A stretch of DNA of 64,000 bases, from NCBI RefSeq assembly GCF_963675165.1, contig NC_087388.1:3973047-4037046 (forward strand), read 5' to 3'. A model generated the notes under the pieces. The model worked only from the letters and a program-made list of their open reading frames with translations. It was not told the origin of the DNA and searched no databases. Below, piece by piece: positions 1 through 64,000 of the stretch (positions are counted from its first letter, which is position 1; each line of letters starts with the position of its first letter). Origin of the DNA: Halichondria panicea. Taxonomy: Eukaryota > Porifera > Demospongiae > Suberitida > Halichondriidae. The position numbers and the translations under genes were made by a program.

Positions 1-118
1 TCTAGAGCTGATCTTATTAGGTAGATCTATTTATAGGTTGTTTCTAGTTGTTATACACATCTTTTAACATTGTGTATTGTCTTGGGGGTAGGATCTGGAA
101 CTCCAGCACAATTATTAA

Positions 119-130
119 TGCGCATGCGCA
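119..130. promoter_or_regulatory. Palindromic NRF1-type site upstream of kinase copy A
   Basis: The 12-mer TGCGCATGCGCA lies 46 nt upstream of the kinase start codon. It matches the consensus bound by NRF1-family factors at many animal promoters, and the same 12-mer stands before the duplicate gene at 14086-14097. The core GCGCATGCGC also occurs inside transposon-like repeats here (for example near 46561 and 56346), so a promoter role is inferred from position. Confidence 0.5.
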
Positions 131-176
131 ATCCAAAGAACATACCTTGTTGGGCGTGGCATGAGTTTTCGGGAAG

Positions 177-3100
177 ATGGCTGCACTTATTACTAAAGAC
201 TTGGATGAGCTAGTGGTGCTGGTAGAAGGCCTTGACCTGGAGGATAACAGAGCTGGTTCTGGTGCTTACGGGGTTGTCTTCAGAGTGACTGTGAAGGGGA
301 GAGAATGTATTGCCAAGAAGCTCCACAGTATCTTGCTCAAAGCTGGCGACTACTATCCAGTGGACCAGAGAGATTCCATTATTGAAAAGTTCCGCAATGA
401 GTGTCGTATTCTAAGTGGTCTGGAGCATCCGAACGTTGTAACGTTTATTGGAATCCACTATGGTCGAGACAAGAACGATCTTAGTCTGATCATGGAACGT
501 CTGCACACTGATGTAGCTGCTTTTGTTCAATCCCACCCTCAAACACCCATCGCTGAGAGAACTCATATTTTGTGGGATGTGTCAAAGGGCCTTCAATATC
601 TCCACTCGCTGACCCCTCCCCTCATACACCGTGACCTTACTGCTCCCAACATCCTGCTCACTGATGACCTGACTGCCAAGATAGGAGACTTGGGAGTATC
701 CAGATACGTGGACCTTGACGCATTGTCGAGGCTGCTAACGAAAGCTCCTGGAAACGTATACTACATGTCCCCCGAAGCAAGAGACGAGAATCCGCAGTAC
801 ACTGTCAAGCTGGACATTTTCTCCTTCGGTACTCTCATTATCCACACATTCATTGGCCAAGTTCCTGCTCTACATGATGTACCCTACAATCAGCAAGCTC
901 TAAAGCTCAGTGAAGAGGGAAAGATCGAGTTAACGAAAAGAAGAAGGGCTATTCAACAGATGACCACAGACCACTGCATGTATCCTCTCATTGTCCGCTG
1001 TCTCCATGACAAACCTGCTCCCAGACCAACTGCAGACGAAATGCACCAGTCACTGCAAGAGTTGTGTACGAGATACCCAACCAAGGTAATTCTATTCTTC
1101 GAGTGTTTGCTCTTTTAATATTAAAGTTTCAATAGGCGTTTCAAAAGGTGGAGATTAAGATTGCTCTAAGGCAGCGTCTAAAGGAAGGAGATACGTGGTA
1201 AGTATACTTATAGTAATTATGGATCGTTAAATAACAAGTTAAAATAATTCTCTAAACTGTACGGTACTTGGTTGGCTTTCAGTGGATGGAGCAATGGAAG
1301 AGGTATGTAGGATACAACGAACAAGCCTCTCCTGGTGATGGATCTGAAGCTGAAGTTGAAAATCCTGGAAAGATTAACAACAATGCTCTCCTGACAGGTC
1401 AGAGATCGTATTTAACTAGCTCTATAATAATGTTGTGATCCCTAATATAGGTGGGATTCTACGAGAGAATCTCACGGATAAAAATGACTATTTCCTCGTT
1501 CCGGAGTCAGCCTGGAACAAACTAGTCTCTTGGTATGGTATCTGCTCAAATTCGATCACAAGGTAGGTAATTACATACAGGTACATGTATACCCTTAGGA
1601 TTTTTGTTTCACATCAATTTTATCACTCATGCATGCAGGAAAGTTGTTCACGGGGGTCATGGCTTGATGGTGGAAGTCTACCTCCAAGTTCTCACCTTGA
1701 GTGTTTACCCTAACCTAAAAGAGATCAAGTGTAGAAAGTTCAGCCGTTTAGACACTATTGGTGAGTAATTGTGGCTTGTCACATTCTTTTAGTAAAGAAT
1801 CAGGATCCAGGGTAAAAACTGCCTGTATTGTTTGTCTGAGGGCAAAGGTTACAACAATTTGCTTGTTATTATGATCTGTAGATTCACTTAATGCTAGACT
1901 ACAGCCGAGAGTGTAATTGATCTAGCTAGCTCACGACTAAAAGCAATTATAAAATCCAGAGTGCATAGGTCAACTATTGCTGTTGCTGACTCAGCTTACA
2001 CATGTATTTTGTTCTTGTGCAATGTTATTTTACTGTCAGCAAACACTGCATGTTTTGTGTTTACTTTCCATTTATGTACGCCCACCCCCACTTTTGAGTG
2101 AAAGTTCCTGCATAGGCTAATTTGCCTCGTGAATTATTTTATCATAATTATATTATTTATTTATTTTTCATTATTTACAAATGACCTCTACTATAATATT
2201 GGACATAAAATGTGGACCTGTTTGTCCGTTATAAGAGGCGGTTTTGCATAGAGTTGGTAGTTGCAGAGGAGGTACGACTTGAGGCATGTGTGTCGTACCT
2301 CCTCTGGGTCAGTTGGGAGCACAAAACTTGTCCTCTGTCCGGAAAATCAAGAAAGTCAGCTTGTGGGAGGTTGTGTACTTAGGTAGTGATTTCAATCCGT
2401 GACATACATGTAGCTAGTGGCCTTTATGTTATGTTGTTCTAGTGGGAGGGTAGTTATGGGAGGTTCCACAGTAGCTACATGTAGATATACCTATTAGCAA
2501 GTATAAGAGGCAAGGACCATTCTGACAAGGAACAACCTTCTGATGCAGAATCTTCATATTGATGTACCGTATAGCGCGAAATTTTCGAGGCACTTATATT
2601 TCGTGGATTGGCCTCTAAAAGCCATTTCGTTGCACAATGTTCGCGGAATGACTGCTTACCGGAAGCCACGCCTTTAAATATTTGCACGATAGCAGGTAAT
2701 TCTAATTAAAAAACAATTTTCGTAGACTTAATTTTCGTGTAGAATTCTAACCCACAAAATCCGCGAAAATTAAGCCCCTCGAAAATTTCGCGCTATACGG
2801 TATTCAATGCTGGCAGGCCTCAGACGCAGACAGAAAAGACTTAATGGGTGAGCGTAATTTCGAGGCAAACACCTGGATGGGCTTAATTTTGATAACCATT
2901 TTCGTAATTAAGCCCATCCTACCTGTAGCTGCTTTGTAGCATGCGCATTAGGTGGGCGCGGTAAAGTACGGTATGCACTATAATTATGAAACTTCAAAGG
3001 TCAAATTGTGAGTAAAGTTCAAATAATATTTTCTAAGCCTCCCCCTCTTTCATTTTCTGGATTCGCCCCTGTTATTACCCGAGGCGCGCGTGGGCGGCCA

Positions 3101-6100
3101 CGGGTATAGTAGTCTGTTGGTTTGTTTGTGTATTCTGAATCTACTCACCTGGATATCACAGCACTGCGTTTACAGCATGGATAGTCTTCACACAACTAGT
3201 TATTAGTTTTAATAGTGGCAAATTTTGATGTTAAAGCTTTGTTGTCGAATAAGAATAAGAAGCTTGAACTTACACGTGGAGCTTGTGGGGTGCATGGAAA
3301 AGAAGGAAACGGAAAACGGAAACGACCATTACCATTCTGTATTTTTTGCAATAGTGAAAGTTGATAGCAGAAGATGTATTTGTAAAGGCAGGGGCGGATC
3401 CAGGGGTGATTTTGAGGGGCTGAAGCCCCCCCCTTTTGAAAAAACTACCATGTGTTGTAGTCTGACTCTACAACAATTTTGCCACCAATTACCGTATGCA
3501 TCTGTAGACTCACTTGAAATCACTTGAGAGATGCTAGACAACAGCTACTAGGAGTATAAAGGATCTAGGGTAGCTAGCTGGACGTACCTAGCTAGCTAGC
3601 TAGCTGTACGTACGTACGTACATCTGATCAATACAGTATCACCATAGTATTAAAAGTAAGTGCAGAGGTCAACGTATTCTACTCATTAATATGAAAGTTC
3701 AAAGGTCAAATCTTGCAAAAAAAATCACCTCTGGCGAGGCTGACCTGGGCGGCTCCACCGCCCTCGCACGGGGCTTCGCCCCTTTCTAGCTAGCTAGCCC
3801 CCCCCCTTTGTTTTTCCTCGATCCGCCCCTGAAAGGGGTGCTGTGGGGAAGCCTATCCATCTAGTCTAGCTATGACATTCAAGGAGCAACTAGGTAAGGT
3901 AGCTTGAGACAAGGGGGTGCTTCATGTTCACTTCATTCACTCAATCTCATCAGTACAGTGCTTTTATGCTTTCATGTTCACTTCACTCTCATCAGTTTAA
4001 TTATCATTCTGTGTTTTAAATTGAATATATAAATCAATAAATAAACATGAGAGTGAACATGAAGCAAGTGAAGTAAAAACCGAAAACCGGACAAGTACAA
4101 GGCTACCATGCAGTTCTGTTAGATGGCTAGGTTCAGCCATTGCAGCTGTATCTCAGGGTCTTACTCTCCAACATAATTACAATCTTGTGTAAGGTTCAGC
4201 CATCAAGTTGCCATGCAATGTTGCAGCACAGTCCATGTTTTGCAAGGGTCTTACTTCTCCATACAATCTTGCCTGACGTCATCTGTTACTTGCGAAAGCT
4301 GGATGTATTCAGTTCTCAGACTCTGGCCTCCTATACTGCTTTCCATGTACTCAACTTTCATATCAGTCAAACAGGTTCACTTCATTCACTCTGATCGACC
4401 AGGGGCGTAGGAAGCATGCTCTGGAGCACCCCTTGTCTCAAGCTACCTTATCTTGTTGCTCCTTGAAGCTAGATAGATTAGATAGGCTTCCTACAACTCA
4501 GCTCTACTATCCATATTCATATTCATGTCAAAAAACACAGAATGGTAATGGTCGTTAACTTTACACAGCTGAGATATTTCCGTTTTCCGTTTCCGCTTTC
4601 CGCCTTCCGTTTCCGTTTTCTGTTTCCTTCTTTTCCATGCACCCGAGCTTGTGGGCCTTTAGTACTTGCAGATGAAGTGATCCCGTACCAAGAACAATGG
4701 AAAAGGGGTCACTACAATAGAAAGCTAGAATTGTGACTGGATGTTGTCTCTGTTAGCTAGCTGACTCTGGGATCCTCTCCAGGAGCCATACTTCTCTGAG
4801 ACTCCAGGCTTCTTTGCTGTGATCCTAGTCCACAATGCATATATCTATGTACCACTAAAACTCTGTTCTCTATTGTTTCAGCATGTCTCTCCCTCTAGCT
4901 TTGTAGTCTGGTTTAGTCTGAGTCGCTGTGCTAGACAGCTCAGTCACTACCTAGTTCTTCTGGTTTCTTTGTAATCATGTCACCAGCCGAGGGTTTGCAC
5001 TTTAGTGCTCTATTTATTATACACACGACGTCATTATTTTGTCTTGCAGCCAGTCTGATGCAAGGCACTAAAAAGGAATTTGGGATACCTGAAAAAGTGG
5101 ATTGCCGTACACACTGCTATGTAAACAGTACTTTCAGGCTGCTTTCTAATGACAGTGAAACCATTCAGAAAAAGGGCGTTTTTGAAGATCAGGTGCATGG
5201 CTAAATTATGTTCGTATTAATTATATCAATGTTTGCATAATTATAGGGTACTGACACTGTCATCCTTGTATTGGAAAAGCAGAATGATGATGGGACATGG
5301 CCACAAGTCAGCTCGTGAGTGCAAAGCAACTTAGTATTTTGAATTAACACTTTAACTTTCATTAAAGCCCGCAACGTCAAAAGTTGGAGATAGAGGCAGC
5401 TCTTGAACAGAAGCTTAGAGCAGGCGAGAGCTGGTAAATCTCATTTATGTAGTAAGGTGTATGATTATACTGGCTTAATTGTGTGTTAGGTTTCTAGTTG
5501 ATGCTAACTGGATGAAAAAGTGGGAAACATTTGTTTCTATTTCCCTGATTGACAGTATGAAAAGGAGTAAACCTGGCCCTGTAGAAAACTCACAGTTATT
5601 CAAAGGTTAGTATATTATATAATAACATGTAATATAATTTTATATCTCGTTTATAGACAGTGATATGAGGCTGTATGACAACCTGATGGGCGGTTTAGAC
5701 TACACACTGGTACCAGAGTCAGCATGGAACAAGTTGCGCTTCTGGTATGGTCTGAGTCCACAGTCAACGGCTATATCCAGGTGAGTATAAGTATCACGTA
5801 CTGTACCTTATCTAAATATGCATCGTATAGGCGAGTGGTTGAGTGTGGTCCACTTGTAAGTGATTGTTTTGTGGAAGTTTATTTACTCAAGCTTAAGATG
5901 TGCGTACACCCACACCTCGAAAATGTCAAGACAAGGAAGTTTAGCAGAGCTGACACTGTTGGTGAGTATAGATGGTTAATTGATACATAATTATAATGAC
6001 GTAGCTAATTAATCAACGGTTGTTTCCATCCATGCACTCTAGGTGATTTAGAAGCTGCAATTAGACAGGCGTTTAGTATTCCCCGGAGTATTGACTGTCA

Positions 6101-8402
6101 TATTAGCTGCCAAACACTCAAAACCCTCTCTAAAAGTGACTCATTGCTGGGAGCAGGTCTACATTCTGGACAGGTTTGCTTAGAATAAATTTCATAAATA
6201 TTTTATTAATTTTCATTAGAAAATTGTGCTGTCATCCATAGCGACTCAGAGGAAGGAGATGCAAACCACACTGAAACACCAATTAAAGAATGGAGACCTA
6301 TGGTATGAGAATTCTAAAACAATAACTGTGTGTATGTATGCCCCACTTTCCTGCAGGTACCTAGTGGACATTCGCTGGATGAAACAATGGAAAAAGTATG
6401 TTGGTTACGACACGTGGGATCAGTCATCAGTCGGCAAGGAGTCTGCAAACCCAGGGCCTCTGGACAACTTTAACCTGTTCAAAAGTAAGTGTCCATATAT
6501 TGTAAAGCTCTTACCGCGAGTCTTAGACCATACTTGTGAATCGAGTCAAACATTACAAAGTGTTCCCACAGATGGTTGTCTTCGTGAGGACCTGATGGAT
6601 GAGTTAGACTACTATCTTCTCCCCAAGTCAGCTTGGAACAAACTAGCATCTTGGTACGGCCTCAGTCCAGAGTCAAAGGCCATCTCAAGGTGGTGTTATA
6701 ATTATATTGATACGACATTGTTTAGATCTATTGGTCAACCACAGGCGGGTGGTTGAGTATGGACTGTACATGAAGCACTGCAGAGTGGAGGTGTATCTGC
6801 TGGAATTTAAACTTTGTGTACACCCTAACCTCAATGATATCAAAAAGAGGGAGTTTAGCAGAGGTGACACTGTCGGTGAGTACATTGTATTTCGAGACAA
6901 TGTTAGTGTTTGTAAAGACAGTATTGTGCATGTGATTATATAGGTGCTGTACATGTACATGTTGTAGTTTATGTTCATGGAATCCATTGTGTATCGAATT
7001 GTGAAACAAATTGCCACCCACAGGTCGCGGTTAAATTAATCTTTTAATAAGTTAAGCACATTCGTAATCACATGGTTAGCATACTCTGAGCACTAAGGCT
7101 TGCATCAGTTATATAGTCTCGCGAGTGCACGCATTTTTGGGAGGGAATAGCTGCTAATAAATGCACCTGGTTTGATAAGTTAACGAATATTTTGCACGTG
7201 ACTACATTCCTCAGTACAACAGAATCAGCAATAGTGACCAGACGTTCCCTTCCCCGCTCGCGAGACTACATCAGTTGCATGTCTTACACTCCCACTCTTT
7301 TATTGTGAGTGTTGATGTATTATGCATTCACAGCTGATTTGGAGTCTGCTATTAGAGAGGAGTTTGGTGTCCCCCCAGCCGAAGAGTGCAGAGTGTGGCA
7401 TCGCTACATGACACACACCTATGAGCTATTGTCAAAAGCTGACCAATGTCTGCAGGATGCTGGACTCTACAATGGGCAGGTATAAGCAGTCATCAACATT
7501 TCATGCAATTTCCCTGCTTGTAATACCTGGTTTCGAATGCAAGCTTTTTCGATTGTGAATTAAAAGTAGATTGCAAACGAAAGACACGCAAAGAGTGAGC
7601 ATGCATGAGCATGCAATTTGTATAGTGAAAAATGCAATAGGGCTGGTACAGTACTATAGCCTTGTGAATGCTGGATATTTTTCCGTTGATTTACTGAGCA
7701 TACACGTTGTTATCCTGCGTTAGCCGGTATCTGGCTAATGATTAGCGCATGTGCAAGCAGTCGATACCAGGCCCACTCTTCGAGGAAGTGCGGCCTGGGA
7801 TCGGATTAATTCGAAACCCAGTATAATTATATAAAGTTACATGACTGTACATAGCTAAGTTCAGAATCTTTTGCTTGTCAATTATTGATGACATTAATTT
7901 TGATCAAACTTTGTTTCCCAGACCATCCTCTTGGAGATGAAGAATAAAGATGGGTCATGGCCAAGAACCACCTCGTAAGGCAGCGTTTTATCTGCTTTAT
8001 GTTTTACATTCATTGATGCAGTGTTGTTCGTCGACGATTGCGTTCTAGTGACGACATCTAAAGTGTGAAGTAATCAAAAACTAGAGTGGATTCTTCTTAC
8101 CTATTTTATTTTTCTCCATTCTTTTCGTGGCGCAAGTCTGTACTACATCAGTTTTACATAAATTTTTTATCTGTGTACAGTACATAGTATGAGAAGTGAA
8201 GTGGAAGTGCGGCCTGGGATCGAGGCTATTACTCTGTATGCAAGGCTCATTATTTTGCTAACTGGTGGGTGGGGCTCAATCCTCCCTCTCTAGGCTTGTC
8301 AAATTTATAGCTGGCTTCCTTTTGTGCAGGATTGTTGACAAGAGACCGTTTAGATCTACAGAACACATCTGTGTGGTGGTTCTCAGTTTCAACTTCAAAT
8401 AA
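177..8402 (+). CDS. Protein kinase with three DUSP-UBL modules, copy A (probably impaired)
   Basis: Nineteen exons can be read: 177-1085, 1136-1197, about 1263-1397, 1451-1562, 1639-1760, 5050-5192, 5247-5314, 5368-5433, 5490-5605, 5657-5780, 5831-5961, 6043-6173, 6220-6302, 6357-6484, 6572-6689, 6745-6875, 7334-7479, 7922-7974 and 8330-8402. Exon 1 is the kinase domain, with a Gly-rich loop, HRDLTAPN catalytic loop, DLG in place of DFG and a SPE motif. The rest encodes three DUSP plus UBL modules like those of USP4/USP15, with no USP protease domain. The acceptor of exon 3 is damaged (ACGG where copy B has ACAGG). Retaining intron 2 gives TGG-TAA at once, leaving a kinase-only protein of about 324 residues. 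The last exon ends 3 nt before the SSUH2 start codon. The kinase exon keeps mostly silent changes, so a truncated product may still be made. Confidence 0.8.
1198..1263 (+). other. Intron 2 of copy A with destroyed 3' splice site
   Basis: Copy B reads CTGTACAG then GTACCTGG at 15291-15306. Copy A reads CTGTACGGTACTTGG at 1257-1271, so one A is missing and no AG remains at the junction. The next AG, inside the former exon (CTTTCAG ending at 1281), would shift the reading frame. The intron opens with TAA in the exon frame, so retention gives an immediate stop after the Trp codon. Confidence 0.8.
2264..2306. repeat. Perfect 15-bp hairpin
   Basis: CAGAGGAGGTACGAC at 2264-2278 and its exact reverse complement at 2292-2306 flank a 13-nt loop. 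It lies in intron 5 of copy A. It could be the tip of a small inverted-repeat transposon. Confidence 0.7.
2565..2802. mobile_element. MITE, CCGTATAGCG family, subtype I
   Basis: Terminal inverted repeats start CCGTATAGCGCGAAA and end with the complement TTTCGCGCTATACGG, flanked by TA on both sides. The interior carries TTTTCG/CGAAAA-rich arms and no ORF. Relatives lie at 17075-17286 and 25713-25888; subtype II copies are at 41114, 47593 and 52877. Confidence 0.8.
3389..3831. mobile_element. Non-autonomous element with CAGGGGCGGATCC termini
   Basis: The left end CAGGGGCGGATCCAGG and right end CTCGATCCGCCCCTG are imperfect inverted repeats, and a GAGGGGCTGAAGCCCCCC palindrome lies near the left end. 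No ORF. A related copy lies at 16745-17443 in the same intron of the duplicate gene. Confidence 0.6.
6876..7333 (+). other. Intron 16 of copy A
   Basis: This 458-nt intron holds no coding sequence I can support. It is largely shared with 19933-20395 of copy B, apart from small indels such as the doubled ACATGT motif near 20007-20022. Confidence 0.6.
7480..7921 (+). other. Intron 17 of copy A (empty insertion site)
   Basis: A 442-nt intron without coding potential. The stretch AAAGAGTGAGCATGCATG near 7588-7606 is uninterrupted; copy B carries a 581-bp transposon at the same point. A fragment with a CGGCCTGGGATCG motif near 7791 belongs to the same repeat family. Confidence 0.7.
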
Positions 8403-8405
8403 GCC

Positions 8406-8928
8406 ATGGACAACCAACCCCTCCTTGCCATGGTCCCCAGTACAACCAGCCTCAGGGTGGCTACTCTCCCCCTCAGGCACAGCAACCTACTGGTAAGTTA
8501 AACAAAAACTGCCAGATAGCTATTATATTAATGTGCATGTATGAGGTTATTTTGTAAATTGCACTCTAGTTGAGATGTTTTATGTGAAATCAATCGAAAT
8601 GGTTTCTGTACATGTGCTATATTATTATAGTCTGCTTCGTAATTGTGTGATCAACTGGTCTATAGATCTATGGAATAAATTACCGTTATGTCGTAATAGA
8701 AAAAGCATTCGTACATGTACATGGCATGCAAAGGGTCTATCTAAATTCCATGCACTGTGGATTGCTAATACCAATGTCATGCTCACACTCCCAGTTCCCC
8801 CTCCCCCAGGCCCTCCAGCCGCTGGCCCCCCTCCTGGACAAAACTTGCCTGGAGAGGATGTGCACGAGAATGCAGGCGCCGAAGCTCCTCAACCCTCTGC
8901 CCCTGACGCCTCCAAGATGGACTATGTG
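8406..8928 (+). pseudogene. SSUH2: Truncated, frameshifted SSUH2 copy
   Basis: Exon 1 (8406-8492) and part of exon 2 (8810-8928) match the intact gene at 22100-22181 and 22519-22637. Exon 1 has five extra bases (GCCAT near 8427) relative to copy B, which shift the frame, and the shifted frame then stops at the junction with the Penelope-like element. Exons 3-10, with the whole zinc-binding region, are absent. Splice sites of intron 1 are still present. A functional SSUH2 product is not possible. Confidence 0.85.
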
Positions 8929-10970
8929 ATGAACCCATTCTAGAAGCTTACATAGACACAACAAAGAACTCCTTGAATGACCAATTACCGGCACTTTTTC
9001 AAGCAACAAAAACGAATCTCCCTAAAAAACAAAAAATCGCAAAAAACAGTTTCGTAAAAAATAGAGCTGCACTCACAATCAAACCAGCAGATAAAAACTT
9101 GGGTATAGTGATCATGAACACCAGAGACTATATACAAATATGTGCATCCCAATTAGCGGACACCAATACATATGTACAAGTAGACACCTTCCCAGCCACA
9201 ACAATCCACCGAAATCTCCAGAACACACTAATTGAGCATTCAAGAGTACTGAAACCTCATAAAAACCTCCACAATTTTCTTCTACCGCAACCAAATAAAA
9301 CACAGACACCCAAATTCTATGGTATACCAAAAATCCATAAAAAGTTCACCAGCCTACCACCAGTCCGCCCAATAGTATCCCACTCAAACTCGCTACTAGC
9401 ACCAACGGCCAAGTTTATCGATCACGTCCTTCAACCTCTCGCCCGATCACATCAAGACTCCCTTCTCAACTCCAGCTCTCTCCTTCGTATACTCCAATAT
9501 ATGCATATCCCAGACGATGCCTTTTTGGTCACAATCGATGTAGAAAGCCTCTACCCATCAATTCCGCAAAAAGAATGCCTAGAAATCATCTACGAAGAAA
9601 TGCACGCCAAAAAACATCTACTCCTGTTCGATCCGAACCTATTTATTAAACTGCTGCACACCAATGTCACTTCGAACTTTTTCGAATTTGGGCCCATCAC
9701 CTTTAAACAAGTCAAAGGGACAGCGATGGGAGCTGCTTTCTCACCCACCATTGCAAACATCTTTATGTCCATCATTGCATCCCAGCCCAAAAAACCACAC
9801 CTCCTAAAAAGGTACATAGACGACATTTTTATCATTTGGGAACACTCCCTAGAAGACCTACTAAATTTCCTCTCAGCACTCAACTGCTTCCATGCAACAC
9901 TGAGATACACGTGGACATTCTCCAAAACATCAGCCGATTATTTAGATATAACCATCTTTAAGGGTCTCGCTTTCCCAGCAACAAACCTGTTAGACACAAA
10001 AACGTTCCAAAAAACTCAAAACTTATACCAATACCTACACTTCAATTCATGTCACCCAATGTCAACATTCAAGGGCCTCATAATAGGAGAATGCATAAGA
10101 TACGTAAGAATTAATTCGTCAAAGGACAACTATCTAGCGACCCTAGAACAGTTCAAACAAAGGCTATACAAAAGACAATATCCCACAGCGCTCGTCAACA
10201 AAATAACTCAAAAAATCAATCACGAACAAAGACGGAACTACCTGAAAGAACCCACCATCGCAAATATCTCGAAGCCAAAACCAACTTTTAAGTGTCTGCC
10301 TCCACCACACTATAATGCTCTAAAGGCAATCATCCTACAACATTATCATATGGTTCAGAGATTTGCACCAAGACCTAGATTTATTCCTCTAAGGCACAAA
10401 AAACTCGGAGAAGACCTAATTCGTGCAAAAATATACCCCACAGATGAACAATTCGTTGACATGGTACTCACCACCAGCCAAGAGTTCCACAGCCTCAACA
10501 GCACATAGCACAATGCTACAAGGCCAACACTACGCCCGTGTGAAACGTCAACCAAAACTTGTAAAAACATCAGATGTGCCACCTGTCAACACCTAAACTG
10601 TGATACTCACTTCCGTAGTACCACCAACGGAAGGACACACCCTATCAGACGATCTTTCACATGTAAATCATCCAACGTTATCTACCTGATTACTTGCAAA
10701 AAATGTAAAAAACAATACGTCGGTCTAACAACAAAACAACTGAATTATAGAATCTGTAGACACCGATCCAACATCACCCATAATCAACCCATCTACATTA
10801 GCAGACATTTCAATTTCAAGGATCATAATATACACCACCTCGCCGTACAAGCAATAGACTAAGCAGATAATCTAGAAGAACTAAAAAAGCTTGAACGCTT
10901 TTGGATTCTCACATTAGATACTGTTGTTCCAAAAGGTCTAAACGTAACTATCGGCCACGGTGCATTGTAA
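8929..10970 (+). mobile_element. Penelope-like element, reverse transcriptase plus GIY-YIG, 5' truncated and stopped
   Basis: The frame starting at the junction with SSUH2 (8928/8929) encodes a reverse transcriptase with KPADKNLG, FYGIPKIHK, the motif-A Asp (TIDVESLYPSIP), KGTAMGAAFSP and YIDDIFIIW, in the order seen in Penelope-like elements. In the same frame, after a TAG at 10506-10508, comes a Cys-rich segment (CKNIRCATC) and a GIY-YIG endonuclease start (VIYLITCKKCKKQYVG), then a TAA at 10860-10862 and the final stop at 10968-10970. Two in-frame stops and a missing 5' part mean this copy is dead, although the frame is otherwise unshifted, so it is young. It sits in exon 2 of the copy A SSUH2 and marks the end of the duplication. 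The 3' boundary is not determined and may lie near 11.1 kb. Confidence 0.9.
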
Positions 10971-11087
10971 GATCTATGATTGATTGTATGTATGTATGTA
11001 TATATGTGCTATAATAATGTGAAGACAATTAAACATGTAAACAACCTCTAAACAACCTCTAAATAAGTATACAATATGTACATACTA

Positions 11088-11131
11088 GATGGAGAAGGGT
11101 CCCCCACCACGCGGGGGGACCCTTCTCCATC
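11088..11131. repeat. GC-rich 18-bp perfect hairpin
   Basis: GATGGAGAAGGGTCCCCC at 11088-11105 pairs exactly with 11114-11131 across an 8-nt loop. A second C-run/G-run pair follows. It may be part of the 3' region of the upstream Penelope-like element. Confidence 0.7.
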
Positions 11132-12459
11132 GGGGTCCCCCTGCCTGGTGGGGGAAAACACACACACACACACACACACACACTACTACATATTTATTTT
11201 GACTAATGCCTTGTGCTAACTCTAAGAAATGTAAAGACTATATACACACACATGTCACCTAAATGTACATGTATAAGCATTAATTAAGCCTATAATACCA
11301 CAAAAATTAGATAAGATTTAGATTTAATCCCCATTCCCGAATCTCAAGGTCGGGCGTTCAAGTGCTTCTTTGTTTATCATTTGTCTGTGTTTTCTGTTTT
11401 TAATTTTATTTTCTGTCCCCTGTGCCCCCCCCCCATTTGTTATTGTTGACAATAACCAGTACTGCCCACTTTGAATTCAGACTATATAACCTAAGTCCTT
11501 TAGATAATAGCCACTGCAAATGTAAGCTCACTTAATTAATAGGTATGTCCACCCAACCCATGGTATAGAGTAACAAAGCCACTGATAGGACCCCGTTGAG
11601 CAAAAGAATAAACTACCCGCACTGAGCACTACAGAATACATGTACCCTGCATACTTTTAAAACACCACAACCACGGTGTACGCCACATACAGCTTCCAGA
11701 ATGCCCTCAAAACATAAACTCAAACCATTGCCTTACTACCATAAAAGCATACAAAACAAAAACCCCAAAATAATGATACACCAAAATTAATGAAGATAGT
11801 GAAATTTACACATCACAATTAAGATCCACAAGTACATTACCACAATACACAAACCTGCCCCATTACATAAAGAAACATCACATGATAATCCTAAAAATAG
11901 TCTATCAATCTCCTCTCCACCTGGCCTACCTGAAAGATGACAAGTGAACTAATGTAAGCTAAATGCATGCACACACTTTAAATACTGACATATATATATA
12001 TATAAGTAAGTAAGGTAACAACAGAGATGGGATTCCAAATGAAAATTCAGAATTGAGCATTCCGTGTTGAACAAGATAGGATGTGTGGTTGAAAGCCATC
12101 ATCCACCCTATACCCTTTGTATACCTTCTATAAACACACAAACACACTACCGTATACCTCGCTTGCGCATGCGCACCGAGGCATAATAAGTATGTACACG
12201 ATGCACAAATAACATGACATGTTATGACTTATTATTACATGTATTATTAGTCAGGCTCATTCTATATAATCATATAATTATACATGCATGTAAAATAAAA
12301 CTAATGAGTCAGAATCCACATTTTAACTTCACCACCGTGCAGCTATAATGCTCCACATTCTTGGATACATGCAGTTCCCAAATTCAATTATAGACGGGTA
12401 GTAATTTTAGCGTTAATAAATGTGGTAGGCTGGGAAACTAAAGGAGTGGCCTTAAACCC

Positions 12460-12540
12460 TAGCCTCGTTCCTAGCAAGCCGATTTTCTCTAAATGACCTA
12501 GTGTTATTTTAGAGACAACTCGGACTGGGAACGAGGCTAG
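12460..12540. mobile_element. Miniature TAGCCTCG element
   Basis: Ends are TAGCCTCGTTCC and GGGAACGAGGCTAG in inverted orientation, flanked by CTTAAACCC and GTTAAACCC, an imperfect 9-bp direct repeat. The same terminus occurs on the 581-bp elements at 20654 and 56289 and as fragments near 25920, 46610 and 63390. Confidence 0.6.
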
Positions 12541-12867
12541 GTTAAACCCATAATTACAGACACTTTTAATATAGCCTTTGTATAGGCTATAGTATTGCTA
12601 ATAAGGTTTAATATAAATAAATTCACTGCATCACATGTCTACTTCATTGCAGATGCAGTACTGCTAATGACATTCATGGTGTTCACATACAGTCCTTCAT
12701 CAACAACATAATTTTAACAAAAATGGACATATCGATAAAAATTAATGTGCCAGTACAAAATAAGTGAACCCATGCATGCATGGGTCAGAAACTAGTATAT
12801 ATATATAATTACAATGTTATATCAGAAATAATAATTTTGATATAGTCCCAGCAATGCAGTTTATTTA

Positions 12868-13887
12868 TTAACAAGTAAAGATATCGTAGCAATTACTCCA
12901 AAATATTTCAAAAGCAACACTAAAACAAGTAAAGGTGAAAAAACCTACTTGTGCACAACACTCGTCGTGTGTTTCACAGAAGTTGTGAACGCAGCAATCA
13001 CCACACACAAAACTCCAACAAAAGCAATCTGCGCCACACATCCCAAAACAAGCATTGGTGTATTTTTGATAGGGACACTGCCCTGCCCCACATTGAGCTC
13101 CGTTTGCCGGACAATTCACAGTCCTTCTCTGTCGCAGATTACTACTCTTACTTGAATGACTAGGCATTGTTGGAACAGTCTCTACACTAGCTTTTGCATT
13201 CGATAGCTTTAGAGCAAACACATAGAACCTCATTACAGCTTGAGAGTCCTCTCCTTTAATTCCAGTATTACCTAGGGCCAGGGCAGCTTCGATAATTAGT
13301 TTTGCTTGAGGACTCATTGAAAGGTTTTTCAGAGAATCATGGGATTTTTTGGCAACTGTCTTATTGTCCATCTTTTCAAGCATTTCAGTGGTCATATTCT
13401 CATAACCCATCATAATGGATTCCATTGTGTCTATGTTGCTTTCGGGAATAACGTATTCGTCATTAGGACCCTGTTTATTTTTCATCAAGAGAAAGGCTGT
13501 GCTATTCATTTCCATCATGATCATGGGTGATTCCCTCAGATGCACCATCATTATAATCAACTCACCATCTGCCGTGCTCACTATGTAGTAAAAGTGGGTG
13601 CCGTTCACTGTACTCTGGAAATGAATACCACCTTGGGCACCATAATACTCCCCTTCAAGCTTGTTATTTGAAACGAACACATTTTGAAGTCCAGAGACTT
13701 GTTGCTGCTGTGTGGTAGAGATTCCCACACCAATACTAATGGTCAGCACAGCTGTAATGAGCAGAGCTACACAGGTTAATATCAATACGGCCACGAGCAC
13801 TGGAGAGAGTTTGGGTTTCTTTGACTGAGGGGTGATCTCACGGTTAGGCTCGAAGTAGTGCTGGTGCTTGACCGAAGAAGAATCCAT
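12868..13887 (-). CDS. Type II membrane protein with furin-like site and PLA2-like Cys-rich domain
   Basis: A 339-residue single-exon frame. Residues 1-27 are polar, 28-56 form one hydrophobic segment with Lys before it (type II topology), and an extracellular region follows with five N-glycosylation sequons (N95, N128, N164, N175, N188). At 252-255 is RQRR, a proprotein-convertase consensus, immediately before a domain with 16 cysteines (259-339). This domain has a CFGMCGADCFCW stretch and CETHDECC at 304-311, resembling the Ca-binding/active-site helix of secreted phospholipase A2, where a His-Asp pair is catalytic. Cleavage would release the Cys-rich domain; that is an inference. The Gly-rich Ca loop of classical PLA2 is not obvious, so enzyme activity is uncertain. 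The gene lies between the duplicated blocks and reads away from kinase copy B; the two start codons are about 330 bp apart, so they may share a promoter region. Confidence 0.85.
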   Translation of the reverse strand: MDSSSVKHQHYFEPNREITPQSKKPKLSPVLVAVLILTCVALLITAVLTISIGVGISTTQQQQVSGLQNVFVSNNKLEGEYYGAQGGIHFQSTVNGTHFYYIVSTADGELIIMMVHLRESPMIMMEMNSTAFLLMKNKQGPNDEYVIPESNIDTMESIMMGYENMTTEMLEKMDNKTVAKKSHDSLKNLSMSPQAKLIIEAALALGNTGIKGEDSQAVMRFYVFALKLSNAKASVETVPTMPSHSSKSSNLRQRRTVNCPANGAQCGAGQCPYQKYTNACFGMCGADCFCWSFVCGDCCVHNFCETHDECCAQVGFFTFTCFSVAFEIFWSNCYDIFTC

Positions 13888-14085
13888 AGAATTAATCTAG
13901 ATCTAGATATAAACACGTCTATACCAAAAGTCTAAATCTGCAAAACTAGCTAGACCTAGAGCCTAGAGATGAACTTATTATTTATAGGTTGTTATTCTAG
14001 TTGTTATACACATCTTTTAACTTACTGTACAAACATGGGGCATGTGTATTGGGTGGGAGGATCTGGAACACAGCACAACAATTAA

Positions 14086-14097
14086 TGCGCATGCGCA
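14086..14097. promoter_or_regulatory. Palindromic NRF1-type site upstream of kinase copy B
   Basis: The same TGCGCATGCGCA 12-mer as in copy A is conserved although the leader between it and the start codon has diverged (116 nt here, 46 nt in copy A). Confidence 0.5.
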
Positions 14098-14213
14098 ATC
14101 CAAAGGATCACATTCTCCCTAGATCTAGTTGGGTGTGGCCCGAGTTTTCAGGCCATGCCCAACTACTTTCACCTACTTTTGACTTCTTGATCTTCTATGA
14201 CATCGACAGCAAC

Positions 14214-16048
14214 ATGGCTGCACTTACTAAAGACTTGGATGAGCTAGTGGTGCTGGTAGAAGGCCTTGACCTGGAGGACAACAGAGCTGGTTCTGGTGCT
14301 TATGGGGTTGTCTTCAGAGTGACTGTAAAGGGGAGAGAATGTATTGCCAAGAAGCTCCACAGCATCTTGCTCAAAGCTGGCGACTACTATCCAGTGGACC
14401 AGAGAGATTCCATTATTGAAAAGTTCCGCAATGAGTGTCGTATTCTAAGTGGTCTGGAGCATCCGAACGTTGTAACATTTATTGGAATCCACTACGGTCG
14501 AGACAAGAACGATCTTAGTCTGATCATGGAACGTCTGCACACTGACGTAGCTGCTTTTGTACAATCCCACCCTCAAACACCCATCGCTGAGAGAATTCAT
14601 ATTTTGTGGGATGTGTCAAAGGGCCTTCAATATCTCCACTCGCTGACCCCTCCCCTCATACACCGTGACCTTACTGCTCCCAACATCCTGCTCACTGATG
14701 ACCTGACTGCCAAGATAGGAGACTTGGGAGTATCCAGATACGTGGACCTTGACGCATTGTCGAGGCTGCTAACGAAAGCTCCTGGAAACGTATACTACAT
14801 GTCTCCCGAAGCAAGAGACGAGAATCCGCAGTACACTGTCAAGCTGGACATTTTCTCCTTCGGTACTCTCATTATCCACACATTCATTGGCCAAGTTCCT
14901 GCCTTACATGATGTACCCTACAATCAGCAAGCTCTAAAGCTCAGTGAAGAGGGAAAGATCGAGTTAACGAAAAGAAGAAGGGCTATTCAACAGATGACCA
15001 CAGACCACTGCATGTATCCTCTCATTGTCCGCTGTCTCCATGACAAACCTGCTCCCAGACCAACTGCAGACGAAATGCACCAGTCACTGCAAGAGTTGTG
15101 TACGAGGTACCCAACCAAGGTAATTCTATTCTTCGAGTGTTTGCTTTTTTAATATTAAAATTTCAATAGGCGTTTCAAAAGGTGGAGATTAAGGCTGCTC
15201 TAAGGCAGCGTCTAAAGGAAGGAGATACGTGGTAAGTATACTTATAGTAATTATGGATTGTTAAATAAAAGTTAAAATAATTTCTCTAAACTGTACAGGT
15301 ACCTGGTTGGCTTCCAGTGGATGGAGCAATGGAAGAGGTATGTAGGATACAACGAACAAGCCTCTCCTGGTGATGGATCTGAAGCTGAAGTTGAAAATCC
15401 TGGAAAGATTAACAACGACGCTCTCCTGACAGGTCAGGGATTGTATTAACTAACATACACATGTAGCTCTATAATGTTGTGATCCCTAATATAGGTGGGA
15501 TTCTACGAGAGGATCTCAAGGATATGAATGACTATTTCCTCATTCCAGAGTCTGCCTGGAACAAACTGGTCTCTTGGTATGGCATCTGCTCAAATTCGAA
15601 CACCATTACAAGGTACATGTAGATAATTACTTACATGTACATGTACCCGTAGGATTCTTGTTTCTCTTCATCAAAACACAAACACTTTTTACATGCTTGC
15701 AGGAAAGTTGTTCAGGGGGGTCATGGCTTGATGGTGGAAATCTACCTCCAAGTTCTCACCTTGAGTGTTTACCCTAACCTAAAAGAGATCAAGTGTAGAA
15801 AGTTCAGCCGTTCAGACACTATTGGTGAGTACAGTAGAACCTCACTAATCCGAATAGAGCCAGACCTCATTGGATTATTAACGGATGTCATTAATTGATT
15901 ATTAACGAAGACACTTTTGTAAATGTATTATGATATTACTGTGGCCAGAAGGGCTCTCTTCATTTTCTTTGCAGTGGCCATTGTTTGAGCAGTTTATTAT
16001 GCCTCGGTGCGCATGCGCAAGCGAGGTGTACGGTAGTGTGTTTGTGTG

Positions 16049-16091
<43 letters not shown>

Positions 16092-19000
16092 CTGTGTGTG
16101 TGTGTAGACTGCTACAGCTGCTCAAGGATGAATCAAGTGCAAGTAAGAGTTTCTATAGGCTTCCAGTCATGTTTACTTGAATTTTAATTCGTGGATTTGC
16201 AAAATAAATGCTTCGTTCTCGAGTTATGCTTAGTTTTGCTTACTTGGAATGCCATTGCAGCCTTTTCAGAAGAGCACTTAGCCAAACTTGTTTACCGAAT
16301 GTTGCTACTCTACTTAGTAGTTAGCTCTGCACTAGCTGCAAGAGTGAGAAGAGAGCTGCAAGGCTCTGCAGACAGCATCCATTAATTTTAGACTTGAACT
16401 TTTGGCATCGATCGTTTTTAACAGCAATCATGGTCAATCATTACCAACTCTTTGAGTTTGCATGCATGATTGGACTGAATAAAAGCAGCTTTATGTTATG
16501 TAGCTTTGGCATCTCCACCGAGGCATCAGCACCTGCGGTGCTTTCATTAATAAAATTATTGCTGATTCAGCAATGAAAGTTAGATTGCGCATGCGCAATA
16601 GTCTATTCTACTGACAGCCCCTCCTCTTTTTCAGTTTGCCGTATTTGCGAGGATTCGGACTAAAGAGGTCCGGATTAGCGAGGTTTTACTGTAATTGTGG
16701 CTGGCTTTTCACATTGTTTTAAAAGATGTAGGTAGCATCTAATACAGGGGCCAATCCAGAGGGTGATTTTGGAGGGCTGAAGCCCCCATTTTGTAAAAAT
16801 TACCTATGTATTTAGTCTGAGGAGGTTACAACAATTTTGACACCAACTTGTTATTATGCATCTGTATAGGTTCACTTGAGACTACAGCCAAGCGTATAAT
16901 TGATCTAACTACAAAACAAACCTCACAACATGCATGGCTAAGAGCAATTATAAATTCCGGAGTGCATAGGTCAACTATTGCTGTTGCTGAATCAGCTTAT
17001 TTTGTCCTTATTTAATACGGTCATAATGTGCATGCAGCAAACACTGCATGTTTTTGTGTGTTCACTTTCCTACGTACCGTATAGCGTGAAACATTCGAGG
17101 TGCTTCATTTCGCTGTTTTCGATGGTTAGCAATCATACATGAAAATTGTCTTGAACTGCTATAACGTTTAAATATTAAAAGCGTGGCCTGGGAATGCTTC
17201 CGGTAAGCAGTCAACTCAAAACATTTATTCAACAAAATGCTTTTTCCACAAAATTTGAGCGCCTCAAAATTGTGCGCTATACGGTATTCCACCATACACT
17301 CATTCATTCATTCATTGCGTAACGTGAAAGTTTGAAGGTCAAATTTTGAGGAAAGTTCAAAAATGAACGCCTCCCTCTAGTCGAACGGGGCTTCGCTCTT
17401 TTCTAACTAGCCCTCCCCCTTTTATTTTCTGGATCCGCCTCTGTAGTATTCGTTATAGTGGTATGTGGTTAATATACGTGTTATTGTACTGTTTATTACA
17501 TGTATACACACATGTTGCCATTATATTTTTCTTGCAGCCACTCTGCTGCAAGGCACTAAAGAGGAGTTTGAGATACCTGCTGAAGTGGATTGCCGGACCC
17601 ACTGCTATGTAAACAGTACTTTTAGGCTGCTTTCTAATGGCAGTGAAACCCTTCAAACATCGGGCCTGTTTGAAGATCAGGTGGCTGAATTTTGTTGGTA
17701 TAATTATGTGAATTACTATTGTTGCATAGAGTGCTACGGACACTGTCATCTTTGTGTTGGAAAAGCAGAATGATGATGGGACGTGGCCACAAGTCAGCTC
17801 GTGAGTGCAAAGCAACTTAGTATTTTGAATTAACACTTTAACTTTCATTAAAGCCCGCAACATCAAAAGTTGGAGATAGAGGCAGCTCTTGAACAGAAGC
17901 TTAGAGCAGGCGAGAGCTGGTAAATCTCATTTATGTAGTAAGATGTATGTACATGTATGATTACCTGCTGTTATCTTTTAATCGTGTGTTAGGTTTCTAG
18001 TTGATGCTAACTGGATGAGAAAGTGGAAAATGTTTGTTTCTGTTTCCCCGATTGACAGTACAAACCCTGGCCCTGTAGAAAACTCACAGTTATGCAAAGG
18101 TTATAGTTAGTGCAATAAAATTATATTATAATAGTAATAGTTATGATATAACTCTTTTATAGACAGTGATATGAGGCTGTATGACAACCTGATGGGCGGT
18201 GTAGACTATACACTGGTACCAGAGTCAGCATGGAACAAGTTGTGCTTCTGGTATGGTCTGAGTCCACAGTCAACGGCTATATCCAGGTGGGTATAAGTAT
18301 CACGTACTGTACCTTCATCTAAATATTCATCGTATAGGCGAGTGGTTGAGTGTGGTCCACTTGCAAGTGATTGTTTTGTGGAAGTTTATTTACTCAACCT
18401 CAAAATGTGCGTACACCCACATCTCGAAAATGTCAAGACAAGGAAGTTTAGCAGAGCTGACACTGTTGGTGAGTATAGATAGTTATTTGATACATACCGA
18501 CGTAGTGCTGCTATACATGCACATGTGTATATAATCCATGGATGGTTGTATAATTATGCACTATAGGTGAATTAGAATTTGCAATTAGAGAGGCGTTCAG
18601 TGTTCCCCGGAGTACTGAATCTCGTTGCCCAACACTCAAAAGCAAAAAGCTCAACCCCAACCGCTCATTGCTGGAAGCAGGTCTCCATTCTGGACAGGTT
18701 TTGTTTGAGAGCATTTCCTAGATTTAAAAATAAATGCGGTTTTTTTATAGACAGTGCTGCTACTAACTGTGCCACCATCTTTAGAGACTCAGAGGATGGA
18801 GATTCGAACCTCACTAAAACAGCAATTAAAGAATGGAGACATCTGGTATGAGAATTATAAACAATAACTTTGTCTGTAATATGCCTTAACTTTCCTGCAG
18901 GTACTTAGTGGACATTCGCTGGATGAAACAATGGAAAAAGTATGTTGGTTACGACATGTGGGACCAGTCGTCAGCTGGCAAGGAGTCCGCAAACCCAGGG

Positions 19001-22000
19001 CCTCTGGACAACTCTAACCTGTTCAAAGGTGAGTGAGTGAGTGCTCATACTGTAAAGAACAATTCAGACAATTCAGAAGAATTCAGACCGCCCACGGGTA
19101 TAGTAGTCCATTGGTTTGTTTACCTGGAGCCTATAGCTCTGCGTTTACAGCATGAATAGCCTTCACACAACAAGTTAAGTGGCATATTTTGATGTTAATA
19201 AAGCCTTGTTAAATTTGCACATGTAGCCAACGTGGTACGTATTTACAGCTGAAGTGATCCTGTACCAGGAACAATGGAAAAGGGTCACTAAAGTAGAAAG
19301 CTAGAATTATGATTAGGGTTGTTGCTTCTTTATCCCTAGTACCAGGAGCCGTATTTCTAAGACTCTAGACTTCTTTGTTTACTTATTTTGCTGTGATCCT
19401 AGTCCAGAGTGCATGTCTCATCCACACTAAAGCACCGTTCTCTAAAGTTTCAGCTAGCCTCTAGAGTCTATAAAATGTCATTGCTCGTGTTACTTGCTAC
19501 TTAGCCAGCTTCCATGCTTCATATAATACTGCATTATTGTATTCATGTAAACAGCCGAGGGTTAGCACTTCAGTGCTCTAGTTTAGTTGTTAGTCTTCAA
19601 ACATTATGAAGTGTTCCCACAGACGGTTGTCTTCGTGAGCACCTGATGGATGAGTTAGACTACTATCTTCTCCCCAAGTCAGCTTGGAACAAACTAGCAT
19701 CTTGGTACGGTCTCAGTCCAAAGTCAAAGGTCATCTCAAGGTGGAGTTATATATGTATATTTATTGATACGACATTGTTTAGATCTATTGGTCAACCACA
19801 GGTGGGTGGTTGAGTATGGACTGTACATGAATCACTGCAAAGTGGAGGTGTATCTGCTGGAATTTAAACTGTGTGTACACCCTAACCTAAATCATATCAA
19901 AAAGAGGGAGTTTAGCAGAAGTGACACTGTCGGTGAGTACATTGTATTTCGAGACAATGTTAGTGTTTGTAAAGACAGTATTGTGCATGTGATTATATAG
20001 GTGCTGTACATGTACATGTACATGTATGTAGTGTTATGTTCGTGGAATCCATTGTGTATCGAATTGCGAAACAAATTGCCACCCATAGGTCGCGGTTAAA
20101 TTAATCTTTTAAGCACATTCGTAATCACATGGTTAGCATACTCTGAGACTAAGGCTTGCATCACGTTATAATTATAGTCTCGCGGGTGCATGCATTTTTT
20201 GGGAGGGAACAGCTGCTAATAAATGCACCTGGTTTGATAAGTTAACGAATATTTTGCACGTGACTACATTCCTCAGTACAACAGAATCAGCAATAGTGAC
20301 CAGACGTTCCCTTCCGCGCTCGCGAGACTACATCAGTTGCATGTCTTACACTCCCACTCTTTTATTGTGAGTGTTGATGTATTATGCATTCACAGCTGAT
20401 TTGGAGTCTGCTATTAGAGAGGAGTTTGGTGTCCCCCCAGCCGAAGAGTGCAGAGTGTGGCATCGCTATATGACACACACCTATGAGCTATTGTCAAAAG
20501 CTGACCAATTTCTGCAGGATGCTGGACTCTACAATGGGCAGGTATAAGCAGTCATCAACATTTCATGCAATTTCCCTGCTTGTAATACTCGGCAAGCTTT
20601 TTCGATTGCGAATTAAAAGTAGATTGCAAACGAAAGACACGCAAAGAGTGAGCTAGCCTCGATCCCAGGCCGCACTTCCCACTTCACTTAGGGAAGTGGG
20701 CCTGGTATCGACTGCTTGCGCATACGCTAATATCCCCCCGGTATCTGGGGGCTTTGGATAACATCGTATATGCTCAGTAAAACTATGACATCACAACGAA
20801 CGGAAGTGGATTGAAGGAAGTAGATAGAAAGTTCTATTGAAGGTTTCGGATAGCATTCTCTGATAGCTACCCTTAGCCTGCTATGTTAACAAAAGACTCA
20901 CAGCCTGCAACAGTGTGGATGACGATCGTCTGAAAGGAGTGAAAGCTGACAAGAGCCTATATGGACAGGCCACGCCCATTTAACACTAACTTTGGTGAAA
21001 GTCTACTATACTACTGCTACTGTTCTATCAGAAGAAAATAGCAGTACAACAAACCTACACAGCTCTGTCTCTAGCTAGCTAGCTATATAGCTCTGTGTAT
21101 GACTTTTAAGATATTTTCTCTGATGAATCCAGTATTATAGGAAATTTTATGGGAAAAAACATCCAATAATTTGGCGCATGCGCAAGCAGTCGATAGCAGG
21201 CCTTCTTTCCTATGAAGGCCGGTGAAGGAGGCTAAGAGTGAGCATGCATGAACATGCAATTTGTATAGTAAAAAATGCAATAGGGCTGGTACAGTACTAT
21301 AGCCTTGTGAATGCTCCAAATTATTGGATATTTTTCCCGTTGATTTACTGAGCATACACGTTGTTATCCTGCGTTAGCCGGTATCTGGCTAATGATTAGC
21401 GCATGCGCAAGCAGTCGATACCAGGCCCACTCTTCGAGGTAGTGCGGCCTGGGATCGAGGCTAGTACAGTACGTGTCATTCGCAAATGATTAATTCGAAA
21501 CCCAGTATATATAAAGTTACATGACTGTACATAGCTAAGTTCAGAATCTTTTGCTTGTCAAAATTGATGACATTAATTTTGATCAAACTTTGTTTCCCAG
21601 ACCATCGTCTTGGAGGTGAAGAATGAAGATGGGTCATGGCCAAGAACCACCTCGTAAGGCAGCGTTTTATCTGCTTTATGTTTTACATTCATTGATGCAG
21701 TGTTGTTGTCGATGCACGATGATTGCGTTCTAGTGACAATCTAAAGTGTGAAGTAATCAAAAACTAGAGTGGATTCTTCTTACCTATTATATTTTTCTCT
21801 TTTTGTGGCGCAAGTCTCTATAGCTGTACTACATCAGTTTTACATAATTTTTTTGTCTGTGTACAGTATACATAGTATACTATATATATGAGAGGGAAGT
21901 GCGGCCTTGGGATCTAGGCTATTACTCTGCATGCTCATTATTTTGCTATAACTGGTGGGTGGGGCTCAATCCTCCCTCTCTAGGCGTGTCAGATTTATAG

Positions 22001-22185
22001 CTGGCTTCCTTTTTTTTTGCAGGATTGTAAATAAGAGACCGTTTAGATCTACAGAAGCACATCTGTGTGGTGGTTCTCAGTTTCAACTTCAAACAAGCCA
22101 TGGACAACCAACCCCTCCTTGGTCCCCAGTACAACCAGCCTCAGGGTGGCTACTCTCCCCCTCAGGCACAGCAACCTACTGGTAA
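14214..22185 (+). CDS. Protein kinase with three DUSP-UBL modules, copy B (intact)
   Basis: Exons: 14214-15119, 15170-15231, 15299-15432, 15495-15612, 15703-15824, 17538-17680, 17730-17800, 17854-17919, 17993-18099, 18163-18286, 18338-18468, 18567-18697, 18751-18845, 18901-19028, 19623-19740, 19802-19932, 20396-20541, 21601-21653 and 22023-22185; the phase closes through all of them (about 982 aa). Residues 1-302 form a kinase domain: Gly loop 26-34, Lys near 46, HRD 150-152, Asn157, DLG 170-172, SPE 197-199, of tyrosine-kinase-like type. DUSP modules lie at about 305-447, 520-661 and 712-862, with repeated Trp-rich starts ([10 protein letters not shown] type), [15 protein letters not shown] and VEVYL motifs. 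Each is followed by a UBL. All three modules have an intron at the same Trp codon, showing internal exon duplication. There is no USP catalytic domain. The start is set by homology to copy A; an upstream in-frame Met at 14001 is in unconserved leader. The last exon overlaps SSUH2 exon 1 in another frame, so the C-terminus is the least certain part. Confidence 0.85.
15832..16691. mobile_element. Pogo/Tigger-like non-autonomous element with TA duplication
   Basis: The element starts CAGTAGAACCTCACTAATCC and ends with the near complement GGATTAGCGAGGTTTTACTG, flanked by TA on each side. Copy A still has the unoccupied site: GTGAGTAATTGTGG at 1761-1774 against GTGAG-TA-element-TA-ATTGTGG here. 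It contains a GT microsatellite and no transposase I can recognise. Confidence 0.85.
16033..16106. repeat. GT microsatellite
   Basis: About 74 bp of mostly TG/GT repeats with a few interruptions, inside the 860-bp element in intron 5 of copy B. Confidence 0.9.
16745..17443. mobile_element. Element with CAGGGGC.. / ..GATCCGCCTCTG ends, containing a nested MITE
   Basis: It is related to the repeat at 3389-3831 and to about 1801-3072 in copy A. A CCGTATAGCG MITE (17075-17286) is inserted within it. No coding sequence is seen. Confidence 0.55.
17075..17286. mobile_element. MITE, CCGTATAGCG family, subtype I
   Basis: Ends CCGTATAGCGTGAAA and GTGCGCTATACGG, with flanking TA. It sits at a different point from the related element in copy A intron 5, so the insertions were independent. 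Confidence 0.75.
19029..19622 (+). other. Intron 14 of copy B with interspersed repeat
   Basis: The matching intron in copy A is only 87 nt. The extra sequence, about 19083-19590, is a repeat beginning near CCCACGGGTATAGTAGTC and ending near CAGCCGAGGGTTAGCACTTC. A longer copy interrupted by other elements lies at 3085-5011, and part of it lies near 40240. No ORF of note. Confidence 0.6.
20542..21600 (+). other. Intron 17 of copy B
   Basis: A 1,059-nt intron that exceeds its copy A counterpart (442 nt) mainly because of the 581-bp transposon at 20654-21234. The remainder aligns with copy A. No coding exon is seen. Confidence 0.7.
20654..21234. mobile_element. 581-bp TAGCCTC element with 9-bp target duplication
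   Basis: The element begins TAGCCTCGATCCCAGGCCGC and ends GGTGAAGGAGGCTA. AGAGTGAGC is repeated directly on both sides (20645-20653 and 21235-21243). Copy A has the empty site with AGAGTGAGC once. A second copy of exactly the same length lies at 56289-56869. A 9-bp duplication fits Mutator-like elements; no transposase is encoded. Confidence 0.85.
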
Positions 22186-25100
22186 GTTAAACAAAAACTG
22201 CCAGTTTAAATAGCTATTATATTTCTATCTATAGTATGCATGTATATGCATGAGGTTATTTTGTGAATTGCACTCTATAGTTGAGATGTTTTATGTGAAA
22301 TCAATCAAAATGGCTTCTGTACATGTGCTATATAATTATAGTCTGCTTCGTAATTGTGTGATCAACTGGTCTAGATCTATGGAATAAATTGCCGTTATGT
22401 CGTAATAGAAAAAGCATTCGTACACGTACATGGCATGCAAAGGGTCTATCTAAATTCCATGCACTGTGGATTGCTAATACCAATGTCATGCTCACACTCC
22501 CAGTTCCCCCTCCCCCAGGCCCTCCAGCCGCTGGCCCCCCTCCTGGACAAAACTTGCCTGGAGAGGATGTGCACGAGAATGCAGGCGCCGAAGCTCCTCA
22601 ACCCTCTGCCCCTGACGCCTCCAAGATGGACTATGTGTCCGGCTATGACAATGTCGGGTTTAACACTAATGCAGGTGAGAGCTTAGGGTTTCATTGGCTG
22701 ATGCTCTTGTGATTCTCTGAGACTGTGTGAATAGCAATAATTGCATGCAGTGGAATGTGCACAATTAACTGTAAAAGTATTACTAAAAGTAGTAGGTGAT
22801 GCACAGTGTGACGATGGTTAGTGTCGCCAGATTGATAGTGAGTGTATTATCTGATATTATTTTTATCAATCTAATTAACGCTTTGGGGTACATCCTGGGA
22901 AATCTGACCTTTAGCTTTGGACCAGTCATCGTACTATGGAGACAGGAAGTTGGAACCATTTTTAGTGACTCGGTACAGTGACTGTGCAAATATTTCAACA
23001 AGTGTTTGGTTTCCTGAAAATTACCCTCCCATTCAATGAAGCTGGGCTGTAATGTCTAGAGAATTTCATCAGAATTTCATCAGCTCATAAATTTATTTAG
23101 GATCCAATATTGGCCTGTGCATTTGTGTTGACCTTTGGAATGAATTATTATTCATTTTTTAGTCCAGAGCCATTTCCTGGCTGGCTAGTACAATGTGTAA
23201 TGAATTTGCAGCACAGCCCATGTGATTGTCTATAAGCAGGTCTATAAGGAGAAATTTAAATATAGCTCCACAAAAGATAAATTGCTATTAGAGATCTCGC
23301 TGATAATCGTTTATCCCCCCACACACGTATACTGTACATGCCTGCAGATATGAATATTCCTCCCCCTGCGTATGAGCAAGCTACTGCCCCGGAGCCTGAT
23401 GAGTCTCGATCCATGCAGCCTGAGTAAGTCCAGTACACTGTAGAGTGAATGTACATTTAATAATTATCAACTGCCGTTGTGTTCGTAATACTCATTCCTG
23501 TTTATATTTTTATCCAAATAGTTTGTTATTGAAAACACTGTTTGTATTCGAGTACTATACGTTTTCAATGTTTAGTCATATCATTACAGTCATGTGACCC
23601 AGTGTTTCCCCCAGAGAAAAATATAAGTAAAATATAAGCAGGGTGAATATCAGGGCCTAAGCGGCCGAGCCACCTACGGTGTAGGCGAACATTTTTGGCA
23701 TTTATATACACCGGCCTTTGACATTATCTACATGTAATTGATTTACTGTCAAATCACTAATGCAATTTTTGGCTGTTATGCTATGAATAAAATTAAAAAA
23801 AACCACATGACAACACCTACTTTTTGTGGTAAAGGGGAGCACATGCCACATTGCCCTGCTTCCCAGCTTCCTGCTTTAGGGGAAACACTGTTACCTAAGT
23901 TTCGAGCAGTAACTGCTTGTACTGTAACACTGTAACACTTGCCTAACTACTACAGTCATGATTTCCTGCGTATATATTTTTACTTTAACTGTTTCTGTTA
24001 GTAGATTTTTAACACTCTTGCAAGGATGTAATATACGTGCTGTATTTTATCACCTTTTGTGTGTCTGATGAATGAGTAATGAATGAATTACGATTTCCTA
24101 GCATCCCCACAATATCTGAGGACGAAGCCAGAGATGCGCTGCTGAGTGAGGTAGAGAAGCATTGTTGCTACGGCAAAAAGGCGGCCAGAGATCTGGTGTT
24201 CCTAAATATCACACCAAGCAGTGCTTTCCATGTGGGTGCCACTATAGCTATTTACTATTGTATGTCAAAAATGTCACTTGCATATCCGATTATAGATCGA
24301 ACTTCAAACGATACATACATGTACATGTCCTGTATATTGTGTGTAGCTAGCCTATGATCGAATGCTCTTTGACAACTACCTAAGACATGGCTTTGTTCCA
24401 CCCTGCTCTAATAACTACCCTTCAAAACACATTCTTGTGATTATTTGTATAATATGAATATGTTTCCCTGGTCACATGTGGCATTGTGTGAATGTGAATG
24501 TTGTTTTAATCCATGCAGTACCAGCTGGAGACCTTCACCGAGGGCAGGAAGACCACTTGGCAGCACGAGCCCTTTGCAGGTATATTAAAAACTCTCCTCA
24601 TTATCGCATTGATATTGTCGTTAGTATAAGTGTGATTGGGGTCATCATCTAATGTACGTATAATTATATGCATGTAAGCTCTGTTTGATGACGACTCTTT
24701 AGCCATTGATAACCCTCAGGTCAGCTGATTGATGGTCCCCAGAACGGGCCTGCCCCTGGGCCGTGGGACATAGCGGCTCAGCCCAACCAACTGTTCCAGG
24801 ATCATGAGAAACACTTTGAGGTACCCCACACTGCCTCTGTCAAGGTGTGCCACAACTGTGTGGGGGCGGGTATGACCCAGTGCTGGAGGTGCAGGGGACG
24901 TGGTAGGGTGAGTGGACATGTATATAATACTAGTATACACACTCTAGAGTTCTTTGTCCTGTCAAATATTAACTGAGAATTAATACCTGTTAATCTGTAA
25001 AATTGCTCTCTGGAATAATTGTAGCAATGTAAATTGATTTTACTTCTCCACAGGTGATTTGTGGGAGCTGTGATGGAAGTGGCCATAAACTACAGCCGGT

Positions 25101-27009
25101 AGTTCACCATGACCATGGCCACCATCACCATGGCCATGGCCACGGACATGGACACGGACACCATGACCATCATGGTGGCAGCCATGTTGACATGGAGCGT
25201 GTCCCTTGTCACCAGTGCAACGGGACAGGAAAAAAGAGGTATAATTACAGTCACTCTTAACGATTATGATGTTACAGTGCTTTGTTGTGTACATGTATAG
25301 ATGTTGGACGTGCAATGGATTTGGGCGCATCGAGTGCTCTGTCTGTCGTGCAAAGTGCCAGCTCAAGTGGTACATCAAGCTGACTGTCACGTGGAAGACT
25401 CACAAGGCTGACCACATTGTGGAGCGTACTGCTCTCCCTGATCATCTGATCAGAGCGGCGGAAGGGAAGGTGGCCTTCCAAGATCAGCAGCCAAGGGTGA
25501 GTTTGTATGTTGGATATTATGCCTTGAGGCCTAGCCGTGCACAAAGAATACGGTAAAGCTGAGGTTGTATAACTGCTCAACTGTTGCAATATGTTAACAG
25601 CTTTTATCGGCCACGATATCGATTTGCAAATAGAGTTATTGTTTTAGTGAAGCCTGTGCAGTCTTTAATTCAGAATCGTGGTTAGCATCATCTGTTCACC
25701 GAAGTTTTTATATACTGTATAGCGCGAAATTTTCTAGGGGCTTAATTTTCGCTGTTTTCGTGGGTTAGCAATCCTACACGAAAATTAGAATTATGTGATG
25801 ACGTGCAAAGATTAAAAGCGTGGCCGGCAGTCAACCCCACAAAATTTATTCAGAATTTAAATGCCTCGAAACTTTCGCGCTATACGGATTCAATGTTTGA
25901 CCTCCAACTATAGCGCTAGCTAGCCTCGTTCCCAGGCCGAGTTGTCTCAGTAAAATCGCAAACCTACTAGTAAATACATGCGATCTTTGCCTGAAAGTAT
26001 ATAGTTAGATTGCAAAGAGTCAACTTTTTTTACTGATTTGTGTGATTCGCAAAGGTTTGCAAATTCACCCTCTCTTGTCTCATCATAGATACTATAATCA
26101 TCTCGTCATGCTTTATTCGTCTGTTCCATATGACTAGTTTTTGAGTGAAATAAACATGCCCCCTGCAAAGCATTTAGTTTTTCAATTAACAATTATTGTG
26201 CTGTATAGCTTAGGTGCAACATTGTCAGTGGGTTGCATACTATCTCCGATAGAGGCTTACACATTAGGCCACTCCAAATGAGACTGTAGTTTCCCGTCCA
26301 ACTCGCGCTTCCTGCTTTAGCTACCGCATTAATAGTTATTATGGCCATTATTTCTCATTGGAAATTACTTTTTTCGTTTACTGTTTGTGGGTGTATGTGT
26401 ATAGTAACATTTTTGTGGGTGATTAATTAAATTCATTGATGATGCAACACATTTATAATGAGATTCATAGTAATGAATAATGATAATACTGCTCACACCC
26501 GCATATAATTTACTAGAGTCTCTGACGGGAAACTACAGTCTTATTTGGAGTGGCCTTATTGAACTTTATTTATTTCTGCACGTACAAACTATAATTATTC
26601 TTCCTCGCAGGTGTATCATGTATACAACTTTCCTGACCAAGCTGTGAACAATGCCTCTAAACAGCTGGTGGATTCTCACGCCACTGCCTTTGCCAACGAG
26701 AAGATACTTATGCAGGTAATTAATTATCACGCACCATGCAATGGTACTGATCTATTACCTGCATATTCCTAACGACTTGTTCGCTACATGTTGATAGTTC
26801 TCACTCAGCACCAAAAATGTTACCACACTCACACGTTCCTCACATCTTCCCCATACACACAGCGTCAATGGATCCGCATTGTTCCCGTGTCTGAGGCAAG
26901 GTGTGACTACAAGGGGAAGTCGTTCAACTACTTTGTGTACGGCTATAACACATTGGTCCATGCTCCCGAGTACCCACAACAGATGTGCTGCGGGTGCAGC
27001 ATAGTTTGA
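22100..27009 (+). CDS. SSUH2: SSUH2 homologue (CxxCxG zinc-finger protein)
   Basis: Ten coding exons: 22100-22181, 22519-22674, 23348-23423, 24102-24231, 24519-24579, 24720-24907, 25054-25238, 25301-25496, 26611-26715 and 26863-27009. The protein starts with a Pro/Gln-rich region, then the conserved SSUH2 segment and a DnaJ-like series of Cys pairs (CHNCVGAG, CWRCRGRG, CGSCDGSG, CHQCNGTG, CWTCNGFG, CSVC) expected to bind zinc. Between the third and fourth pairs is a His/Gly-rich loop. The tail is CCGCSIV, resembling a CaaX prenylation box with extra cysteines. The start follows a strong shared acceptor at 22022 that also serves the last kinase exon, so the two genes abut or are co-transcribed. 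Vertebrate SSUH2 is linked to tooth development; the role in this organism is unknown. Confidence 0.9.
25713..25888. mobile_element. MITE, CCGTATAGCG family, subtype I (degenerate)
   Basis: Ends CTGTATAGCGCGAAATTTTC and GAAACTTTCGCGCTATACGG in SSUH2 intron 8. The interior resembles the copy at 17075. Confidence 0.7.
26267..26555. mobile_element. Harbinger-like MITE with TTA duplication
   Basis: Ends GGCCACTCCAAATGAGACTG and the complement ending TTTGGAGTGGCC, flanked by TTA (26264-26266 and 26556-26558). A close relative at 62063-62353 is flanked by TAA. Three-base TWA duplications fit PIF/Harbinger transposition. Lies in SSUH2 intron 8. Confidence 0.85.
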
Positions 27010-27636
27010 GAGGACTCAGTATGCTATACTGATTGATATTCCCCTATAATAAGCCTGAACGTTTGAAACATAACTTTTGATTTTTGTGCCTGTTGGTAGT
27101 TTACTATTTTAATTGCTGTTTGACTTTATGTTTTGTACCATCCCCATAAACAAGACTGTAAGAATGACTTGCATGGGGAAGCACCGGGAGAGTCGGATAT
27201 ATATAATGTCGTTCAACCTTTCCACCGAGGCATCAACATGCACCTATAGTACCTGCATGTGTAGTGCTTTCAATTCATTATAATTATAGGAACAATTAAT
27301 AGGCTGGCATAAGTTATTATATCCTGTTGCTATGCATGTGCAATATAGGATCATGCACATGCAAATTAACACATGTAGTATTATACTGCATGCATGCATA
27401 ATCGATCAGAGCGCATACAAAAAAGTGATTACTGTATTATTTCACATGTAATATAATAATTATAGAATTATAAAACTAAAACGTAGCATAATTATAATAA
27501 ATATAGACTATATAATTATATACATGCGCACCTTGCACATAATTATACTCACGCAGTCCACTCTACGACACACACTCTACGACACACACTCTACGACATA
27601 CTACCATCACACAACTGTGTATACATTGTTTATATA
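27010..27636. other. Convergent spacer between SSUH2 and the SecA-like gene
   Basis: No gene is seen. It contains AT-rich sequence and a short tandem array of a 14-bp TCTACGACACACAC unit near 27561-27598. Both flanking genes end here, so it should hold both polyadenylation sites. Confidence 0.6.
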
Positions 27637-30600
27637 CTATAGGGGGGGTGTTGCCACATCATAAGGCTTTATATGAGTAACTTCATCACGTATAAATCTA
27701 ACAGTCATTGGTTGTAATTTCTTGTCCATACTAGGAAAAAATCTAATTTCTAAGGAAATTTTCTGTAGTGGCGTTGGTGGTGGGCCAGATGGTGGTGTTA
27801 AGAGCATTGCCTTTGGATGAGCAACAAGCTCCAATTTCTTTTTCTTCTTCTTTTTCTTCTTCTTTTTCTTCTTCTTTTTGGACTTTTTCTTTGTCTTAAT
27901 TTCGTCAAGCTTTGTATCATTGCCATATGCTGTTTGAACTGTTGGTTCTAGTATTTCGCTCTGGAAGGTATCCCTCTGCTGTAAATCAAGGTTGTTGTCC
28001 ATTTTACCCACTTGACCATGATCTGCTGACCCAAATCCTGCTTTACGGTCTTGTTGGCCTTGATCACAGTTAGAAACCCTTGCTTGTTTGTTATTTTCTG
28101 ATACACTAGTCATTGAAAGGTCTGTGATTGTCTGAGTTGAAGCTTTTTTGACAGCACTAGATAAAGCAATTTTGCTGGCTTTAGCAATACCTTTGAGGCT
28201 GCGTTTCACTGTATAATGCACTGCCATTCTAAGTTTCTCATGCAATTGCTGATGAATAAATCGTAATAAACAATCTTCAATTTCTGTGGCTTTGCGTTCA
28301 ATGAGGTTTGCGTCAATATCTTCAGCTTGACGGACATACTCATGTAAGTTGAAGTCTCCTTTGAACAAATCAAGCAGAGCAACCGTGGCTCCTCCTAATT
28401 TTACGCCTGCATTTACCACAGAGATAGCCTTGTTTGCATAATAGGCCACCTTTGCACCTTTGCTAAGCAAACGTACAGTTGTGGAATTACTATTTCCTAG
28501 ATTTTCAGCAATACGTTTGTAGTTAAATTGCAACGAAGACACAACCTGTGATCGTATTAAATCAAATTCAGCTGGTAGTAAGGTATTCATACCTAAAGAA
28601 GTCCTCATATTGCTAACAATCCTCTGACATTTGCTGTGAAATTCATCATCACTGTTCACTTGCTGGGCTAGATTCTTTAATCGGGAGTGAAGTCCTTCCC
28701 TACACTTGGATATGAGACGTTTCTCAATTGATTCGATTGTAGCATGCACAACACGTTCCTGAATTTCTTCTAAAACTACATCTGAGATATAAGTGGTGGC
28801 AGCATAAAATACAAACTTTTTGGTTGCTCCAGCTGTAGCTTTAATGAACACCGAGAAAGGAGTTGCAGATCCTAACTTTGAAACAATCTTCACAGGACTA
28901 GCAAGAGCACTAATTCCACCAGTTGCAATAGTCAGAGCTAAGCTGATAGATTTGTGTATGGCATAGTCTTTCCAAGTGAATGTTCCAGTTAATCCAGCCA
29001 TAGTGGCGTACACCATGTCATTTACTCCCTCTGCAATAAGCGCACTACCAATGCTGGCAGTAACACCAAGACTTATCAAGGCAGCTCCACCAATTACCTG
29101 TGCCATACCAAGTGTAGCACAGGCAAATGCATTCCAATCCCAATATCCTTTGTCAGCTTGTTCAATTGACAGAAATTGATCCATATGCCATGCAGCAAAG
29201 AAGGCCAGCTCCTCGGGAATTTCTTCTGGACGATCTGGAAGGTCATTAAAGTCCACAAAGTCCACTTGCATTTTTCTTTCAAATTTCCGAATTTCCCCTT
29301 GTAAACGTCCAAGTATTCGTACTATAAAATCAACTCGGAAAGGTGAGTATTCCTTTCCTAGCGATGTAGCAATAGCATGCTGAAGTTCTTTACCAACACC
29401 ATACTTGTGCTGAACAAGCTGGCCAGATTTCAGAATGTCCTGCTCTTGTAAAAAAGCATGCATTTTCTTAGCTTCAAATGCTTTGTTTCCATATGGTAAC
29501 ATGTACTCCAGCAAAAAACAATCTTCATTTTGCTGACAATACTCAAAGAAACACAATAGGTAGCTGCGCAGTGTTTGCTTGTGTCCTTTATTGTACATGT
29601 AACAGTTTTCATACTTTCCAAGCTCAAGGCTTTCCATCATAATAACGCTATCTTGCTTAAGTAATCCTTTCTTGGTGCTTGTGCACAGCTTTTTTCCTTC
29701 CAAGTAAACAAGAAACTCCTTATACGTATTTGTACGTTCATCATCCCAAGGTAAGTCAATTCGATCAGTTTCAAAGGAGCTCTTAAATTCATTCCATATG
29801 TTGAGACTATCATCTTCCAATGTTGCTGAATCTACCTTGCTAGCAAAAATTACTCGCACGTTTACTGAGGTCTCCAATAATGGACTTATGATGTCCCACA
29901 ATTCATCAGAACTGTTCACAAGACCAATCAAATCACTTTCGTTGATAACGGGTTTATTTAAGACTAGTTTGATTAATGCGACAGATACTTGCTCATCAAC
30001 CTTTTCGAGTATAAGTTTCTTTATAACAGTTTCGTTTTTCCAATATTTTCTAACTTTGTTGTGACAAATGAAGCCTAAGGTGACCAACTTGTGGTAAATT
30101 GTTTTGGACTGCTCTTCTGATATCTTCTCCTCCGTAAGTGCTGATTCATTCACAAACGAATGCTCATCAATTATATTGCCCAACAGTAATTCCACCGTAT
30201 GAAGATGTAAGCCAAGGACTTTCATCTTCTCTTCAACTTGATGAGTATAGCAGTTTTCATCATCATGAATATACTGGCTAACATCAATCATTTCAATAAG
30301 CTTTGTGCCTACCTCAGCATTTACCATCAGTGTTTGCTTTAAGGACGTTAAATGAGTTCTAGCCTTTTTCAAGTAACGTCGAGCTTGTTTCATATTAGTT
30401 TTACTAGCATCAGGGTTAAGTTTGATGAAGCAATAACATGATGCCATTGCAGGAAGTCCAGTTAAATCACCACTTTTTTCTGCATGTTCAAAACAGGCTA
30501 GGGCTGTGGCATGTAAATGCTGACTTTTAATGTTGTTTCCACTAGGACTCTCAGTAATATCTCTGAGGAGAGCAATCCCTAATGTGACATAGCTCTCTGG

Positions 30601-33600
30601 ATGCTTAAAAAAGTTGGTATCATCTATTGAAGACGGTAGTGGATAGCCTTGAGCAGGGAAATCTTTGCTGAAGAGATTGATAACTAATTGCTTTTCACTT
30701 TCACAACTTACAGAATGAATCTGAGCATGCATTGAATCTAGCCAGTAGGCCCAATGATCAGTTACAACCCCAAGAAGAGCACTTATCGCAGCTTTACCAA
30801 CCTGCACGTTCATCAATGAAAAATTTTGAACTGCTACTGTAAATAAATGTCTGCATTTTTGAAACAAAAGATACAACTGTTCTTCTAATTCCAACCTAGG
30901 AAGACCATCACTTAGTAACACAGAAAGACGATTTGCTTCAGTCTTATTACGTTTTGCCTTTTCCAGTTCTACAAGGATTTCTGTTGCTGCTTCGAGAGTG
31001 TCAAATGTTTGAAATATTGATTTGTATTCTTGCTGATTGATTTGAATAATTAAGCATCCACTTCCTGCTTGCCCAGCTCGAGCCGCTCGCCCAAATGCTT
31101 GCTCTTCTATTCTTGTATTCTCTGGCAGGAATGTGAGGATTACATGTAGGCCTTTTGGGGCATCTTTATCACTGATTACAATGTCTGTTCCACGACCTCC
31201 TTTGTTTGTAGCTAAAACAATCTGACCAGGTTTTGCACCATGTTGGTGTTTGAATTTTTTTTCTACGTTGTCACCATCTCGAGCGTAGCTGATAATGTCT
31301 TTCTCACTGATGGCACCTTGAGATAACATGTAACGCTTAATACACTCCAAATGCTTTATGTTTTCACAGATAACCAAAACTGGCTGTTCACTTGCTCTGA
31401 TTGAGATTTCATCACAAATTTGAGCAGACCAATCTTGTTCACTCGTTGCAATTCGAGATTTACGTTGAGCATAGAGTTTCGGTTTGTTAGTTGGTAGCTC
31501 AACTGTAATTATACCGTACACTTTTTGAAGCAACTTCCGTGATGTAATAGATCCGATAGTTCCGGTCAGTCCAAATAGTTGCTTGCCATATTTCTGGAAA
31601 AATCTTTTATTAGAAATAAAAATAGCTTTAAGGCTTTCTGATGATATTGGACGCCGATATTTCAACTCGAGAAACTGAGAGAGACCATTGCTCCACTTCA
31701 TATTGTACTGTTCAATACCAGTTTGCTTGTCAATTGGAAATATCCTTTTCACTTCAGAATTTCCTTGCTTCTGATGATCAATAACAAACTGGTCATTGGC
31801 ATCCATAGTCATAGCAAGGTAGGCACTTTTCACCCAGCTTTCCATTTTTTTCTCACAAAACACTTTCAAGTAATCAGGAACTGGTATAGTATCATCCTTT
31901 ATAAGAGTGTTCATGTGCTTTGCTATCTCTATTAAGCGTGCGGATACATTTTCAACATAAGTAGATGAAACACTGATCATAGCAGACCAAATATGTAGGA
32001 ACAATGTTTCTAAATGTTTCAATGCCGGGCTATCATGAGAGAGATAAAGCATGTGCTGTGCTTTGTCTAGAAACATACTGTCTACTTCATCGACAATAAG
32101 ACAGTTTTTCTCTGGTTCAGAGTATCGATTTTTGAAGTTGACTTTCACACCAGGTTCACTCTCTTCCTGAAGAACGTCACGTTGAAAAGAACCAACATCA
32201 CCATAAACAATATGTACTTTGTAAGCTTGTTGATTAGTGTCATCATCATCTGTGCAATTAATAGCAGCTTTTAGTCCGAGTACTCTAAAAAAAGGCTGAC
32301 ACTTCTCCATCCCACTCTGAGCCAAGTCTCTATTGCTAGATACAACATCTACATTAAATCCCAGTAGAGCTTTAGCACCTGCTAACATTCCAACAATTAA
32401 TGTTTTTCCTTCTCCAGTTTTTACTTGCTGTAGAAGACCTTTATTTCTAGAATGCAGAAAGAGAAGCAGTGATATCATTTGGGTGCTATATGGGATTTGA
32501 ACTTGCTGTACATCAGAGCCAGACACTGATGATAAAATCCAGGATTTAATTACGGAGGAAACAAATGGTACTCGATGCGTTTCTAGCCACTGCATTCTGT
32601 CTTCAATAGTTACATGCCTTTGCAGCAAACTGAAAAACTGTTTCAATTCCCTTTCAGTGGCATTAGGAATCATAGAACAATGTTCAAGATGCTGAAGTAC
32701 CCCTCTAGCCTCGTTCCTGATGACAGTAAGGTCACATATACCGAGTTCTGGGTCATCAGACTCAACTTGCAATTGATTGTGAATCAAATCAACTACATCG
32801 TCTGGATTTCTAGATAGGCATTTTCTAGCAGTAGTCATATTAAGCAAAGTTCTGATAGATCGAATCCATTGATTACCTGCAATATCATTCAATTGCTCAA
32901 GGCTGATTTGTTTATAGTAAAGGGCTTCAAAAACAGACATTAGTAGCTTGCTGTCCTTTGCATTACCTCGAGTATATTTGCTTCGTATTTTGTATAGCAG
33001 CAACATGAATTTTATGTGAGTCATTCCAGAATCTAATCGAACCCTGTTCATCATGTATATGGTTCTTTGTTTATCAATTGCCGTTAAGTCTTTCCACTGA
33101 TCAAGATACTGTTTGAAATGGATCATTTGAATTTCTTTTTCCCAACAAAAAATTGAATTCCTACAGAGAACTGAGAAAGCAGCAGGACATGGCTCTATGT
33201 ATGGAAGTAAGTCAACAATCGCACATAGCTGTTCAAATGAGAAGGAATTGCATAAAGAACTAGCACTAGCACTAGCAGATGCATTGCTGACATCATTTAT
33301 AAATACATTGTACAGAATCTGAAGAAACTTCTGGTCCATAAGAAGCATTTTTGTGTGAAGATTATTGTCATTGTCATCAACATTATACTGGATCACACAC
33401 AATTCAAACAAATTGTACGCAAGCAGATGACTAAGCCACATATCACTAGAATACTCTTGTACGATGGATACAACCATTAGTACATCAGGTGATATTTTTA
33501 CTAATCGAACCATGTTAATTGTATGCTGGAAAGGATCAGGGCATTCAGAGTCTGATGTACTAAAGTTCTGTACCCTTACATTCAAATCATGCACAAAGGT

Positions 33601-34344
33601 ACGGGAAACTTCCACAAGCCCGATTAAGCTATCCCACTCAGCTGGATTCTCCAGAGCTTGGTCTGCTCTGCTGCACAAGCAGCAAGTAAATATATTCAAC
33701 AAAATGTTTTTGTTCGTATGACAGGAGAAAAGATCGCTTAATACAACATTTTGGAGAAGCTGAAAAATATTATACAGTTCATCTTTGAACCATGTTAAAA
33801 TTAGTTGAGATAAATATACTCCGAAGCTGCCAGTCGTGAAAGCAGTTTCACTTGAATACTGGCCAACAAAATTCCACAGCGATTCGTTGGTTTTCATCAC
33901 TCGTAGCAAAGCCTCATTATTTTCACTATCTTCCTTTACATAACGCTCAAGATCACAGGCTTTTAGATGATCCGACACCATAAAAATGATCTGCTCATCA
34001 ACTATGTCACCTGGTAATAGTTGCAGTCCCCTATAAATGGTCTGATACCAGTTGAACCTGATGGATCCAATTTCACAATCTAATACATTTTCAACGTATA
34101 GTCTGTTTTTCGAATACACAAAAGCCCTGCAAATTGAAACAACTTCTTTTGTTGTGAAGGTCTTCATTACTAGTACGTTTTCCCAAAAACAAAATGAGGA
34201 ACTGACTTCCCTGATGTGAGGTAACTGTATATCTTTTGCGGCACTTTTTTGGTTCTTCATAACCAATTGAAAGTACAAGAAATGTTCAATAGCAAGAAGA
34301 TGAACATTTTCGATTAACACTGAACTACAGTGTGGGAAAAGCAT
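27637..34344 (-). CDS. SecA-type ATPase/helicase part of a giant protein
   Basis: A 2235-codon uninterrupted frame. About residues 640-1095 form a SecA-like core: Walker A QVKTGEGKT near 640, VDEVDSMFLD near 748, GLTGT near 923, GRGTDI near 1048 and EEQAFGRAARAGQAG near 1078, matching SecA MKTGEGKT, DEVD, GRGTDI and GRxGRxG. About 1731-1815 is hydrophobic, with alternating Gly/Ala-rich helices. Near the C-terminus is a run of 15 or more Lys, then a Pro-rich end. SecA drives protein export in bacteria and plastids, but here the domain is embedded in an animal gene with 5' introns, so its task is unknown; NTP-driven remodelling is the safest guess. The first 30 codons overlap the preceding frame; the start codon is probably not used and the frame is more likely entered by splicing at 34254. 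Confidence 0.8.
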   Translation of the reverse strand: MLFPHCSSVLIENVHLLAIEHFLYFQLVMKNQKSAAKDIQLPHIREVSSSFCFWENVLVMKTFTTKEVVSICRAFVYSKNRLYVENVLDCEIGSIRFNWYQTIYRGLQLLPGDIVDEQIIFMVSDHLKACDLERYVKEDSENNEALLRVMKTNESLWNFVGQYSSETAFTTGSFGVYLSQLILTWFKDELYNIFQLLQNVVLSDLFSCHTNKNILLNIFTCCLCSRADQALENPAEWDSLIGLVEVSRTFVHDLNVRVQNFSTSDSECPDPFQHTINMVRLVKISPDVLMVVSIVQEYSSDMWLSHLLAYNLFELCVIQYNVDDNDNNLHTKMLLMDQKFLQILYNVFINDVSNASASASASSLCNSFSFEQLCAIVDLLPYIEPCPAAFSVLCRNSIFCWEKEIQMIHFKQYLDQWKDLTAIDKQRTIYMMNRVRLDSGMTHIKFMLLLYKIRSKYTRGNAKDSKLLMSVFEALYYKQISLEQLNDIAGNQWIRSIRTLLNMTTARKCLSRNPDDVVDLIHNQLQVESDDPELGICDLTVIRNEARGVLQHLEHCSMIPNATERELKQFFSLLQRHVTIEDRMQWLETHRVPFVSSVIKSWILSSVSGSDVQQVQIPYSTQMISLLLFLHSRNKGLLQQVKTGEGKTLIVGMLAGAKALLGFNVDVVSSNRDLAQSGMEKCQPFFRVLGLKAAINCTDDDDTNQQAYKVHIVYGDVGSFQRDVLQEESEPGVKVNFKNRYSEPEKNCLIVDEVDSMFLDKAQHMLYLSHDSPALKHLETLFLHIWSAMISVSSTYVENVSARLIEIAKHMNTLIKDDTIPVPDYLKVFCEKKMESWVKSAYLAMTMDANDQFVIDHQKQGNSEVKRIFPIDKQTGIEQYNMKWSNGLSQFLELKYRRPISSESLKAIFISNKRFFQKYGKQLFGLTGTIGSITSRKLLQKVYGIITVELPTNKPKLYAQRKSRIATSEQDWSAQICDEISIRASEQPVLVICENIKHLECIKRYMLSQGAISEKDIISYARDGDNVEKKFKHQHGAKPGQIVLATNKGGRGTDIVISDKDAPKGLHVILTFLPENTRIEEQAFGRAARAGQAGSGCLIIQINQQEYKSIFQTFDTLEAATEILVELEKAKRNKTEANRLSVLLSDGLPRLELEEQLYLLFQKCRHLFTVAVQNFSLMNVQVGKAAISALLGVVTDHWAYWLDSMHAQIHSVSCESEKQLVINLFSKDFPAQGYPLPSSIDDTNFFKHPESYVTLGIALLRDITESPSGNNIKSQHLHATALACFEHAEKSGDLTGLPAMASCYCFIKLNPDASKTNMKQARRYLKKARTHLTSLKQTLMVNAEVGTKLIEMIDVSQYIHDDENCYTHQVEEKMKVLGLHLHTVELLLGNIIDEHSFVNESALTEEKISEEQSKTIYHKLVTLGFICHNKVRKYWKNETVIKKLILEKVDEQVSVALIKLVLNKPVINESDLIGLVNSSDELWDIISPLLETSVNVRVIFASKVDSATLEDDSLNIWNEFKSSFETDRIDLPWDDERTNTYKEFLVYLEGKKLCTSTKKGLLKQDSVIMMESLELGKYENCYMYNKGHKQTLRSYLLCFFEYCQQNEDCFLLEYMLPYGNKAFEAKKMHAFLQEQDILKSGQLVQHKYGVGKELQHAIATSLGKEYSPFRVDFIVRILGRLQGEIRKFERKMQVDFVDFNDLPDRPEEIPEELAFFAAWHMDQFLSIEQADKGYWDWNAFACATLGMAQVIGGAALISLGVTASIGSALIAEGVNDMVYATMAGLTGTFTWKDYAIHKSISLALTIATGGISALASPVKIVSKLGSATPFSVFIKATAGATKKFVFYAATTYISDVVLEEIQERVVHATIESIEKRLISKCREGLHSRLKNLAQQVNSDDEFHSKCQRIVSNMRTSLGMNTLLPAEFDLIRSQVVSSLQFNYKRIAENLGNSNSTTVRLLSKGAKVAYYANKAISVVNAGVKLGGATVALLDLFKGDFNLHEYVRQAEDIDANLIERKATEIEDCLLRFIHQQLHEKLRMAVHYTVKRSLKGIAKASKIALSSAVKKASTQTITDLSMTSVSENNKQARVSNCDQGQQDRKAGFGSADHGQVGKMDNNLDLQQRDTFQSEILEPTVQTAYGNDTKLDEIKTKKKSKKKKKKKKKKKKKKKLELVAHPKAMLLTPPSGPPPTPLQKISLEIRFFPSMDKKLQPMTVRFIRDEVTHIKPYDVATPPL
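34255..34328 (-). other. Candidate 74-nt intron joining the two long frames
   Basis: The upstream frame ends with TAA at 34316-34314, and the downstream frame is in a different phase and overlaps it. A GTAGTT donor at 34328 and a TATGAAG acceptor ending at 34255 are both in phase 0. Removing the 74 nt links the frames cleanly (..FSHT to NQKS..). The size fits other introns here (46-65 nt are common), although the acceptor has a weak pyrimidine tract. A -1 frameshift or sequence error would be the alternatives. Confidence 0.5.
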
Positions 34345-37300
34345 GCTTTCATTGCTTCATGCATAGTCCGAACATTTTTGTGATCTGAACCATCTATGAG
34401 TAGATTCACACACTCTTGTACAAAGCCTCGTCGCACATGTTGTACAAAATTGATAATATTTTGACGACAACATACTGTCGGACAAAGCTGTACAGCAGAT
34501 TTCAAGCTGTTATTGAGAATTTGAGTGGGAAGAAAAGTGTCATACAGTTCCTGATAAAAATTTAAGAGTTCTGAAATTGGCTGAAGAACGTATAAAAGAG
34601 TGACATCATCATTTCTCTCAGAACTGTCATTCAGTAACAATCGGTAAGTGCATTCATCAGAAGAATAAGATAGCAGTGACCGCAATGATAAATCATCTCT
34701 ATATAATGAAACTGAGTAATGATGTTTCAACACTTCTTTTTCACCACATTTGGTCACAGTTTTAACTATGGCTGGTTGATCAGGATACTTAACAACAAAC
34801 ACTCCCGCAGTTCCTTCTATTTCATTGGTAAACTGATCTTCGGAAATTTCAAGATATGTGGCACGTCTCAAATGTTTTAAAGCTTCACTTGATGTAGAAT
34901 TGCAGAGCACAACAAGAATACTTTGCCCAAAGGAGTCATCATCCTCGAGAACAGTGACATCTGAAATCTTTACTGCACATGTTTTAATATCAATCGATAA
35001 CATACTCAACGAACACGCTTGTGTTTTAGAGAGAAGCAACTGGCTACCAAAATGAACTCTATACGATACACTATACTCGGAATCAAACTTGAACATAGAT
35101 ACAAGATAAGCTTTTTGTTCTTTAGTCAGAGAAAATTGTCCATTTTTCATAACAAAAGGGTCAAGTTTAGAGTCCAACACCTCTTTGATTTGTTCAATTT
35201 CTGATAGTTCAACATCTCGCCAGTGGCAGCTTGAACAATCAGATGAATAATACAGCTTCCATTTCGCTCCATTAATGACTAAAATCAAAGTATATGGTTT
35301 GATGTTGGCTAAAGGCTCTTCAGACGAAATCAAAAACTCATAATTTGGTTCAAGGCGTTCCATCTCGACACTAAGCTGAAATTGTGAGCTAGAAAGAAAA
35401 CATTGTCCAAAATGTGTCACAATAGTTTGCATACATTCACCATTCAGCTTTTTCAGCCCCATTATGTCTGTAGTCAATACTACCGGCAGTTTATCAGTGT
35501 CAGCTTTGTACAAAAGTGAATACATTTGCAAATCTTTGCAGGACTTAAACACTTCAAAATTATTTCGGGAGTCTATTACTAAAACTAAAAAGTTGTTGAA
35601 TTTTCGTAATTCAATTTTTAGCTCACTGAGGTTCTCAAGAACATCGTTTTCTGACGTATTTTTGAATAGTTTCAGCTTTAGCTCTAACTTTTCAAGAAGT
35701 TTAAAGTCTATAAACTCCTTCCATTTTATTAATGCCATAAGAGGACATGACATCGGATAAGCCAGAAAAGTTTCATGAAATTCTGCTATTTTGCTTATAT
35801 GACTTTTTATGAACTGATTTCTGGATTCAATTTTACTTTGACGGTCTTCATCATTGGATAAGATGTGAAAGATACTATTGTAGTACGAGTACATCCCTTC
35901 AAGAAATTTTGTAACAGATATTAAAAGCTTCGATGGGTCTTGGGCACTGGAACGATAAGGATTTGGCTTCAATGTGATTTTTAATATATAGTTCAATATA
36001 TGAATAAGGGCTTCCATTTGTGGTTTGGCAATGTTAATTGAAGGCTGACGAAGAGCTTTAATGAAGTCAACAGTTTCAAGTCCAATCTTACTCATCAAGG
36101 ATTTAAAATCATCCACGTACATAAGCTCATGAAACTCCCCCAAAACATCACTAACCTCGCTATAAGTAAAGGATAACATTTCTTGAAAGTTCTTTGCAAA
36201 ATCACCTGAAAGTTTTCCTGAAATTGCAATCAAAGCAGGTAGCACTGCTTTGAGACTTGGAAAAGCACAAAAAGCAGTGTAGGCTTCTGGGAAAGAAAGG
36301 TTGATTTTCTCTGTGGCTAACGATTGTTCCTGGGTTGTCAACACAATGCCCAGCAATTTTGCTACTGTCTCGATGATGCTGCTAAGCATATGTTCTACAG
36401 CTGTAGTATAGGTCATACTTTGTTTTTTATGCAACATCGTTTCGATGTAAGCCTTAAGGTGGCCATGAGTTTGGTTTTTGGTTCTGCCCTTTATGGCAAA
36501 CTTCTGAAGGATGGTCTCACTTTTTGTTGTGGAAATTACGATAATATGTTGGAATCTGGTTACCAGATTAAACTTTCCACATAAAAAGTGGAAGGCATGA
36601 ATTAAACTCTCTTCAAATGACTGTAAGAACAACTTAAACTCATGTTTGGCTAAGTAGTCAAGATAGTCAGGTGTCTTCAGCATTTCTATATGACAGTCTT
36701 GAAAAGTGACCATGACATGCAATAGTAAATCAAGATGTTGCTCTCTATTGTAGTTGCCGACAGCATCAAAGAAAGCGTTAATTGCAGTTTCATCTTCATA
36801 TGTTAATGGGAGCATGCTTTTAATCCAATTTAAATCGAACACTGTAAGCAGTAATCCTTCACTGTTAAGGAAATCCTGCATGCGGAGTAGTGCAGAAAGA
36901 GATTTGCTGCCTACGAGAGTGTCTAAGCACACAGCATACATCTTCTGAACGAGATCTATTTCTTCAGTACTACAATTATCGCAAACATTTTTATATGATT
37001 TCCGAATGAGAATAATAAGTTTGAGTTGCTTGAGGCAAAGCAACTGCTCAGTAGTGGCAGGAAGTTCAATGTCTTCATCGATATTTCCACAAATCCAGTT
37101 AACAATCTCCTCATAGGAGATCATGGTATCTCTATTCAGTGGAGTAAGTTGATTTTTTTCCATAGTTAGAACCTCCAGTGATGAATTTACTGTCATTTTA
37201 TGGGTACCACTAGGGTGACAAAAGATCCAAGTGTTGGTTTGAAGGTTTTGTGTAATAAGAAATCGAGTATTAACAGTATCTGCAGTCGTATCACATCTAA

Positions 37301-39647
37301 CAAAATAGATAATCTCCTCAGACAAATTCAGGGTAGCTTGTAATTTCTCAATTTCATCATCAAAACAGTCATCAGTTAGCAGGGACTCAAGTAAGTAGTT
37401 TTCAAGATGGATATTTTTGTGCTCAGCTCTCTGTTTGAGTGATGACACGTTGACTGATAGTGATTCCGTTTCTATACTTTCACTGCCTAGATAATTATCA
37501 GCTGATGGATACGTGCTGTATGTGACTTCATTTGTGTAATCTTTCATCAGGCTTATTTGTACTTTTGTGCTTTGCTTAGCTTCACACGTTACCGATACCT
37601 TCATATTTTCAGACAATTTGTGAAACTGAGACATCCATATCACACATTTAGATCTGTTTGCTTCACTACGAGTTATGGACATAAATTCTGTGTCGTGAAT
37701 TTCGCCTACTTTTCGAGCAAAAGCTCCTAAGAAACGGTTGTGTGATTTGCAATTCCAATGTTGTAAAGATTGACGACACTGCTCATGGAATGCATAAAAG
37801 CAAGCCTGTTTGTCAACAGCTTTATTTTCATTAGCAAGGGAATTATTTACTTTGATTTTGGCAGTTTCTCCATCCCTATTACATCCCCTATTAACAAAGT
37901 CAGGGTGATCGTTTTTTTTCACTTGCATTGGTATTTTATCCCTAGCAGGTTTTTCATATTGCTCCACATTGGGATGAGGGATGGATCTATCATAGAGGAT
38001 TTCATCATGGCAGAGTTCTCCACTATAATTGTCAATACTATCTGTTGGACGTGTACTTGTAACAAGTGTTACTACCCTAGCCCAGAATAATAAAGATTTC
38101 CCATACCGCCCATAATCCATACCATGTCTGGTGTGTTTTCCTCCTTTACCTGGATCCCCTGGCTGGCCAGGTTTGCTATCTTTAACTTGATTTTGAGTTA
38201 CGTGACAGTTCCATTCATTATCAATATCGAGAATTTCAATTTTGCCACTGACACCACTCTTTCCAGCAGCTCCACCCATGCCAGCATCCCCACCATGACC
38301 GCTGTCAACACCACGAGTTCCAAAGCTGATTACAACAGAACTATTAGTTTGAAGCCGCCCTGCTTCAAATTCAGGGGCATTATTTCCATCAATACCTTTG
38401 ACAGTAGGTGTCCAACCGGCCCCACCGTCACCGCCATTTTGACCATCTCCCCCTGGGCTACCACTTGCCAACAAATTGAAGTCACTGATACATATATTGG
38501 ATGCAACTAATAGAACATGCCCTCCTGCATTTCCGTATTGACCATTTTCACCATCTACTCCAGGTTTACCGTCTTTAGCTGTCTCAGTGCCATCTTCACC
38601 TGGTCTAGCTTTAATAGGGCGATCACTGAATTCAATACACTTTCCTTCTGTGTTGATGGTAATACATTGTCTCGTACCTTCTAAGTAAACACTGCTTGCA
38701 GTTTTATTAAGTACCTCAGAAGTTGTTTGAGATACCTTTTTGCAAATGAGTTTTAGGGCAATACAAACAACTGACACACCATGATGGTAGACATCACTAT
38801 CAGCGTAGAGTACAGCGTCAGCACATAGCCTGATTTCATCCCCACTTTGGAGTGTTTTCGTTGGTTTGTTTCGAGAAATCCATTCATCAAAAGCAGAAAG
38901 AGCACTGCTTGATAACCCAGCCACCATTTTTATTGTGTAGACAGTTGACCCATCTCTGCTTTGTGAAAAGATACTGTATGGTAGAACTATTTGCAACAGC
39001 AGCTTAACAAGACGAGTCAGGTTTTCATGCAAATACGAAAAATGATTTTCTTTTGACTTTAAAATCTGTTCAAGTACAGTGGTATCTACCTGCACTTGTG
39101 TTTGTGTGCTGATAACTTCGAGTAGTTTCTGGTAGAGTTTCACTTCTTCTTGGTATACATCTAATCGATTTTCTTCAGCTTCTTTATTGCACTCTAGGCT
39201 GCAGCTACTGTGACGATCTTGCAGCTTTTGAATAATGCTAATTTTCTCACAGCATTCAACAGAGACACCTTCTTCGAGTTCTTTGAAGAGCATATTCAGT
39301 GCACACTTGAATGAACAGCAATCAGTACTTAGAAATTCAAATGAAATTATTCGCTGGTACAATTTGCATTCAAACTGTTCAAAAAGATGCATAGTTTTGG
39401 CACGAGTGTCAATAAGGCAAAAACAAAATGTTTCCAGCTCATCTAGTATTGATTTACGAATCTGCTGTCGAGCCTCTAAATCCTTACACGTTTTGTCAAA
39501 GAGGTCAGAAAATGAACTTTTTAATTGACCTTCGATTTCCTCAGTCACAGTGCTGGACACTGTCCAACAAGACAAAATATCTTGAAATTGTTCAAGCGTA
39601 TCGCATTCCTTAAGGCTCTCAAATTCGTTGAGGATAATGGAATTCAC
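34314..39647 (-). CDS. N-terminal half of the giant SecA-like protein, with Gly-rich collagen-like segment
   Basis: A 1777-codon frame starting at a GTG, so the real frame continues upstream (open to about 39780) and is entered by splicing. Residues of about 345-512 are rich in Gly-X-Y-like triplets (PGEDGTE, PGVDGENGQYG, SPGGDGQNGGDGGAG, KPGQPGDPGKGG) in several blocks with breaks, collagen-like but not a regular long helix. The rest is long, mostly alpha-helical-looking sequence without a family I recognise. It lies directly before the SecA-type frame on the same strand, and I take both to be one protein. Confidence 0.75.
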   Translation of the reverse strand: MNSIILNEFESLKECDTLEQFQDILSCWTVSSTVTEEIEGQLKSSFSDLFDKTCKDLEARQQIRKSILDELETFCFCLIDTRAKTMHLFEQFECKLYQRIISFEFLSTDCCSFKCALNMLFKELEEGVSVECCEKISIIQKLQDRHSSCSLECNKEAEENRLDVYQEEVKLYQKLLEVISTQTQVQVDTTVLEQILKSKENHFSYLHENLTRLVKLLLQIVLPYSIFSQSRDGSTVYTIKMVAGLSSSALSAFDEWISRNKPTKTLQSGDEIRLCADAVLYADSDVYHHGVSVVCIALKLICKKVSQTTSEVLNKTASSVYLEGTRQCITINTEGKCIEFSDRPIKARPGEDGTETAKDGKPGVDGENGQYGNAGGHVLLVASNICISDFNLLASGSPGGDGQNGGDGGAGWTPTVKGIDGNNAPEFEAGRLQTNSSVVISFGTRGVDSGHGGDAGMGGAAGKSGVSGKIEILDIDNEWNCHVTQNQVKDSKPGQPGDPGKGGKHTRHGMDYGRYGKSLLFWARVVTLVTSTRPTDSIDNYSGELCHDEILYDRSIPHPNVEQYEKPARDKIPMQVKKNDHPDFVNRGCNRDGETAKIKVNNSLANENKAVDKQACFYAFHEQCRQSLQHWNCKSHNRFLGAFARKVGEIHDTEFMSITRSEANRSKCVIWMSQFHKLSENMKVSVTCEAKQSTKVQISLMKDYTNEVTYSTYPSADNYLGSESIETESLSVNVSSLKQRAEHKNIHLENYLLESLLTDDCFDDEIEKLQATLNLSEEIIYFVRCDTTADTVNTRFLITQNLQTNTWIFCHPSGTHKMTVNSSLEVLTMEKNQLTPLNRDTMISYEEIVNWICGNIDEDIELPATTEQLLCLKQLKLIILIRKSYKNVCDNCSTEEIDLVQKMYAVCLDTLVGSKSLSALLRMQDFLNSEGLLLTVFDLNWIKSMLPLTYEDETAINAFFDAVGNYNREQHLDLLLHVMVTFQDCHIEMLKTPDYLDYLAKHEFKLFLQSFEESLIHAFHFLCGKFNLVTRFQHIIVISTTKSETILQKFAIKGRTKNQTHGHLKAYIETMLHKKQSMTYTTAVEHMLSSIIETVAKLLGIVLTTQEQSLATEKINLSFPEAYTAFCAFPSLKAVLPALIAISGKLSGDFAKNFQEMLSFTYSEVSDVLGEFHELMYVDDFKSLMSKIGLETVDFIKALRQPSINIAKPQMEALIHILNYILKITLKPNPYRSSAQDPSKLLISVTKFLEGMYSYYNSIFHILSNDEDRQSKIESRNQFIKSHISKIAEFHETFLAYPMSCPLMALIKWKEFIDFKLLEKLELKLKLFKNTSENDVLENLSELKIELRKFNNFLVLVIDSRNNFEVFKSCKDLQMYSLLYKADTDKLPVVLTTDIMGLKKLNGECMQTIVTHFGQCFLSSSQFQLSVEMERLEPNYEFLISSEEPLANIKPYTLILVINGAKWKLYYSSDCSSCHWRDVELSEIEQIKEVLDSKLDPFVMKNGQFSLTKEQKAYLVSMFKFDSEYSVSYRVHFGSQLLLSKTQACSLSMLSIDIKTCAVKISDVTVLEDDDSFGQSILVVLCNSTSSEALKHLRRATYLEISEDQFTNEIEGTAGVFVVKYPDQPAIVKTVTKCGEKEVLKHHYSVSLYRDDLSLRSLLSYSSDECTYRLLLNDSSERNDDVTLLYVLQPISELLNFYQELYDTFLPTQILNNSLKSAVQLCPTVCCRQNIINFVQHVRRGFVQECVNLLIDGSDHKNVRTMHEAMKACFSHTVVQC

Positions 39648-39699
39648 AATGTCTGAAGTATCACCAGGAGTTCCAAATATTTGTTCTTCTGAAAAATGA

Positions 39700-42600
39700 C
39701 TGAATTTATTCTCTAACAGCAGGCGAAAATACTTGAAGAACTTAACGGAGGGGGTGTTAGAAAAATCATCACAATTTGATCATCCAATGACCTAGAGACA
39801 TTTGTTTCAGCTGTTTGATATTCTACGTCCGGTACATTCGAATTAATAGATATTTCAAACAACTTTGGATTAATTTTAAAGTTGCTTGTTTCAGTTTCAA
39901 TAGCAGTTTCAGAAGATATTTCAGTGACATTATCAGGACCACTGCTCAAATATGTTTCAATGCATTGTTCCAAAAAAACTCTCTATAGGAATATACAGTA
40001 GTACAGTAACATGAGTGTCTATAATTATAGCATTATACAGTGAAACCTGCTGTAATAGCAACCGATAAACTGGTGGTCACACCCACAAGTCCCAATAGTA
40101 ACTAGTGAGTGACCCCAAATAGTCTAACCCAAAAACAAATTTCGCTGAGTCTTAAATTTGCTGTTTTCCCTAGTAGGTGGGGGCTCATTTTGAGCATGTG
40201 CATTAAAATGGGTGAGGTTATAAGGAGAGAAAGAACTAGAGCGCTGAAGTGCTAACCCTCGGCTGTTGACAAAAATAATAGAACAAAGGCGTGTTCAATC
40301 AAGCAAAGCACAAATTCTAGCTTTCCTTGTCTATGGATTCTGGTAAAGGATCACTTCAGCGGCAAATAATTATGTAGATCTAGCTCGAATAAAGGCCGGA
40401 TGTAAGCTAACCTGCAAGTTAGCCTTTTATTCGACAACTAGGCCGGCTTTAATATCAAAATCTGCCACTATTAAAACTATAATATAACTTAGCTATAATT
40501 ATCACAGGTAATATAGAAGCACAAGCATGAAAAGGCGCTCCTCTAGCTGGGTCATTCCACATCAATTCAACAACAACAAAAAGTGGCCGTCTCAGATTTC
40601 AGTGGACGACACTTGGCACATAAGTAGTATTATTATTGTAAGATATCATGTGCATCATTTCCGTTTCCAATCCCTCTAAAGTCTTCTATATACTTAGTTT
40701 CGAATTCCAGCCGGTTCCCCTTACGTAATGCATTTTTGTTGGCTTCCCAGCCCCTCCCCTCTCTGCAGTAGCATGGGAGGAAGAGAACCGTCCGGTGACT
40801 CTGGGCGTTCTATTCTGTCAGCCAGGAATGATCATCTTGTTACCACGAGGATAATAACCCACAATTTAAATGTTATATTTTTGAAAGCCTATCTTACATT
40901 CTTGTGGGTAAGGCTCCAATGAATATACTCTACCAACATTCCGTCCGACGTTCTCTCCCTCCCACACCACTAATGAGAACCGGCTGAAATTCGAGACTAC
41001 TCTACTCTTCTACTCTATCATGACTCGTTACATACACAGTCATGTATGTATATTAATATCACAAAAAGTCCTATGCTTGCATAATTATTGTTACAATGCA
41101 TTATTGACTTGACTACCGTATAGCGGGTAATTTTCAGGGGACAAAATATTCGTGGTTCAGCAATATTGAGACATTTCGTGCGTAATATTTTCGTGGTAGC
41201 TGCTTGCACTGCAGGTAAAGGTAGGCAAGGTCGCTTCATTCGTGGGTAAAATATTCGTGGTCAGACCTCCAACCACGAAAACCACGAATATTTTGCCCCA
41301 CGAAAATTACACGCTATACGGTATACCCTCACTTTTGAGTAGGCTAATTTGCCTTGAGAATACGCCCACCAGGAAGTGACAGTGAGCAGTTGCCAAGAAA
41401 AGTTTATTATGTATAAGCTGGTTACCGTAAGACCTCGATTTAAGGCGACCCTCCAAATATGCGACACCCAGGAGTTTCAGCAATTTTCTGACCTCTAAAA
41501 GTGCGACAGCTGCACTGACAATTATTTTTTAATGTCGCGTTCTAAATAGAGGTAAATGTAGCCACTCCCTAGCCTCGACTGTAGCCCACTGGAAAATCAG
41601 TGTTTTTAAGCGGCCTGAAATCGAGGCAAGTAGACTCTGTAAAGTTACCTCCAATTAGATGCGACCCTCTAAATATGCGACACCAGGACTTCAATATAGT
41701 TTTTCAACCTCCAAAAGTGCGACCTCTGGCTTCGTAATTATTAAAAAGTGTCGCTTTAAATCGAGATCTTACGGTAGCTCAGATATAATATTATAGCTAG
41801 ATCCAATACTTACTTCTATTTGCAAGTATAAGAGACGGAGACAAAGACAATCTTCTCTGAATCTCTGTTGAAGACTCTGACAGTGACAAGGAACAACCTT
41901 TTGATGCAGAATTTTGACTCTTTATACCTAGCTACTTTACCCATGCATTACTATTGTTATAATTATATTGATGTATTCATTGTATTTCAAGAGCTGGAGG
42001 GCCTCAGATGCAGACAGAAAAGACTCAGTTTCTTAATGAGTGGGCTTAATTTCAAGGCGAAACTACTGTTTTCGAAATTAAGCCCATCCCACCTGTAGCT
42101 ATAGCTTTGTAGCATGCAATTAGGGTGGGCGTAATCTTGGTAGAGTACGGTAAGGCCATGCAAAGTCAATTTGTAGTTTCTCCTTAAATTAAAGGCACTA
42201 AAAGAAAAGAAAAGGATAAATTTGTATAGTTTTTTGGTCATGAATATAATTATGACTAAATTAATAGGTAAAAATTATGCACTTCCGCTTATTGCGGAAG
42301 TTAGGGGGGTGTTTTTAATTAAAATTCTATGAATATCATTATCATTAATATATATCAAATGCCTCAATCCGCTTGCTATTTTAGGAATACAGTAGACTCT
42401 CGTTAATCCGGCCACCCTTGGGACCATGCAGCTTGGCCGGAATAGCGAGGTGGCCGTACTTCAGATAATTAGCCGCGGCTTAAAAACGACCTTACCTCGA
42501 ATATAATCACTGATTTGCGGTTCTTGTCTCGAGGATAATGAAAGATAATGAATCATTCTGCTCTCTATTTAAGTGTAATCCACTAAACCACACCCAAAAC

Positions 42601-45600
42601 ATCATATCCAGCCGTAATACACATATAAAATTACATTGAAAACGTTATTTGGGACAGCCAGCACTGGCCGGTAAACGGAATAGCGAGTGGCCGTACTTCA
42701 GGGTGAGTTTTGTACAGTAAACATAGAGGTAGCATTCCGTGCCAAGCCAAATGGCCGGTATATCGAGGTGGCCGTACTTCAGAGAGCCGGAATAGCGAGA
42801 GTCTACTGTAATAGCCTGAGAAACTACAAATTGACTTTGCTTGGCCTAATACAAGCTGTCTGACCACAAGCCACAGTACATAATTATGGCAGTTATACCA
42901 GTACCACTTAACTATACATGCACGAAGTGAGTGGCAAACCTGTGTGATTAAGTGTTACGGTGTAGGCTATTTAGCTATAAAATATATGTGACTCAAATAT
43001 AATATCATCGCTGTGGTTCCTACTCATACAGGTCACTTGAAGTCGGCCCTAAGTGGACAACTACAACTATAAGCAGGTTTCACTGTATATAATTTTAGTT
43101 AACACAAACAGACTTTCATAACATGCTCATGATTTCGTACCTCCTCATCTTCAACAAGACTCAAGCCATTCTCTTCGAGAAGATTTTCCTATAAAAAGTA
43201 AGTGCTTGCATAAGACTAACAGTATACGTTAGCTAATTCACAGTCACAGTCGCGAGCACCATTACAATATTCAACCATTTGTAATATACTACACTGGGCA
43301 AACGAAGCCTAGTTGGGCGTGGCCCACCCTGGACGCTCACGTATGGTTGGCACCACTGCAATGTTATAGGTTTTGTTCCTGTTGCAGAAATTTTGCAGCC
43401 CAATCAGATTGCAGCGTTCAAGTGTTGAAGGCATGGCTTATTAATGAACGAGTCAGTAACTTAGTAATTCTCTTTCAAATCAAAATGCAACAATAGTAGA
43501 CAAGCCAGCTTGACCCAGGAACACACCAGGTCAGTCAGAGCTAGTAATTGGCCCTTGTAGTAGAAAATGACTTGGGCCTTAGCTAGTGGCATGCAAAATT
43601 GACTCGATTATACGCCCACCCATAATGAGCATGCGCAGTTAGAGTAATTGGCCCTTGTATAGTAGATAATGACTCGGGCCTTAGCTAGTGGCATGAAAAA
43701 TTGACTCGATTACTGTAATAACGTCGTTAAAATTAAACATGTGTGTGTTCCAGCTCAACGGACCATCAGCGTTATAGGCTTCTAGCCACATTGTCTTGGA
43801 TTTTGATTCGTGGATTTGCCGCTTTATCGAGCTATATATGACTATGGATGCCAATGACCAGCTGATGTGCTCTACTATACAGTTTGTGTTACATAATAGC
43901 GGCTTATGCCAATAAGCCTTTGATAATAGTAGAAGCCACATGCACATGTACAATACACTAACTATGAATATAATTTTCAAAACAGTATGCGGTTAGCAGT
44001 TGCAACAGCTCATGAATATCATTATGCAGGAAATATTAGTGCAAGAGAGCACATACATGCGGAATGCTAAAAGCTACAAAGGTGCCAAGTATAGGATATA
44101 CCACACCTAAGAGGAGGATATGCACCCATATATCCTCCGCTACCGTGGTTACTCCGAGGCAGAGCCGAGGGGTATGTAACCACGGTAGCGGAGGATATAT
44201 AGGGTGCATATCCTCCGAATAGGTGTGGCATATCTGACTTATACCACGTGACCGCAGCACTATAAAAGGACCTCCCCCTAGCAACAATTCAATCACGATG
44301 CAGACTGCAAAAAAGAACGAGACTATGCCGAATTTTGCAGCCGTCAAAGAGCTAGTTGAGCAACATGTTGACTCCTACAGATGCTCAAGAGCTTCCTTGG
44401 TCCAAGCGTTGACCATTCGACGTCCCTTACTGGAGTTGCAAGCTCTTCTTGGATAAAATGTATCTAAACCGCGCCCATGGACCCATGGAAGCTTAGCCAT
44501 CTTGTTGAAGAGCACCTTCCGTGTTTCTGCCGTCGCTTTGAGTCTTAGTACCGTCAAGCATGGCTCTTTTCTCTTTGCTTACTTTCTTGAACAAATGAAA
44601 AAACTAAAAAACAACTTGAAAAACTGTGCATGTCTGGGGCTGTATGCTAATATTCTATATATCCTACAGCTGTTGATCAATGAGATCAATTTGTGGTGAC
44701 GTAAGTGTGGTATAATCTTAGTTATAGACACTAAGTTGATAAGATCTACATGGGAAGTACATGGGAAAAGTGCCTCAGAGCAGGTATACTATGGGACTTA
44801 GTATACCTACAACTTACTTAGTATACCTAGTATCCCGTTAGAAGCCCTCCACCACTTACGCTTGGGATACTAAATCAGTGCCTTTGGGCTTCTAAATCCC
44901 TAGACACCTCCAAAACAGTGTCTATTATTTAATGACTATTGATCAGATATATAGCATTATTATGCCTCGGGGCATAGCCGCAGGATGTATACAGTTAAAG
45001 CTGACCATGAATGTGTTTGCATGTAATAACACAACATACCTTTTTGTCTAGGTACCAAATTTTTTGTTGTAGAATCCATTTGTTACTCTCATCCATAGCT
45101 TCTAAAACTCCTTCTGAATCCCTCCTTCGAATAGATAGCATTAATTGTGAATTTTGAGAATCTAAACTCCATTCTGTTACATGAACTGAGGAGCCAGTAG
45201 ATTCCGAGTCATTAGAATGATCAGTGGCACTATAATACTCAAAGTCATCGTCACTGTCATCTATACATGTGCATGAGAACAACAAAAACTATAAAACGTG
45301 TATAACTGTGAGGCCACCCCCTTTTTGCCTGCGAAAAGGGACTGGTATATACACGAGTGATAAACTTTAGCCTCAATTACAGACCGCCCATATTTCTGAT
45401 AATATTTTTCAAGGGCCAATATTTCACCAATAAAGCCACGAAAATTTCAGCACAAAAATGCATGTTCAAGGCCATGCACTCCAAGTGATACTCTGGTTTC
45501 TGGTCTGGAAGTTTGCATGTGGGCGGGAGGCTTTTGTCATTATGTCATTGTTTGTTCTACCTTTAACTTTATGTGTTTTGCAAATGAATAACATGGACCA

Positions 45601-46398
45601 TTGTGCGGACTGCGTAGTGAGATAGAAATCCAAGATTAAAACTGATGCAGGTGGTGGACCCAGAAACCAGAGTATCTATAGAGTATCACTTGGAGTGGCC
45701 CAATATACAAATCCGCAAAAAAATTGCTAAAAAAATTCTATGTGAAATGCATAAAAATTAATGGCCAATTTGCGAAATTTTTTTGACCCTTGAAAATTAC
45801 TCGCTGCTATACGGTAGTATAAGCACGTGAGCATTTGTGCTGTACACATTTGTGCTGTACACATTTTTCTGGTTGCGTGAGATATAGATAGCTTACTATT
45901 TATGCACCTATCAATGCAAACCCTACCCCCCCCCCTCCCAGGATAGGGTGCACGTGGGCTGGGATAAATTTGCTTCCCATAATTATATATATAGGGTGGG
46001 GCTTTTGTAAGTCTGTATGCTATACTAAGCAGCTACAAGTCAGTATAATTATCATAATTATGGATTGTCAAATCCCGTGGTTTGGGAGGGGTATTGTAGT
46101 GAAAAATACCCCTCCTGGGGAGGGGAGTTTACAACTCCCCAGTGACAAATCCCCACCCTATCCCGGGAGAGATGGGGGTGGAGATTTGCATTGATAGGTG
46201 TTGCAATAATACCAAAAAAGGCATGGCCTGGGTGGCCTAGTATATATGACTGTATAGATTGATGGAATCAACTGGATATAGCTTACACCAACACCATTCC
46301 GGCCGAGACTGTCATTAATAGATCTACATGCATGTATTCATAGTCATAGATAATTTACCACTTACTTTTAGCTCCATCTAGGCTACGCTGTTCATTCC
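39700..46398 (-). CDS. 5' exons of the giant SecA-like gene
   Basis: Four upstream exons fit by splice signals and phase: 46366-46398, 45040-45260, 43141-43188 and about 39760-39982. They encode an acidic, Ser-rich region (DDSDDDFEYYS), then a segment with LEAMDESNKWILQQKIWYL, then ENLLEENGLSLVEDEE. The phases run 1, 0, 0 and open into the frame of 39973-39713. The junction from this frame to the 1777-codon frame lies between about 39690 and 39800 and is unresolved; a CTAAC branch-like motif lies near 39755. The first exon with the start codon was not found; it should lie between 46.4 and 48.0 kb. Confidence 0.55.
41114..41323. mobile_element. MITE, CCGTATAGCG family, subtype II
   Basis: Starts CCGTATAGCGGGTAATTTTC and ends GAAAATTACACGCTATACGG, flanked by TA; ACAAAATATTCGTGG blocks repeat inside. 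Near-identical copies lie at 47593-47787 and 52877-53086. Confidence 0.85.
41423..41776. mobile_element. MITE with CCGTAAGACCTCGATTT ends
   Basis: Inverted termini CCGTAAGACCTCGATTTAAG and TAAATCGAGATCTTACGG, flanked by TA. The interior has two GACCCTCYAAATATGCGACAC blocks in direct repeat. No ORF. Confidence 0.75.
42390..42808. mobile_element. Pogo-like MITE with CAGTAGACTCTCG ends
   Basis: Inverted termini CAGTAGACTCTCGTTAATCC and GGAATAGCGAGAGTCTACTG, flanked by TA. Internal GGCCGGAATAGCGAGGTGGC-like blocks repeat in both orientations. A diverged copy lies at about 48573-48922. Confidence 0.75.
43544..43729. repeat. Two-unit tandem repeat, 93-bp period
   Basis: GTAATTGGCCCTTGTA and the following 70 nt, through GACTCGATTA, occur at 43544 and again at 43637 with few differences. 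Confidence 0.8.
44093..44237. repeat. Long near-perfect hairpin (about 60-bp arms)
   Basis: The arms at about 44093-44151 and 44174-44237 are complementary apart from small mismatches, with a loop of about 22 nt. The arms include GCGGAGGATATAT and GTAACCACGGTAGC. It could be a foldback transposon or a source of hairpin RNA. Confidence 0.75.
44261..44456 (+). other. TATA box and 52-codon ORF, possible gene fragment
   Basis: TATAAAAG at 44261-44268 is followed 30 nt later by ATG at 44298 and an ORF to 44456. Its residues FAAVKELVEQHVDSY resemble the N-terminal segment of second-largest RNA polymerase subunits, especially POLR1B/POLR3B type (LV..H-[VI]-[DE]-S-[FY]). The similarity ends after about 30 residues. 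It looks like a captured promoter plus first-exon fragment rather than a whole gene. Weak evidence. Confidence 0.3.
45470..45700. mobile_element. MITE with GGCCAxTCCAAGTGATACTC-type ends
   Basis: The left end (GGCCATGCACTCCAAGTGAT) and right end (ATCACTTGGAGTGGCC) are imperfect inverted repeats, extended inward by CTCTGGTTTCTGG and its complement. The termini recall the GGCCACTCC elements at 26267 and 62063. Confidence 0.6.
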
Positions 46399-48060
46399 CT
46401 GAAAACCATGATATGATTCTATTCATAGTAGATCTATACCACTGGACTTATTGTGTCAACATAGACCTTCGAGAGGTTTCAAGTTTCAAGTTGAAGAATC
46501 CACGTCCATGTATGGAAAATGTTTTGCCTTGCACAAGATTCCACCGGAAGAATCTGCAGGCGCATGCGCGGAAATAATTATTTCGCGCATGCGCCTGCAG
46601 ATTCTTGGGCCTGGAATCGAGGCTAGCCCTACAGCTACAATCATGCAGAACAGACAAAGTATACACAGAGGAATACATGTACGTAATACCTCAAGCATGA
46701 TGGTTAGCTAGGTTAAAGGACAATGCTCAGCTTGTTCATGCTCACAACGACCACTAAAAATAATTTTTCAGGCACGTCAGTCTCGATGGTTCTTTATACA
46801 GTCTTCGCTGCATTTGTACTGTAAGAATTACAAAAAGCAGTATATAGAACGACAGACAGACAATATTAATGCGTGGTTTGGATTGGGACAGAGGTATACA
46901 GCGTTCAAATTAACAGTTGATGGGGGGAATTGGTGGGTATATAGTGCGGATGAAGTTGTAGTATATAATTGCTGACAAGGGTATAATATTATAGTCAATG
47001 GATGTGGGTCGGATTAATTATAAGGTGATTGCTTAGATAACCAAGTTTAGTTTGTTAGATAACGGGCCATTGCAATTTATATTTAGAGTAGTGTGTAAAG
47101 TGATGTCGGACTGCATCAATCAATGTGGCTGACGCTATAATTATATATTCCTTTCACCTAGTATATCATCTCTATTGCGCAACGCACCCAAAAACCCTGT
47201 CATAGCGACAAATTGTGCTCAATTCTCTTCACGGTCTCTCTAACCAAGGAAATCGCGCCTCTCATAAACGCCTCACTACTCGGTTTGTTTGGCCAGCATA
47301 CAGTGCATCCAGCTTAGAGAGTAGATTACCACACATTTTGTAGTAGCTGTACTTCCTCTATGCTTATTCCATTGCTGAGATAACACTGAAAAACTACGAT
47401 TTTCTACTGTTTTGATGACATCAGCAGCTTCAAACCACAAACCAATGATGCTTTAATCAACCACAAGCCTAATTAAAAGTGGGTGTACAATAACTGTACA
47501 CCCACTTATGTGGTTAAGCGAAAGTCACCGCCAATTTAGACACTCGAAAATTACTATAATTATTATACATAATTATATAATTATACAGTATATACTGTAT
47601 AGCAGGTAATTTTCGGGGGACAAAATATTCGTGGTTCAGCAATATTGAACATTTCGTGGGTAATATTTTTGTGGTTGGAGCTTGCACTGCAGGTAAAGGT
47701 AGGCAAGGTCGCTTCATTCGTGGGTAAAATATTCGTGGTCAGACCTCCACGAATATTTTGCCCCATGAAATTACACGCTATACAGTATTCAAGATCATCT
47801 CTCGCACATGCATCTGTTCCTCTTCCCTAACACTCTACAAAAATACTGTTTTACAAAATCAAAACATGCCTCATGCCATTAATCACTCGGGTGTTTGTGG
47901 GATTTGTTGCATTGGCCTGCATGCGTGCGATTTCCTGGCCAATCCTATAGCAACTTTCCAAAGGTTTTGCTCAGACTCCAACAATATAAACAATAAACTT
48001 TATAACAAATGCAAGCACATTGACATACAATAATTAGTGCCCAATAATTTTAATCAAAAA
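46399..48060. other. Spacer between CNOT2 and the giant gene
   Basis: It should hold the promoter and first exon of the giant gene, which I cannot place. It contains a long palindrome at about 46549-46605 centred on AATAATTATT with two GCGCATGCGC cores, a fragment resembling the end of the 62399-63124 element near 47300, and a subtype II MITE at 47593-47787. Confidence 0.5.
47593..47787. mobile_element. MITE, CCGTATAGCG family, subtype II
   Basis: Ends CTGTATAGCAGGTAATTTTC and ATTACACGCTATACAG; the interior matches 41114-41323 closely. Confidence 0.8.
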
Positions 48061-51000
48061 TCAGTTCATGCCCGGAGCTTGGAGTGAAACTCCGTGCTGT
48101 GGCATTTGAGGCCTGTCCTCCAGTTTATCGTATTCTACATGGAACTCTTTGTGTGTCTTCCTCCATGATTGCATGTCAAAATAGCAGTAAGTACCTTCTT
48201 CATAAGTGGCTTCTTGTTTGTTTGGTTTCATACCAGGAGCTCGTGTAATCCACAATCTCTGTTCTTTATGGTACCTCCAGTCTCTGGAATAGCTGCAGTG
48301 GGACCGGACGAGATAAAGGAAGCTACAGATAACTGTTATATTATAGTGCACACTTAAATACATGACAAACATTACATTGTGTGTACATTACATTGTACAA
48401 ACATTCAGAAAGCTATAGAGACTTTGGGAAAGTAGAGTTTATATCCCACAACCGAACGGCTGTCTTAAGTACATGACAATGTTAATGTATATATAATAAT
48501 ATATTATATAGTGCTAAAAATGTATGCGTACTAATAACTATGTGATACTATATACATGTAACTAATGCTATGTACAGTAGACTCTGGTCACCCTTGGGAC
48601 AGTGCAGCTTGGCCGGAATAGCGAGGTGGCCGCATTTCAGAAAATTGCCGCAACTAAAAAACAACCCTACCTCGAGGGATAACGAATCATTATGCTCTCT
48701 ATTAAAATGTAATCCTGTTAAACCACACCCAAAACGTCATATTCGGCCGTAATAAACTATTAAAATTTGGGGCAGCCAGTAATGGCCAGTATACAGAATA
48801 GCGAGTGGCTGCATTTCAGGGCGAGTTTTGTGCAGTAAACATCTATATAGCTAGCAATCCGTGCCAACCAAATGGCCGGAATATCGAAGTGGCCGTACTT
48901 CACGGAGCCAGAATAGCGAGCTATCATGCTGCATATTTTGCATAGCACAATTAATGGGCTTTTAGCCCAATGAAATTGTGGCATTTGAAATTACTTATAG
49001 TCGCATAAATGAACATTCACGTAATGTTTCCCGAGCCTCAAAAGGCATAATTATAAGTATAGTTGTATTGTATTTCTTGCACTATCCACTCACAGTTCAG
49101 CAGCAGCCAACATTTGCAGCAGGTCTCCCCCATTACTATAGTAGAGGTAGAACAAGAGATCCTCATTGTAGCGGTTCAGGCGTATTGGGGCCAGCTAAAG
49201 GAGTGGAGAGTGCATGCATATTATATATTATATATATAATATACCGTATTACTAGAATGTTTTGCGAGTATCAAACATATGCAAACTTTGCGGGGGTTGA
49301 TCAAATCGCAAAACCTAAATTAGTATTGGTAAATACACACGATCCTTGCCAGAACACAATTTAATTTTTCTGCTGATTTGGCTCATTCGCAAAGGTTTTT
49401 CATCAGCACAATATTCTAGTAATACGGTATGCAGTCCTGATAATTATAATCATGAACGTTATCTCTATAGTAGGCAGTGTAAGGCAATCCTACAAGCACT
49501 GTGTAAAATGCATGATCTAATGAAGAATATAATTATACCACACGTATACTATCCCAACTAATTGATCTCGTTGGTCAACAGCTGCATGTAGGATATATTA
49601 TACCGTATATCGGGTTTCGAATGTGAGGTTAATCGATTGCAAATGACCCTGTACAAAGCCTGATTGCGTTTCTAACTAATGCGAATTGCATGCAAAGAAT
49701 GGGAAATAACTCGTAATTCGCAATTGAAACAACGTCACATTTGAAACCTGGATATACTGTAGCAGTCTACAGTCCCTGAGCATGCACAGATAGGCCCTGA
49801 TAATGTAGTGCTTAGTTTCTCAATTAGTAGGCGTAATTTCAAGGCAAACACCTGAGTGGGCGTACATTCGAGACCAAACTATTGTTTTTCGAAAATAATC
49901 CCATCCCACGTATAGCTACTACAATTAGGGAGCCATAATATCTGAAGAACACGGATAAATACGGATATATATACACGCTGTATGCTCCATGCACAGGCTC
50001 AAGTGTTGTCGGTAGCCTTAAAAACTGAAACCTAAGTTGTAGCAATTCAGCTCACACATTGTACACTTGTATTCAAGTACCTTTTCTCTCACAAACGGAT
50101 GAACAAGGTATTCTTGAGGTACACTGTAATCTGCAGGTAAAAGAAAAGTGAACACAGATACACGTACCGTGTACCACATTAATCACAATAGTTCAACTAA
50201 TGGCTTTTCATGGAATGCGCCCTAATATAGAGAGTTTTAACACATGCACTGACCAATGTCCTGCGGTCTACAGGGAGCATCAGCCCAAGGTGAGGCGAAC
50301 GTGTTGTACAGGCTCCTGCGATTAATGGAAAGCATACAATGTTTTAGTTGTAGACAAAAACTCAAAACTCGCTACAATAAAATAAATGTATGTAGTGATA
50401 TGAAGCTAGGCATAATCATATAATTATAATTATACGTACAGTAATTTTAAGCAAAAAAATGCACACACAAGTTTGATAATGCACGGAGCCATTGAACATT
50501 ACAATGTAGTACTCTAACTGTACATACTCTGGGGAGTTAAGGTTGAGGCCCAGAGTGGTGAGGTCACTGCAGGGAGAGGGGGGCATAACAAAAAAAAGTA
50601 TACACGATAGAAAAACGTACACATTGAGTCGTCTACTGCACAATTTATGCAGTGAACAGAACGAAACAAAAATGGTCAATAGCAAACAGAACATGTACAT
50701 GTACATTTACTGCATGACTCATAACACAAACCCTGATTCACATTATTATTCCACCCCCCAACATACACACCACACACATACATTGTACGCTTACCTTCCA
50801 AGAGCCAGGGCAACTAGGTTGGGGTCACTGTCTGCTCCTCGTATAAAAGTAAGTAGACCCATAATCCCAAATTGGTCCTGCACCATTCCAGGAGGTATGG
50901 ACACTGTCGCTACAAGGAGGGGAAACATTATGGGATACATGTACACGTACATGTACGTACGTACTTAGTGAACATATTACAGATCAAACAGTATCAGCAT

Positions 51001-54000
51001 GCTGAGTGGCAAAAAAGACACTAGCTAGATACTGCATGCTCTTTGCCAGCAAGGCAATTAACGAGGAAAGGGGCAGGGCGACTCGAAACACTTTCTTGAA
51101 AACAATGAACAGTCATCGAGTTAGCTCGTGAAGAAGTAGAAAAATAGCCGACCATGCAACTAGTAAACTCAGGAATTTTTCTTTCTTGACGACTAAAATC
51201 GGCTATGACCACAATTTTTGCAATAAAAGTTTTGCCATCAAGTTAGCGCGTTCTGATAGCTAGCAAGCGCTGTAGTAGTTACTTATGAGCAGTGCAACAG
51301 TAAGACACATAAAACAATGTCACAAAACAAAAAAACTCATGAATAATTCATAAGCAAACACTGCATCGTAAGTTTCGTAACCTTAAGGCGCATATGTTAC
51401 TTTTGATTGTTTTCAGCCTTTCCAACTAAGCTTGGATCTGTGGCATTCAAAGTACCCACATGCACGTACACAGTTGAACAACAAACAAGCCAAAATAGCA
51501 CTAGCAACAGCAGTAGAGTATACAATGTAAATGTATCAACTGTACATTGTAAGTTCACTCACTGGCCTGATAGCTTTTCCTGGCAGAGCTCTTGGGTGGT
51601 CCAATGGGGGCAGCTGCTGCAGTCCTGGGAGTGTGTATTGAAGGCAATGTCAGAAAGCACACAATAATTTTTGATACTATTACAATCTGACCGGCTAGAG
51701 GTAGTGTTCTATCCAACTAGAAAGTCATGTAGCAAAGATTAGTTAAATGTGATGATTAGGTACTCATGGTTGCTATGATCTACAATCCTTGGGCACTGTT
51801 TAGGAAGTTCTACGATTGAAGCCCTGAGGGCTTAGTAGAAAGAACCCTCACTACATTCGGATGCTACAACTAGCTCTTTGGGCTTCTAAATCCCATAAAA
51901 CTTCCTAAACAGTGTCTGACTATTATTTAGTTGATAGTTGATGCTGCAGATATCCTGCAAATACATGTACGTGCATGCATTCGTAACTAAAGAGTGGGAT
52001 ACATGCAGTGCATAATTATAAGTGATAGAAGATGCCCACCACCTTTCCTTGTTGGAACCGGGAGCAGGATCGTAGGAGAGAGTCGCCCGTGTCTCTGTGA
52101 CAAACAATGATCACGAATCATCACAATGAACGGCACAGGACGAGTGTGTACAACACATGCATATTATTGTACTGTGCATAAATTTAACGCTGTCATATAC
52201 ACAGTGTAAGTGCCAACTGCAGGTGGATACTATAATTATTGCACCTTGTAGCTACAAATAAAGCATAAATGGCCAAAACAGTGCATACCTGGTAATGCAG
52301 CACTTGACATCATCTGTACAAAAAAATATAAACGTGAAGCAGACTTTATATAGAGACAACTGCACTGGATGTATTGAATTGAGTAGCCATGCACTCACTA
52401 AAGCAAAGCACGTACCGACATTGTGGTCTTGCTGTCAGTAGGAGTCTCAGGATGATCTGCAGGACCATACAAGTACATGTAGCACAACGCTCATTCAGAA
52501 TAATGGACAACAACAAACTACTATAACATTATTGTACATGTATGTATAAGTTTAGCTTAAAACTAAACACCTAAACGAATTGTACACACACAGTAGACAT
52601 GCACATATTGGAGAAACAAAATCGATTGTAGAATGTACTCATGCATGTATATAGAGTACAGTTTTAGAGACGAAACAAGAACCTGGGTGTTACGATTTAT
52701 GAATACATGCACACTCACCGCTGGACTTGGTGGTGGTCCCGGGTAGGGCGGGAAAGTCTTCGCTGGTCATCTGGAACCCAGGAACACTCTCACTCTTGCT
52801 AAGACCAATGGCTGCAAAAGAAACAAAAATGGGTAAAGATCATCAACATAACTTAACAAAATTGATCCAAACTTACTACAGTATAGCGGGTAATTTTTGT
52901 GGGGCAAAATATTCGTGGTTTTCATGGTTGGAGCTCTGACCACAAATATTTTACCCACTAATGAAGCGACCTTGCCTACCTTTACCTGCAGTGCAAGCAG
53001 CAACCACGAAAATATTATCCACGAAATGTCTCAATATTGCTGAACCACGAATATTTTGTCCCCCGAAAATTACCCGTTATACGGTATTATACTGCTGAGG
53101 CTATTAAGCATAATTATCTCAGAGCTACAGATAATCATGTGTACATCAGAAATGTTTCATATAAAGTTGCAATTCAGATACGGACAGACTGAGGATACCC
53201 AGTTAACAACCTCGCCATCAGAAGAAAACCCCCAGTTATTTGAGTAACTTGGGAAGCTACATGCTACAATGTAAGACGACTGTTTCACTCACGTCCACCA
53301 TATCCAGGTCTAGAGAGAGTGTTTGAAGACATGAGACCACCAGAGCTGTCATGACGCAGTCTGGAGCCAGTGGAGAGGACGGGGAAATCCGAAGGATCAA
53401 ACCCTTGACTCTGGAGCTCTGACACTGGGGGGGTGTGATGAAATGAGCATACTGATCAATGCGTAGTACCAAGAGTAGATAAGAGTAAGAGTGTTGAACT
53501 GCTGTAGTAATCGTGGAACCGCATTTGCCTTAACATGCGTCATCACTGTCGTCACTATTCAATTAATGAGTGCTGTTAGGTAAACTGTGGTCTGTGGTTT
53601 GTAGCACTGAACTGTGCAATCACAGCGTGTGCGGTTTCTGGGAAGTGTTGCTAACATAACTACCGTATATGCTTGATCAGGAGCCGCGGCTACTAAACGT
53701 TTCATTTTGCTGGAAGAGGAGGCTACAATTCAAGAGGGGCTACCAGAGGAGGTACGCCAATGTCAAAAGGTCACTAATTAAAACATCACGTGGGCTTATG
53801 TTTTACATGTAAAACTGAGTTTACCCTCGCACCCCAGGGTTTATACACCACCACTAGCAGCTTCATCCTCTTCATAATCATAGCAGAAATCAGTTGAGCT
53901 ATCGCGCCCCAGACGAAACAGCTTGAGAGAAGAGATCTCAGATTTAATTGCAACCTTTGACCTTTGATTGCATTCTTCGAAACCACAAGATATGGAAAAT

Positions 54001-57000
54001 TAGCCTTCTGTAGCTAGGGTATAAATTTTGATGTACTGGTTTGCTGCACTGGATAAAACTAGGTATAGCAAGCTTTCCAAGCAAGCAAATAAACGGTTAA
54101 GAGCAACAGAAACGGTAGCTGCTATAATTCAAGCAAAGGTCAAGAACCCAGGACAAGATGATTAATGTTTCATTAAAAGTGACCCTGTTGACCTTGGCTT
54201 ACCTCCTCTGAGGGGCTACTGTTCAAGAGCGGTGTTTATTAGCTCCAGATAATTTAGTTTGTCATCAAAAGTTGTTTTCACCTGCATAAACTTGAACTGT
54301 GCCATGAGAAAGTCTTTGTGAAGCACTAACAAGCTGCTACTCATAGCTACGTACATGTAGCTAGCTGCTAGTAATAATTTTTTTGGCTGCCACGTGCAGA
54401 AATGCTAGAGTCAAAGTTCACTGAGGCTACTATTTGAGAGCGGCTACTAAATGTTTCATTTTGCTAGCAAGGGAGGCTACTATTTGAGTGCGGCCTTTAT
54501 ACAAGAGCGGCCTCTGATCGAGCATATACGGTAATCAGTACTGATTACTATCAAGTGATGCCGCAGGAGCAGGAAATTGCTGTTACTAGCAGTTCAACAC
54601 TCTTACTCTTATCTACTCTTGGTAGTACATGTATATTAATACAATCAATAGATGCTTAGGAATACATTTGGGAATATGCCATAACTCACTACAGTAGAAC
54701 CTCTGAAGTACCCTCAGAATAAACAATACTTCTACATGTATATAAATCACAGTGCTTTCGTTCTCAAGTTTAAAAACACTGAAAAAATCAATGGACAACC
54801 TCTCCAAACAAAGTAAAAAATCCAAAAGAGTGTTTTTTAGTCACACTGTATAACAGTAAAGTAAGAAGCTGACCAGCTATGAGAGTATAGACTTACAGGC
54901 TGTAGAGTAACCAGAGGAGAGAGGACTCATCATTCCAACGGCTTGACTCCGCCCAAACCCTCCATACGCATTTACCGGCAGGGCACTGTGTGTAGGAGTG
55001 TGAGACAAGATTGTATTGTACATAAACATGTAAACAATAATTATTAATTGTTGACAGATATTATTCTAGAAGTACATGCACTCTATAACCTATTCTGACA
55101 CCATAAGCATCGTACATCGGTGGTCAGTAAAATTTTTTTACTGTTTACTGTGTGTTATCTTAGGGCAAACATGCACAACAACCCATACATGTATACAGAT
55201 TGCATAAATCCAGTGCTCTGTTTGTGTTCAGTTCTATCAATAAAAAATGTGCACAAGAAATGCTGAATCAGCACCATTTTAGACCCATCGCTCAATTTGC
55301 ACATTTTCATTATGCATGCAGTAGATCTAGCTACATGTATGATGTAGCTGTCGCCTCGTCTTTTTACAAAGTGTACTAAGTTCAGAAGACTACATAGCCT
55401 TCATGTAGATAAAAGTGGGGAGGCTGGAGCCTCTGACGCCCTTACACCTATGGCCGCTCGTAGGCCTTTTATCACATAATAGGCTATAAAAGAGGGACAT
55501 TTTGTGTTGGAATAGATTTTGAGGAATAAAAAAATACGGATTTATCAGCCCATGATTCTGCTACAATGTAACTGTTATCCACTTTCCAGACCATTGATCT
55601 GACACTAATGAGTTCACTCATACATAAAAATTCCATGCAGCCTACACATTTTTTCATATGCATGATTGTGCTTTTAAATTAATTTGCGGCTAATACTACA
55701 GACATCAAGTTGCATGCTTTCCTAATTGCTCCCTTGAAGTGTTATTCATCTAATGCATGAATTTAAAAACAGGCATATTTTAAAGCTTACATGTGATATT
55801 AAGTTACTGCAGGAGGATAAGTGCATGCACATCAGTCACTTAGAAACAAATGGGCCAAGCGATTGATACATGGACACACAAATTCTCCCACCACAATGCT
55901 TTTACAGATGATCACTTTCACTGAAGTGTTATTTATCAAAATAATGCATGAATTTAAAAACAGACATATTTTAAAGCTTCCATGTGATATTAAGTTACTG
56001 CAGGAGGATAAGTGCATGTACATCTGTCACTTAGAAACAAATGGGCCGAGCGATACATGGACACACAAAATCTCTCACAGTGCTTTTACAAATGACCACT
56101 TTCACTGTACCTTCCAATGGCTGAAGACAAGCTGGATGGCCTGGAGAGAGGTTTCTGTATTGTCAAGCCTTGACCAGTACTCATTAGACTGCTACGGCCA
56201 CTACCCAGGGGGAGCATACCACCTCTGGAGAGACTATACAGTGCAGTGTAGTTACAACATTACTATACACAGCATAATTATACATCACTAGCCTCGATCC
56301 CAGACCGCACTTCTTCTGAGAGTGGGCCTGGTAACGACTGCTTGCGCATGCGCTAATCTCACCCCGGTATCTGGGGGCTTTGGATAACATCGTATATGCT
56401 CAGTAAAATAATGACTTCACAACGAATGGAAGTGGATTGAATAAAGTAGATAGAAAGTTCGATTGAAGGTTTCTAGCCCATCTGATGGCATTCTGATAGC
56501 TAGCCTGCTATGCTAACAAATGACTCATAGCCAGCAACAGTGTGGATGATAATCGTCTGAACAGAGTGAAGGCTGGCAATAGCCTATATGGACAGGCCAC
56601 GCCCATCTAATACTAAACCTTGGTGAAAATCTACAATCAAAAAGAAAATAGCTGTGAAACAAACCTACAGCTCTGTCTCTAGCTAGCTAGCTATACATCT
56701 CTGTGTACGACTTTAATAATTATGAATTTGTATTCTTATTTATTCAGGATATTTTTTCTGATAAAATTTCAGTATTATGGGAAATTTTACGGGAATAATA
56801 ACCAATAATTTTGCGCATGCGTAAGTAGTAGGTCTTCTTTTCTCTCTTGAAGGCCGACGAAGGAGGCTAATACATCATGTGCCTTATAGCCAAAAGTCTG
56901 TGTATGTTACATGCAATAGATGTGAAGCTAAGTACTGATGGTGATACAATCATACTTCAGTCATCAATATGCACAGCCTACTACATGTACTGGACCCCAC

Positions 57001-58178
57001 ACTTACTTTACCGGCGGAGGGGAGGGTGCCCCCATCTGCGACATGTTCCCCAGTCCCCCCATAGTCCCGTAGGCACCCGGAGCGGTATTGGAACGACTCA
57101 CAAACTATTAGGTGATTTAAAAAACACAGTGATGAATGTTTTTATTACGGAAAAGAAGCACACTACTAGGTACAACTAATAGGGACTGTATGCAATGTAC
57201 ACTGTAGGACCCTTCAGGTATCTGATAGTGCTTCAGTCTCCTAAAATACAAACATTTGACAGGCATTATTCTAACAACCCTCAAAATCAGAGTGTATGTT
57301 ACAGTAATTGATGTAATTACAGCGCCACAAAAAAATAATTCCACTTTTGAGTGGCTTATCTTTTAAAAACCCCAAAAAAGTGCGTTCAGTCCAAGCTGGT
57401 GCCTAATTATGGTGGCACTTATGTTCTACAGCTAGTTTAGACATTTTAGAGAAAATGGGTGTGGTCTAGCTCAGTTTCACTTGCTACCTAGCTGTACCGT
57501 TGAGAGCTGACTCGTGAACAACATTCATGACTGTAGCTATGGCTCAGACAACTGTTCAGTAGTGTGAAGATGCAGGATGATGGTCTTGATGTCTCAAAAG
57601 CCTTTTTATAAGAGCCAGAAAAAATTATTACAGCAACGGTAAGCACTTCTTTAGGGCCTCAAAAATTATCCTGATGCTGACGTGGCGCTTATAATTATTA
57701 TGGCGCTGTAATTACATCAAATACGGTATACCAATGTACCTGAGGGGTGTTCCTTACAGGGTTGATGATTGATAGTCCCTGCATTCCCGTTGACAACCCT
57801 AGCCCTACAAATTCAGAATGGGCATACCGTATATAATTATGTGGGTATAATAATTATATTGGCGATCTACGTGAGTCGCCAATTATATCAGATGAATTAC
57901 TTCAAGATACAATATCTCATGTCATCAATATTCCATGCAGCATGATCGTCATAATCGTTAATTAAAATCATTCAACCACTATACGGCCGGTACCTTACAC
58001 CACACACAACACCCCTCTAGCTCGCTCAACAAAACAGTACTGTCGGTAGGAAACAGGCTTACTATTATGTTGGATGGTGGATAGGTCTGTAGTGATACTC
58101 ACTACAATTCATACCTGACACAGAAGGTATGGTCGAACCATACAGGCTGTTTTGAGACGGAGCACCAGGTCCATACAT
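48061..58178 (-). CDS. CNOT2: CNOT2, subunit of the CCR4-NOT deadenylase complex
   Basis: Seventeen coding exons close without a phase error to 477 residues: 58115-58178, 57740-57804, 57007-57104, 56111-56224, 54897-54985, 53293-53424, 52719-52811, 52416-52456, 52289-52313, 52043-52094, 51563-51624, 50795-50909, 50528-50566, 50254-50315, 50081-50130, 49094-49194 and 48061-48292. The C-terminal NOT-box is clear: GMVQDQFGIMGLLTFIRGAD, LALGSDLTTLGLNLNSPE, FASPWADAPCRPQDI, RYNEDLLFYLYYSNGGDLLQ, RDWRYHKEQRLWITRAPGM and EFHVEYDKLEDRP. Two inner motifs, SDFPVL and SEDFPALPG, match the conserved DFPAL segments of animal CNOT2. The N-terminal half is Ser/Gly/Met-rich and less conserved, and the protein is somewhat shorter than the human one (540 aa). 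CNOT2 bridges CNOT1 and CNOT3 and supports mRNA deadenylation and repression in the cytoplasm. Introns carry many MITEs. Confidence 0.95.
48573..48922. mobile_element. Diverged pogo-like MITE
   Basis: Begins TACAGTAGACTCTGG and shares GGCCGGAATAGCGAGGTGGC-type blocks with 42390-42808. The right terminus is degraded. Lies in the last CNOT2 intron. Confidence 0.6.
49242..49429. mobile_element. MITE with CCGTATTACTAGAAT ends
   Basis: Inverted termini CCGTATTACTAGAATGTTTT and ATATTCTAGTAATACGG flanked by TA, with TTTGCGA/TCGCAAA motifs inside. Reverse-oriented partial relatives lie at about 61887-62059 and 25950-26060. Lies in a CNOT2 intron just 5' of exon 16 on the other side of its acceptor. 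Confidence 0.75.
51793..51916. mobile_element. Short inverted-repeat element
   Basis: CACTGTTTAGGAAGTT near 51794 and AACTTCCTAAACAGTG near 51898 are exact complements, with a second GGGCTTCTAAATCCC/TAGAAGCCC motif inside. Similar blocks occur near 44870-44925. Confidence 0.65.
52877..53086. mobile_element. MITE, CCGTATAGCG family, subtype II
   Basis: Inverted orientation relative to 41114-41323 and the same length (210 bp including the flanking TA). Lies in the CNOT2 intron between exons 6 and 7. Confidence 0.8.
53661..54533. mobile_element. 873-bp MITE with CCGTATATGCTTGATCAG ends
   Basis: Starts CCGTATATGCTTGATCAGGA and ends CTGATCGAGCATATACGG between TA dinucleotides. Several GAGAGCGGCTACTAAAYGTTTCATTTTGC-like blocks repeat in direct order. 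No transposase frame. Lies in a CNOT2 intron. Confidence 0.8.
55736..56109. repeat. Two-unit tandem repeat, 187-bp period
   Basis: GAAGTGTTATTYATC and about 170 following nt occur at 55736 and 55923. The second unit ends 2 bases before the donor of CNOT2 exon 4 as read on the minus strand. Confidence 0.85.
56289..56869. mobile_element. 581-bp TAGCCTC element with 9-bp target duplication
   Basis: The same length and sequence type as 20654-21234. Flanked by ATACATCAC (56280-56288) and ATACATCAT (56870-56878), a 9-bp duplication with one change. Lies in a CNOT2 intron. Confidence 0.85.
57300..57728. mobile_element. MITE with GATGTAATTACAGCGCCA termini
   Basis: The left end (ACAGTAATTGATGTAATTAC) and right end (GTAATTACATCAAATACGGT) are inverted repeats that share GTAATTACAGCGCCA. 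No ORF. Lies in a CNOT2 intron. Confidence 0.7.
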
Positions 58179-58251
58179 TTTCTTCAAGATGTCTAATTAA
58201 AGCGCAGTGTAAGACACCCTCGATACAAGACGCGAACAATAAAGCCAACTT

Positions 58252-58263
58252 CGCGCATGCGCA
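58252..58263. promoter_or_regulatory. NRF1-type site upstream of CNOT2
   Basis: CGCGCATGCGCA lies about 75 nt upstream of the CNOT2 start codon on the minus strand and matches the site class seen before both kinase genes. Confidence 0.45.
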
Positions 58264-58921
58264 TCGATCACTGAAGGTACTTGAACCATAGATGGAAACG
58301 GAAGTGGGCCTCGGAAAACATCCGCGCCTCGCTTTCTTGTCTTCTTTTCTTGCCTCAAATGAGGAAAACTCATTGCATAAGCGGTAAAGGAATAGGGAAA
58401 GAGACACAATCAACAGTGCATTGGTACATGGTAATAGTAAGGAGAATGTGCAGAGCTAGTGGTATTGGATACTTGTTTCACAGTAGATATAAAATCATCA
58501 AAGGATGCTTAGTTCCCTGAAATTGTGAATGTATTTGTGACTGTCAGAGGCTTCTCTTTTGCTGCCAACTTAATTAAATGAAAAAAAAAACCATCAAGAA
58601 GTCCACTAGTTTGAGGCAATAACCATGATCATTCATACGACAAGATACATAATACACCATGTAACTTTCTTAATAATTGTTTTCACTTTTGATGAATCAA
58701 TTGTATGAAGTTTCTATATATACTAGGCTGGTGAGCGTACATTTCAATTTCCAATTCATTAAGTATAATTACATACACTTGGAGACAGCAAAACACTCCA
58801 CAGCACTGCCAGTTGCTTTCTAAGTGTAAAACGAGTGGGATCAAACCGAACAACATTAACAAAAACTTACACGATAAAAATGATTATTACAGCTATAATT
58901 ATGATTAGTTTAGCACTCTAA

Positions 58922-59720
58922 TCAGACAGTCTTAGATGGAGAGAAGCTGGTGAGGTATACAAGGGTGTATATATAGCCGGAACAGCCGATAACATTTACG
59001 AGGGCGGTGACGTGTAGGGTGTAGAGAGGAGGGGTATTCTTCTGTCTTCTTTCTTCAGCGTACTCAGTAAGTTTTGGCTTGCGAGGTATTGCTATATAAA
59101 ATATAGATGAAACAGCATTTGTAGTAGTTAAATATCTCGGGCCTACAGGCCCTTCACCACAATCTAACTACCGGGCCAATAACAATTATGAGGTAAAAAT
59201 AGGTGACTACACATTCATGCACACAAAAGCTATACATCCACCTGATCCAAAACTAATGCTCTTGGGGTGATCACCAATCATAAGGGAATGTATGCCTAAA
59301 ATTAAAATTTCTGTAACGCTTAGCGTATTCCCAAAAAAGGGATCTTTAGTGGTGCTCTTTAATTCAACTTTTTTCTAGCACTAAATTCTACCAGCTGATG
59401 TATGACTAATTTTCTTTGGCTTGGGGTGATACCACATGATTTACCAACAAGCATATTGAAGTATATGACCTAAACATTAATCATTTCAGAGAAAAAGGGA
59501 TAAATGTGTACAATACAAGATTAAACTTACCTAAATTCAATGAAGAAGATAGTTGCAACGGTAAATAGAGCTTGAATAATGATTATTTACTATCTATATA
59601 AAGCACAGTTGCACTGGATACTGGAAAACTTGACAGAATACTAGTGACAACTCATAAAATCCTAGATTTGCAATAATCTCAGTTACCTGCGAAGTTCCTG
59701 GGGAATAGATTAGCCCTCAT
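58922..59720 (-). CDS. Possible small membrane-protein gene (three exons, phase not closed)
   Basis: Three exon-like pieces with good splice signals: 59687-59720 (ATG, MRANLFPRNFA), 59531-59570 (LFTVATIFFIEF, hydrophobic) and 58922-59091 (PKLTEYAEERRQKNTPPLY, then a hydrophobic stretch VTALVNVIGCSGYIYTLVYL and stop). Together they would give about 80 residues with two membrane segments, but the third exon is one base out of phase with the second, so either a splice site is misplaced or it is not one gene. No family recognised. Confidence 0.3.
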
Positions 59721-59815
59721 TAAGCGAGGCGCGGATGTTTATCGAGGTCATATGTGAAGTACATTGAAATCTACTTCCGTTTCCAATCCCTCTCTCCTAC
59801 ATCTATGCTTGAACC

Positions 59816-60146
59816 TAGACTGGCGGCGATAGCCGCCCGAGCGCGTAGCGCGAGCGACTGGCAAACTCAAACTGCCTATCAGTCACTCGTCTCAGCGGAA
59901 GTGTAATAGATCGCATGACACTACTAAACATGAATATCATTATAGATAATGTGGTTAAATTTGAGATTCAGCTACTATGGAATGCACTGAATCCCCTGAA
60001 GTGTAAGTGCGGTTACAATTACAGGGCTAATATGACGTTGAGCATTCTGATAGGCTGCAATGCTCATTGCAGCTGAGACGAGTGACTGATAGGCAGTTTG
60101 TCAGTCCCTCGCGCTACACACGCGAGGGGCTGTCGCCGCCAGTCTA
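59816..60146. mobile_element. 331-bp foldback-like MITE with TAGACTGGCGGCGA ends
   Basis: Starts TAGACTGGCGGCGATAGCC and ends GGCTGTCGCCGCCAGTCTA. CAGTCACTCGTCTC-type arms are also inverted inside. CTTGAACC flanks it on both sides (8-9 bp duplication). No ORF. Confidence 0.8.
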
Positions 60147-60160
60147 ACTTGAACCATGAT

Positions 60161-60208
60161 GTAAATGAACGACTCAACCGCTACAATGAGGATCTCTTGT
60201 ATCTATGA
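60161..60208 (+). pseudogene. Fragment of CNOT2 exon 16 on the opposite strand
   Basis: Twenty-five bases ending at 60200 are identical to part of CNOT2 exon 16 (49145-49185 area, minus strand), and in the same frame read RLNRYNEDLL followed by YL and a stop. Just upstream, 59722-59738 matches the CNOT2 5' flank. This looks like a relic of an inverted partial CNOT2 copy. Confidence 0.6.
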
Positions 60209-60531
60209 TTGAACCCAGAGGAAGTCCAACATGTACACTACATTAAGCCCCTGGAAAATTTCCGGCGTCCCCACACTTAATTACATCAAGGCCACGTCAT
60301 TTTGTCGACCAAATGTTATTTTAGAGACAAATCATCGGCATGGGAACGAGGCTATCTTTGCACAAGCATTCATTTTGACACATTTTCATGATTCAAACAA
60401 GCTATGCATGGAATTGAGAAAAATAATAAGTCTTTCTACGGTTTATAGGGTTCAATAAAGAATGAAAAACTAGATCTAAATATCTGCTTTCACTGAGTTT
60501 CATTTTGGTTGCCGAGGCAAATGACCAGTTT

Positions 60532-61293
60532 TCAAACTGGTATAGAATGATGCCAAACAGTGCTATCTCCAGCAACTCCAATAAGCCCATTGAACGTGGC
60601 ATCACACTGCTTCAGGGCTCCTTGCATTTGCTCCCATTCGCCAATGCATGGCTTTTGGCAGCGGTAGATTTGATTGGCCTTGTTTACTCCAAAAACGTCA
60701 TCACTTCCCGAAGCAGTGATGTGCATAAGGGCACCAGGGATGCGTCTCCACTTCCCGCTGCCATCGACTGGTCTTGTCCAAATATTATTATATCTGTTGA
60801 CACCGTAAACATACTTGTTGCCACCATCAATTTGCTTAAGATGTCCATCAATTTTAATCCATTTTCCAGTGCATGGCTTCTTACATTTGTATATCATTTC
60901 GTTCTTGTTCACCCCCCAGATGTAGCCATTGCCAGATGCCGACACGTGCTTGAGAAGTCCAGGGAGTTTTGTCCATTTACCACTTCCATCCACAGGTCGC
61001 TTGAAGATTTGATGAGCAGAGTTCACTCCCCATACTTCGCTATCTCCAACATCAATCTGCATTAGCTTTCCGGTGACCTTGGTCCAACTTTTACAAGGAT
61101 TATCACAGCGGTAAATGTCATCAGAACTAGTGACACCCCAGAAGTAACCAGCTCCAGCGGATACATGCTTTAGTTTCAGCCCAGCAACATGTTCAAACTG
61201 ATCGTTTCCAAAACAGCTTGAAACAAAAGCACCAAGCAAGAGTAGCAGGCTAAATTTGATCATCATTTTTTTCTGCTGTTCAAGAAGTGCCAT
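60532..61293 (-). CDS. Secreted tectonin-type (beta-propeller) lectin
   Basis: The long frame gives 253 residues in one exon. From the second or third Met (61266 or 61263) begins a signal peptide, MIKFSLLLLLGAFVSSCFG. The rest is about six tectonin repeats of alternating type: ..YFWGVTSSDDIYRC..PC..W, ..EVWGVNSAHQIFKRPVDGSGKW.., ..YIWGVNKNEMIYKC..PC..W, ..YVYGVNRYNNIWTRPVDGSGKW.., ..DVFGVNKANQIYRC..PC..W. The family includes horseshoe crab L-6 and fish-egg lectins, which bind microbial or glycan surfaces, so an innate-immunity or secreted-mucus role is plausible. Odd repeats carry a Cys pair, even ones PVDGSGKW. A TATA box at 61317-61324 places transcription start close to 61295, so the first Met is probably not used. 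Confidence 0.9.
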   Translation of the reverse strand: MALLEQQKKMMIKFSLLLLLGAFVSSCFGNDQFEHVAGLKLKHVSAGAGYFWGVTSSDDIYRCDNPCKSWTKVTGKLMQIDVGDSEVWGVNSAHQIFKRPVDGSGKWTKLPGLLKHVSASGNGYIWGVNKNEMIYKCKKPCTGKWIKIDGHLKQIDGGNKYVYGVNRYNNIWTRPVDGSGKWRRIPGALMHITASGSDDVFGVNKANQIYRCQKPCIGEWEQMQGALKQCDATFNGLIGVAGDSTVWHHSIPV

Positions 61294-61316
61294 GAGAAAT
61301 GAATGTAACTACTGCT

Positions 61317-61324
61317 CTTATATA
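61317..61324 (-). promoter_or_regulatory. TATA box of the tectonin gene
   Basis: TATATAAG on the minus strand. Typical spacing puts the RNA start at about 61294-61297, nearly on the first in-frame ATG (61293), which favours the ATG pair at 61266/61263. Confidence 0.55.
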
Positions 61325-61542
61325 CTGAATCAATGCTAAATGTGTGCACATCTGTGCATGTGGGTGGATATTGCCCTGACTTGCATGGAATGAGACAACA
61401 CAGACTTTGTCATGTCTTCTTGCGGATAGATTTCTCAACTAAAATTACCACTTAATTTATGTGAAAATAAACAAGTATAACTTACAAGTCACACTCAATA
61501 AAAATATCTGCAGGTACACCTGCATCAGTGCATGCATGAAAA

Positions 61543-61713
61543 CAGGATTCTTTCGCCACTTTGCTTCTAATGATTCCACAACAGTTTAGAATAAGAAAAA
61601 GAAATGTATGGCAAAAAATTTTATACCAACTTTTGTTCTATTTGCCATACATTTCTTTTTCTTGTTCTAAACTGTTGTGGAATCATTAGAAGCAAAGTGG
61701 CGAAAGAATCCTG
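61543..61713. repeat. Long near-perfect hairpin, about 70-bp arms
   Basis: CAGGATTCTTTCGCCAC at 61543 and its complement GTGGCGAAAGAATCCTG ending at 61713 begin arms that stay complementary for about 70 bp with very few mismatches, around a 25-nt loop. It may be a MITE or the template of a long hairpin RNA. Confidence 0.85.
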
Positions 61714-62062
61714 GTAATTATTATACTATAATAAGCATGGGTGTTATTAATTGGTGTCTTAATTGGGCTATATACTTATACGTCGCCTTCGCTCAGAGTA
61801 TAGGTAACGGGTTGCACAATGCCACCCGCCTCTCTATAGGTGCTCCCCACGAACCAAAATGCCATCATACATGCAGACATCTATACTATCGTAGAATATT
61901 TTGCGGGTAAAAAATTTTTTGCAAATGAGCCAAATCAGCAGAAAAAATGACCCTTTGCGATCTAGTTATTGCATTCTGGCAAGAATTGTTGTAATAATTG
62001 AGGTTTTGCGATTTAGTTTTGCGAATTGATCAACACTCGCAAAGTTCGCATATGTTTGTAAG

Positions 62063-62353
62063 GCCACTCCAAATGAGACTGTAGTTTTTCGTCAGAGACT
62101 CTAGTAAATTATAAGCGGATGTGAGCAGTTATTAATTACTATGAATATCATTATAAATTGATAACGTCATCAATGAATTTAATTAAGTAGCCACAAAAAT
62201 TCAGCCAACCATGTGCTTGGAGGCAACAAAGAACAAGAAAAAAGTTATTTCAATAGATAATTAGAGAAATAATGGCCATAATGACTATCAATGAGGTAAC
62301 TAAAGCAAGAAGCGCGAGTTTGACGGGAAACTACAGTCTCATTTGGAGTGGCC
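62063..62353. mobile_element. Harbinger-like MITE with TAA duplication
   Basis: Termini GGCCACTCCAAATGAGACTG and TCATTTGGAGTGGCC, flanked by TAA at 62060-62062 and 62354-62356. Same family as 26267-26555; length 291 against 289 bp. Confidence 0.85.
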
Positions 62354-62398
62354 TAATACGAAAAAGGTAAAATGAGCTAAGACAAAAGAACACCTATA

Positions 62399-63124
62399 CA
62401 GTGCATCCAGTCTAGAGAGTAGAATACAAAAATTGGTGAGTAGTTGTACTTAGATGTATCTCAAGATTGGAACATTTCTAAGAAATTGTGCTGATACCAT
62501 TGTATAGGTAAAAGAATAAGCTACAACATGATTCAAAAATATTTCCCCAAAAGTTGTTGTAGTGGGAAATAATTTTAGGAGATAATGGGGGTGATCGTAA
62601 AAAAATGTACGTAACATCAATTATTTCTGGAACTAAAGTATTTTTTAGAAAAATTTTTCTTATCAAAAGTTAGACAATTTATTCAAGCTTACTCCATGTA
62701 ATTTTTAGACCTTAGCCGTGAGATTTTCTTCAAATCTCTCCCTAACCGAAACGGCACTAAAAACTAGCAATTTTGAGCACTGCGGAGGATGTGTAGATAT
62801 TTAAGTAACATCAAATCTTTCATAAGATAGCCAAACTATCTATAGATGTTGTGACAAAGTTCCAAACCTTAGCCGGAAACTGTTGGCCTTTTCTCTCCCT
62901 AACCGATTACTCACTATAACAATTGGGTACTGTTTTATTAATCGCCACAAACCCACCACCTTATGTTGTCATGGAAACAATTTTGGATATGTTGTAGCTT
63001 ATTCATTCGCCTACACAATGGTATCAGCAGATTTTCTTAGAAATGTTCCAATCATAAGATATTTACATTTAAGTACAACTACTCACACATTTTTGGTATT
63101 CTACTCTTTAGACTGGATGCACTG
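62399..63124. mobile_element. 726-bp TA-flanked inverted-repeat element
   Basis: Starts CAGTGCATCCAGTCTAGAGA and ends GACTGGATGCACTG, with inverted similarity extending about 60 bp (AAAAATTGGTGAGTAGTTGT and its complement). TA on each side. Internal TCTCCCTAACCGA blocks repeat. No transposase frame. Confidence 0.8.
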
Positions 63125-63510
63125 TATATATATATATATAAATGATTATTCAAGTGACTATTCTATAGTTGTTAAAGAATGAAACTTCTTGCAAAGCCGT
63201 GAGCCAGTGACTTATTGTGGGATCTAGTGCATGTATCATGAGTCATTAAACTTGATGCAATCAGTTGTGTCTGAGATCATGGGGTATGTAGACTCGATTC
63301 CAGTATAGAGGTATTTTAATACACTGGAAACTTCATCCAACATTGCTGTATACACACTCCATATTTGCGAACAAGTTTCAGAATCAGCCCTAGCCTCGAT
63401 CCCAGGCCGATCCGTCTCCAATTGAACGCTAGGTCGCCTCCTCGGTCTGGTATTGATTGTATCTGGGCGTGTATCTGGGCGCGGCCGGGCATGTGCTGTG
63501 GTTGCTGTGG

Positions 63511-63551
63511 TTGCTCAGGTATTCGCTCAAAAAGAGCGAATACCTGAGCAA
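63511..63551. repeat. Perfect 18-bp hairpin
   Basis: TTGCTCAGGTATTCGCTC at 63511-63528 pairs exactly with 63534-63551 around an AAAAA loop, inside a TAGCCTC-type repeat. Confidence 0.85.
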
Positions 63552-63756
63552 GGTGGAGCGAATAGAAACACTAATTGGGGCGAGCGAAGCGAGTCCCTTA
63601 TAGTTAGTCATGCACATGGTCCGTGGTATGTATGTATGTATGTATGTCCACCGTGGACCGGCAGGCCGGCATGGACCGGCATACGATATTTGTTTTTCTA
63701 ACTCGTGATCCTTTACCAATTTCTACGTGAGTCAATAACTTTAGCTCGATAAAGAT

Positions 63757-64000
63757 ATGAATAGCGACAAAACTAGCGATAAGGAGGAACAGCTAAAAAG
63801 AGGGAACTTGCTAGACCCAGAGAAAGATACAGGGCACACAGGAGCAGCAGGAAGTGAAGGTAACTGACTCAAACGGTTCTGCAGGTGTTTGCCTAACATA
63901 AATAAATGTTGTGTAGAAAGTGCACAAGCCAGCAGAAAGTGGCCAAATGTTCATTACACTTACAGAGACTCCAGAGGCCACACAGGCACGCTTGAAGCAA
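63757..64000 (+). CDS. 5' end of an unidentified gene (runs off the window)
   Basis: ATG at 63757 opens an exon to 63859 (MNSDKTSDKEEQLKRGNLLD and on, hydrophilic), followed by a GTAACT donor. An acceptor ending GTGTAGAAAG at 63920 leads in phase 1 into a frame open to the window end (HKPAESGQMFITLTETPEA..). The sequence is charged and shows no motif I know. The start and intron are predictions. Confidence 0.4.

Follow-up and report, generated by a model that had tools for sequence, protein, structure and literature searches.

A putative fused gene joining a protein kinase to three USP4/15-type DUSP-UBL modules in the sponge Halichondria panicea

The deubiquitinases USP4, USP15 and USP11 carry an N-terminal DUSP-UBL pair. 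The DUSP-Ubl of human USP4, supplied in trans, speeds the release of ubiquitin from the USP4 catalytic domain (PMC4243247), and E3 ligases and SART3 are bound by the DU domains of USP4/15 (PMC6333900). The accessible portion of a study of USP4/15/11 evolution, in which Amphimedon serves as the outgroup, makes no mention of a kinase fusion (PMC4624187). Moreover, no report of a kinase-DUSP or kinase-USP fusion was found in the openly licensed literature. The gene considered here, which lies in a window (the whole stretch of DNA that was analysed) of 64,000 nucleotides from Halichondria panicea, is composed of known domain families throughout, but we have not seen their combination described.

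The initial annotation had claimed an 18-exon reading frame joining a kinase to three DUSP-UBL pairs, and such a frame is indeed present. Splicing the 18 exons at 17 GT-AG introns (14214-21653, forward strand) gives a single stop-free frame that translates into 929 amino acids. Exon 1 (14214..15119, +) holds the whole TKL-type kinase domain and is followed by a phase-0 intron of 50 bases. By Pfam and the gene model, module 1, which is diverged, occupies exons 2-7 (15170..17800, +), module 2 spans exons 8-12 and runs into exon 13 (17854..18783, +), and module 3 takes up the remainder of exon 13, continuing through exon 18 and one further base (18784..21654, +). We consider that the kinase-DUSP-UBL gene predicted from this sequence is most likely a real fused gene.

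In the Pfam search of the whole protein, the kinase is matched by PF07714 at residues 24-292 (E 4.8e-36), with PF00069 matching as well. The glycine loop, beta-3 Lys, alpha-C Glu, HRD, DxG and APE-type motif, which mark an active kinase, are all present, with HRDLTAPN standing where HRDLKxxN is usual. The kinase motifs are intact, and the domain may be catalytically active. Among the best 60 of 220 matches to solved structures, TNNI3K, IRAK4 and CTR1 lead, followed by MET and others; the kinase is called TKL-type after the group to which these leading matches belong. Searches of viral and genome contig collections with the kinase query gave 23 pattern matches in each, none of which was confirmed.

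Profile searches also bear out the assignment of the tail to DUSP and USP UBL families. Three stretches of the whole protein match DUSP (E 1.1e-60) and three match Ubiquitin_3 (E 3.1e-50), and when modules 1, 2 and 3 are tested singly all three exceed both Pfam cut-offs, with scores of 77.3, 68.1 and 75.1 bits for DUSP (PF06337; cut-off 29.3) and of 39.4, 42.2 and 95.6 bits for Ubiquitin_3 (PF14836; cut-off 24). Module 3 aligns with the solved USP15 DUSP-UBL at E 1.9e-78, and structures of USP15 and USP4 are its best matches. The ubiquitin-protease domain said to be missing by the initial annotation is indeed not seen: UCH is absent among the 11 Pfam families listed (E up to 1) for the window protein, as is any ankyrin family. 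In addition, tblastn with the UCH of the sister gene described below and with part of the UCH of the ordinary USP4/15 gene detected no remnant of that domain anywhere in the window (best E 0.32), and on this search the idea that a lost UCH remains within it is rejected.

The amino acid identity of the three modules to the module of the genome's ordinary USP4/15 gene, which lies on the same contig, is 49% for module 1, 51% for module 2 and 82% for module 3; synonymous divergence between module 3 and the ordinary gene is near-saturated (dS 2.7). Intron positions recur across the modules, and the exon lengths of module 3 (128-118-131-146-53) are those of the ordinary USP4/15 gene, which indicates that the intron plan was inherited from a USP gene. 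The earlier view that a shared intron position reflects duplication inside the gene thus stands in so far as the plan is common to the three modules, but the source of the plan is the USP4/15 gene itself and not only internal duplication. Modules 1 and 2 are joined only weakly (47/55) in a module tree of 10 rows that carries a long-branch warning. We also compared the residues implicated in USP4 activation (M24, R40, F51, 88-92, E134 and Y136, USP4 numbering). In the alignment, module 3 keeps R40, D89-E90-L91-D92, E134 and Y136, and has Leu at M24, Tyr at F51 and Met at I88, all three of which are identical in the ordinary gene. Module 1 has Q40, K88, M90 and N91, and module 2 has N40, V51, G89, G90 and V91, with E134 and Y136 being kept in both.

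The end of the gene requires a change to the initial annotation, which had placed it at 22185. Exon 18, the last exon of the gene model (21601-21653, +), ends in CCACCTC|GTAAGG, a usable donor that, when left unspliced, reads TCG-TAA and so supplies an in-frame stop. The ordinary USP4/15 gene has an intron at exactly this place. When exon 18 is spliced to an exon at 22023..22181 (+), the frame stays open through that exon in the copy beginning at 14214, but a 1-base indel shifts the same splice product of the tandem copy into a stop. The exon also holds the ATG of the next gene (22100, MDNQPLL...) and is probably outside the kinase-DUSP gene. On these grounds the TAA made from the old splice donor (21655..21657, +) is the most likely stop of the frame, which puts the end of the gene at 21657 and leaves the exon near 22.1 kb to the start of the next gene; the end at 22185 is set aside as unlikely even though the splice stays open in one copy. 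Elsewhere in the window, two overlapping giant open frames of 2239 and 1821 amino acids occupy 27637-39779 on the reverse strand. The 2239-residue frame matches SecA DEAD-like (E 7e-31) and SecA P-loop (E 3e-8) families in Pfam, the motor of a bacterial-type translocase in an animal genome, and the 1821-residue frame, in which Gly-rich stretches are seen by eye, has no Pfam family at E 0.001. A Tectonin-domain protein (Pfam Tectonin, E 7e-45), the N-terminus of which looks like a signal peptide by eye, is encoded at 60535-61308 (-).

The kinase-DUSP gene is duplicated in tandem within the window, a feature on which the initial annotation is silent. The second copy (177..7974, +) follows the same 18-exon plan, with counterparts of all 18 exons, but the AG of its exon 3 acceptor is gone, CG standing at 1262-1263, and from this loss the tandem copy is probably damaged. 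None of the seven indels between the copies that fall in exons departs from a multiple of three, as against 18 of 23 in introns (14 of the 17 introns were compared; introns 5, 14 and 17 were excluded because their lengths are too different). Only one nonsynonymous change accompanies 12 synonymous ones in the kinase (dN/dS 0.024), and the corresponding ratios are 0.36 for module 1 (bootstrap interval up to 0.69), 0.88 for module 2 (0.56-1.48) and 0.49 for module 3 (up to 1.03); no pairwise value for a module exceeds 1. The frame-keeping indels and these ratios together argue that the frame has been under selection. The kinase shows the strongest constraint; module 2 shows little or none and looks relaxed. 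Downstream of the tandem copy the same neighbour gene begins, and a reverse-transcriptase frame (RVT_1, E 7e-10 in Pfam; 8907-10505, +) that appears Penelope-like by eye is inserted in it.

Searching the animal's own genome (131 Mb, 39 contigs) gave 14 DUSP matches that fall into six loci, and a kinase exon stands in front of the DUSP in three of the six, namely the two window copies and a sister locus. At the other three (L016, L017 and L018), tblastn detects no such kinase in the 9.9 kb read at each, and UCH matches are found in each of the same stretches. A silicatein-like pattern, tried as a sign of a sponge genome and written with one of the two serine codon sets, gave 0 matches, which carries little weight. 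The sister locus (C12:4345706-4354700, assembled from L015:4207-9901 and L030:1-3300) is on the same contig at a distance of 358 kb. Its gene model has 21 exons with GT-AG introns and encodes 1088 amino acids up to a stop, with a kinase, DUSP, Ubiquitin_3 and a complete UCH in one frame, each above its Pfam cut-off. Intron 1 is GT-AG and phase 0 in all three kinase-DUSP genes; each window copy has an intron 1 of 50 bases, and that of the sister is 74 bases long. Alignment to the solved USP15 shows that the catalytic box GNTCFMNS has become GNTSFMNS in the sister UCH, the codon being TCA versus TGC in the ordinary gene. The segment around the USP4 switching loop is altered as well (APQF to ASQL). 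Retained features are GHYTA, which is the His box, FDDS and the CxxC pairs; over the first part of UCH, identity to human USP15 is 49% over 180 positions for the sister and 64% over 181 for the ordinary gene. With serine in place of the catalytic cysteine, the sister protein probably represents a naturally occurring pseudodeubiquitinase joined to a kinase.

Comparison of the window gene with the sister gives dS 0.80 and dN/dS 0.18 for the kinase, and dS 0.75 and dN/dS 0.25 for window module 3 against the sister's module. The near-equal dS values suggest that kinase and module were already together when the two lineages separated, so that a single fusion probably preceded both genes and is older than their split. 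In the history that we propose, a kinase exon whose relatives have ankyrin tails would have been placed in front of a DUSP-UBL-UCH gene in one fusion, the modules deriving from a deubiquitinase gene of the USP4/15 type in the animal's own genome. One descendant would then have retained UCH with a dead cysteine, and the window lineage would have lost UCH, come to end at the old splice donor and held two further diverged modules. The sister may be the ancestor-like form or may derive from a triple-module gene by deletion; the matching exons of modules 1, 2 and 3 resemble its exon 2 to almost the same degree (40, 38 and 39 of 62 bases). In a tree of 14 kinases taken from the 134 matching stretches, 3 of 10 inner branches are starred and the sister kinase has no firm place.

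These 134 stretches of the genome, some of which are pieces of one copy, match the kinase exon and form dense clusters on contigs C10, C17, C1 and C3, with others on C8 and C13. We read the tails of 11 of these loci (L023-L028 and L031-L035). Ankyrin repeats follow the kinase exon in six of them (L023, L024, L031, L032, L033 and L034), where a single open frame chosen by eye at each locus matched Pfam Ank above cut-off. At four kinase loci on C17 no ankyrin tail was seen within 1500 bases and no fusion partner was found there, and the tail of L035 appears coiled-coil-like by eye, its frame being without a Pfam match. Wherever it was read in the ankyrin loci, the splice donor that follows the kinase has the same position and phase 0, which indicates that the kinase exon has exchangeable tails, with DUSP-UBL among them. 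A fourth kinase copy of the group (C12:3952268) lies 20 kb upstream of the window. Its kinase frame is broken by a TGA, and frameshifts are present; its locus (L022, C12:3950768-3954643) gave no DUSP match in the genome search and just decayed DUSP traces in the 1500 bases past the kinase. Of the group's four kinase copies, two therefore look damaged, namely the tandem copy and the one at C12:3952268. In the window, a single-exon frame of 342 amino acids (12871-13896, -) without a Pfam match at E 0.001 has, by eye, a single probable membrane segment and a C-terminus rich in Cys (CCVHNFCETHDECC). A similar gene begins immediately upstream of the L022 kinase, so the 342-residue gene and the kinase gene were probably duplicated together.

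As to function, module 3 would dock on partners, or on the catalytic core, of the ordinary USP4/15 enzyme. The docked kinase might then phosphorylate proteins handled by that enzyme, or it might act on the enzyme in trans as a modulator or competitor. Having drifted from the docking surface, modules 1 and 2 would probably bind something else or serve as spacers. The initial annotation had raised competition with a USP15-like enzyme, a suggestion that is plausible and gains from the existence of an ordinary USP4/15 gene and from the 82% identity of module 3 to its DUSP-UBL. Taken whole, the explanation that combines a fused gene, one fusion history and a module 3 that docks the kinase on the USP4/15 network is held tentatively, at a little short of an even chance. 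With regard to a conserved partner, the Pfam model of the SART3-associated region gave no match in the sponge's own genome, but also none in 14 controls. It is possible, though on balance rather unlikely, that the modules are instead general peptide-binding domains that bring the kinase to new substrates unrelated to USP4/15. Modules 1 and 2 are just 49-51% identical to the ordinary module and have lost some of the USP4-activation residues, and the DUSP-UBL of USP11 is known to bind short peptide motifs (PMC13376213). Module 3 speaks against such a purely scaffolding role, since it shares 82% of its residues with the ordinary USP module and retains most residues of the activation surface.

A broader and more speculative reading, which we regard as improbable at present, is that this kinase branch reads the state of USP4/15 or of ubiquitin into phosphorylation, as a kinase and pseudodeubiquitinase system that is possibly a decoy-based immune sensor. 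If so, the sister USP may bind ubiquitin without cutting it, and the window genes would supply tripled docking modules. Integrated decoys of such a kind are known from plants but are not known from sponges. The specific proposal that kinase and copies of a ubiquitin hub form an immune sensor, in which microbial attack on USP4/15-like modules is turned into a kinase signal, is less probable again. In its favour, the sister joins the kinase to a UCH that resembles a bait, with Cys replaced by Ser and an altered switching loop. IRAK4 is among the solved structures that the kinase resembles, and the kinase comes from a large clustered family (134 matching stretches). Kinase and ubiquitination genes of Halichondria panicea also respond to LPS (PMC8242945). 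Strong purifying selection on the kinase, and the fact that no module has a pairwise dN/dS above 1, argue against this sensor.

Slightly less probable still is a chance fusion of little function that is now being lost. The tandem copy without one of its acceptors, the frameshifted further copy and the dN/dS near 0.9 of module 2 would fit decaying duplicates, but the 18 exons of the copy at 14214 are open in frame, none of the seven exon indels is off-frame, and the kinase has a dN/dS of 0.024 between the copies and of 0.18 over the larger distance to the sister. Finally, the possibility that a kinase-only gene and a following DUSP-UBL gene have been misread as one is rejected as very improbable: an unspliced intron 1 would give a stop after 10 more codons, making a kinase-only form possible, but a 3' end and a promoter would hardly fit into an intron 1 of 50, 50 and 74 bases, and the same join is seen at three loci.

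Viewed against known systems, the window protein shares with USP4, USP15 and USP11 the domains of their N-terminal DUSP-UBL and the intron plan of the genome's own USP4/15 gene, but differs from these enzymes in having no UCH, three modules rather than one and an N-terminal kinase. It offers a natural setting in which to ask if a DUSP-UBL module functions when separated from its protease, and in what way a kinase may become connected to a deubiquitinase network. Like the window kinase, TNNI3K, its best match among solved structures, is without the Lys of HRDLK (HRDLN in the alignment); the other domains of TNNI3K, IRAK4 and other TKL kinases were not among the Pfam matches of the window protein, which has the DUSP-UBL tail instead. 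The sister gene has a kinase that is 78-79% identical to the window kinase and is spliced to DUSP-UBL at the same phase, but it has one module followed by a complete UCH with Ser for the catalytic Cys. In the laboratory, the Cys-to-Ser change is used to obtain a USP that binds ubiquitin and does not cut it, and the sister gene presents the same change naturally in a USP joined to a kinase domain. Kinase-ankyrin paralogues in this genome, with the layout of RIPK4 and ANKK1, have a single-exon kinase 60-66% identical to that of the window gene and, where it was read, the same donor place and phase 0, but their next exons encode ankyrin repeats where the window gene has DUSP-UBL. These relatives, whose tails lie past the same phase-0 intron, make the family a good case of tail exchange.
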